Of a stretch of DNA of 37,807 nt, positions 1-37,807 are shown piece by piece. This stretch comes from Tannerellaceae bacterium (GTDB lineage Bacteria > Bacteroidota > Bacteroidia > Bacteroidales > Tannerellaceae), in NCBI GenBank assembly GCA_031271045.1, contig JAISWO010000023.1, positions 1-37,807 on the forward strand, read 5' to 3'. A program made the position numbers and the translations under genes. Every line of letters begins with the position of its first letter. Within the stretch, counting starts at the first letter, position 1. Below the pieces are notes generated by a model. That model saw only the letters and a program-made list of their open reading frames with translations. It was not told where the DNA came from and did no database searches.

Positions 1-774
1 CAGATATGGAGCGAAAGTCTAATAGGATACAATAAAATCTGTTTTTTAGAATGGGTTGATACAAAAATTCCACGCATTGCATACGCCCCAAGTTTTGGGT
101 CGCCAAGTGTATCTGTGCATTTCTTGAGCAAAATAAAGCAATCATTACCCAAATTTCAAGTTGTGACAGTACGTGAAACAAGTGGTGTGGAGATATGTGA
201 GCAAGCTGGTGTTACAAATGCCCTATGTGTGCCAGACCCTACATTATTATTAACTCAATATGATTATTCACTCCTGTTTTCAGATATTGGCAAAGAAAAA
301 TACAAACTCCCTCAAAAATATTTATTATTATATAGTATAGGTGATTTTTTTAAAACTGATATCGTCAATGAAATAAAGCAATTTGCCAGACAGAATAATC
401 TTGCAATAGTCTATATACCGATTGGAGGAGAACAAAACGACATAATTGACGAAAATTGCTGGAAGATGTATCCATCCATTCAAGAATGGTTATTTCTGAT
501 GACAAATGCAGATTATGTATTAACCAATTCTTTTCATGGTTCAATATTTTCTATCATTTTTAATAAACAATTTGGAGTTTATTTAGCAGAAGGCGAAGCA
601 TCCAAAAAGAATGACCGAATACATTCTCTTTTGAACAGTTTGAATTTAAATAAACGTATTATTACTGCAGGTTTACAAGAATTGAACAAATCAATAGCAT
701 ACGAACCTATAAATGCATATTTACAAAAACAACGAGAAGAAATTCAAGATAAATTTATGCATTGGTTTAATTGA
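1..774 (+). CDS. Polysaccharide pyruvyl transferase family protein (5' end cut off by window)
   Basis: The reading frame is open from the first base, so the start lies left of the window; a GTG at 115 is internal. The visible 257 residues begin with QIWSE and continue through a segment reading IAYAPSFGSPS, which is typical of the middle of the pyruvyl transferase (CsaB/WcaK-like) fold. Near the C-terminus the NSFHGSIFSIIF motif is the family hallmark. Known members transfer a pyruvate ketal from phosphoenolpyruvate to a sugar of a surface polysaccharide repeat, although some homologues are related transferases. The gene heads the visible part of a run of glycosyltransferases, which supports a role in capsule or O-antigen decoration in the cytoplasm. 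Base composition is AT-rich like its neighbours. The donor and acceptor cannot be read from sequence. Confidence 0.85.
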   Translation, partial: QIWSESLIGYNKICFLEWVDTKIPRIAYAPSFGSPSVSVHFLSKIKQSLPKFQVVTVRETSGVEICEQAGVTNALCVPDPTLLLTQYDYSLLFSDIGKEKYKLPQKYLLLYSIGDFFKTDIVNEIKQFARQNNLAIVYIPIGGEQNDIIDENCWKMYPSIQEWLFLMTNADYVLTNSFHGSIFSIIFNKQFGVYLAEGEASKKNDRIHSLLNSLNLNKRIITAGLQELNKSIAYEPINAYLQKQREEIQDKFMHWFN

Positions 775-812
775 GAAAATAATACTCCTTAAAATTTTTC
801 AAATATCCTAAA

Positions 813-1913
813 ATGAAAAAAGTATTATTCATAAATCACACAAGAAATGTCACTGGAGCTGAAACAGTAATGCTTCAAATCATAGATACAGTTTTTTTAG
901 GTGGAAATGAAAAAAAAGTATTCGTTGTGGAACCTATCGGTAAACAAGAATCTCTATTTAAGAGAAGGTTATGTGATATGGGGATTACACATTGCTTTAG
1001 TCTTCCGTACAAATGTTGGGGCGGTTCTCTCTTTCGTTCAATAATTGTAATATTCTTTAATTTATATAGTATGTTAACGTTGATATATCATGTCAAAAAA
1101 GAGCGGATAGATATCATATATTCAAACACGTCTATTAATTGCATCGGTATAATGGCTGCTATTTTAACCAGAAAACTTCACATTTGGCACTTTCATGAAA
1201 GTGTTGGATGGACGAAATATCCAGATATCTTATATTGGATTTTTCTTAAGTATAAAAAAAACACGGTGATATTTATTTCTGAAAACCAAAAAATGCAATG
1301 GCAAACACAACTGCCAAAATCTTTTGAAAAGAGTAAAATTATATATAATCCCACAAAAAAAATAAACATAACAGATGTTTATTTCCACAATGACATAGTT
1401 TTTGGATATTTGGGGAGTATTGACAAACAGAAAAATATTATTTTATTGCTAAATGCGTTTTACGAACTAACACGTACTCATAACAATGTTAAATTGATAA
1501 TTGGAGGTAGTGGTACCGACGAAGACGGGTTAAAAAAGCTCATTAAAGATTATTCGTTAGAATCTCATGTGACGATGCTGGGATATGTGTCGGAGGTGTC
1601 TTCTTTTTACAATAGCATTGATGTTTTTGTTCTTCCCTCTCTATTGGAATCTTGGGGCTTGGTTTCATTGGAGGCTATGATTGCCCGAAAAGCTGTTATT
1701 ATGACAAAGAATAGCGGTCTGCATGAAATATTGGAAAATAGAGAAGAATGTATATTTTTTGACCCAACGAATAAACAGGAATTATTAGATGCCATGAAAA
1801 TCCTTATGGATGAAAAATATAGAACAGCTTTGGCTATGAGAGGATATGAAAAGGTTCGCCAATGCAATTTTAATATAGAATTTAAGAAATCGGTTGATGC
1901 TTTATTTGCTTAA
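813..1913 (+). CDS. Glycosyltransferase family 4 protein
   Basis: This 366-residue protein has the two-domain GT-B layout. The N-terminal half starts with KKVLFINHTRNVTGAE, a glycine/alanine-rich acceptor-side motif. The C-terminal half has the nucleotide-sugar-binding segment around residues 195-235 (FGYLGSIDKQKN) and the EX7E motif in LLESWGLVSLEAM near residue 280. GT4 enzymes are retaining transferases that add a sugar from an NDP-sugar to a lipid-linked acceptor on the inner face of the cytoplasmic membrane. The length is usual for the family. It sits 38 bp after the pyruvyl transferase and precedes a broken GT2 gene, so it is probably part of the same polysaccharide operon. Sugar specificity is not predictable. 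Confidence 0.9.
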   Translation: MKKVLFINHTRNVTGAETVMLQIIDTVFLGGNEKKVFVVEPIGKQESLFKRRLCDMGITHCFSLPYKCWGGSLFRSIIVIFFNLYSMLTLIYHVKKERIDIIYSNTSINCIGIMAAILTRKLHIWHFHESVGWTKYPDILYWIFLKYKKNTVIFISENQKMQWQTQLPKSFEKSKIIYNPTKKINITDVYFHNDIVFGYLGSIDKQKNIILLLNAFYELTRTHNNVKLIIGGSGTDEDGLKKLIKDYSLESHVTMLGYVSEVSSFYNSIDVFVLPSLLESWGLVSLEAMIARKAVIMTKNSGLHEILENREECIFFDPTNKQELLDAMKILMDEKYRTALAMRGYEKVRQCNFNIEFKKSVDALFA

Positions 1914-2044
1914 ATATTTGTCCGTAATTGTTTAAAATAGGGAGAATGAAAATAAGTGCGTCCAATTATATAGAGACAGCTCAAATTCAAACGAGAATCA
2001 TCAGTATTAACCTATTAATTTTTCAGGACGAGACTAAAATATTC

Positions 2045-2322
2045 ATGATACCTGTATTTATAATAATCCTAAATTACAACAGGCGGAAGACTCCATTGCT
2101 TGTGTGGATTCATTGCTCAAAAGCAAATATAGCCCTGTCACGATTTGTGTTATTGATAATGGCTCCGAAAAGGAAAACGTGGTGCTTTTTGAAACTTACT
2201 TGCACAACATTCGGACATTTTTTGAGAATGATTCCTTGTCACCGGAAAAAATTAATCTTCATAAGAGAAATTTAATATTCAATACGTGGGATCATCGGAT
2301 AGCAGAGATACGGAAAATTTAA
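2045..2322 (+). pseudogene. Remnant of a family 2 glycosyltransferase (frameshifted and truncated)
   Basis: From ATG 2045 the frame reads MIPVFIIILNYN, the beta-1 start of a GT2 enzyme. The homology then continues in another frame from about base 2080 as QAEDSIACVDSLLKSKY and then PVTICVIDNGS, the rest of the GT2 nucleotide-binding segment. Joining the two frames needs one extra base near 2080, so a single-base deletion is the simplest explanation. The frame ends at 2322 without the acceptor-binding half or a DXD motif, and the Wzy-like gene begins 25 bp later. The gene is therefore a dead stump of about 90 codons. The stretch 1914-2044 before it holds no recognisable gene. The assignment to GT2 rests on the N-terminal motif alone. 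Confidence 0.75.
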
Positions 2323-2347
2323 ATTCAGATTATATAAGATAGGTTAT

Positions 2348-3583
2348 ATGGTGAATATTTCAAACAAAATGGCTAAAAAAGATACCCCAAAGATTTGTAG
2401 ATTTTTATTTGCCTTATTAGTTGTTGTGGTGATGATAGATCCAACAAATACAATTTTGGGAGTAAAAGAGCTTGTTTTTATTTGTTTTATATTATCCTGC
2501 GTGATATACCATGTAAAAGTACTTGCACCAATGTGGGGTATTATAGGATTGTTTTTTCTTATTTCTATTCTTTCTTTATTTTTTGGATTATGTCAGCAGA
2601 GTGAATTTAAGATGGCATTTACAATAGGATATTTTAAAATGCTGTTATTTTTATTTGTTCTTTTATTTGTTCAAAAATTTGATTTTTTGGATAAAATTAC
2701 AACCGGCGCTATATTAATTTCAATTATAACTATCATTATTGCGATTATTTTTACATACCATATGTCATTTGAACCCAAAATATACGAGTATATATCTTCG
2801 CGCGAGAACTTTATTATGATAAGTCGCAGGGTATTTTTGGGATATGAACTTGTACGTTTTTTCTATAAAACATCTCCTATTTTAATTATTCCTTTAGCAT
2901 TTTCTTTATACCGAGTACTTAATTCTCAACAAAGTGGGAGGAATTTTTTCCTTGCGATTTTATTTTTTGTAACATTAATACTGTCCGGAACAAGAGCAAA
3001 TATGTTTAGCGCTGTTTTGGTTACCTTATTGATGATAATTTATCGAATGAATCGAAGTAAATTGTGGCACATTGTGGTACCTTTTTTGTCAATATGTTTT
3101 CTTTTTTTTGCAGTTATAATGACGAAAAATCTTCTTGAAGATCAAGAAATCTCTGTTTTCATCAAATCAGAACATCAGAATAGCATTATACAATTGCTGG
3201 AAGACCATCCTTTGTTTTTATTGTTAGGCCAAGGTCCCGGAAGTTTATACTACACTACAGGCGCAGGGACGTATGTTCCTCAATCAGAATTATCATACAT
3301 GGAAATAATACGGATGTTTGGATTGTTTATGGGTGGGGTAATAATTTTTTTATGGTTTTTGCCATTAATTATTGCATATAAGCGAAAAAATATGTTGCCT
3401 GAATTTTTCCCGTTCTTCATTTCCTATTTGGCTTATTTGTTTATTGGAGGCACAAATCCTCTTCTTTTTAGTTCTACGGGTATGATCGTTTTAGCATGCG
3501 CTTATTCTTTTGCTTTAAAAGACCAGCATGAAAATATCAATTATCATTCATCCTCCACAAAAGAATTAGTGGTAACGCATTAA
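2348..3583 (+). CDS. O-antigen/capsule polymerase, Wzy-like integral membrane protein
   Basis: The 411-residue product is almost entirely hydrophobic, with about ten to twelve predicted membrane segments. A longer polar periplasmic-type loop lies in the C-terminal half (roughly residues 265-315, containing GQGPGSLYYTTGAGTY). This layout, together with position among glycosyltransferases, matches Wzy/O-antigen ligase-like proteins (Wzy_C type), which join lipid-linked repeat units at the outer face of the cytoplasmic membrane. A short motif SGTRANMFSA after the middle helices resembles the conserved arginine segment of that superfamily. An O-antigen ligase is the main alternative. Polymerase is preferred because the gene lies within the transferase cluster. 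Sequence conservation in the family is low, so the call rests on topology and context. Confidence 0.75.
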   Translation: MVNISNKMAKKDTPKICRFLFALLVVVVMIDPTNTILGVKELVFICFILSCVIYHVKVLAPMWGIIGLFFLISILSLFFGLCQQSEFKMAFTIGYFKMLLFLFVLLFVQKFDFLDKITTGAILISIITIIIAIIFTYHMSFEPKIYEYISSRENFIMISRRVFLGYELVRFFYKTSPILIIPLAFSLYRVLNSQQSGRNFFLAILFFVTLILSGTRANMFSAVLVTLLMIIYRMNRSKLWHIVVPFLSICFLFFAVIMTKNLLEDQEISVFIKSEHQNSIIQLLEDHPLFLLLGQGPGSLYYTTGAGTYVPQSELSYMEIIRMFGLFMGGVIIFLWFLPLIIAYKRKNMLPEFFPFFISYLAYLFIGGTNPLLFSSTGMIVLACAYSFALKDQHENINYHSSSTKELVVTH

Positions 3584-3600
3584 AATACACAAGTAAAAAT

Positions 3601-4434
3601 ATGGATAATAGAATTGCAATACTACTTTCCACTTATAACAGTGAGAAATATCTTTGCGAACAAATAGATTCGATTTTAAATCAATCCTACAAAGAGTGGA
3701 TACTTTACATTCGAGATGATGGCTCAACGGATGAAACATTAAACATCATAAAAGAATATTGTTCACAACACTCAAATATTGTACTGTGCAAATCGGAAAA
3801 TAAAAACAGGGGAGCAAAAAATAGCTTCTTTTGGTTACTTGAACATGTTGATGCTCTCTACTACATGTTTTGTGACCATGACGATGTTTGGCTGCCGTTT
3901 AAAGTGGAAATTACATATAAAAAAATGAAAATAGCGGAGCAAGATAATTTCGACAAGTCAATTATTGTAAACACAGATTTAATGGTTGTAGATAATAATC
4001 TTCAAATAATTCACCCGTCTATGTGGGAAGCCGCACACCTTCTTCCCGATATTTTGAAATCTTCGTTTCATTACTTGTGCATTTGTAATTTTGTTACCGG
4101 GTGTACGATGATGATTAATCAAAAAGCAAAAGAGGTTTCTTTTCCGGTATCTTCAAAAGCAATTTTTCATGACAGTTGGATTGCATTAAAAGTACTCTAT
4201 ACAGGAGGAATTATAATCCCTATCAAGGAACAAACCATTCTTTATCGCCAACACACCCAAAATGTTTGTGGCGTTCCAATATACCCAACTAATTATATAT
4301 TAGATAAAATAAAGCATTGCATATCAATTCTAAAAATGAATAAAATTGCATATGAAATGTGTTCTAGCGTGGGGAAAACGAACATCTTTGTTTATTGCCT
4401 GTACAAAATTAAATATTACTTTAAAAGAAGATAA
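3601..4434 (+). CDS. Glycosyltransferase family 2 protein
   Basis: This 277-residue GT-A enzyme opens with IAILLSTYNSEKYLCEQIDS, the standard GT2 first strand and helix. It continues with the nucleotide-binding motif RDDGSTDET near residue 40 and a DXD-like metal motif in FCDHDDVW near residue 95. The later segment FHDSWIALKVL near residue 185 resembles the acceptor-side motif of rhamnosyltransferase-like GT2 proteins. GT2 enzymes are inverting transferases. The gene starts 17 bp after the polymerase gene and is 19 bp ahead of a second, related GT2 gene with the same domain order, which suggests an old duplication. The specific sugar cannot be read from sequence. Confidence 0.9.
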   Translation: MDNRIAILLSTYNSEKYLCEQIDSILNQSYKEWILYIRDDGSTDETLNIIKEYCSQHSNIVLCKSENKNRGAKNSFFWLLEHVDALYYMFCDHDDVWLPFKVEITYKKMKIAEQDNFDKSIIVNTDLMVVDNNLQIIHPSMWEAAHLLPDILKSSFHYLCICNFVTGCTMMINQKAKEVSFPVSSKAIFHDSWIALKVLYTGGIIIPIKEQTILYRQHTQNVCGVPIYPTNYILDKIKHCISILKMNKIAYEMCSSVGKTNIFVYCLYKIKYYFKRR

Positions 4435-4453
4435 CAGATTAAATTTTGTTGAA

Positions 4454-5182
4454 ATGGTTTCTGTTTGCATAATCACCTATAATGGTGAAAAATATATTGA
4501 ACAACAGTTAAAAAGCATTTTAGAACAACTGTCTGTTGATGATGAGGTAATCATTTCGGATGATTCATCCACAGATTCTACGATTGCTATAATAGAAAGT
4601 TTTAATGATTCCCGTATTATTCTTTTGAAAAATAACGTTTTTCATAGCCCAACTTATAATATGGAAAACGCGCTAAAATATGCAAAAGGTCATTATATAT
4701 TCCTTGCAGATCAAGATGATGAGTGGTTGCAGGGAAGAGTCGGTAAAGTTTTGGATTTATTTGTAAGATATCCCGATATATCTTTGATTGTCTGTAAATG
4801 TAATATAATTGATGCTACTGGAAATATTGTCAAAAATTCAAATTGTAAGGATTTTACTTTTTTAAATCATGCCTTGTTATGGAATTTACTTCAAAATCCA
4901 TATAGAGGTTGTTGTATGGCTTTTCAGAAGAATATTCTTGATTTCGCACTGCCATTTCCTGAAAATACGGTAATGCATGATATATGGATTGGACTGTTGG
5001 CTCAATTTAATGGAAAATGTCTGTATTATAATAAGCCATTGATAAACTATCGAAGGCACGATTCTAACATAACTAAAGATATTTCTCCATATTCACTCTA
5101 TTACCGAATTTACTATCGAGTTCTTCTATTAATCCGATTATTCTATCGTTCATGGAAAATAAAGTTAAAAATATCCTTTTAG
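4454..5182 (+). CDS. Glycosyltransferase family 2 protein
   Basis: The 242-residue product begins MVSVCIITYNGEKYIEQQL, carries the SDDSSTDSTIAII nucleotide-binding motif near residue 40, the DXD-type motif in LADQDDEW near residue 85, and the segment VMHDIWIGLLAQ near residue 175. It is clearly related in layout to the GT2 protein just upstream. An in-frame ATG exists at 4346, but it overlaps the previous gene by 89 bp and adds a tail without GT2 character, so ATG 4454 is chosen because it places the start directly before beta-1. The 3' end overlaps the following gene by 31 bp. It probably adds one sugar of the repeat unit from an activated donor in the cytoplasm. Confidence 0.88.
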   Translation: MVSVCIITYNGEKYIEQQLKSILEQLSVDDEVIISDDSSTDSTIAIIESFNDSRIILLKNNVFHSPTYNMENALKYAKGHYIFLADQDDEWLQGRVGKVLDLFVRYPDISLIVCKCNIIDATGNIVKNSNCKDFTFLNHALLWNLLQNPYRGCCMAFQKNILDFALPFPENTVMHDIWIGLLAQFNGKCLYYNKPLINYRRHDSNITKDISPYSLYYRIYYRVLLLIRLFYRSWKIKLKISF

Positions 5183-6330
5183 TATCAGCATTTGGCGACA
5201 TAATCAATAAAAGCAATAACCGTTTTTCAAAAGTTTATTCCGCATTATCAGGCAATGCGCTACAATTCATAACTTCCGACTTTGATCACTGGTCGAGAAC
5301 GTATAAGAAATTGGAAACTTTACCTTCCGGAATATATATTCATGTACCACCCTATAAAAAAAGTTTATCAATAAACAGAATCGTTAGCCATATTGTTTTT
5401 GCGATAAAATTGCGGTTGGAATTAAAAAGAATGGATTTTAAACCGGATGTTTTATATTGCGTGATGCCGACGTCTGCATCGGCATACGTATGCGGAAAAT
5501 TCTGTAGAAAAAATAATATCAAGTTTGTTGTTGATGTCATTGATTTATGGCCGGAATCACTATGTCCGGTCAGTCGGTTCTATGGAATATTGAAAATCTT
5601 TTTTTATCCATGGAGGAAAATCACAGAAAAGGCGTATGCTTATGCAGATGTGATCTGTGCAGAATCAAAAGAGTATATGAAAGTTGTTAAATGCTTTAAT
5701 CCTGCTGCTCTATCAAATTATACTTATCTGGGTATTGACAAAATGAGAATCAATAGTTTTCTTTCTCAGAGTACCGTAGAATTAGATAAACCCGAAAATG
5801 AATTATGGATTTGTTATGGGGGACATCTTGGAAACAGTTATGATTTTCAAGCAGTAATAAATGCTCTTATCTATATTCAAAACAAGAAGATAAACTATAA
5901 GTTCTTTTTTGTAGGTGGTGGCGAGAAAAAGAAACAAATATTATCTCTTTTGTTAAAATGTAACTTGAACGTTACTATTACAGGGGTATTGCCTTATTAT
6001 GACTATCTCAAATATCTTTCATTTTGTGATATTGGTATTAACTCCTTCAAGGAAAAAACAAAAGTGGTTCATAGTTATAAATTTAATGACTACGTAGCTA
6101 TGAATTTGTTAGTGTTAAATAATTTGCCAGGAGAAACGGCAGATATGATTTCAACATACAAAATTGGCCTGAATTTTAATTTTTCAGATTATACCCTGTC
6201 TGAAGCGCTTTATGAAGTATGTTCTAATTGGCATATTTACAACAAATGGAAAGAAAACAACAAACAATTAGTATCTGATTTATTGGATCAAAATACTATA
6301 TATAAAAGAATGACCAACTTGTTTTTGTGA
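5152..6330 (+). CDS. Glycosyltransferase family 4-like protein (WbuB-type)
   Basis: This 392-residue protein has a GT-B organisation. The N-terminal domain contains a conserved VVDVIDLWPESL segment near residue 125, typical of WbuB/ colanic-acid type GT4 enzymes. The C-terminal domain contains WICYGGHLGNSYDFQAVI near residue 220 and a glycine-rich FFVGGGEKKKQI segment. The usual EX7E motif is weak: the region around FCDIGINSFKEKTKVVHSYK takes its place, as in some WbuB relatives. The start overlaps the GT2 gene by 31 bp. No good alternative start was seen downstream, so the overlap is accepted. It probably acts early in repeat-unit assembly on the cytoplasmic side. Confidence 0.85.
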   Translation: MENKVKNILLVSAFGDIINKSNNRFSKVYSALSGNALQFITSDFDHWSRTYKKLETLPSGIYIHVPPYKKSLSINRIVSHIVFAIKLRLELKRMDFKPDVLYCVMPTSASAYVCGKFCRKNNIKFVVDVIDLWPESLCPVSRFYGILKIFFYPWRKITEKAYAYADVICAESKEYMKVVKCFNPAALSNYTYLGIDKMRINSFLSQSTVELDKPENELWICYGGHLGNSYDFQAVINALIYIQNKKINYKFFFVGGGEKKKQILSLLLKCNLNVTITGVLPYYDYLKYLSFCDIGINSFKEKTKVVHSYKFNDYVAMNLLVLNNLPGETADMISTYKIGLNFNFSDYTLSEALYEVCSNWHIYNKWKENNKQLVSDLLDQNTIYKRMTNLFL

Positions 6331-6363
6331 ATATTCGTTATGATTTAGCTTTATGTGATAAGA

Positions 6364-6990
6364 ATGAATATATATAATAATATAATTAAGAGAAGCATTG
6401 ACTTCCTTTTTGCATTGGTGTGTTTGTTTGCGCTTTTACCTTTGTTTTTCTTGCTTGCAATTGCCATTAAAATAGATTCGAGAGGGCCTGTTTTTTATCG
6501 GGCATTAAGAGGAGGGTATCGTGATATTCCGTTTGAGATTTTCAAATTTCGAACAATGATAGTAAATGCTGATAAAATTGGAGGAAGTACGACTGCTTTA
6601 AATGATTCACGAATTACGAAAGTCGGAAAAACTCTTCGGAAAACTAAATTAGACGAAATACCACAATTAATTAATATCATTAAAGGAGATATGAGTTTTG
6701 TGGGTCCTCGTCCTGAAATCTTGGCATATACATCTAAGTATACTCCGGAAGAAAAAAGAATTTTGAGCGTCAGACCGGGGATTACGGATATTAGTTCTCT
6801 AAAATATATCTCTCTTGATGAAGTGGTCGGCTCATTGAATGCGGATGAATATTATGAGAAATATGTTTTTCATGATAAAAATCGTTTGAGATTGGAATAT
6901 GTCGATAAACAATCATTTTTGTTAGATGCAAGATTGTTTCTAAAAACAGCATTAAAAGTAGTTAGACAAGTTGTTAAAATATTTGTATGA
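6364..6990 (+). CDS. Sugar transferase (polyprenyl-phosphate phosphoglycosyl transferase)
   Basis: The 208-residue protein belongs to the bacterial sugar transferase family (PglC/WcaJ C-terminal domain type). One membrane helix or re-entrant hairpin occupies roughly residues 8-35. It is followed by FEIFKFRTM, then KLDEIPQLINIIKGDMS and FVGPRPE, the family catalytic and binding motifs. These enzymes move a sugar-1-phosphate from an NDP-sugar to undecaprenyl phosphate and so start repeat-unit synthesis. The short, PglC-like form lacks the N-terminal four-helix domain of WcaJ. ATG 6364 is preferred over a GTG at 6355, which adds only three residues. The last four bases overlap the start of the aldo/keto reductase as ATGA, which implies translational coupling. 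Confidence 0.92.
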   Translation: MNIYNNIIKRSIDFLFALVCLFALLPLFFLLAIAIKIDSRGPVFYRALRGGYRDIPFEIFKFRTMIVNADKIGGSTTALNDSRITKVGKTLRKTKLDEIPQLINIIKGDMSFVGPRPEILAYTSKYTPEEKRILSVRPGITDISSLKYISLDEVVGSLNADEYYEKYVFHDKNRLRLEYVDKQSFLLDARLFLKTALKVVRQVVKIFV

Positions 6991-7937
6991 TGGAATATAT
7001 GACTTTATCACATTCGGAACTGAAAGTATCCCGATTATGTATGGGAGGCTGTCCGCTTGGTGGATACGGATGGGGCGACGTCAATCATAGCGATTTGATA
7101 CGTTCTATAGAGTCTGCTATAAATCATGGAGTAACAATGTTTGACACGGCGGATATATATGGATTAGGTTCTTCTGAAGAGACTTTAGGGAAAGCGGTAG
7201 CAAATCATCGACATGAAATAGTCATTGCCACTAAATTTGGAGTTAGGATACAAAATGGCATTACTCTTTATGATAATTCCTCAAAGTGGATCAGAAAAGC
7301 TGTTGAAGGAAGTTTAAAGCGTTTGGACACAGATTACATTGACGTATATCAAGTGCATTATCGTGATGGCAAAACTTCAATGAGCGAAATTGTTGAGTCC
7401 CTTTCACAGTTAAAAGATGAGGGGAAGATCAGATATTTTGGATTGTCAAACACATCTATTGATGAACTTGACGAATTGAAATCATTTAATGAAAAATTTG
7501 TTTCCTTTCAACACGAATATAGTCTTGCTAACAGGAAAAATGAGGCTCTTATTTTAGAACTTCAAAAGCAAACAAATATTACTCCATTGACTTGGGGAAG
7601 TTTAGGGCAAGGTATATTATCGGGTAAATATACACAAGATTCTATTTTTAGTCAAAACGACAGACGTTCTCGTAGTATATATGCTAATTTTCATGGAGAT
7701 AAACTATTACATAATCTAAGAATAGTGGATTTGTTGAGGGAAATTTCAGAATATACCCTACATTCTATTCCTTCTATTGCGATTCGATTTATTTTGGATT
7801 TTTTGAAAGAAAGTATTGTCATAGTTGGTATTAAAAATGAAAAGCAACTCATGTCGAATATAGAATCCATGTCATTCAGATTGAGTGATGAGGAGATAAA
7901 GAAGTTGTTACTTATTTCGAATTTTAAGAAGCAATGA
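6987..7937 (+). CDS. Aldo/keto reductase
   Basis: The 316-residue protein has the AKR (alpha/beta)8 signature. The catalytic tetrad is visible: Asp53 and Tyr58 in FDTADIYG, Lys83 in ATKFG, and His124 in YQVHYRD. The NADP-binding end includes VIVGIKNEKQLMSNIESM near residue 285. Such enzymes reduce sugar aldehydes or ketones with NAD(P)H in the cytoplasm. Members in polysaccharide loci can help make unusual or deoxy sugars or polyols. The gene overlaps the sugar transferase upstream and the transketolase N-subunit downstream by 4 bp each (ATGA in both places). It is therefore probably translated as one unit with them. The substrate is unknown. A general metabolic AKR captured by chance is less likely given the coupling. 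Confidence 0.92.
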   Translation: MMEYMTLSHSELKVSRLCMGGCPLGGYGWGDVNHSDLIRSIESAINHGVTMFDTADIYGLGSSEETLGKAVANHRHEIVIATKFGVRIQNGITLYDNSSKWIRKAVEGSLKRLDTDYIDVYQVHYRDGKTSMSEIVESLSQLKDEGKIRYFGLSNTSIDELDELKSFNEKFVSFQHEYSLANRKNEALILELQKQTNITPLTWGSLGQGILSGKYTQDSIFSQNDRRSRSIYANFHGDKLLHNLRIVDLLREISEYTLHSIPSIAIRFILDFLKESIVIVGIKNEKQLMSNIESMSFRLSDEEIKKLLLISNFKKQ

Positions 7938-8758
7938 ATAGTCAGGAACTTGCGTGGAGGATTAGGCGGCATGGGGTTGAAATGACGCATTTGTCGAAGG
8001 GCTCACATATTGGTGCGATATTGTCGGTTGCGGATATTGTTGGCGTACTATATGCAGACATTTTAAGAATAGATCCTTCGAGTCCGAAGAAAGAAGATCG
8101 GGATCGGTTTATTTTGAGTAAGGGTCATGCCGGTGCTGCTATATATGCGGCGTTGGCGGAGAGAGGGTTTTTCCCCGTACAGGAATTGGCAACTCATTAT
8201 GCGAATGGAAGTCGTTTATCCGGTCATGTCTCACACAAGGGGGTCCCGGGGGTTGATTTCTCAACAGGTTCTTTGGGACATGGTTTGTCTGTTGGGGTGG
8301 GAATGGCGTTGAGCGCTAAATTAGATCGGAAATCTTATCGTATCTATGTCGTTATTGGGGATGGGGAATGTGATGAAGGCGCCGTATGGGAAGCATCCAT
8401 GTTTGCACATCATCATAAATTGGATAAACTGACTGTTATTGTTGATTATAATAAAATGCAGAGTCTGACATTTTGTGAAGATACCTTATCTCTTAATCCT
8501 TTAGACAAGAAATTCGAGGCGTTCGGATATAATGTCCTGAACGTTGATGGACATAATCATTTGGAATTAAAAGACGCCTTCCATACTCCATTCGATAACG
8601 GAAATCCTACATTAATATTAGCGCATACGATAAAAGGGAAAGGTGTGTCTTTTATGGAGAATAATATTTTGTGGCACTATCGAACGCCGCAGGGTGACGA
8701 ATACGAAGCGGCAGTTAAAGAATTAGAGGACAACAGCTATGAGGGATACATTTGTTAG
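7934..8758 (+). CDS. Transketolase, N-terminal (thiamine diphosphate-binding) subunit
   Basis: This 274-residue protein is the size of the PP (pyrophosphate-binding) domain alone, not a full transketolase of about 650 residues. The early segment LSKGHAGAAIYAAL and the GSLGHGLSVGVGMAL segment are transketolase hallmarks. The thiamine diphosphate motif begins with GDGECDEGAVWEAS at about residue 142 and ends at VDYNKMQ. The partner domain is encoded by the next gene, which overlaps by 20 bp. Split transketolases form heteromers that move a two-carbon unit between a ketose and an aldose. Location inside a polysaccharide locus, coupled to an aldo/keto reductase, suggests a role in making an unusual sugar rather than in the pentose phosphate pathway. 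Base composition is less AT-rich than in the transferase genes upstream. Confidence 0.93.
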   Translation: MNSQELAWRIRRHGVEMTHLSKGSHIGAILSVADIVGVLYADILRIDPSSPKKEDRDRFILSKGHAGAAIYAALAERGFFPVQELATHYANGSRLSGHVSHKGVPGVDFSTGSLGHGLSVGVGMALSAKLDRKSYRIYVVIGDGECDEGAVWEASMFAHHHKLDKLTVIVDYNKMQSLTFCEDTLSLNPLDKKFEAFGYNVLNVDGHNHLELKDAFHTPFDNGNPTLILAHTIKGKGVSFMENNILWHYRTPQGDEYEAAVKELEDNSYEGYIC

Positions 8759-9659
8759 AACGTTGATTGAGATTGCAAAAGCCGACGGGAATGTGCATTT
8801 ACTGACAGGAGATTTGGGCTTTGGCGTGCTAAAACCTTATTGGGAACAACTGCCTGCTCAATTTACTAATGTCGGTATAGCGGAACAAAACATGACGGGA
8901 ATAGCTGCCGGTATGGCACTTTCCGGTAAGGTCGTTTTTACATACTCTATCGGCAATTTCTCCACGCTCCGATGTTTGGAGCAAATCAGAAATGATTGTG
9001 CTTACCATGATGCGGATGTGAAAATCGTATGCGTTGGTGGAGGTTTTGTGTATGGCGCTTTGGGAATGAGTCATCATGCAACGGAAGATTTGGCCATTAT
9101 GCGTGCTTTGCCTTCCGTTACTGTTCTGGCGCCGGCGGATTTGATGGAAGCGGAAGCCGCTACTTGGGCGATGTATAAACAACCGGGTACGTGTTATTTG
9201 CGCCTGGGTAGGGGAGGTGAGAGAAGGATTCATGATAAGCTTACAGATTTCCGGATTGGGAAAGCGATAAAAATTAAAGAGGGGAAAAGTGTTGCCATCT
9301 TTTCTACCGGAGCTATTGTTGACGAAGTCTTGGAAAGCGTAACATTATTAAAAGACAAAAATATCGATCCGGCGGTATTTACTTTTCCTACTGTAAAGCC
9401 TATAGATGAGGATATGATCAGAAACTGTTCGAAAGAGTACGAACGGATCGTGACGGTTGAGGAACATAATATTATTGGAGGATTTGGTAGCGCCATATCT
9501 GAAGTGTTGGCAGAAATTCCGACCTGCGAAAAAGCGATACAAATAAGAATTGGTTTAAACGATACGTATTCTTGTATCGTTGGAAGTCAAAAGTATTTAA
9601 GGAATGAATATGGAATGAGCGCCGCTCGCATTGCGACACGAATAGTTGATTGTTATTGA
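8739..9659 (+). CDS. Transketolase, C-terminal subunit
   Basis: The 306-residue product carries the PYR domain and the C-terminal domain of a transketolase. Its segment FTNVGIAEQNMTGIAAGMAL contains the conserved glutamate (about residue 48) that activates the thiamine ring. YSIGNFSTLRCLEQIRND follows, then the C-terminal domain with VTVEEHNIIGGFGSAISEVL. With the preceding gene it would rebuild a complete enzyme with active sites at the subunit interface. DXS-like or apulose-phosphate transketolase-like activity are alternatives, because split forms occur in several such groups. It is the last gene of the polysaccharide locus and is followed within 30 bp by a strong bidirectional terminator. 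Confidence 0.93.
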   Translation: MRDTFVRTLIEIAKADGNVHLLTGDLGFGVLKPYWEQLPAQFTNVGIAEQNMTGIAAGMALSGKVVFTYSIGNFSTLRCLEQIRNDCAYHDADVKIVCVGGGFVYGALGMSHHATEDLAIMRALPSVTVLAPADLMEAEAATWAMYKQPGTCYLRLGRGGERRIHDKLTDFRIGKAIKIKEGKSVAIFSTGAIVDEVLESVTLLKDKNIDPAVFTFPTVKPIDEDMIRNCSKEYERIVTVEEHNIIGGFGSAISEVLAEIPTCEKAIQIRIGLNDTYSCIVGSQKYLRNEYGMSAARIATRIVDCY

Positions 9660-9688
9660 TTCCATTCCCGGATTCTCCATCAAAAACA

Positions 9689-9736
9689 CTCCCCTGCATC
9701 GGCGTAACTCGGCCGGGTGCAGGGGAGGGTTTTTTT
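9689..9736. terminator. Bidirectional intrinsic terminator closing the polysaccharide locus
   Basis: A perfect 10-bp inverted repeat (CTCCCCTGCA at 9689-9698 with TGCAGGGGAG at 9718-9727) is followed by a run of seven T at 9730-9736 and preceded by AAAAA at 9682-9686. It can therefore stop transcription from tktC on the + strand and from the DUF6261 gene, whose stop codon touches it, on the - strand. Confidence 0.9.
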
Positions 9737-10881
9737 CAGTCGTCGCGGGTCATCGAGGGGTATTTGACGCCTTCAAGGGTGGCCAGGGTTTCGCCGTCTT
9801 GGGTGGAGACGTTGGTCTCGGCAATGTCGAAGCCATAGAAGGGCTTGTCGAAGGTTTCGTTGGCGGCCGGGGGTTCGACTAAGAGGCCGATGGGGGTCAC
9901 GTTGTCGACGTCCATCTCGAAACGGGCAATGGGGAAGTCGACGAAGGTCTCCGTCTCGGGACTTATGATGTGGACGACGCCGTCTTCGGCTGCCGGGTAG
10001 AGGATGGAGGCGAAGGTGGCGGCGTCGCTTGCGCGCAGGGCCATGCGTTCGCCTACGATGGCCTGTGACGAGATGGTCAGCGAGGGAATCGTGTCGTTGT
10101 CGCCGGGAGTCGAGGGTTTGCCGCTGCTACCGGGGCGCCACTTCGGGTTGCGGCGGGCGTAGATCGCCTCGTAGCGGTGGATAATAGCGTTGACGTCGTG
10201 GATGATTGCGGAGAGTACGGCGCTCACTTCCGGGTCTTTGGGGTGTGACATCTCGTTGGCGTGGTAGAACGTATTGATGGCTTCGAAGAGGTAGCCGCCG
10301 TCGAAGTCCGTTTGCCGGCGCGCTCCGGAGAGAGAGCCTTCTGTTTTCATGTCTTCCTCTTTGCCGGTGCGTTCGAGGTAAAGTTCGTTAAAGGCGTTGT
10401 TCGCCTGTTCAAGCAGTGCGATGGTGGCGGCGGCTCCCGGTACTAATGCGCTGTCGGCGGCGTATTTCGGCAGTTCCATGTCCTGGATCATGTTGAAGAT
10501 CATGGCTGTGACTTCGGTCATAGGGGAGCGCAGGATGTCGGCATAATTGTTCATGACTTCCAACAGATCTTCGGCGGCCTTTTTGATCAGGGGGTCGATG
10601 TTGTACGTCCCGGCTTCGAGGGTCCGTTTCAGGCCCATGGTTCTTATTCTTCGATTCTCGTGCGCCTCTGTCACATGGCGGGTCTCTATCTTGTGGAAAT
10701 ACCGCTTGTAGATGACGTCTTCTTTTGCAAACGAACGGTCGAAGGCGTTCCATGGCGTCAGCAGGGATAGCGGCTTGAGCGCTCTTGCTGCGATAGCGTC
10801 GCGTATGTTCTTGTACATATCGAAATGTTCCGCATTGCGCAGTTTGCCGGGGAACGAGGTGTGAAATTGAATAGCGATCAT
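9736..10881 (-). CDS. DUF6261 family protein
   Basis: The 381-residue product (from ATG 10881) resembles the DUF6261 family of Bacteroidales, which has no established function. It is mostly predicted helical through about residue 250, with SPMTEVTAMIFNMIQDMELP and DPEVSAVLSAIIHDVNAIIHRY segments. A proline/glycine-rich linker near residue 270 (PKWRPGSSGKPSTPGDND) leads to a C-terminal part that looks beta-rich. There is no signal peptide or membrane segment, so it is probably cytoplasmic. A longer frame opens at 10953, but it runs through the candidate promoter and AT-rich leader. ATG 10881, giving MIAIQFHTSFPGKLRN, is preferred. It stands alone, diverges from the DUF4783-nadC operon, and its upstream region is the 41-bp repeat array. 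Confidence 0.8.
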   Translation of the reverse strand: MIAIQFHTSFPGKLRNAEHFDMYKNIRDAIAARALKPLSLLTPWNAFDRSFAKEDVIYKRYFHKIETRHVTEAHENRRIRTMGLKRTLEAGTYNIDPLIKKAAEDLLEVMNNYADILRSPMTEVTAMIFNMIQDMELPKYAADSALVPGAAATIALLEQANNAFNELYLERTGKEEDMKTEGSLSGARRQTDFDGGYLFEAINTFYHANEMSHPKDPEVSAVLSAIIHDVNAIIHRYEAIYARRNPKWRPGSSGKPSTPGDNDTIPSLTISSQAIVGERMALRASDAATFASILYPAAEDGVVHIISPETETFVDFPIARFEMDVDNVTPIGLLVEPPAANETFDKPFYGFDIAETNVSTQDGETLATLEGVKYPSMTRDD

Positions 10882-10940
10882 ATAATAATAGTTTAAATTA
10901 TGTGAATAAATCGGGTGCAAATCCTTGTTATTATTGGCCA

Positions 10941-10948
10941 CAAATATA
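10941..10948 (-). promoter_or_regulatory. Candidate -7 element for the DUF6261 gene
   Basis: On the minus strand the bases read TATATTTG, an exact match to the Bacteroidetes sigma-ABfr -7 consensus TAnnTTTG, about 60 bp upstream of ATG 10881. No clear -33 TTTG was found at the expected spacing, and the region is AT-rich, so a chance match is possible. The 41-bp array begins about 40 bp further upstream. Confidence 0.4.
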
Positions 10949-10989
10949 TACATTTAATTTTAATGCGTCCTTTTTTTCTGTTTTTTTTT

Positions 10990-11331
10990 CAGGGGGAATT
11001 ATATTCCAGTATGGACGCTCCCGCAAATTGCAGGGAGAAATATATTCCAGTATGGACGCTCCTGCAAGTTGCGGGGGGAAATATATTCCAGTATGGACGC
11101 TCCTGCAAGTTTCAGGGGGAAATATATTCCAGTATGGATGCTCCTGCAAGTTGCAGGGGGAAATATATTCCAGTATGGATGCTCCTGCAAGTTGCAGGGG
11201 GAAATATATTCCAGTATGGACGCTCCTGCAAGTTGCAGGGAGAAATATATTCCAGTATGGACGCTCCTGCAAGTTGCAGGGGGAAATATATTCCAGTATG
11301 GATGCTCCTGCAAGTTGCAGGAGGAAATATA
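10990..11331. repeat. 41-bp tandem repeat array, eight full units, palindrome in each unit
   Basis: Eight contiguous units of exactly 41 bp start at 11004, 11045, 11086, 11127, 11168, 11209, 11250 and 11291, with a partial unit at each flank (10990-11003 and a few bases from 11332). Each unit reads TTCCAGTATGGAYGCT, then the 15-bp palindrome CCTGCAAGTTGCAGG (7-bp arms around a central G), then GGGGAAATATA. Units differ at only a few sites (C/T in GGAYGCT; occasional changes in the palindrome of units 1-3), which implies recent expansion or homogenisation. The array fills the intergenic space between the divergent DUF6261 and DUF4783 genes. Because 41 is not a multiple of three and the consensus unit has no stop in any frame, long open frames cross it on both strands; they are not treated as genes. 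Confidence 0.97.
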
Positions 11332-11413
11332 TTCCGATATAGGCGCCGGAGCCGGCAGCCGGGCGTCCGAACATAAGGGAAAGGGATTCAAAATATAAAT
11401 TTGTGTCGTAAAG

Positions 11414-11444
11414 TTGCTAAACTGGTATTTTTTGTTGACCTTTG
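11414..11444 (+). promoter_or_regulatory. Candidate promoter of the DUF4783-nadC operon
   Basis: A TTG at 11414-11416 and GACCTTTG at 11437-11444 are separated by 20 bp, close to the Bacteroidetes pattern TTTG-N19-21-TAnnTTTG with one mismatch in the -7 box. The ATG of the first gene is 29 bp further on. The 41-bp array ends about 80 bp upstream. Confidence 0.5.
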
Positions 11445-11473
11445 CGCTTATTTACTTTAAAACAGGGTAGATT

Positions 11474-11845
11474 ATGGCACGAATTGTATTCTTTTTAGCT
11501 GCTGTCTTTTCTTCTTTATTTGCACAGGCGGTTGATGTAAGTCCTATATCTGCTACATTCAGGGCCGGGAATGTGGCGCCTTTGGTTACTCTTATGGATC
11601 AGGAAGTCGATATAGCTATCCCCGGTGCAACGAAGAAATGCAATGCGGACGAAGCTGTGGCATTGCTTAATTCTTTTCTCCGTTCCAACAAGCCGTCTGA
11701 TTTTACAACGCTGCACAATGCGGATAAAAAAGATAACGGCTTCTTAGTTGCCAAACTGCTGACCTCGCAAGGGGAATTTCGCGTAAACATTACCTATCGT
11801 ATCGGAAATGAAAAAATCATTATCCAATCCGTACGAATCGAATAA
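11474..11845 (+). CDS. DUF4783 domain-containing secreted protein
   Basis: The 123-residue product starts with a clear signal peptide (MARIVFFLAAVFSSLFAQA, cleavage likely after AQA), followed by a small alpha/beta domain of about 100 residues. The segment DVSPISATFRAGNVAPLVTL and the later VNITYRIGNEKIIIQSVRIE fit DUF4783, a small NTF2-like family found in Bacteroidales. Function is unknown. The protein should be periplasmic. It ends 10 bp before the nadC start, so the two genes are probably co-transcribed; this pairing is, as far as I recall, common in the order. No catalytic residues can be named. Confidence 0.8.
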   Translation: MARIVFFLAAVFSSLFAQAVDVSPISATFRAGNVAPLVTLMDQEVDIAIPGATKKCNADEAVALLNSFLRSNKPSDFTTLHNADKKDNGFLVAKLLTSQGEFRVNITYRIGNEKIIIQSVRIE

Positions 11846-11855
11846 AACAAGCAAC

Positions 11856-12698
11856 ATGAACCATTTGATTGATGAATTGATCCGCTTGGCCTTTGCCGAA
11901 GACATCGGCGGGGGCGACGTGACGACATTGTGCTGTATCCCGCCCTCGGCCACAGGCAAGAGCCGGCTGATCATTAAAGAAGACGGCGTACTGGCCGGCG
12001 TGGAAACAGCCGGGCGCATCTTCCGGCATTTTGACCCGGAACTGAAGATGACCGTCTATATAAAGGATGGAACCGAAGTGAAACCCGGCGACGTCGCTTT
12101 CACTGTAGAAGGGAAAATACAATCATTGCTCCAAACCGAACGCCTGGCGCTGAACGTGATGCAACGGATGAGCGGAATTGCCACCACGACGCGCCGCTAC
12201 GTAAAAGAACTGGAAGGAACGCATACCCGTATCCTGGATACGCGGAAAACCACGCCCGGAATGAGGATGCTCGAAAAAGAAGCCGTACGCATCGGCGGAG
12301 GCGTGAACCACCGCATCGGACTGTTCGACATGGTACTCCTGAAAGATAATCACGTAGACTTTGCCGGAGGTATCCCGCAAGCCATCGCCTGCGCCCGCCG
12401 CTACCTGGAAGAAAAAGAACTGAACCTGAAAATAGAAATCGAAGTACGCAACTTCGACGAACTGGAACAAGTCCTCGAAACCGGCGGCATAGATCGTATC
12501 ATGCTCGACAACTTCAGTATAGAAAATACGCGCGAAGCCGTCCGCCGCATTGCCGGCCGCTACGAAACCGAATCCTCCGGCGGCATCACGTTCGATACCC
12601 TGAAAGCATACGCCCAGACAGGCGTCGATTATATATCCGCAGGCGCCCTCACCCATTCGGTGAAAAGCCTCGACATGAGCCTTAAAGCCGTTCAATGA
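11856..12698 (+). CDS. nadC: Nicotinate-nucleotide diphosphorylase (carboxylating)
   Basis: NadC converts quinolinate and phosphoribosyl pyrophosphate to nicotinate mononucleotide, CO2 and pyrophosphate in de novo NAD synthesis. The 280-residue protein shows the family motifs in order: [11 protein letters not shown] near the N-terminus, [21 protein letters not shown], the long substrate-binding stretch with [18 protein letters not shown] and [20 protein letters not shown], then [15 protein letters not shown] and IMLDNFS in the barrel. Length is normal. An upstream in-frame start at 11808 would overlap DUF4783 and add non-homologous residues, so ATG 11856 is chosen. Its stop overlaps the dut start (ATGA), so the two are translationally coupled. 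Confidence 0.97.
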
Positions 12699-13132
12699 TG
12701 AAAGTCCGAATCGTAAACAAATCCCATCACCCCTTCCCTTCCTATGCCACCCCCTTGTCGGCAGGAATGGATATTCGCGCAAACCTTACAGCGCCCGTCG
12801 TCCTCCGTCCCCTGGAACGGAAACTAATCCCTACCGGACTTTATATCGCCCTCCCCGAAGGCTATGAAGCGCAGATGCGTCCGCGAAGCGGCCTGGCGCT
12901 GAAACATGGCATCTCGCTGCTCAATACCCCCGGAACGATTGACGCGGATTACCGGGGAGAAATCGGCATTATCCTCGTCAACCTCTCTTCCGAACCTTTT
13001 ACGGTGAACGACGGCGAACGAATCTGCCAGATGATCGTCACTGCTCATGGCCGCGTAGAATGGGAACCGGTAGAAACACTGGACCAAACACAACGGGGAG
13101 CCGGAGGCTTCGGACATAGCGGCTATCATTAA
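12695..13132 (+). CDS. dut: dUTP diphosphatase
   Basis: Dut hydrolyses dUTP to dUMP and pyrophosphate, which keeps uracil out of DNA and supplies dTMP synthesis. The 145-residue trimeric-type enzyme shows the five motifs: AGMDIRAN (I), [11 protein letters not shown] (II), [12 protein letters not shown] (III, with the catalytic Asp and Tyr), the ICQMIV region (IV) and [11 protein letters not shown] (V, the glycine-rich tail that closes over the substrate). The ATG overlaps the nadC stop. A second ATG follows at once at 12698 and would give 144 residues. Same operon as DUF4783 and nadC. Confidence 0.97.
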
Positions 13133-13164
13133 TTTCAGTACTTTTACTGCATAATTCGGATCCA

Positions 13165-14895
13165 ATGAATAATAATAACCGACACATTGCCAGGCAAGCG
13201 GCGCTGATATCTCTCTGCTTACTCCTTTTTATAAATGCCCAAGGGCAAGACGCGAAAGAGAATCGGAAGTTTGACTACTTCTTCTACGAAGGGCTGAATC
13301 TCAAAAATGCAGGCAAATATGATGCCGCCTTCGAACTATTTACCCATTGCTTAGCCATCGACTCCACCTCTGCCCCGCTTTTGTATGAGTTATCTTCTTT
13401 TTACCTGCAACTGGACCGGCCGGACAAGGCGGTTGAAATGCTCAAGGGAGCTGTACGCTACGGCGCCGGTAATTTTACGTATAAAATGACCCTGGCTACC
13501 ACCCTGCGCAACCTCGGAATGTATGGCGAAGCCGTAGAAGCATACGAAGAACTGATCGCCGGCTATCCAATGAAAATGGAACTCTACTACTACCTGGCCG
13601 ACGCCTTGACGCAGGAAGGCGAAATCGGCGACGCCATCCGCGCTTATGATACCCTCGAGTCGATTACAGGAATGAATGAAGGCATCTCTATGCAGAAATA
13701 CAGACTGTACAGCCTGCTGGAAGAACCGGAAAATGCCTTTAAGGAAGTAGAGAAGCTCGCCGGCAAATTCCCGATGGAGGCGAGATACCCCATTATCATC
13801 GGCGACTTGTATCTGGAAAAAGGGAAAACGCAGGAAGCCTACGAATCCTACCGGAAAGCCTACGCAATCGACTCCGAAAACCCCTATTACATCGTTGCCA
13901 TGTCCAACTATTACGAGGCAATCAACGATAAAGAGGCGGCCGAAACACAGATACGCACCGCATTGGTGAAAGATAACTTAGACATAGAAACCAAAGTAGC
14001 CATCCTCTCGCGCTACATCCTCCGCCTGCAACAGTCGCAACGGGGAACCGAAAATGCCGCAACCCTCTTCGAAACCCTCATCGGACAGCATCCCGAAAAG
14101 ACAGAACTCCGACTCATGTATGGAGCCCTCCTGGTAGCAAACGGAAAGACAGACGAAGCCGGCTTCCAATATCAATTAGTGACAGAAATGGAACCGGCCA
14201 ACGCCGGCGCATGGCAACAACTGCTCGATATATCCCTCAAAAAACAAGACAGCCAAGAGGTCATCCGACTTTGTACCCGCTGCATCGAACTCTTCCCCGG
14301 AGCCTCCGAATATTACTTCTACTTAGGCATTGGCTACTTCCAGGAACAAAACTATGACAAAGCCCTGGAAGTCTACAACGAAGGTCTCCGCATCATACCG
14401 TCCGACAACAAACAGCTCCTCTCTACCTTCTACGCGCAGATAGGCGATATCCAACATCAGGCCGGACAACCGGAAAAGGCCTATGAAGCCTACGAAAAAG
14501 CCTTGGAACTGAACGATAAAAATATCCTGGTGCTGAATAATTACGCCTACTTCCTCTCCTTGGCCAACAAGGACCTGAAGAAGGCCGAACGTATGAGCGC
14601 TCAGTGCATCAAATTAGAACCCGACAATGCAACCTACTTAGATACCTACGCCTGGATATTCTTCAAGCAAGGAAGCTATACGCTGGCGAAGTTCTACATT
14701 GAAAGCGCCCTGAAAAAAGACGATACCCAAAGCCCGGAACTGCTCGATCACTATGGCGATATCCTCTTCCTCTCCGGAGAGGAGGAGGAGGCCGTCATCC
14801 AATGGGAGAAGGCCCGGGAAAGAGGCAAGAAAAGCGACGTGTTGGACCGTAAAATAAACGAAAGAACCTATATCGAAGACCCCAATGCAAAATAA
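13165..14895 (+). CDS. Tetratricopeptide repeat protein, secreted
   Basis: The 576-residue product has an N-terminal hydrophobic signal (about residues 9-27, ending near INAQGQ) and then a long series of TPR helices, for example FDYFFYEGLNLKNAGKYDAA and AYEAYEKALELNDKNILVLN. The repeats cover nearly the whole mature protein. TPR domains bind protein partners. The neighbours (a LolA-like DUF4292 lipoprotein and an EnvC-type hydrolase activator) point to an envelope role in the periplasm or at the outer membrane. The final 11 bp overlap the next gene, so these genes are probably expressed together. No enzymatic domain is visible. Confidence 0.88.
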   Translation: MNNNNRHIARQAALISLCLLLFINAQGQDAKENRKFDYFFYEGLNLKNAGKYDAAFELFTHCLAIDSTSAPLLYELSSFYLQLDRPDKAVEMLKGAVRYGAGNFTYKMTLATTLRNLGMYGEAVEAYEELIAGYPMKMELYYYLADALTQEGEIGDAIRAYDTLESITGMNEGISMQKYRLYSLLEEPENAFKEVEKLAGKFPMEARYPIIIGDLYLEKGKTQEAYESYRKAYAIDSENPYYIVAMSNYYEAINDKEAAETQIRTALVKDNLDIETKVAILSRYILRLQQSQRGTENAATLFETLIGQHPEKTELRLMYGALLVANGKTDEAGFQYQLVTEMEPANAGAWQQLLDISLKKQDSQEVIRLCTRCIELFPGASEYYFYLGIGYFQEQNYDKALEVYNEGLRIIPSDNKQLLSTFYAQIGDIQHQAGQPEKAYEAYEKALELNDKNILVLNNYAYFLSLANKDLKKAERMSAQCIKLEPDNATYLDTYAWIFFKQGSYTLAKFYIESALKKDDTQSPELLDHYGDILFLSGEEEEAVIQWEKARERGKKSDVLDRKINERTYIEDPNAK

Positions 14896-15733
14896 ACCCC
14901 ATATACGACCCCAAACCATCTCCGCGCTAAGCCTGCTCCTGCTCTTGCTCGCCCTTGCAGGATGCAGGACGTCGAGGACGGTCGCCGTCAGGGAGGCAAA
15001 CGTCAGCAAAGAAGCCGAAGCCTTTTTCTTCTCTGTCCGCAAGCAGGCCTTTCACTACCGCACGCTCTCGGCCAGGACGCGGGTTGAACTCAATCTCCCC
15101 GGGAAGGAACTCTCCTCAAGGGTCGACATACGGATGATAAAAGACAGTGTCTTCCAGCTCTCCGTCCAGCCATTCGCCGGAATAGAAGTCCTCCGGGTGG
15201 AGTTCGGTATCGACAGCGTGAAAGTGATCGACAGGATGAACAGACGCTATGTGCTCGAAAGTTACGCCGACCTGAAAGAAGCGGTGCCGGTCGGCTTCAA
15301 CTTCTACAACCTGCAAGCCCTCTTCACCAACCAGATCTTTATCCCCGGCGAACGGGAGATTACCCCCATGCAATACGGGCGCTTTACGCTCGAACAAGAC
15401 CGGGCGGCTACCCGGGCCAGGATCAGCGACGCGATGAAACTGCTCTATGCCTTCACCGCAGACGGCGAAGAGAAACTGCTCTCTACCAACGTCGCCGATC
15501 CCTCGGATCATTACCTCCTGCAATGGCAGTACAGCGACTTCCGCCTGATGGAAGAACAAACCTTCCCGATGCACATGGAAGCCAAGCTGCTTCGCGACGG
15601 AACACCGGCCGGGGAGATGAACCTCACCTTCTCGCGCATACAGCGCGACGTCCCCGTAGTGGCCTCCTTCCCTATCCCCGAAAGGTATAAACGCATTACC
15701 TGGGCGGAAATCATCAAAGGGCTCGGATCGTGA
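14885..15733 (+). CDS. DUF4292 domain-containing lipoprotein
   Basis: The 282-residue protein starts with a lipoprotein signal: a leucine-rich core then LALAGCRTS, with the lipobox cysteine near residue 27. The mature part is beta-rich and matches the Bacteroidetes DUF4292 family, thought to be related to the LolA/LolB fold that binds lipid acyl chains. Signature stretches include FHYRTLSARTRVELNLPGKE and QPFAGIEVLRVEFGIDSVKV. It overlaps the TPR gene by 11 bp and is 11 bp before the EnvC-like gene. A part in lipoprotein or lipid handling at the outer membrane is an inference from fold and context. Confidence 0.85.
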   Translation: MQNKPHIRPQTISALSLLLLLLALAGCRTSRTVAVREANVSKEAEAFFFSVRKQAFHYRTLSARTRVELNLPGKELSSRVDIRMIKDSVFQLSVQPFAGIEVLRVEFGIDSVKVIDRMNRRYVLESYADLKEAVPVGFNFYNLQALFTNQIFIPGEREITPMQYGRFTLEQDRAATRARISDAMKLLYAFTADGEEKLLSTNVADPSDHYLLQWQYSDFRLMEEQTFPMHMEAKLLRDGTPAGEMNLTFSRIQRDVPVVASFPIPERYKRITWAEIIKGLGS

Positions 15734-15744
15734 ACCATTGAAAG

Positions 15745-17031
15745 ATGAGGAGATTTGTCTACATAGCGCTGTGCCTGATGGCCGTCCTGACGGTTTCCGC
15801 CCAGAAATCGGCCAAGGTGAGGGAACTCGAAAACCAACGGAAGGCCGCCCTGAACGAAATAGAACTCGCCAACCGCCTACTGGCCGAAACCAACGAGTCG
15901 GCCCGCAATTCCCTCAACCGCCTGAATCTCCTCTCCCAACGCATCCGGCAACGCAGGCAGGTCATCTCCCTGCTCAACCAGGAGGTCAACCTTATCGACA
16001 AAGAAATCATCGGCATACGCTCCGAAATAACCTCACTCGAAAAAGAACTCAGCGCCAAACGTTCCAACTACGGCGCCTCCGTGCAAAAACTGCAACGGCA
16101 TTTTACCGCCCAGGACAAACTGCTCTTCATCTTCTCGGCGCAAGACTTCTCACAGTCCTTCCGCCGGATGCGATACCTGCGCGAATATGCCGGCTGGCAG
16201 AAAAAGCAGGCAACCGAAATATCCGAAAAGCAGCAAATAGTCAAAGCCAAGTGGGAAGAACTCGAGAAAACCCGTAGCGAGAAACAAACCCTCCTCCAAT
16301 CCCGCGAACAGGAAACCCGAACCTTGGAAGAAGAAGAAGCCGCCCAACAGAAAGAGATCAACGAACTGAATAAAAAACAACAACGCCTCCAGGACGACCT
16401 CAAAAAGAAACAACGTCAAGCCAACGCCCTCAACCGGCAGATCGAACAACAAATCGCCGAAGAAGTGGCCAAAGCCGAAGCCGAAGCTCGAGCCGCTCGC
16501 GAACGCGAAGAGAGAAGCAAAGAAACCGCCGCCAAAGCCAAAGAGGCCGAAAACAAACGCGTAGCCGACAGCAAAGGCGGATACGCGATGACGAGAGACG
16601 AAAAACGCCTCTCCGACAACTTTGCCGCCAACCGCGGACGGCTGCCGGCTCCCGTTACCGGCGCATACTCCATCACCGGACTCTACGGCGAGCAGCAGCA
16701 CCAGGACCTTAAGTACGTCCGCATCGTCAACAACGGTATCGACATCCAAGCCACTTCCGGCGCCGATGCCCGCGCCGTATTCAACGGCAAAGTAACCACC
16801 ATCTTCGTCCAGCCCGGATACAATAATTCGGTCATCGTCCGCCACGGCAATTACCTGACCGTTTACAGCAACCTGAGCGAAGTTTACGTCAAGCAGGGCG
16901 AAGAAGTAAAATCCGCCCAGCCCCTCGGTAAAATATATACCGACAGCGAGAACGACAACGCCACCATCCTCCACTTCGAACTCTGGAAAGAGCGACAAAA
17001 ACAAAATCCCCAACCCTGGCTAAGGCGATAG
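15745..17031 (+). CDS. EnvC-like murein hydrolase activator (degenerate M23/LytM domain)
   Basis: The 428-residue protein has a signal peptide (MRRFVYIALCLMAVLTVSAQ), a long charged coiled coil from about residue 20 to 280, and a C-terminal LytM/M23 domain of about 120 residues. The zinc ligands of active M23 enzymes are not all present: the HxxxD position reads NNGID, and the HxH region reads YSNL where active enzymes have YxHL, although LHFELW is kept. This pattern matches EnvC and NlpD-type proteins, which activate amidases during septum splitting instead of cutting peptidoglycan. It is the last gene of the DUF4783-nadC operon and is followed by a 44-bp palindromic element. Confidence 0.9.
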   Translation: MRRFVYIALCLMAVLTVSAQKSAKVRELENQRKAALNEIELANRLLAETNESARNSLNRLNLLSQRIRQRRQVISLLNQEVNLIDKEIIGIRSEITSLEKELSAKRSNYGASVQKLQRHFTAQDKLLFIFSAQDFSQSFRRMRYLREYAGWQKKQATEISEKQQIVKAKWEELEKTRSEKQTLLQSREQETRTLEEEEAAQQKEINELNKKQQRLQDDLKKKQRQANALNRQIEQQIAEEVAKAEAEARAAREREERSKETAAKAKEAENKRVADSKGGYAMTRDEKRLSDNFAANRGRLPAPVTGAYSITGLYGEQQHQDLKYVRIVNNGIDIQATSGADARAVFNGKVTTIFVQPGYNNSVIVRHGNYLTVYSNLSEVYVKQGEEVKSAQPLGKIYTDSENDNATILHFELWKERQKQNPQPWLRR

Positions 17032-17032
17032 C

Positions 17033-17076
17033 TTGTGACGCGCCTGGTCATAACGCTATGACGCACCTGGTCACAA
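17033..17076. repeat. 44-bp palindromic intergenic element, copy A
   Basis: This element lies between the convergent EnvC-like and TolC-like genes. Outer arms TTGTGAC (17033-17039) and GTCACAA (17070-17076) and inner arms GTCATA (17047-17052) and TATGAC (17057-17062) are perfect inverted repeats around ACGC. The two 7-bp middle stretches (GCGCCTG and GCACCTG) are near-direct repeats and do not pair with each other. There is no T run, so it is not a classic terminator. Copy B at 30901-30944 has the same length and geometry. Confidence 0.85.
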
Positions 17077-17113
17077 CACCATGCTGTGCCTTGATAGATG
17101 TTTCTCCGTTAAA

Positions 17114-18457
17114 TCAGAGGGTAATAGGTCTGCCGTTGTAGAAGTCCAGAATCTTGCTCCGGAAGATGAAATCGTATTTGGCTTGTACCTGCTCGGAGAG
17201 GCTTTGTGCGTATTTGGTCTTCGATTCGTTGTACTCGAACGCTGTGCTGCGGCCCGTAGCGTAGCGCTCTTCGGCGTATTTAAAGGCTTCGCGGCCGGCT
17301 TCGACCGACTCGGTGGAGGCGGCGTACTTCTCACGCGCGGCAACGGCATTGAGGTAGGCTTGCTGTATCTCCTTGTAAAGCACCTTCTTGGCGTTCTCTA
17401 CGCTCAGCTCCTGCGAAAGGATGCCGGCGCGCGCCGTGCGTACGTTGTTGCGCACCTCAAAGCGGCTGAAGATAGGGATGCTGAGGCTAAGGCCGATGGT
17501 CTTCCGTTCGTTTTGCCTCAACTGGTCGCTGAAGGGGACGTTGCTGATGTCGCCGGCTCCGGAGTAATGATAGTAGCCATTGCTGTAACTCAGGTTGAGG
17601 TTGAGCTGGGGGAAATAGCCTGCCCGGGCGACCTGGAGCATTCGCCGGCGGCTGTCGAGCAGGAGTTCCTGCTCCCTTATCTGGGGCTTGAGGGCGACGG
17701 CATTGGCATAGACGGCGTCCGGCATGGGAATGTCGGTGGTCGGCCCGGTGGAGGGATCGGGCAGGATGGGGGCGGCGATGTCGAATCCGGCGTCGCTGCG
17801 CTCAAGCTCCAGCAATTGGGCCAGGTTGAGCAGGGAGAGTTTGACGTTGTTGCGGGCTTCGGTGCGGGTGACTTCGTCCTTGGCGCGCTGTGCGCGAATG
17901 TCGTAGAGCTGCGAGAGGGGGACTTTGCCGGCTTCCACGAGGGCCTCCGTCCGCGTGACTTGCTCGCCGGTAAGGGCGATCTGAAGCTCGGCAATGTTCA
18001 GTATCTCCTTGTTGTAAAGCGCTTGCAGGTAGTAGGAGGTGATGCTGATGGCCAGGTCGTCTTTGGCCTTGTGGAGGGATTCGATGGCGGCCTGGAGGTC
18101 CAGCCGCCGGGCGGCGATGGTGTGTGGGATCCGGAAGCCGTCGAAGAGCGGCATATTGGCTTGCAGGTAGGCCGACGAATTGGCCGAGTTGCGGTCTACG
18201 ATCACCCCGTCCTTCGAGGGCGAGCGGCCGAAGTCGAAGTTCTGCCCCATCCCGGCGTTCAGGTTCGGCAGCCAACTGTTGCGGGCGGTGTTTGCTTCGA
18301 TCTCGCGGGTCTCCTGCTCAAGGAGGCGTTGTTTGAGGTCGATATTGTTCTCGGTAGCGTGTCGGACACATTCTTCCAGCGTCCAGAGGTGGTCCTGTGC
18401 TTCGGCAGCGAGGCTGCAAAGGAGGCCGATAAGGGGTAGGTATTGTTTCACTTTCAT
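17114..18457 (-). CDS. TolC family outer membrane efflux protein
   Basis: The 447-residue product has a signal peptide (MKVKQYLPLIGLLCSLAAEA, cleavage near EAQ) and the two OEP repeats of TolC-type proteins. Examples are LEECVRHATENNIDLKQRLLEQ near residue 35 and the second-repeat start YANAVALKPQIREQELLLDS near residue 230. It would trimerise into the outer membrane channel of the tripartite pump encoded upstream. The gene is the last of the operon. It starts 20 bp after the membrane fusion protein gene, which confirms its partners. Substrate is unknown. Confidence 0.93.
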   Translation of the reverse strand: MKVKQYLPLIGLLCSLAAEAQDHLWTLEECVRHATENNIDLKQRLLEQETREIEANTARNSWLPNLNAGMGQNFDFGRSPSKDGVIVDRNSANSSAYLQANMPLFDGFRIPHTIAARRLDLQAAIESLHKAKDDLAISITSYYLQALYNKEILNIAELQIALTGEQVTRTEALVEAGKVPLSQLYDIRAQRAKDEVTRTEARNNVKLSLLNLAQLLELERSDAGFDIAAPILPDPSTGPTTDIPMPDAVYANAVALKPQIREQELLLDSRRRMLQVARAGYFPQLNLNLSYSNGYYHYSGAGDISNVPFSDQLRQNERKTIGLSLSIPIFSRFEVRNNVRTARAGILSQELSVENAKKVLYKEIQQAYLNAVAAREKYAASTESVEAGREAFKYAEERYATGRSTAFEYNESKTKYAQSLSEQVQAKYDFIFRSKILDFYNGRPITL

Positions 18458-18477
18458 GACTTTGCGGCTTGTGGGGA

Positions 18478-19605
18478 TTATTCTTTCTTCTTATTCGGGT
18501 CGATCACTGCTCCGCGTATCTTGTCGGCGGCGGCGAGGCCTTCTTTGATCTCTATCTTGATGCCGTCGGAGAGGCCGGTCGTTACCGGATGCCGCTCGAA
18601 GATCTGTTCCGGTGTTTCCTGCCGGAGGACTTGCACGAAGGCCGAATCGCCGTGAAACTCAACCGTACTTTCGGGTACGGTCAGTACGTCTTCGGCCCGC
18701 TTGAGTACGATCTCGGCATTGGCGCTGTATCCGGCGCGGATGAAGGCGTCGCCGGGGATGGAGATAGCGGCTTTGATTTCAAACTGTATGGCGCCGTTCT
18801 TATCGACTCCCTTGGGCGATACGTACTCCAGCGTCGCGTCGAAGATGCGGCTCTCCATGGCGCCGATCGTCAGCTTGATGGGCATCCCTTCGTGGATGCG
18901 GCCGATCTCGGTCTCGTCCACATTGCCCCGGAAGATCATATCGCTCATGTCGGCCACCGAGGCGATGGTCGTCCCTTCGTTGAAGTTGTTCGACTGTATG
19001 ACGGAGTTACCGACCTTCACCGGCACGTCGAGTATCATCCCCGTGATGGTGCTGCGTATCTGCGTCGTGCTGGTCACCTTCGAGTTGCGGGTGATCCCGT
19101 CGCGGATGATCTCCAAAGCATTCTGGGCGTTGGCGTATTCTTCTTTTGCCTTCAGGTAGTTGGCGTTAGAGGCATTGAACTCTTCTTTCGAGACAACGCC
19201 CTGGGCAAAGAGCCGTTCGTCGCGCCGGAAGGTCTCCTCGATTTGCTGAAGGGTGATCTGCGCCAGGTTCACGCGCGACTCGGCGCTGTTGAGCTGTACC
19301 ATCTCCGGTATCACCTTGATGCGTGCCAGGATCTCGCCTTCCTTCACCATTTGTCCGGCTTCTTTCTGTAGCTCGGAGATGATGCCCGATATCTGCGGTT
19401 TAATCAGCACTTCGTACCGGGGTTCTACGCTGCCGGTGGCCACCGTCTTGGTTTCTACCGTATCGCGTGCCGGCGTCACGATCTCGTAGACGGTGACAAC
19501 CGGTTGCGCTTTCTTCCACAGAAAGTAAAACGTGCCGAGCACGGCTACTCCTACAAGCGACAACAGGGTGACGCGGAGTATCTTCTTAAAAATGCGATTC
19601 TTCAT
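18478..19605 (-). CDS. Efflux periplasmic adaptor (membrane fusion protein, MacA/HlyD type)
   Basis: The 375-residue protein has an N-terminal membrane anchor (residues about 12-30, VTLLSLVGVAVLGTFYFLW). A lipoyl-like half motif follows (GSVEPRYEVLIKPQISGIIS near residue 60), then an alpha-helical hairpin (roughly 95-175), the second lipoyl half (RSTITGMILDVPVKVGNSV) and beta-barrel domains. The C-terminal segment around AEDVLTVPESTVEF is typical of MacA-like adaptors. It bridges the inner-membrane ABC permeases and the TolC-like channel encoded on either side. It begins 24 bp after the second permease. Confidence 0.93.
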   Translation of the reverse strand: MKNRIFKKILRVTLLSLVGVAVLGTFYFLWKKAQPVVTVYEIVTPARDTVETKTVATGSVEPRYEVLIKPQISGIISELQKEAGQMVKEGEILARIKVIPEMVQLNSAESRVNLAQITLQQIEETFRRDERLFAQGVVSKEEFNASNANYLKAKEEYANAQNALEIIRDGITRNSKVTSTTQIRSTITGMILDVPVKVGNSVIQSNNFNEGTTIASVADMSDMIFRGNVDETEIGRIHEGMPIKLTIGAMESRIFDATLEYVSPKGVDKNGAIQFEIKAAISIPGDAFIRAGYSANAEIVLKRAEDVLTVPESTVEFHGDSAFVQVLRQETPEQIFERHPVTTGLSDGIKIEIKEGLAAADKIRGAVIDPNKKKE

Positions 19606-19629
19606 GTTTCTATGCGTTGTTTAAATGAA

Positions 19630-20898
19630 TTATTCTTCACGTATGGCGTCGATGGCCTTGATCTTCATGGCCCGCCAGGCAGGTATCAGCCCCGCCAGCA
19701 GCCCCGCCAGCAGCAGCACGACGGTTGCCGCCACGGCAGTCTGTATACTTACCGAGGGATGGGCAAAGAAGACTTCGCCGGAGTCGGCCGGAGCCGGCTG
19801 GGCCATCAGGATACGGTCCACCACGTCGAGGATAAATACTCCCAGACTGAGTCCCAACAATCCGGCCAGCGCAGTGAGGACGAGGCTTTCGCTCATCACC
19901 TGCGAGATGATATTGAAGGGCTTGGCGCCCAGTGCACGGCGTACGCCGATCTCTTTGGTTCGTTCCTTGATGGTGACCATCATGATGTTGCTCACGCCGA
20001 TGATGCCGGCCAGGAGGGTCCCCATGCCTACGAGCCAGACTAAGATGTCGATGCCGGTAAAGAGGTTGTTGAACGTGGCGAACTGCGCCGCCAGGTTGAT
20101 AATGTTTACGGCCTGCGGATCGGAGGGGGCTATTTCGTTCTGTCGCTTCAGTACCGCCGTCACGTCGTCGAGCACTCGTTGCACGGAGGCCTCCGGCAGG
20201 ATGTTGATGAAGAGCAGGTGGATAATGTCGCCCTGGTTGGTGACCTGCTGAAGGGTGGAGAAGGGAATAAATACCGACTCGGAGGTTCGCCCGTTGATAT
20301 TGATGCCCGTCGCCTTCGAGTTGGTCACGCCGACCACCTGGTAGTATATGCCGTTCACGCGGATATACTTGCCGCAGGGGTCTTCGTCCCGGAACAGCGC
20401 TTCGTTGACGGCCGTTCCGATGACGCAGACTTTCCGTTTGCCTTGTATGTCGATCTCATTGATGAGTCTTCCGTACTGGAGGTTTTGTGCGTCGATCTCG
20501 AAGTATTCCGGCAGGATGCCTTTGATGCTGAACATGCCTGTCTGCAAGCGGAAGGAGACGTTCTTGTCACTTCTCCCGCCGGTCAGGAAGGGGGAGACGT
20601 GTTTGATGCCTTCTACTTCTTCCTTAATGGCGGTTACATCGCGGTTTCGCATATACCAGTAGCGTCCTTTGTTGAAGCCTTTGTAGGGTTCGCCGGTACG
20701 GTCGGCTATGAAGAAGACGGTGTTGGTGGCAAAGCCTTCGAGATTGCCCAGCAAGCCGGTCTTCATTCCTACGCCCGACCCCAGGAGGAGCACCAGCATC
20801 AGGATGCCCCAGAAAACGCCGAAGCAAGTCAGCAGGCTGCGTGTCTTATTGCGGGTGATGGTGGCCCATATTTCTATCCATCTGTCGATATCGAACAT
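19630..20898 (-). CDS. MacB-type ABC transporter permease
   Basis: The 422-residue protein has one N-terminal membrane helix (about residues 22-42, LLTCFGVFWGILMLVLLLGS), a large periplasmic MacB core domain (about 45-280) and three C-terminal helices of the FtsX type. The conserved cytoplasmic loop reads ERTKEIGVRRALGAKP, and the end reads IPAWRAMKIKAIDAIREE. Unlike MacB of Escherichia coli there is no fused ATPase, which is encoded by the first gene of this operon. It is the second of two different permeases, so the transporter is probably a heterodimer with mechanotransmission from ATP hydrolysis to the periplasm. Confidence 0.93.
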   Translation of the reverse strand: MFDIDRWIEIWATITRNKTRSLLTCFGVFWGILMLVLLLGSGVGMKTGLLGNLEGFATNTVFFIADRTGEPYKGFNKGRYWYMRNRDVTAIKEEVEGIKHVSPFLTGGRSDKNVSFRLQTGMFSIKGILPEYFEIDAQNLQYGRLINEIDIQGKRKVCVIGTAVNEALFRDEDPCGKYIRVNGIYYQVVGVTNSKATGININGRTSESVFIPFSTLQQVTNQGDIIHLLFINILPEASVQRVLDDVTAVLKRQNEIAPSDPQAVNIINLAAQFATFNNLFTGIDILVWLVGMGTLLAGIIGVSNIMMVTIKERTKEIGVRRALGAKPFNIISQVMSESLVLTALAGLLGLSLGVFILDVVDRILMAQPAPADSGEVFFAHPSVSIQTAVAATVVLLLAGLLAGLIPAWRAMKIKAIDAIREE

Positions 20899-20942
20899 CC
20901 TTTTCGTTGCAGGTTACGAGGTGATCATTGTTCACTAATTGA

Positions 20943-22229
20943 TTAATCGTTGCGTATGGCGTCGATGGCTGAGATCTTGACGGCTTTGCGGGCCGGGAAA
21001 TAGCCTGCCAGTACGCCGGCGATGATCAGTACGCCGGTGGCAGCGAGCGAGATGCCCAGGTCTACCGTCGGATGGCGGAAGACGGTGGTGTTGCCCATGT
21101 CTCCGCTTCCGCCGTTATCGGGGGCGGCGTTGGCGCCGGTCATATCCATGATGTAGTCAACGCCTTCGGCCAGCCCGATGCCGCCCACCATGCCGATGTA
21201 TCCAAAGACGGACGTCACTAAGACGGACTCGATGATGATCAGGCTCAGGATGGATGATGGCTTGGCGCCGATGGCCTTACGGATGCCGAACTCTTTGGTG
21301 CGTTCGCGTACGGTGATGAGCATGATGTTACTTACGCCGACGATGCCGGCCATGAGCGTTCCGATGCCGACGATCCAGATGAAGAAGGCGATGCCGTTGG
21401 TCATGCCTTTCCACATCCTGAACTCTTCGCCGGCGCTGTAGAAGCCGATGGCGTTCAGGTCGTCGGGGCTGAAGCGGTGGCGGTATGCCATGCGTTTCTT
21501 CAGTCGTTTCTCGAAGGCTTCGGCCTGTGCTTTGGTATTGACGCCTTCGATGGTGAAGACGATCTCGGACACCTGGTAGCCGTCGTCGAAGAGCATCTGC
21601 CCGGTTGTAAAGGGAATATAGGCCGGCGAGCTGGTAGCTTTGTTCTCATCTTCGTAGATACCGATCACTTGGTACATGCCGCTGCCTACACGGACGTATT
21701 TGCCTACGGGTTCGATCGAGTCGCGGAAGAGAACGGTGGCCATGCGCGGGCTGATGACGATCACTTTCCGGCGTTCCTTCAGGTCTATGGCGTTGATGAA
21801 GCGTCCGTTGCCGGCATTCACCGGTACATAATGGATCATGCAGTAATCGGGGTAGACGCTTCGTATCTGCCCGGTGAGATACTCTTTGTTGTAGGAGAGC
21901 GTGTCGTTGCGGGTATTCACGGGGGAGATCAGGTTGACTTCGGGGTGATACCGTTTGACGTCCGTCACGTCGTCGATGTTGAAGCGGATGCGCCGGTTGG
22001 TGGGCAGGCCTTGCCAGGGCTGACTGGTGGAGCGCGTCCAACATTCGCAGAAGTTGGTTGAGATGTTGCGGAAGTTGTACCCGATGCCATTGCTCAGCCC
22101 GTTGCCGGCGCTCAGCAGGACGATGAGCATGAAGATGCCCCATGTGACGGAGAAGCCGGTCAGGAAGGTACGGAGCTTGTTCTTCTTCATCGTGCTCCAT
22201 ATCTCCTGGATGTTGTTGAACTCAAACAT
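20943..22229 (-). CDS. MacB-type ABC transporter permease
   Basis: The 428-residue protein has the same architecture as the downstream permease: a first helix near residue 20-42 ([20 protein letters not shown]), a periplasmic MacB core and three C-terminal helices. The coupling loop reads [18 protein letters not shown], and the C-terminus reads [19 protein letters not shown]. The two permeases are clearly homologous but diverged, so they fit a heterodimer. Its first 8 bp overlap the end of the ATPase gene. A gap of 44 bp separates it from the next permease. Confidence 0.93.
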
Positions 22230-22908
22230 GGTGGGGAACTTTTTCGATGCGTTCGATGAGGCCGTCTTTCAGGCGGATGATGCGGTCGGTGACGGAGGCT
22301 ACTGAGGATTCGTGGGTGACGATGATCACCGTCATGCCTTTTTTGTTTACCTGTCGCAGGAGCTGCATGACCTCCACCGTCGTGACGCTGTCCAAGGCGC
22401 CGGTTGGTTCGTCTGCCAGGACGACGCGGGGCTGGGCAATCAGGGCGCGAGCAATGGCGACGCGCTGCTTCTGTCCGCCGGAGAGTTCGCTGGGCAGGTG
22501 TTCGGCCCAGTCGGCAAGGCCGACCATGTCGAGGTATTCCATGGCGACGGCATTGCGTTTCTTGCGTTTCATTCCCTGGTAGTAGAGCGGAAGGGCGACG
22601 TTCTCGAGGGCATTCTTGAAGGAGATCAGGTTGAAAGATTGGAAGACGAAGCCGATCATCCGGTTGCGACATTCGGCGGCGCGGCTTTCGCTCAGGTCGC
22701 GGATCAGGAGTTTGTTCAGATTGTACGTGCCGCTGTCGTATGTGTCGAGTATGCCGAGTATGTTGAGCAGCGTGGACTTGCCTGAGCCGGATGCACCCAT
22801 GATGGATACCATTTCGCCTTCTTCGATCTCAAGGTCTATGCCTTTGAGGACGTGCAGGGGCGCTCCATTGTGGTAGGTCTTATGAATGTCTTTCAATTGG
22901 ATTATCAT
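22222..22908 (-). CDS. ABC transporter ATP-binding protein (MacB/LolD type)
   Basis: The 228-residue ATPase has Walker [12 protein letters not shown] near residue 40, the Q-loop region in [11 protein letters not shown], the signature [15 protein letters not shown] near residue 140, Walker [13 protein letters not shown] and the switch histidine in VTHE. It powers the two permeases encoded directly downstream. A longer frame opens at 22944, but ATG 22908 ([15 protein letters not shown]) is chosen because it begins at the first conserved strand and the extra residues lie in the candidate promoter leader. It is the first gene of the five-gene efflux operon. LolD-like use in lipoprotein release is a less likely alternative, given the adaptor and TolC partners. 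Confidence 0.95.
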
Positions 22909-22941
22909 CGTCGTTTCGTTTGTTATCTTACTGTATAGACG

Positions 22942-22949
22942 CAAAGGTG
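22942..22949 (-). promoter_or_regulatory. Candidate -7 element of the efflux operon
   Basis: On the minus strand the bases read CACCTTTG, one mismatch from TAnnTTTG in the first position, 34 bp before ATG 22908. No convincing -33 box was found. It lies just after the stop of the ribbon-helix-helix gene, so read-through from that gene is also possible. Confidence 0.4.
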
Positions 22950-22960
22950 CGGAAAATGTT

Positions 22961-23155
22961 TCACTCTTTGTGCGTTTTTTTTGAATTCTCTCCTTTTTGT
23001 ATCCGTCCGGATTTACGCAGGGCTTCGGCGAGAACGTACAGTATCTGTCCGTTGATGCTGCGGAACTCGTCGGCAGCCCATTGTTCGAGAGCCTCCATCA
23101 TGGCGGGGTCGATGCGGAGGATGAATGTTTTGTTTGCTGTGTCCTTTCTGGGCAT
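22961..23155 (-). CDS. Arc-type ribbon-helix-helix DNA-binding protein
   Basis: The 64-residue product fits an Arc-like ribbon-helix-helix protein. A beta strand KTFILRIDP (residues 9-17) is followed by helix A ([13 protein letters not shown]) and helix B ([17 protein letters not shown]). The C-terminal tail is lysine-rich. Such proteins bind DNA as dimers, and the strand pairs into the major groove. The gene follows the SPFH gene by 13 bp and the two are probably co-transcribed. It could regulate its own operon or the efflux operon that starts 53 bp downstream. Targets are unknown. Confidence 0.85.
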
Positions 23156-23168
23156 TCCGGCGGGGAGG

Positions 23169-24149
23169 TTAGTGGTGCAGGGTGCCGGTGTTGAGTACGG
23201 GCTGGGCGGCTTCGTCGGAGCAGAGGACGACTAAGAGGTTGCTTATCATGGCGGCCTTCTTGTCTTCGTCCAATGTGATGACGTTGTCCTTCTCCAGCTT
23301 GTCGAGGGCGAGCTGCACCATGCTGACGGCGCCTTCGACGATCTTTTCGCGTGCCGAGATGATGGCGTCGGCCTGTTGGCGGCGGAGCATGACGCCGGCT
23401 ATTTCGGAGGCGTAGGCCAGGTAGTTGATGCGCGCTTCTACGACTTCGATTCCGGCGATGCTGAGGCGGCTGTTGATCTCTTCTTCGAGCTTGCGCGAGA
23501 CTTCACCGTCGTCGGACCGGAGGGTGATGGTGTCTGAGGCGCCCTCGTGCGAGTCGTAGGCGTACATGCCGGCGATGCGGCGGAGGGCGGCGTCGCCCTG
23601 TATGTTGACGAAGTTCTCGTAGTTCTGCATCAGTTTGGATAGCTTGACCGACGGATCGGCGGCGGCGTAGAGGCTGTTCTTGGTGGCCGATGCGGAGGAG
23701 GTGGTGGATGAGGTGTCGATGTTGAACATGGCCTTGTAAGTGTCTTTTACTTTCCATACCATCACGGCGCCGATCATGACCGGATTGCCGGCTTTGTCGT
23801 TTACTTTGATGGGGGGGAGGTCCAGATTACGGGCGCGGAGGGTGATCTTCTTCCGTTCGTTGAAGGGATTGATCCAGAAGAAGCCGTTGTCGGTCAGTGT
23901 GCCTACGTATTTGCCGAAGAAAACAACGACGCGTGCTTCGTTTGGTTCGATCACCGTCAGTCCGACGATCGTGAGTGGGACCATCAGGCCTCCCAAAGTG
24001 GCGCTTACGGGGAGGATCCATACGGGCAGCTTCAGCCCCAGACCGATTGGTACGCAGAAGCACAGGGCGGCGACTACAAGAATCATAACTGTCAGGGCGG
24101 CGAATCCTGATACTTTTACGCCGGTGAATGTTCTTTCTTTTGTTTCCAT
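23169..24149 (-). CDS. SPFH domain-containing membrane protein
   Basis: The 326-residue protein has two closely spaced hydrophobic segments at about residues 15-38 and 42-68, then an SPFH (band 7) domain starting with VIEPNEARVVVFFGKYVGTL. Helical, repeat-poor stretches follow, including EVVEARINYLAYASEIAGVM and RRQQADAIISAREKIVEGAV. SPFH proteins form ring- or cage-like oligomers on membranes and influence membrane microdomains and protease access. The length is usual for the bacterial slipin/stomatin-like group. Two Bacteroidetes-type promoter boxes lie upstream at 24188-24218, and the 42-bp array lies beyond them. Co-transcription with the small RHH gene is likely. Confidence 0.9.
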   Translation of the reverse strand: METKERTFTGVKVSGFAALTVMILVVAALCFCVPIGLGLKLPVWILPVSATLGGLMVPLTIVGLTVIEPNEARVVVFFGKYVGTLTDNGFFWINPFNERKKITLRARNLDLPPIKVNDKAGNPVMIGAVMVWKVKDTYKAMFNIDTSSTTSSASATKNSLYAAADPSVKLSKLMQNYENFVNIQGDAALRRIAGMYAYDSHEGASDTITLRSDDGEVSRKLEEEINSRLSIAGIEVVEARINYLAYASEIAGVMLRRQQADAIISAREKIVEGAVSMVQLALDKLEKDNVITLDEDKKAAMISNLLVVLCSDEAAQPVLNTGTLHH

Positions 24150-24187
24150 GATAGTAGTTATTTCAGAATGATATTAAAATGATATCA

Positions 24188-24218
24188 CAAAGGAATGGAT
24201 CTTTTCTGAGATTCCAAA
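24188..24218 (-). promoter_or_regulatory. Promoter of the SPFH-RHH operon
   Basis: On the minus strand a -33 TTTG (24215-24218) and a -7 TTCCTTTG (24188-24195, one mismatch from TAnnTTTG) are separated by 19 bp, the expected spacing. The -33 box is part of a perfect 10-bp palindrome CAAACGTTTG (24215-24224), a possible operator. The ATG is about 39 bp downstream. Confidence 0.6.
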
Positions 24219-24312
24219 CGTTTGTGCGTTAATTATGCTTAATGGAGGTTCGTTTGTTATGTTTGAGGCTTTCCGGTGGGAGGCAGGAGGCCGGATGTTT
24301 GTTGTTTATAGT

Positions 24313-24622
24313 CTTGTGGTGACCACAGAGTGGCCAAAAGTAATTATTCTGAATCTTGTGGCGACCACAAGATGGCGAAAAGTAGTTATTCTGGATCTTG
24401 TGGTAACCACAAGATGTCCAACAACTGTCATTTCTTGTTTCTGTTGTGACCACAAACTGTCAAAAAGGCTGATTTTGGTTTCTGTGGTGACCACAAGATG
24501 CCCGATAACTCTTGTTTGTTACTTCTGTGGTGACCACAGAGTATTGAAATTTATTATTTGGAGCTTCTGTGGCGACCACAGGCTATCTATTTGTGTCGTT
24601 TGGCGGCTTCCTGTCGACAACA
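24313..24622. repeat. Diverged tandem array, 7-8 units of about 42 bp with a conserved palindrome
   Basis: The 13-bp core TGTGGTGACCACA (6-bp arms around a central G, often extended to 15 bp or more) or a near copy starts at 24315, 24357, 24399, 24442, 24483, 24526 and 24568, with a weaker eighth copy at 24612. Spacings are 42, 42, 43, 41, 43, 42 and 44 bp. The stretches between cores are similar in the first two units but have drifted in the rest, so the palindrome is the best-conserved part. The array sits between the aminotransferase terminator and the SPFH promoter. The open frames across it show 14-residue periodicity only because 42 is a multiple of three; the frame breaks at 41-, 43- and 44-bp units. 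It is treated as non-coding. The stretch 24219-24312 before it holds nothing recognisable. Confidence 0.9.
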
Positions 24623-24641
24623 GAGGGGTTATATAAAATAA

Positions 24642-24674
24642 TTGAGGCTTTCTCGTCCGGTGAGAAAGCCTCAA
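24642..24674 (-). terminator. Intrinsic terminator of the aminotransferase gene
   Basis: A perfect 13-bp inverted repeat (TTGAGGCTTTCTC at 24642-24654 with GAGAAAGCCTCAA at 24662-24674, 7-nt loop) starts 4 bp after the aminotransferase stop. On the minus strand it is followed by TTATTTTAT. Read in that direction it is a typical terminator. Confidence 0.85.
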
Positions 24675-24678
24675 TGCA

Positions 24679-25896
24679 TCATTGTTGTGGGAAGGATCGT
24701 CGGCAGGCGGTCTTTAATTGCTCCAGGGCTTGCTTCAGTATAGCGCGCGGACAGCCTGCATTGAGTCGCATATACCCCTCTCCGGCTGCGCCAAACATGG
24801 TTCCGTTGTTCAGTGCCAGCCCTGCCTGGTCTTTGAAGAGAGCGACGAGGTCTTTTTGTTTAAGCCCCAGCTCGCGGCAGTCCAGCCAGATCAGGAAGGA
24901 AGCTTGCGGCTGGTAGACTTTGATGGCGGGGAGTTCTTCTTTCAGGTAATGTGTCACGAAGGCGACGTTCTCCATCACGTAGCGGAGCATCTGTTGCAGC
25001 CACTTTGCTCCGTGCGTATAAGCGGCGGTGGTCGCTTCGTAAGCGAAGATCGTTCCCTCGTCCAATTCCCTCGCCCTGAGGAAGGCGAAGAACTTATGCC
25101 GGATGTGTGGGTCGGGAATGACGGCGTACGAGGTGACGATTCCGGCGATATTGAACGTCTTGCTGGGCGCCAGGAAGGTCAAACTGCACGAAGACGCGGC
25201 GTCTGATACCGTGGGGAAGGGGTGATGCGTATGGCCGGGGTAGGTCATCTCGGCATGTATTTCGTCGGATATGACTAAGATGTGATGCCGGGCGCAGATG
25301 TCGGCCAGGCGTACGAGGGTTTCCTTGTCCCAGACGATACCACCGGGGTTATGAGGACTGCAAAGTATGAAGACCTTGCATTGCGGGTCGATGACGGATT
25401 CGAGGTGTTCGAAGTCCATTTGATAGACTCCGTCCACCCATTTCAGCGGATTGTCGACCACCTGCCGGTGTTGCATCTCCGGGACCAGCCGGAAGGGGTG
25501 ATATACCGGCGGCTGGATGATCACCTTGTCTCCCGGCAGGGTAAAGCAGTCGAGCGCGAAGGCGATTCCTTTGACAATGCCCGGTATGTAGCTGATCCAT
25601 TCCTTCCGGGCTTCCCATTGGTGCTTTTGATGCAGCCACGCGAGGATGCTTTGGTAGTAGGCGTCCGGAGCGAAGGTATAGCCGAATACTTCGTGACGGC
25701 AACGTTCCTTTATTGCGTCGACGATGAACTTCGGCGTACGGAAATCCATGTCGGCCACCCAGAGGGGGATCAGGTCGGCGCTCCCGAAACGTTCGTCCAG
25801 CAGGTCGACCTTGAGGCAGTTCGTGTTGTGACGGTCGATAATCTCATCAAAGTTGTAGGCATAAATGTCTGTGTCAGTCATGTTGTTTATGTTCAT
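24679..25896 (-). CDS. MalY/PatB family pyridoxal phosphate-dependent C-S lyase or aminotransferase
   Basis: The 405-residue fold-type I enzyme begins with the PatB-like NFDEIIDRHNTNCLKVDL and contains PLWVADMDFRTPKF near residue 45. The cofactor region shows CSPHNPGGIVWDKETL, the aspartate-containing VISDEIHAEM, and the Schiff-base lysine in LAPSKTFNIAG near residue 235. Members act as cystathionine beta-lyases (cystathionine or cysteine to ammonia, pyruvate and a thiol) or aminotransferases. ATG 25896 is chosen because the next upstream in-frame starts overlap a -7 promoter motif; ATG 25881 is also possible. The gene is monocistronic with its own promoter and terminator. Confidence 0.9.
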   Translation of the reverse strand: MNINNMTDTDIYAYNFDEIIDRHNTNCLKVDLLDERFGSADLIPLWVADMDFRTPKFIVDAIKERCRHEVFGYTFAPDAYYQSILAWLHQKHQWEARKEWISYIPGIVKGIAFALDCFTLPGDKVIIQPPVYHPFRLVPEMQHRQVVDNPLKWVDGVYQMDFEHLESVIDPQCKVFILCSPHNPGGIVWDKETLVRLADICARHHILVISDEIHAEMTYPGHTHHPFPTVSDAASSCSLTFLAPSKTFNIAGIVTSYAVIPDPHIRHKFFAFLRARELDEGTIFAYEATTAAYTHGAKWLQQMLRYVMENVAFVTHYLKEELPAIKVYQPQASFLIWLDCRELGLKQKDLVALFKDQAGLALNNGTMFGAAGEGYMRLNAGCPRAILKQALEQLKTACRRSFPQQ

Positions 25897-25921
25897 GTGT
25901 CTACGTTTTAGTTTCTGTGGC

Positions 25922-25929
25922 CAAAGATA
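25922..25929 (-). promoter_or_regulatory. Candidate -7 element of the aminotransferase gene
   Basis: On the minus strand the bases read TATCTTTG, an exact match to TAnnTTTG, 26 bp before ATG 25896 and directly after the stop of the helicase gene. No -33 TTTG at the right spacing was seen. Confidence 0.5.
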
Positions 25930-25931
25930 CA

Positions 25932-27350
25932 TCAAAAAAAGCGATCGGAGAGGTTCACCAGGAACAACTGTCCGGTGGTGCGGGTAAAAGCCGTATAAAG
26001 CCAGCGGTAGAACGGTTCGCCGAGCATCTCATCGTTTACATATCCGATGTCGAGGAAGACGTTTGCCCACTGTCCGCCCTGTGCTTTGTGGCAGGTCACG
26101 GCGTAAGCGTACTTCACCTGAACGACGTTGTAGTAAGGGTCGGCCTTGATCTTCTTCATCCGTCCGGTTTTCGTGCTGATGTGGCTGTAATCATCCATAA
26201 CGGCATAGAAGAGTCGGTCGTTTTGTTCTTTCGACAAGGCCGGCGATTCGCTTTGAAGGGAGTCGAGTACGATCTTAATGTCGGCCTCCGTGTCGTAATC
26301 CTGAAACCGGACGCAGACATCAGCAAACCGGAAGCCGTACAATTCGCTTGTCCCCTTGACGCGCAAGACTTGTATAATCTCGCCGTTGGCAATAAAGTCC
26401 ATCTCCTCATTGCCCGCCGTCCAGTAATAGTTGTTCCGGGCGATCATCAGCCGGTCGCCGGTCGATAGTTCTTCCTCCCGGTAGAGGATGCGGTTGCGAA
26501 TACCATTATTATATATGTTCGCTTGCTTGTTCGACCGGACGACCACCATTGTTTCCTCTATTCCGTTGCGGGCATAAGCCGTTGCAATTTCATCCGCCAG
26601 GTCGTCGCCTCTTATCCGCTTTACGCCGGCGCCTCCCTGCAACTGCAATTTGGGGAACAGATCCGTTGCGCGCTGCCTGATTGCCTCCCTCAGGCGGGTG
26701 GCATTAGACAGGATGTCCGACTCTTCATTTTGCCTTACTACCTGCGTGAGTGTGGCTTCAAACACCTGGAGGTTATATCCCCGTAGCGTTCCGGGATTAA
26801 GAGCCGGACTTTCTTCCAGCATAACGGGCGGAAGCTGTGCTTCGTCTCCCATGAGTATCAAGCGGCAATTCTCGCCGGAGTAAACATATTGAATCAGGTC
26901 GTCGAGCAAGCATCCGGAGCCGAAAGCAGCATACGCGTCCGTCGCCTGATTGGCAATCATGGAAGCCTCGTCAACGATAAACAAAGTGTTTTTATGCGGA
27001 TTCCCCGCCGGGACAAATCCGGCAGGCTCGTTGGAAAAGCTTTTCTGCCGGTATATTTTCCTGTGTATAGTGTAAGCCCTGTGCCCGGCGTAGAGCGAAA
27101 AGACCTTCGCCGCCCGTCCGGTAGGAGCAAGCAGGATGGTTTTTTGCCTCATACTCTCTAACGTCTTCACCAAGGCTCCGACCAACGAAGTTTTCCCCGT
27201 CCCGGCATAACCTTTGATCAGCAAAACCGTGTCGGGATCAGGGTTGGAGACCAAGAACCCAGACAGAATCCGCAAGGCTGCAATCTGATCATTCGTGGGC
27301 TTGTGAGGGAAATGCTGCAAAATAATGTCTTCCAAATAACTATTTACCAT
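25932..27350 (-). CDS. RecD-like superfamily 1 DNA helicase
   Basis: The 472-residue ATPase shows Walker A GYAGTGKT at residues 47-54, motif Ia in TILLAPTGRAAKVF, Walker B FIVDEASMI, motif III in LMGDEAQLPPV, a motif near VVRSNKQANIYN, and the UvrD_C_2 motifs VTCHKAQGGQW and LYTAFTRTTGQLFLVN near the C-terminus. This is the layout of the short RecD2/Pif1-like 5'-3' helicases common in Bacteroidetes. It lacks the long N-terminal extension of classical RecD2. A role in DNA repair or replication fork processing is likely. It is transcribed alone, away from the divergent gene at 27442. Confidence 0.92.
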   Translation of the reverse strand: MVNSYLEDIILQHFPHKPTNDQIAALRILSGFLVSNPDPDTVLLIKGYAGTGKTSLVGALVKTLESMRQKTILLAPTGRAAKVFSLYAGHRAYTIHRKIYRQKSFSNEPAGFVPAGNPHKNTLFIVDEASMIANQATDAYAAFGSGCLLDDLIQYVYSGENCRLILMGDEAQLPPVMLEESPALNPGTLRGYNLQVFEATLTQVVRQNEESDILSNATRLREAIRQRATDLFPKLQLQGGAGVKRIRGDDLADEIATAYARNGIEETMVVVRSNKQANIYNNGIRNRILYREEELSTGDRLMIARNNYYWTAGNEEMDFIANGEIIQVLRVKGTSELYGFRFADVCVRFQDYDTEADIKIVLDSLQSESPALSKEQNDRLFYAVMDDYSHISTKTGRMKKIKADPYYNVVQVKYAYAVTCHKAQGGQWANVFLDIGYVNDEMLGEPFYRWLYTAFTRTTGQLFLVNLSDRFF

Positions 27351-27402
27351 TTGTTCGCGATATTTTTTTCGAGATAAAGATAGTGTATTAAATATTCTTT
27401 TT

Positions 27403-27410
27403 TAAATTTG
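27403..27410 (+). promoter_or_regulatory. Candidate -7 element for the gene at 27442
   Basis: TAAATTTG matches TAnnTTTG exactly and lies 31 bp before ATG 27442, within the 91-bp divergent region shared with the helicase gene. The -33 box is not obvious. Confidence 0.5.
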
Positions 27411-27441
27411 CCGGACGAAATAATTTAAAAACAATATAACC

Positions 27442-28074
27442 ATGAAAGTTACAGTAAAAGTTTTGCTCTTAGTTGCAGTTATCCTGTTGGTTTATATGTG
27501 CTATGCAAGTGTTATGGTTTCTGTCAGATTTGACAATGAGAAGAAGATCCGTGAGGCAGCAATCATCGCCCGCCTGATTGATATTCGTAAAGCACAGATT
27601 GAGTACAAGAACATCCACAAGGAACATGCTGCCGATTTTGACCTGCTTGCTAAATTCCTGAACGAAGAAAAACTGCCATTCTTAGTAAAAGAAGGCATCT
27701 TGACCGACGAACAATTGGAAGCCGGGATGACGGAACAGGAAGCCGTTAAGAAGGGAATTATCAAACGTGATACCATCTGGGTGCTGGCGAAGGACACCTT
27801 GTTTGGAAAAAGTTTCGATCCCAGTGTATTGCGCTATGTGCCGGGTGCTGATGTGCAGTTCAGTATGGATACGGCAACGCTCATCTCCGGTTCGGGATAC
27901 ATCGTTAAAGTATTCGAAGCCGGCGTGAGATATGACGACTATCTGGGCGATCTCGACAAACAACTACTGTACAACCTGAACGAAGTTGCCAATAAGCAAG
28001 ACAAATATGCAGGCTTGAGAGTAGGCTCGTTGGTCGACATCAACAACAACGCAGGCAACTGGGAAAACTTATAA
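27442..28074 (+). CDS. Membrane-anchored protein of unknown function
   Basis: The 210-residue product starts with one hydrophobic helix (about residues 5-24, VKVLLLVAVILLVYMCYASV), then a helical stretch IARLIDIRKAQIEYKNIH and a mixed alpha/beta region. The rest contains no cysteine and no recognised catalytic motif. It is probably anchored in the inner membrane with the main part in the periplasm. The N-terminal layout, a helix followed by IxxLIDIRKAQ, vaguely recalls pilin-like or type II secretion-like anchors, but there is no prepilin peptidase site, so that idea is weak. It lies 13 bp before a DUF3822 gene and is probably co-transcribed with it and rsmD. I do not recognise a named family. 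Confidence 0.75.
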   Translation: MKVTVKVLLLVAVILLVYMCYASVMVSVRFDNEKKIREAAIIARLIDIRKAQIEYKNIHKEHAADFDLLAKFLNEEKLPFLVKEGILTDEQLEAGMTEQEAVKKGIIKRDTIWVLAKDTLFGKSFDPSVLRYVPGADVQFSMDTATLISGSGYIVKVFEAGVRYDDYLGDLDKQLLYNLNEVANKQDKYAGLRVGSLVDINNNAGNWENL

Positions 28075-28087
28075 TTCTGCCACCCAT

Positions 28088-28906
28088 ATGATGATCAGTG
28101 TTCCTGATACGCTGACAACGGACAATTCGGAAAAATATATCATGTCCATCCGGCTCTGGTCGGATGGACTTTCTTTTTCTGCATACAATCCGTCGGAAGG
28201 GCAAAGTTTCTTTTACAGGGAAGTGGCGTTCGACCGGAAGATCCCTTATACTACATCGCTTAAGGAAGTCTTTTTTATGAACGAATGTCTGGTCTGGACG
28301 TACAAACGAACCTATGTGCTCTGCCAGACGCTTCAATACACCCTGGCGCCGGAAGATAAGGCTCAGGATAAACTACGCTTCCTCTCGTTTAATTTCTCAT
28401 CCCCTGAAAAACGATGCTTAGATAATTACCTGAAAGACGAAAAGGCTAAATTGATCTTCGGAATGAATGATGACGTCTATGAATTTTGCGCCCGGACATT
28501 GACTAACCCGCTCTTCACACATCATGTCACCTCGCAACTGATTACGCTGAAAAAGCAGGTCAGGGATGAAACCCTAAATCATGTGTTCGTGGTCGTACAC
28601 CGCAGGATAGTGGATATAATCTGCTTCAAAGGAACGAGACTGCTGTTGGCCAATTCGTTTGAATTCGAACAGTTGAACGACTTGCTGTATTACATCCTTT
28701 GTGTATGGAAACAGACAGAGATGGATCAATTGAACGACAGACTGCTCCTGTCGGGAGAGATCAGTTTATGTACGAAGGTTACCGGCGCTTTGCAGACGTA
28801 TATCCGCCATATCGGACGAATGGAATTACCGGCGAAAGCCTATTTGCTGGGAGGTGAGATACGGCAAGCACCAATGGACTTGATATTGATGTTGACATGC
28901 GAATAA
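28088..28906 (+). CDS. DUF3822 family protein
   Basis: The 272-residue protein fits DUF3822, a Bacteroidetes family commonly found next to rsmD. It has no signal peptide or membrane helix. Visible blocks include LSIRLWSDGLSFS-like strands near the N-terminus (SIRLWSDGLSFSAYNPSEGQ), a middle region with VFVVVHRRIVDIICFKGTRL, and a C-terminal block ELPAKAYLLGGEI. The domain order is reminiscent of actin-like ATPase folds with paired strand-rich lobes, but no phosphate-binding motif was confirmed. Function is unknown. It overlaps rsmD by 10 bp, so the two are translationally coupled. Confidence 0.82.
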   Translation: MMISVPDTLTTDNSEKYIMSIRLWSDGLSFSAYNPSEGQSFFYREVAFDRKIPYTTSLKEVFFMNECLVWTYKRTYVLCQTLQYTLAPEDKAQDKLRFLSFNFSSPEKRCLDNYLKDEKAKLIFGMNDDVYEFCARTLTNPLFTHHVTSQLITLKKQVRDETLNHVFVVVHRRIVDIICFKGTRLLLANSFEFEQLNDLLYYILCVWKQTEMDQLNDRLLLSGEISLCTKVTGALQTYIRHIGRMELPAKAYLLGGEIRQAPMDLILMLTCE

Positions 28907-29454
28907 TAAGCGGTATTTACGGAAGGCGGCGTTTCAGCCTTCCTCCTTCTTTCGGCGCACGTCCGACGACGGACTTTGCGAAAGAGAATCTGTTCAATGT
29001 CTTGGGTAATATGACTGACTGGGAGGGGTTGGTGGCCTTGGATCTCTTTGCAGGAACGGGAAGTATCTCGTTTGAACTGCTTTCGAGGGGCTGTGCCGGG
29101 GTTACGGCTATTGAAATGAATAAGGTGCATGTCGCCTTTATCGGTAAAGTGGCCAAGGAGCTGAAGACCGATCGCTTGCGCTTGATGCGGGGAGATGTTT
29201 TTCGTTACCTTCAGACCAGGATCCGGCAGCGGTTCGACTTTATCTTTGCCGATCCACCGTATGCGCTGAAAGAGTTGCCCGACATACCGGCCCTTGTCTT
29301 GGAAAAGGATTGGCTGAAGGAAGGGGGTATCTTCGTTATGGAGCATCCCGGTGGGTACGATTTCTCGTCTATGCCTTGCTTCAGGGAGCGCCGGGTCTAT
29401 GGCTCCGTCAACTTCAGTATCTTCGTCAAAGGAGAGGAGAAAAGAGACGCATGA
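28897..29454 (+). CDS. rsmD: 16S rRNA (guanine(966)-N2)-methyltransferase
   Basis: RsmD methylates G966 of 16S rRNA in the assembled 30S particle. The 185-residue protein shows RIISGIYGRRRF and ARPTTDFAKENLFNVL at the N-terminus, the S-adenosylmethionine-binding motif ALDLFAGTGSISFELLSRG near residue 50, TAIEMNKVH, and the catalytic DPPY in FIFADPPYAL near residue 115. Length is normal. The start overlaps the DUF3822 gene by 10 bp. The 3' end overlaps the convergent cardiolipin synthase gene by 29 bp, which is unusual and leaves no room for separate terminators. Confidence 0.95.
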   Translation: MRIISGIYGRRRFSLPPSFGARPTTDFAKENLFNVLGNMTDWEGLVALDLFAGTGSISFELLSRGCAGVTAIEMNKVHVAFIGKVAKELKTDRLRLMRGDVFRYLQTRIRQRFDFIFADPPYALKELPDIPALVLEKDWLKEGGIFVMEHPGGYDFSSMPCFRERRVYGSVNFSIFVKGEEKRDA

Positions 29455-30865
29455 AGGATTCAATGATGCGTAGCCTGACCGGACGCTTCAGCCATCGGGA
29501 AGGGATGAGCTTTTCGCAACGTTGTATATCGTGCAGGAATATCCGTTTCATCTGAAGGGCAAAGTCGTTCTGATAGACAAAAGAAGTAATCTCGAAATTG
29601 TGCTCAAAGCTGCGGAAGTCCATGTTGGCGGAGCCGATGCAGGTCAGGATGTCGTCGGAGACAACTAATTTGGCATGTAGAAAGCCTCCTTCGTAGAAAT
29701 ATACTTTCGCCCCGGCCTTTACCATATCGTCGATGAACGAGCGCGAAGCCATATTAGCCGTCCGGCTGTCGGAGCGCTTGGGCAGCATCAAACGGACGTC
29801 GACGCCTCCCAGGGCGGAGGCTTGGAGGGTTTGGTTCAAACCTTCGGTCGGGAGGAAATAGGGCGTTTGTATGTAGACGTATTGTTTGGCGTTGGCAATC
29901 GTGAAAATGATGGCTTGCAGGAGCGTTCGCCACTGACCGACGGGGCCGCTGGTGAGTATCTGCATGATGTTGTCGCTGAGAGGCGTCGTCGGGGGATAAT
30001 AGGCTTTGTCGTTCAGGAGTTCTTTGCTGGCAACGTACCAGTCGATCAGGAAGGCGGATTGCAGGCCGTGGACGCCTTTGCCGGTGAACCGGAAGTGCGT
30101 ATCGCGCCAGCTTCCCCAGGGGGTTCCTTTGATGTAGCGGTCGGCTACGTTCATTCCGCCCATAAAGCCTATGCGGCCGTCGATGACAACGATTTTGCGG
30201 TGATTCCGGTAGTTTACTTTGCTGGTGAAGATGGGGAAGGCTACCCGCAGGAAGGCGTAGACTTCGATGCCTGCGTTTTCCATTTCCTTGAAGAATTGTG
30301 TTTTTACGTTCCAGCAGCCTACGTCGTCGTAGAGTACGCGCACCTGGACGCCGGAGCGGGCTTTGGCGATCAAGAGGTCGCGGACTTTCCTGCCGATCTC
30401 GTCTTCGAGGAAGATGTAGTATTGGAAATGAATGTGATGGGTGGCGCTTTCCAGGGCTTCGAACAGGGCTTTGAATTTATCCTCTCCGTTGGTATAGATG
30501 CTGATGTCGCTGCCGCACAGGAGCGGGCATTGGTTGTCGCGTCCGAGCAGGGAGACCAGCGGGCGATAGGATTCCGGTACGGTGCATACGTCCTGGGCCG
30601 GTTTCTTTCCTTCTTGCGGACGTTTCATGATGCGTTTGTAGGTACGTCGGGAGATGATGCGCTGCTTGCGGTTGTCCTGCCCGAAAAAGAAATAGAACAC
30701 CAGCCCTGCTCCGGGCAGCATGACGAGTACGACGATCCAGGCGATCGTTTTCAGCGGGTTCCTGTTCTCTGTAACGATTACTGTGATCAGTCCCATGATC
30801 GTGATGCAATAGAAGATAAATATGATTGATCCTACAATGGCTTGTAAGGAGATACCGGTATTCAT
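29426..30865 (-). CDS. cls: Cardiolipin synthase (phospholipase D family)
   Basis: Cls joins two phosphatidylglycerol molecules into cardiolipin and glycerol at the inner membrane. The 479-residue protein has two N-terminal membrane helices (about residues 5-25 and 35-58) and two HKD motifs: NHRKIVVIDGRIGFMGGMN near residue 230 and LHAKLVVSDDILTCIGSAN near residue 395. Conserved NPLKTIAWIVVLVMLPG and LLGRDNQCPL segments also fit Cls. A TTG at 30886 could extend it by seven residues, but ATG 30865 is preferred. The gene lies 82 bp after the tricorn-like gene, with the 44-bp palindromic element between them. Confidence 0.94.
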   Translation of the reverse strand: MNTGISLQAIVGSIIFIFYCITIMGLITVIVTENRNPLKTIAWIVVLVMLPGAGLVFYFFFGQDNRKQRIISRRTYKRIMKRPQEGKKPAQDVCTVPESYRPLVSLLGRDNQCPLLCGSDISIYTNGEDKFKALFEALESATHHIHFQYYIFLEDEIGRKVRDLLIAKARSGVQVRVLYDDVGCWNVKTQFFKEMENAGIEVYAFLRVAFPIFTSKVNYRNHRKIVVIDGRIGFMGGMNVADRYIKGTPWGSWRDTHFRFTGKGVHGLQSAFLIDWYVASKELLNDKAYYPPTTPLSDNIMQILTSGPVGQWRTLLQAIIFTIANAKQYVYIQTPYFLPTEGLNQTLQASALGGVDVRLMLPKRSDSRTANMASRSFIDDMVKAGAKVYFYEGGFLHAKLVVSDDILTCIGSANMDFRSFEHNFEITSFVYQNDFALQMKRIFLHDIQRCEKLIPSRWLKRPVRLRIIESFMRLFSPLL

Positions 30866-30900
30866 AGGCTTGTATTTTTGTGTCAAGGTTCGTCATAGCG

Positions 30901-30944
30901 TTGTAACGTCCCTCGTCATAGCGTTATGACGAGGGACGTTACAA
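30901..30944. repeat. 44-bp perfect palindromic element, copy B
   Basis: A perfect 20-bp inverted repeat (left arm 30901-30920, right arm 30925-30944) flanks a GCGT loop, directly after the stop codon of the tricorn-like gene (30947-30949 on the minus strand). Its outer arms TTGTAAC/GTTACAA and inner arms GTCATA/TATGAC sit in the same positions as in copy A at 17033-17076. In this copy the middle 7-bp stretches also pair. An extra partial copy of the inner motif (CGTCATAGCG) is at 30891-30900. No U run follows on either strand, so it may act as an mRNA 3' stabiliser or a REP-like element. Confidence 0.9.
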
Positions 30945-30946
30945 TG

Positions 30947-33900
30947 TTATTGGTTCCATACGCGCGGCGCGGGGACGGGGGGAAGAGGTTTGCGGTCTTT
31001 TAAGTCCTTCATTATCTCTTCGATAGCGCGATCGAGTTGCTGGTCTTCTCCGGCCCATTGGCGGATGGGGTCGTTATCGACGAGGATGTCGGGGTCAACG
31101 CCGTGGTTCTCGATGATCCACTCGCCGGTCTTCGGGTCGAAGCTGGTGAAGAAGGGGACGCGCAGGTCGGTGCCGTCGATGAAGGGGAGCGAGCCGCTGA
31201 TGCCGACAATGCCTCCCCAGGTGCGCGTGCCGATGAGCTTGCCCAGGCCCAGGGCGCGGAATCCCCAGGGGAAAAGGTCGCCGTCGGAGGCCGAGTATTT
31301 ATTGATGAGGCATACTTTGGGGCCTACCTGCACGGCGTCGGGTATTTTGCCGATCTGGGAGGAGCCGCGCGCCATGGTCAGGCGGTAAGGCTCGCGCGCC
31401 AGCCGTTCGAGTATCATCGGGGAGACGTTGCCTCCGCCATTGGCGCGGTCGTCGATGATCAGTCCTTCCTTGTCCAACTGGGGATAGAAGTAGCGGGAGA
31501 ATTCGTTCAATCCTTCCGCTCCCATGTCGGGGATGTAGATATAGCCTACCTTGCCGTTGGTTGCTTCGCTTACTTTGCGGATGTTGTCCTGTATCCAGTT
31601 ATAGTGGTAGAGGGAGTATTCTTCTGCCAAGGGGAGGATGACGATCCGGCGGGCGCCGGCAAGCTGGGGCTTGGCATTGAGCGACAGCTCTGTTGCAATG
31701 CCGGCTTTTCCTGCCAGCAGGGCGTAGAGGTCGTTCGTGCTATGGGTCGGTATGCCGTCGATGGCTACGATATAGTCACCGGCTTGGGCTTCGATGCCGG
31801 GTTCGGTAAGGGGCGAACGGAGGTCTTTGTTCCAGGAAGCGCCGGGGAGAATCTTTGTCAGCCGGAAGAAGCCGCTACCGGGATCGCGTGCGACTTCGGC
31901 GCCCAGCAATCCTGTTGAGATGCGTTCGGCGCGGTCTATTTCGCCGGGGGTCACGTAGGCATGGCCGCAATTAAGCTCGGCTATCATCTCTCCGATCACG
32001 TAGTTGAGGTCCAAGCGGTGTTTGACGTAAGGGATCAGGGGCGCGTACTTCTGTTTCATGGCCTTCCAGTCTACTCCGTGCATGTTTTCTACGTAGAACC
32101 CGTCCCGCATGGCGCGCCAGGCTTCGTTGAATATCTGCTCCCATTCTTTCGGATAGTCGGTAGCGATCCGGATGTCGGTAAGCTTTACTTCATCCTTGAG
32201 CTCGGTTTTGCCGTTGGGAATATCCGTCACGTAGATTGTCCGGCCTTTCCTGAAGATTGCTTTCTTCCGGCCCGGTTCCACGCTCATGGTGGCGGCGGCT
32301 ATTTCTTCTTCCTTCTGCTTCTTCAGGTCGTAGACTTTGGCGCTTCCTCCGGTGGTGTAGTATATCTTTTCGCCGCTGGCGTAGAAGTTCCGGTAGGAGC
32401 CGGGCGTGAGCGGCAGTTTGATGATGCGGTCTGTGATGCCTTCGGCATCGAATACGACGGTACTGTCTTTCTTGCCGTCGCTTTTCTTAGCCGAGGCGCT
32501 TCCTCCATCTTCGGGTAGGAAGGGCGACGGCGTATTTTTCGACAACAAGGCCAGGTAGACGCCGCCCATATCGTTGTATACGTAGTTCCATTCCGTAGAT
32601 CCGTAGATGGGATTAAAGTCGCGCGCCGAGGCGAAGACAAGGTATTTGCCGTCTGTGCTGAATACCGGCGAGGATGATTCATACCATTTGTCGGTAACGG
32701 GGTATTCTTTCTTTGTGGCTATGTGGTATACGTAGACAACCGGGAAGTCATTCTCCCCGATACGTGAGTAGGCCAGCCATTTGCTGTCGGGCGAAAACGA
32801 GACGTTGCGTATTTCACCCACCGGATCCTGCAAAACGGTTCTTGCTTCCTGGGTGCTTACATTGAGCAGGTTGATGCGGTTCTTCCGGTCTGTATAAACC
32901 AGCGTTGAGGCATCGGGGCTCCATTTGAGCGAGCGGATGTAGGTGTCGTTGTTCCGGGTGAGTTGTTGGGCCTCTCCTCCGGTTGCCTCTTGCAGATACA
33001 GTTCGGTCTCTCCGGTAGCATCCGAGATATAGGCGATGTATTTCCCGTCGGGCGACCATTGGGCGTTGCGTTCGTGAGCGCCGGGCGTACGGGTGATGTT
33101 TTTGGTAACGCCTTTCCCGGCGGGCAGGTTAAAGACTTCTCCCCGGGCTGTCACCGCCAGTCGTTCGCCGTCGGGCGACAGGCTTGCGTCGGAGAGGTAT
33201 TGCGAACCGTCTTTTATCTCGCTCCGGGCATAGATATGATCGGACGAGAGGGTGATGTTTATCTTTTGTGGCGTGCGTGTGGTTGCATCCATCTTATACA
33301 GGTATCCGCCGTTTTCGAAAACGATGCTGTTACCGTGTGTGCTGGGGAATTTCACGTCGTATTCCGTAAATTGGGTTACCTTTTCCGTTTGCTTCGTGAG
33401 GGTGTTGTAGACGAAGATATTCATCGTACGGTCGCGGTCGGAGAGAAAGAAGATGTTGTCGCCTATCCACATAGGCATAATCTCCTGCGCCTCGTTTTGG
33501 GTGATGTTGTCTACTGATTTCTTTGCCGGGTCGTACACCCATATATCATCCGCCATTCCTCCTTTGTAGTACTTCCAGGTACGGAACTCCCGCATGACGC
33601 GATTGTATGCCATTCGTTTGCCGTCCGGCGAATAGCTACAGAATCCACCTTCGGGCAGTGGAATGGCTTGCGACAATCCTCCGGCTTTGTTTACTGTATA
33701 GAGACGTCCTTCAAATCCGCTGCCGATGCGATTCCGGTAGACGATACTGTTTCCGTCGGGCGTCCAGGTCATGACGATATTGCTCGGTCCCATGCGGTCG
33801 CCCAGGTCATCGCGGCTATTGGTGGCGGTATAGGTCAGCCTGAGCGGTTCTCCTCCGGTCAGCGGGATGGTGTATACTTCTGTATTCCCGTCGTACTGTC

Positions 33901-34144
33901 CGGTAAAAGCGATGTTTTTCCCGTCGGGCGAGAAACGTGGAAACATCTCATATCCTATGTGTGAAGTTAGCCTGGAGGCTTCGCCTCCGGTCAACGGCGC
34001 TTTGTATAAATCGCCGGCAAACGAGAAAACAATTTCGCTACCGTTGGTTGCCGGGAAGCGCAGCAAACGTGCTTCCTCTGCCGCCTGTAGCGAAAAGGTT
34101 ATTCCTGTCCACAGCCATAAAGCGTGAATGAATGTCTTATACAT
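30947..34144 (-). CDS. Tricorn-like serine protease (S41 family), secreted
   Basis: The 1065-residue protein has a signal peptide (MYKTFIHALWLWTGITFSLQ, cleavage near AA), then two beta-propeller regions up to about residue 650. These show many WD40/PD40-type strands such as FSPDGKNIAFTG, YSPDGKRMAYNR, WSPDGKYIAYIS and FSPDSKWLAYSR. A helical C1 domain, a PDZ domain (around LAGKAGIATELSLNA) and the S41 protease domain follow. Catalytic residues can be traced: a histidine in LNCGHAYV, the nucleophile Ser953-Asp954 in YSASDGD, and the glutamate in IENHGVDPD. Tricorn proteases degrade peptides in large hexamers in archaea. The signal peptide suggests a periplasmic peptide-degrading role here. 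It is transcribed after the histidine kinase and response regulator genes. Confidence 0.94.
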   Translation of the reverse strand: MYKTFIHALWLWTGITFSLQAAEEARLLRFPATNGSEIVFSFAGDLYKAPLTGGEASRLTSHIGYEMFPRFSPDGKNIAFTGQYDGNTEVYTIPLTGGEPLRLTYTATNSRDDLGDRMGPSNIVMTWTPDGNSIVYRNRIGSGFEGRLYTVNKAGGLSQAIPLPEGGFCSYSPDGKRMAYNRVMREFRTWKYYKGGMADDIWVYDPAKKSVDNITQNEAQEIMPMWIGDNIFFLSDRDRTMNIFVYNTLTKQTEKVTQFTEYDVKFPSTHGNSIVFENGGYLYKMDATTRTPQKINITLSSDHIYARSEIKDGSQYLSDASLSPDGERLAVTARGEVFNLPAGKGVTKNITRTPGAHERNAQWSPDGKYIAYISDATGETELYLQEATGGEAQQLTRNNDTYIRSLKWSPDASTLVYTDRKNRINLLNVSTQEARTVLQDPVGEIRNVSFSPDSKWLAYSRIGENDFPVVYVYHIATKKEYPVTDKWYESSSPVFSTDGKYLVFASARDFNPIYGSTEWNYVYNDMGGVYLALLSKNTPSPFLPEDGGSASAKKSDGKKDSTVVFDAEGITDRIIKLPLTPGSYRNFYASGEKIYYTTGGSAKVYDLKKQKEEEIAAATMSVEPGRKKAIFRKGRTIYVTDIPNGKTELKDEVKLTDIRIATDYPKEWEQIFNEAWRAMRDGFYVENMHGVDWKAMKQKYAPLIPYVKHRLDLNYVIGEMIAELNCGHAYVTPGEIDRAERISTGLLGAEVARDPGSGFFRLTKILPGASWNKDLRSPLTEPGIEAQAGDYIVAIDGIPTHSTNDLYALLAGKAGIATELSLNAKPQLAGARRIVILPLAEEYSLYHYNWIQDNIRKVSEATNGKVGYIYIPDMGAEGLNEFSRYFYPQLDKEGLIIDDRANGGGNVSPMILERLAREPYRLTMARGSSQIGKIPDAVQVGPKVCLINKYSASDGDLFPWGFRALGLGKLIGTRTWGGIVGISGSLPFIDGTDLRVPFFTSFDPKTGEWIIENHGVDPDILVDNDPIRQWAGEDQQLDRAIEEIMKDLKDRKPLPPVPAPRVWNQ

Positions 34145-34166
34145 ATACTATGCTGTATCAGTCTAA

Positions 34167-34895
34167 TTACAATACCTGAATGTTTTCGTCTCCCTGGTCT
34201 TCGGCTGAAGGAGTGATCAGCTTATATCCTTTACCGTGAATGTTAATGATTTCGATAGAGGGATCGTCTTTGAGCAGTTTGCGCAGTTTGGTGATGTAGA
34301 CATCCATGCTGCGGGCATTGAAGTAGTTGTCATCCACCCAGATTGTTTTCAGGGCGTAATTGCGTTCCAGTATCTCGTTGGCATGTGCACAGAGGAGGCT
34401 CAGCAGTTCACATTCCTTTGTGGTCAATTTGGTCACTTTGTCGCCTATTGTCATGATCTGTTTTTGTGTGTCGAACAGGAAGTTTCCTAATTTATAGTAG
34501 GGAACTTCTTTGAGTTTTTTCCCTTTTACGCGACGCAGAATAGCTTCGATACGCAGCAACAGTTCTTCCATGCTGAACGGTTTGGTCAGATAATCGTCGG
34601 CTCCGATCTTGAATCCTTCCAGAATATCTTCCTTCATTGTTTTTGCAGTAAGGAATATGACAGGAATTTCGGGGTTTATGGACCGGATTTCCTGTGCCAG
34701 GACGAAGCCGTCTTTTTTCGGCATCATGACGTCTAATACGCAGAGGTCGTATTTGCCTTTTATAAACCCTTTGTAACCGGCTTCACCATCGGGGAACAAA
34801 TCTGTAACATAACCTTTAGCTTGAAGGTATTCTCTTAATAACATTCCCAGGTTCTCGTCGTCTTCGCAAAATAAAATTCTTAATTTTTCTTCCAT
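34167..34895 (-). CDS. rprY: Response regulator, OmpR/PhoB family (RprY-like)
   Basis: The 242-residue protein has a receiver domain with acidic residues at 11-13 (CEDDEN), phospho-acceptor Asp55 in VLDVMMPKKDG, the conserved threonine in IFLTAK and lysine in LTKPF, followed by a winged helix DNA-binding domain with TKLTTKECELLSLLCAHANE and SMDVYITKLRKLLKDDP. This is the classical OmpR-type layout, and similarity to RprY of Bacteroides is recognised from overall sequence. It lies 3 bp after the kinase gene, so the two form a pair. It is probably a transcriptional regulator; the symbol is used by analogy. Confidence 0.9.
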   Translation of the reverse strand: MEEKLRILFCEDDENLGMLLREYLQAKGYVTDLFPDGEAGYKGFIKGKYDLCVLDVMMPKKDGFVLAQEIRSINPEIPVIFLTAKTMKEDILEGFKIGADDYLTKPFSMEELLLRIEAILRRVKGKKLKEVPYYKLGNFLFDTQKQIMTIGDKVTKLTTKECELLSLLCAHANEILERNYALKTIWVDDNYFNARSMDVYITKLRKLLKDDPSIEIINIHGKGYKLITPSAEDQGDENIQVL

Positions 34896-34898
34896 AAT

Positions 34899-36458
34899 TT
34901 ATTTTTTTATGTGAGGTAAAGTAATAATGAATTTCGTTCCTATGTTGCCGGCTCCGTTTTCGGCGCGGATGTTGCCGCTGTGGTCTTCCAGCATTTTCCG
35001 TACGTAGGCCAGGCCCAGCCCAAAGCCTTTTACGTCGTGTACATTACCGGTGGGCACGCGGAAGAAGCGGTCGAATATTTTTTTGAGGTATTCTTTCTTT
35101 ATTCCTATGCCGTTGTCTTCTATTGATATGAGCAATTTCCCGTTCTCGTTCCATGTGCGGGCCATCAGTTTCAGGGGGACTTTCTGCCGGCGGTATTTGA
35201 CGGCATTATCCATCAGATTGAACAGTACGTTTGTCAGGTGCATTTCGTCTACATAGATTGTAGAGTTCTCGGCCTTCAGATCAATGTCGATAGAGCCTTC
35301 GTATTTTTCTACTTTCAGGGCAAAGGTGTTGGCGACGCCGGCGATCAGGTCGTTGGCATCTACTTCTTTCAATTTGAGCGTTGCTTTTTGCCGTTCAAAC
35401 AGTGACATCTGCAATACTTTCTCTACCAGGAAGCCCAATCGTTTTGTTTCGTCGTTTATGACGCCTGAAATATGTTTGAATACGTCGGGGCTTTTGGTGA
35501 TATCAGAGTCTTTAAGCATTTGTGCGGCCAGCGAGATGGTGGAAACGGGCGTTTTCAATTCGTGCGTCATATTGTTGATGAAGTCGGTCTTCATTTCGGA
35601 AAGTTTCTTCTGGCGGAAGACAATATATAAGGTAAAGATAAAAGTTACCAGGAGCATCAGTGAAAAGATGATCGACGGGACGATAAAGGTCACTTCACCA
35701 GAGATATAATTCTGCTTGGTGGGGAAGAATACCTTGATATAGTTTTGCCGCGACGGGGGATCATTGGGAAACAGTACTCCGGTTTGTATGTCTGAGGCAA
35801 GGGGCGGTTTTTTGATTTCGTCGCTTTGGTATACGGCGACTCCGTCTTTGTTTATTACAGAGAAGACAAATGCAAGGTTTAAGCCGCTGTTTGCGAACTC
35901 TGTTTTCAGATAGTTGTTCAACTGCTTGAAGTCTACGCGTTCTTCGATGGGTTTCAGGCTGGATGTGTTCAGCATATTGACCAACACTTCGCGCATCAGG
36001 TATTGGTTGTAGAGGTAGCGGCGCTTATAGTTGTCGTAAAATTCTTTCGATGTGGAAACGATGTCGTTTGACGGGGATTTTTGCAGCAGAGGAGGGGAGG
36101 ATAGCGGGCGCTGCTGTGTGTTCACGCTGCTATGCAGTTCGATCCGGCTTTGTGTCGTGCCTGTGGTGTTTGACATTTCGAAGCGGAAATATTCTTGTAT
36201 ATCCGGTATTTCGTTGGCGGCGTTGTTTTGCCGGTGATAATTGCTGATGTCTCTGCTGATGTCTTCTTCGATGTATTGGCGCATTTCGTCTAACTCCAGG
36301 TTTTTGGATACCTGCAGGAGGCACTTTTTGACTGTTTCATTGAACTGTTCGCTTCGTGTTTTAAGGATTTCACCTACATACGTTACTTGTATATAAAGCA
36401 AACCTGCAAAAGCGAATGCCAAGACGAGCGCTAATAGCCAAATGGTAGATTTCCTCAT
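34899..36458 (-). CDS. rprX: Sensor histidine kinase (RprX-like)
   Basis: The 519-residue membrane kinase has an N-terminal helix (about residues 8-28), a periplasmic sensor region of about 230 residues, a second helix near 262-283 (FIVPSIIFSLMLLVTFIFTL), and the kinase core. The H box is NMTHELKTPVSTISLAAQM with phospho-His299. The N box reads FNLMDNAVKYR, G1 reads DNGIGIKK, and G2 reads GFGLGLAYV. The kinase phosphorylates the response regulator encoded 3 bp downstream. Gene order (kinase then regulator) and similarity to RprX of Bacteroides support the name. The signal sensed is unknown. Confidence 0.93.
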   Translation of the reverse strand: MRKSTIWLLALVLAFAFAGLLYIQVTYVGEILKTRSEQFNETVKKCLLQVSKNLELDEMRQYIEEDISRDISNYHRQNNAANEIPDIQEYFRFEMSNTTGTTQSRIELHSSVNTQQRPLSSPPLLQKSPSNDIVSTSKEFYDNYKRRYLYNQYLMREVLVNMLNTSSLKPIEERVDFKQLNNYLKTEFANSGLNLAFVFSVINKDGVAVYQSDEIKKPPLASDIQTGVLFPNDPPSRQNYIKVFFPTKQNYISGEVTFIVPSIIFSLMLLVTFIFTLYIVFRQKKLSEMKTDFINNMTHELKTPVSTISLAAQMLKDSDITKSPDVFKHISGVINDETKRLGFLVEKVLQMSLFERQKATLKLKEVDANDLIAGVANTFALKVEKYEGSIDIDLKAENSTIYVDEMHLTNVLFNLMDNAVKYRRQKVPLKLMARTWNENGKLLISIEDNGIGIKKEYLKKIFDRFFRVPTGNVHDVKGFGLGLAYVRKMLEDHSGNIRAENGAGNIGTKFIITLPHIKK

Positions 36459-36634
36459 ATATCTTTACTCACATCGTTTTAATGTGGAACAAATAACGGA
36501 TTCTTTGATTTAATATTTGTATAATAGAAGTGAAAAACGTCGCCTTTAATTGTTAATAATCTAATATGATCTCTTAAATACGGGCAACAAGCGATTCAGA
36601 ATGAATGATTAAGTTGAGAAGTGGGATATTGGCT

Positions 36635-36928
36635 TCAACGAATGGCTACTTTTCTGACGGTTTCGCCGATGCGGATGATATAGTATCCTTTCGCAATGTT
36701 TACAACGTATTCGCCATTGGGCTGTTTCATCTCGATGTCGACGACTTTGATGCCAACTACGTTGTATATCTCAAGTCGGCTGCCTACCGGGGCATTGGTG
36801 ACTTTGATGCGGTTTTCCGTGGCGATAACTTCTATATTATTCGCGTTCGCCTGCTGTACTTGCTGTGCAGCGAGCGGGGGAAGTACGGTCCAGAAGACTG
36901 CGAGGAAAAAATAAAATACAGCTTTCAT
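36635..36928 (-). CDS. Small secreted protein made of a T9SS-like C-terminal sorting domain
   Basis: The 97-residue product has a signal peptide (MKAVFYFFLAVFWTVLPPLAA, cleavage near AQ). The remaining 75 residues look like a beta-sandwich of the Bacteroidetes type IX secretion C-terminal domain: IKVTNAPVGSRLEIYNVVG followed by GYYIIRIGETVRKVAI. In normal cargo this domain follows a large passenger, but here it stands alone. It may be a remnant, a decoy or an independent protein. A -7 box (36950-36957) precedes it. It is not obviously linked to its neighbours. Confidence 0.7.
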   Translation of the reverse strand: MKAVFYFFLAVFWTVLPPLAAQQVQQANANNIEVIATENRIKVTNAPVGSRLEIYNVVGIKVVDIEMKQPNGEYVVNIAKGYYIIRIGETVRKVAIR

Positions 36929-36949
36929 ACTCTTGTCCTATATGTTGTA

Positions 36950-36957
36950 CAAATGTA
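36950..36957 (-). promoter_or_regulatory. Candidate -7 element for the gene at 36635-36928
   Basis: On the minus strand the bases read TACATTTG, an exact TAnnTTTG match 21 bp before ATG 36928. A -33 TTTG at the right spacing was not found. Confidence 0.5.
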
Positions 36958-36988
36958 GAGAAGATTCTTTACATGAGAGTAGGATGGT

Positions 36989-37216
36989 TCAAAAATGATC
37001 CTCTGTTTTATGTTTTTTTTCCTCTTCTTGTTTCTCTCTCCATCTGAGGCGACGGATCTGAAGCCATCGGAGCAGGAAGATGGCGAGTAGGGTGATTCCC
37101 ATGATCAGGAAGTAGTGCGGGTAATCAGCATCGGGTTTATTCCCCGGCCATCCGATGATGCTCATCACGATCAGGTAGAGCAGCAAGAGACCGTTGATGA
37201 TATTGACTTTCTTCAT
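36989..37216 (-). CDS. Small integral membrane protein of unknown function
   Basis: The 75-residue product has two predicted membrane helices (about residues 6-22, GLLLLYLIVMSIIGWPG, and 34-50, FLIMGITLLAIFLLRW) and a strongly charged C-terminal tail (RRLRWREKQEEEKKHK). ATG 37216 is preferred to a longer frame from 37261 because the extra part overlaps the promoter. A good promoter lies upstream (37261-37293). I do not recognise a named family. Similar small two-helix proteins are common in Bacteroidales. Confidence 0.65.
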   Translation of the reverse strand: MKKVNIINGLLLLYLIVMSIIGWPGNKPDADYPHYFLIMGITLLAIFLLRWLQIRRLRWREKQEEEKKHKTEDHF

Positions 37217-37257
37217 TTTTGATTTAATTGTTTTTTCTTGTTTCCGTATATCTGACG

Positions 37258-37347
37258 TCACAAATGTACGGTTTTTTTCAGGAAGTCAGCAAAGGAGAAG
37301 AAGTCGGAGTCTTCCATTTCGTAGATAAGCTTCCGTACGTCCTGCAT
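37258..37347 (-). other. Short open frame overlapping the promoter, possible remnant of a lost gene
   Basis: A 29-codon frame (MQDVRKLIYEMEDSDFFSFA and nine more residues) ends at 37258. Its reading looks protein-like (amphipathic, acidic) and an open stretch of similar character continues upstream past an in-frame stop. It may be the decayed 3' end of a mobile or antitoxin-type gene. No family was recognised. It overlaps the promoter of the small membrane protein gene, so it is probably not expressed as a protein. Confidence 0.2.
37261..37293 (-). promoter_or_regulatory. Promoter of the small membrane protein gene
   Basis: On the minus strand TTTG (37290-37293) and TACATTTG (37261-37268, exact TAnnTTTG) are spaced by 21 bp, the expected geometry for sigma-ABfr. 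The ATG is 44 bp downstream. Confidence 0.65.
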
Positions 37348-37446
37348 GGAGGGGATTTTTTTATTTCCTCAAGTCCTGATCGGTGCAAGAAGTTGGATGA
37401 TGATATCAACATCCGTAATTAGGATCTGCTGAAAAACCGTCAATCA

Positions 37447-37476
37447 TTTGTAAATAAGATTAATCTGCTAAATTTG
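37447..37476 (+). promoter_or_regulatory. Promoter facing right, with no recognised gene behind it
   Basis: TTTG (37447-37450) and TAAATTTG (37469-37476) are separated by 18 bp, close to the Bacteroidetes pattern. An ATG follows at 37498, 21 bp downstream. Confidence 0.5.
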
Positions 37477-37497
37477 CGAAAAGAAGAACACGGAAAC

Positions 37498-37593
37498 ATG
37501 AAGGAAAGACGCAAAAGTTGTGCATTTACCCCCCCCGTTGCGAGAGTCCCAAGGCCACTGAAAAAGTCTTTCAATATACTTATCTGTCCATAG
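37498..37593 (+). other. Short open frame with a C8 tract behind a promoter; possible gene remnant
   Basis: From ATG 37498 a frame of 31 codons (MKERRKSCAFTPPVARVPRP and 11 more residues) ends at 37593. A run of eight C lies in the twelfth codon region (37519-37526). One more C would shift the frame into a path ending at 37612. No family is recognised. This could be a leftover gene start, a leader or chance. The stretch 37594-37807 contains a partially open minus-strand frame but nothing else recognisable. Confidence 0.25.
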
Positions 37594-37807
37594 AGACCTG
37601 TTTCCTGCTATGAAGTTTTTTGCACGGAGGAAGAAAAACGAATGGAAGGAGAGAAGATTTTAGCGGAAAGAGAGGAGGAGAGAAGCAGAAAAGTAAAAAA
37701 GAGGCCAAAAGAGGCTCTTTTACCCCTTGCTGTCCATTATAATAATATAGCCGCGGATTGTATCCCGCTCCTTTACAGCGTTGTTCTTTCCTGATGGCCA
37801 TATGACC

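Follow-up and report, generated by a model that had tools for sequence, protein, structure and literature searches.

The window, i.e., the whole stretch of 37,807 nucleotides that was analysed, belongs to a Tannerellaceae draft genome and carries two arrays of palindromic repeats, referred to below as arrays 1 and 2. The arrays and their flanking features are as follows.

9736..10881, minus strand: DUF6261 (PF19775) gene, 381 aa from the likely, inferred start (Pfam E 6.2e-21; genome search)
10990..11335, no strand: array 1, a 41-bp unit repeated 8.4 times (TRF), with CCTGCAAGTTGCAGG or a close variant of it in every unit
11474..11845, plus strand: DUF4783 gene, on the opposite side of array 1 (Pfam)
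23169..24149, minus strand: Band_7/SPFH gene, 5' side toward array 2 (Pfam)
24313..24623, no strand: array 2, seven clear TGTGGTGACCACA-type palindromes and one degenerate, with linkers mostly at chance level
24642..24674, no strand: inverted repeat TTGAGGCTTTCTC ... GAGAAAGCCTCAA resembling a terminator, in the gap that separates array 2 from the aminotransferase gene (by eye)
24679..25935, minus strand: class I/II aminotransferase gene, 3' end toward array 2 (Pfam)

Both arrays are real tandem structures, with palindromes 41 bp apart in array 1 and 41–43 bp apart in array 2; in this the first-pass annotation of the window was right. TRF gives 95% matches at a period of 41 bp for array 1. CCTGCAAGTTGCAGG is perfect in five of its eight units, the other three having 1, 1, and 2 mismatches, and arms of that length appeared in one of 40 column permutations of the unit. 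Array 1 lies upstream of the DUF6261 gene, about 109 bp from its likely ATG at 10881. Upstream of the DUF4783 gene, arrays occupy the same site in three species; array density is high, so that coincidence is plausible there. Comparison of the array 1 region with plasmids gave no matches.

The eight palindrome centres of array 2 run from 24321 to 24616 and are spaced by 42, 42, 43, 41, 43, 42, and 42 bp; the tandem spacing claimed earlier is confirmed, but with measured values of 41–43 bp instead of 41–44 bp and with a degenerate eighth unit. Two other details of that description, a 7-1-7 palindrome in both arrays and a fixed single G at its centre, do not hold. In array 2 the palindrome is at its core 6-1-6 and reaches 8-1-8 or more, with a centre that varies among TGA, CGA, and TAA, and the palindrome of array 1 recurs elsewhere in the genome with its centre flipped to C. 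Palindrome centres flip on contig C28. Of the linker pairs of array 2, 15 of 21 are within the shuffled range, yet the spacing holds at 41–43 bp. A query with array 2 DNA against 60 genomes returned only matches of 21–25 bp outside this genome, while the exact array 1 palindrome occurs in three of 147 genomes, this one included, with a single copy in each of the other two.

A genome-wide class of arrays

Arrays 1 and 2 of this gut bacterium are part of a genome-wide class of arrays with near-fixed periods of about 21–23 or 41–43 bp. In 761 kb of the draft, 38 of 44 non-coding arrays have a period of 21–23 or 41–42 bp, the coding label being a crude ORF rule by which at least one clearly intergenic array (L051) was labelled coding. 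A scan for palindrome clusters detected 15 in 435 kb of this genome and none once the same sequence had been mononucleotide-shuffled. Inverted repeats with arms of at least 6 bp are present in 24 of the 48 arrays of period 18–48 bp within 867 kb, against 2.0 expected; the other 24 lack them, and the absence of palindromes from other arrays, named in the first-pass annotation as evidence against its reading, holds for half of the sample. Among relatives, 10 of 25 arrays have inverted repeats, against 1.3 expected; the groups of relatives and congeners pool same-genus loci with L058–L072, which carry the names Tannerellaceae, Parabacteroides, and Bacteroidia, and a slight overlap between the groups is possible. 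A second, weaker dyad lies half a period away (29 pairs versus 17.1, sd 3.4, in nine arrays), with only two of the nine arrays passing 0.05 singly. The proposal that the period places every palindrome on the same helix face is not supported in its strict form, periods of 22–23 bp being off phase and three-turn periods of 31–32 bp being absent from this genome's sample. Around 42 arrays the genes are tandem in 15 cases, divergent in 14, and convergent in four, the remaining nine, at the edge of a stretch or contig, having no gene on one side; with a background of 168 tandem, 67 divergent, and 50 convergent pairs, the divergent excess is at most mild.

A dozen or so unrelated palindromes were counted by eye in one genome, a number that ill suits a single protein. 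Isolated sites of the kind expected of an operator regulon were seen for neither of the two palindromes tested: all 27 exact CCTGCAAGTTGCAGG sites fall inside arrays, with none standing alone at other promoters, and the 22 exact TACTGACGTCAGTA sites are all clustered, at spacings that are multiples of 21.

The arms of the palindromes change more slowly than the linkers. They are less variable than the other columns in 18 of 18 arrays tested (Wilcoxon p 8e-6, units inside one array not being independent), array 1 being a near tie with arm and linker variability of 0.054 each. In separate data, outside these 18, the arms are less variable in seven of eight arrays, one being reversed, and among arrays with shorter arms in nine of 22. 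Within-array covariation is weak: L059 has the single clear compensatory pair, others are scattered, and in most pairs the arms vary too little to tell. The shared design proposed for arrays 1 and 2 is borne out and is widespread, and both the palindrome and its spacing persist longer than the linkers do, as would suit a common function in cis. One alternative is that the arrays are mutational satellites, whose hairpin-forming units slip and expand easily and are inherited beside duplicated genes with no function of their own. Their species-specific sequences, such as the array 1 palindrome with its three genomes, agree with such an origin, and a linker segment of the C11 array that seems to have been turned round in the following unit (identity 0.69 in inverted and 0.65 in direct orientation) is, together with the centre flips on C28, a possible trace of palindrome-mediated rearrangement. 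However, slippage alone would homogenise or decay arms and linkers alike, contrary to the slower arms and to the persistence of palindrome and spacing in array 2, and by itself it does not explain one period and one side per gene family (see below). Mutational satellites are considered a possible but rather unlikely explanation.

Linkage of the arrays to repeated gene families

DUF6261 (PF19775) has 40 matches in the genome, 11 of them within the sequence examined, four in stretches chosen for their arrays and seven not. An array, with a TRF label of 41–42 or 83–85 (dimer), lies just upstream of ten of these 11 genes, array 1 being among them, and the eleventh is preceded by about 1.7 units of a 41-bp repeat (by eye); within 1.5 kb downstream, such arrays were found at none of the 11. 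The background in the same genome is 52 of 456 upstream windows. In other species, where regions were picked from the gene list before the sequence was viewed, 12 of 19 usable DUF6261 upstream regions contain an array, 11 of the ~42-bp class, against 12 of 365 background windows. No array was found in the three DUF6261 upstream regions of one genome (G002), and one DUF6261 array in another (G007) has a period of 22 and not 42. Seen from the arrays, a DUF6261 gene is within limits for only ten of the 37 long-period arrays listed. Gene starts are inferred in all these counts.

Two other families are accompanied by short-period arrays. HU-DUF4469 genes, which combine PF14848 and PF14734, have a 22–23-bp array on the 3' side in five of five full-length matches (867 kb), and an unnamed family has a 21-bp array on the 5' side in five of six matches, four seeds of each profile having been chosen beside arrays. 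One HU-DUF4469 gene of another species is also followed by an array of 23-bp units, and in a rough control an array was present within ~1.5 kb at three of four HU-HIG loci as well. In the genes examined, the arrays are linked to gene families, with a period and a side specific to each family. Because many arrays adjoin members of particular repeated gene families of unknown function, they resemble functional DNA sites more than random repeats.

Array 2 is flanked by other genes, and no DUF6261 gene is within limits at it or at related arrays on C28, C37, C60, and C51 (36 kb). Its palindrome is also that of a DUF6261-linked array on contig C11, and by this likeness we take array 2 to be a dispersed relative of the C11 array. 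The first-pass annotation had favoured shared function rather than common descent; this opposition is not supported, array 1 being itself linked to DUF6261 and array 2 sharing its palindrome with a DUF6261-linked array. Both may have descended by position, their letters having been replaced in the meantime.

Known repeat systems and a putative cis role

Tandem RNA hairpins had also been suggested; they would lie in the untranslated leader or trailer of an mRNA and set its stability or expression. Array 2 folds far better than shuffled versions of it, with z -6.65 on one strand and -7.57 on the other, as is expected of any palindrome array, and six congener arrays have stems of 6–8 bp with loops of 3–5 nt. 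Nevertheless, on the strand of co-directional genes, A.C mispairs outnumber G.T mispairs by 33 to 11, the opposite of what G.U tolerance would predict; two arrays with palindromes of one family account for 19 of the 33, and one of the nine templates was wrong, contributing only to the 'other' class. Unoriented arrays have 15 G.T and nine A.C mispairs. Rfam gave no matches at gathering scores in the window, and RNA hairpins appear quite improbable.

A literature search for prior descriptions of such arrays in Bacteroidales found only work on Porphyromonas gingivalis, a species of the same bacterial order as this Tannerellaceae genome; its BrickBuilt (23 nt) and MITE464 (41 nt) elements are the closest known systems. 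BrickBuilt is a minisatellite/MITE with intergenic 23-nt tandem units in many copies and predicted stem-loops, forming one sequence family with a leader, a tail, and IS5-like terminal repeats, while MITE464/PgRS, of 41-nt tandem units, is described as a transposon-like element (PMC4596501). The present arrays are likewise intergenic, in many copies, and of 22–23- or 41-nt tandem units, but comprise many unrelated palindromes linked to DUF6261, HU-DUF4469, and the unnamed family, whereas the available part of PMC4596501 mentions no gene-family link for BrickBuilt. The equal unit lengths (23 and 41 nt), intergenic location, and copy number would suit passengers of miniature inverted-repeat transposons of this kind, as would a flank of 114–151 bp at the L039 TACTGACGTCAGTA array that recurs at L038, L127, and L129 with 87–97% identity, and a flank of ~30–40 bp common to four related 42-bp arrays. 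In the 761 kb compared, however, array 1 has no flank in common with its closest relative, located on C28, and most arrays of the same palindrome family lack a common flank beyond coding homology. This origin is considered very improbable.

REP/BIME elements with RAYT transposases are also species-specific short extragenic palindromes in many copies, as described in PMC3733652, but differ from the present arrays, which have a strict tandem period. The Y1 tyrosine transposase PF01797 had no matches in this genome (88.5% complete). CRISPR arrays combine a conserved repeat of 23–47 bp with unique spacers; by array architecture they were rejected, the conserved core of arrays 1 and 2 being only 13–17 bp and the linkers within array 1 and its relatives being similar, not unique. 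RNA hairpins, REP/RAYT, and CRISPR all fit worse than cis-acting DNA sites. Iteron and operator arrays are direct repeats of about two helical turns with dyad symmetry; unlike these, the present arrays number dozens per genome, with letters differing by family.

Arrays 1 and 2 can be considered intergenic palindromic satellites, many of them tied to gene families, whose palindromes are putative cis-acting DNA sites with letters turning over, a reading to which we give an even chance. The arrays, with a period of ~42 bp on the upstream side of DUF6261 genes, ~23 bp on the downstream side of HU-DUF4469 genes, and 21 bp upstream of the unnamed family, would offer sites for a putative dimeric protein bound at several palindromes at once, and such binding might adjust the expression of the adjacent gene or the topology there. 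Through slippage and unequal exchange, units would multiply and letters would be exchanged, so that palindromes would come to differ among arrays while symmetry and spacing persist. If so, bacterial intergenic satellites can be family-specific gene appendages in which symmetry and spacing are kept and letters are freely replaced; the 22-, 23-, and 41-nt repeats of P. gingivalis would gain a common frame, and DUF6261, of which several of these bacteria carry dozens of copies in each genome, a first handle.

A more specific and distinctly doubtful proposal is that the protein of each family is a putative DNA-binder of the palindrome array beside its own gene. It would explain the many unrelated palindromes, the one spacing per family, and the tight gene linkage, and would imply about 40 DUF6261 protein–array pairs diverging together, as well as HU-DUF4469 and unnamed-family pairs, each with its own fixed period. 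The DUF6261 and unnamed-family profiles had no matches in 144 loci of other genomes (1.56 Mb) or in PDB, and DUF6261 was not found in viral contigs. One DUF6261, one HU-DUF4469, and two unnamed-family proteins had no matches in NCBIfam and PADLOC, nor did three of these four in PHROGs. A full-text literature search on the name DUF6261 listed a single paper, on Streptococcus, and a structure prediction for DUF6261 from a single sequence was unusable (mean pLDDT 34). The HU-DUF4469 profile matches the PDB entry 4fmr, an uncharacterised protein.

Palindrome arrays of the window

The first-pass annotation described two palindrome arrays in the window, and both proved real on re-measurement:

10990–11335, array 1, period 41 bp according to the tandem-array finder TRF, with perfect palindromes in five of eight units
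24313 to about 24623, array 2, palindrome centres 42, 42, 43, 41, 43, 42 and 42 bp apart

The palindrome of array 1 has 27 exact copies in the genome, all of them inside arrays, on six contigs and at periods of 41 or 42; the linkers of these arrays are unlike between groups, while part of the linker seems, by eye, to be related. Contig C11 carries another array with the palindrome of array 2. Of the 21 linker pairs of array 2, 15 fall inside the shuffled range, whereas the palindrome and the 41–43 spacing are kept; the linkers of its C11 sister are younger, 6 of 10 pairs lying above the shuffled range. On a stretch of C11 (L050, 17685–17917) the linker segment AACGCTTCATT seems by eye to be inverted (AATGAAGCGTT) in the following unit, as though the stretch between two palindromes had been turned round, the alignment scoring only 0.69 inverted versus 0.65 direct.

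The draft genome containing the window, which is its contig C12, comprises 2.79 Mb in 74 contigs and is 88.5% complete. One window protein has relatives at 15 loci, 13 of them in metagenome-assembled genomes, labelled mostly Tannerellaceae. The ORFs of positions 1–9659, named by eye, resemble a surface-polysaccharide cluster with glycosyltransferases, a sugar transferase and a split transketolase.

Periods and taxonomic range of the arrays

A 435-kb scan of the genome revealed more arrays with other palindromes, e.g., TACTGACGTCAGTA every 21 bp. Non-coding arrays of 2.8 copies or more number 44 in 761 kb, and 38 of these have periods of 21–23 or 41–42; the remaining six have periods of 12, 46, 83 (two), 125 and 138, and none of the 44 lies between 24 and 40. 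A further 106 kb contributed non-coding arrays with periods of 21, 42, 46, 84 (two) and 85, and arrays that a crude ORF rule labels coding, with periods of 12 (two), 15, 21 and 63. Similar arrays, which the first-pass annotation had proposed to seek in related genomes, do occur there: in 728 kb of relatives 21 of 22 arrays have periods of 21–23 or 41–44. The same periods are found in five of seven arrays from outside the genus but inside the order (342 kb, other genera of the family as well as other families), and in neither of two from elsewhere in the phylum (311 kb). Array density per Mb declines from 58 in this genome to 30 in relatives, 20 in the group from the rest of the order, and 6 in that from elsewhere in the phylum. 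Since several arrays reach contig ends (L114 6781–6926, L118 1–168, L129 1–144), the draft probably breaks at arrays and the array counts are low. A 21-bp tandem array was also met incidentally in a genome belonging to a different family of the order (G207:C85:9469–9747).

In Porphyromonas gingivalis, passages of one paper (PMC4596501) describe tandem repeats of 23 nt (BrickBuilt) and 41 nt (MITE464/PgRS) inside MITE-like elements, and note 22-, 23- and 41-nt repeats in strain W83. A literature search, covering mainly freely accessible papers and with DUF6261 but not HU-DUF4469 itself among the queries, returned no account of DUF6261 or HU-DUF4469 genes being accompanied by palindromic arrays.

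Gene families adjoining the arrays

A Pfam search of the genes adjoining several arrays returned DUF6261 (PF19775) three times. It is a strongly expanded family: there are 40 matches in this 2.8-Mb draft; of 17 same-genus genomes six have 19–44 and the other eleven 2–12; and there is a single match, in one of 12 genomes, in other families of the order. Eleven of the 40 lie within the sequence examined for arrays, and a TRF array labelled 41–42 or 83–85 is located upstream of ten of these, four of the eleven (C12, C11, C69, and C51 at 28 kb) being in stretches chosen for arrays and the other seven not. Upstream of the eleventh a 41-bp repeat is visible by eye, with about 1.7 units. The distances to the likely ATG are 68–315 bp, and none of the eleven genes has such an array within 1.5 kb downstream. 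As a background for this genome, an array of that class is present in 52 of 456 windows upstream of ORFs of at least 200 aa, DUF6261 ones included. In six same-genus genomes 20 DUF6261 genes were chosen before their sequence was seen, 19 of which were usable (one gave only 114 bp); an array is present upstream of 12, eleven with periods of ~42 bp or multiples of it and one of 22 bp, against 12 of 365 background windows of the relatives. The arrays are distributed as G005 4/5, G007 3/6, G011 2/2, G017 2/2, G003 1/1 and G002 0/3, and in two cases (L247, L261) lie 719–957 bp before the domain start. Array 1 is DUF6261-linked; array 2 has no adjoining DUF6261 gene, yet its palindrome is that of the DUF6261-linked C11 array. 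A DUF6261 gene lies within the set limits for 10 of 37 long-period arrays, so many have no such neighbour.

Two further gene families go with another array period and side. In a profile scan of 867 kb, all five full-length genes with HU-DNA_bdg and DUF4469 domains (Pfam) are followed on the 3' side by a 22–23-bp array, and one partial match has none; as four copies first noticed next to arrays had seeded the profile, the informative point is that zero array-free full-length copies were found. In the congener G011 the sole HU-DUF4469 gene is followed on its 3' side by an array of 23-bp units. In a family without a Pfam match, five of six profile matches (867 kb) have a 21-bp array on their 5' flank, the profile being likewise seeded from copies beside arrays. 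Members of both are:

L054, L056, L118, L121 and L041 (L041 by profile only), HU-DUF4469 genes, then 22–23-bp arrays
L041 16586–17275, L117 5988–6689, L130 12012–12785 (scanned against NCBIfam, not Pfam) and L131 642–1460, family without a Pfam match, 21-bp array 5'

The arrays of L121 and L056 have a common core, GTTCGGTGTGAAC, with different symmetric arms. In a rough control, arrays were likewise present within about 1.5 kb at three of four HU-HIG loci. In this genome closeness by itself is therefore weak evidence, and more weight falls on the unvarying side and period and on the other species.

Symmetry within the units and competing explanations

The array class is read here as DNA elements that act in cis and belong to gene families, in which symmetry and spacing would be under selection while the letters turn over; that the conserved sites are bound by protein is inferred. 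Consensus arms of at least 6 bp, with loops up to 6, are present in 24 of 48 arrays of period 18–48 (867 kb, arrays labelled coding counted too) against 2.0 expected from permuted units, and in 10 of 25 arrays of relatives against 1.3. When only the consensus is used to choose the inverted repeat, variability is lower in the arm columns than in the rest in all 18 arrays whose arms reach at least 6 (Wilcoxon p 8e-6), array 1 being a practical tie among them, and in 9 of the 22 whose arms are shorter. Among arrays outside this first test the arms are less variable in seven of eight and more variable in one (L234 8304). A purely mutational origin of the arrays is rather unlikely.

That the units act as RNA hairpins is improbable: on the strand of co-directional genes A.C mispairs outnumber G.T ones by 33 to 11, although 19 of the 33 come from two arrays of one palindrome family (one of nine templates is wrong, adding just 'other'), and unoriented arrays give 15 G.T and 9 A.C. 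Less probable again is that the arrays are transposon passengers, the majority having no common flanks, although the left flank of the L039 array, 114–151 bp, recurs at L038, L127 and L129 with 87–97% identity. Against REP/RAYT elements stand 0 matches to the Y1 transposase (PF01797) in the 88.5% complete draft.

To return to the cis-acting elements, because a second dyad lies half a period away in nine non-redundant arrays of period 40–42 (29 pairs versus 17.1, sd 3.4; reached by 0 of 500 shuffles; singly, two of nine arrays pass 0.05), the ~42-bp unit may amount to a 21-bp lattice of strong and weak dyads, which would account for the missing three-turn periods. In the TACTGACGTCAGTA arrays (L038, L039, L130) the palindrome varies most at its central CG pair, which changes to TG or CA, never both, in 11 of 28 distinct units.
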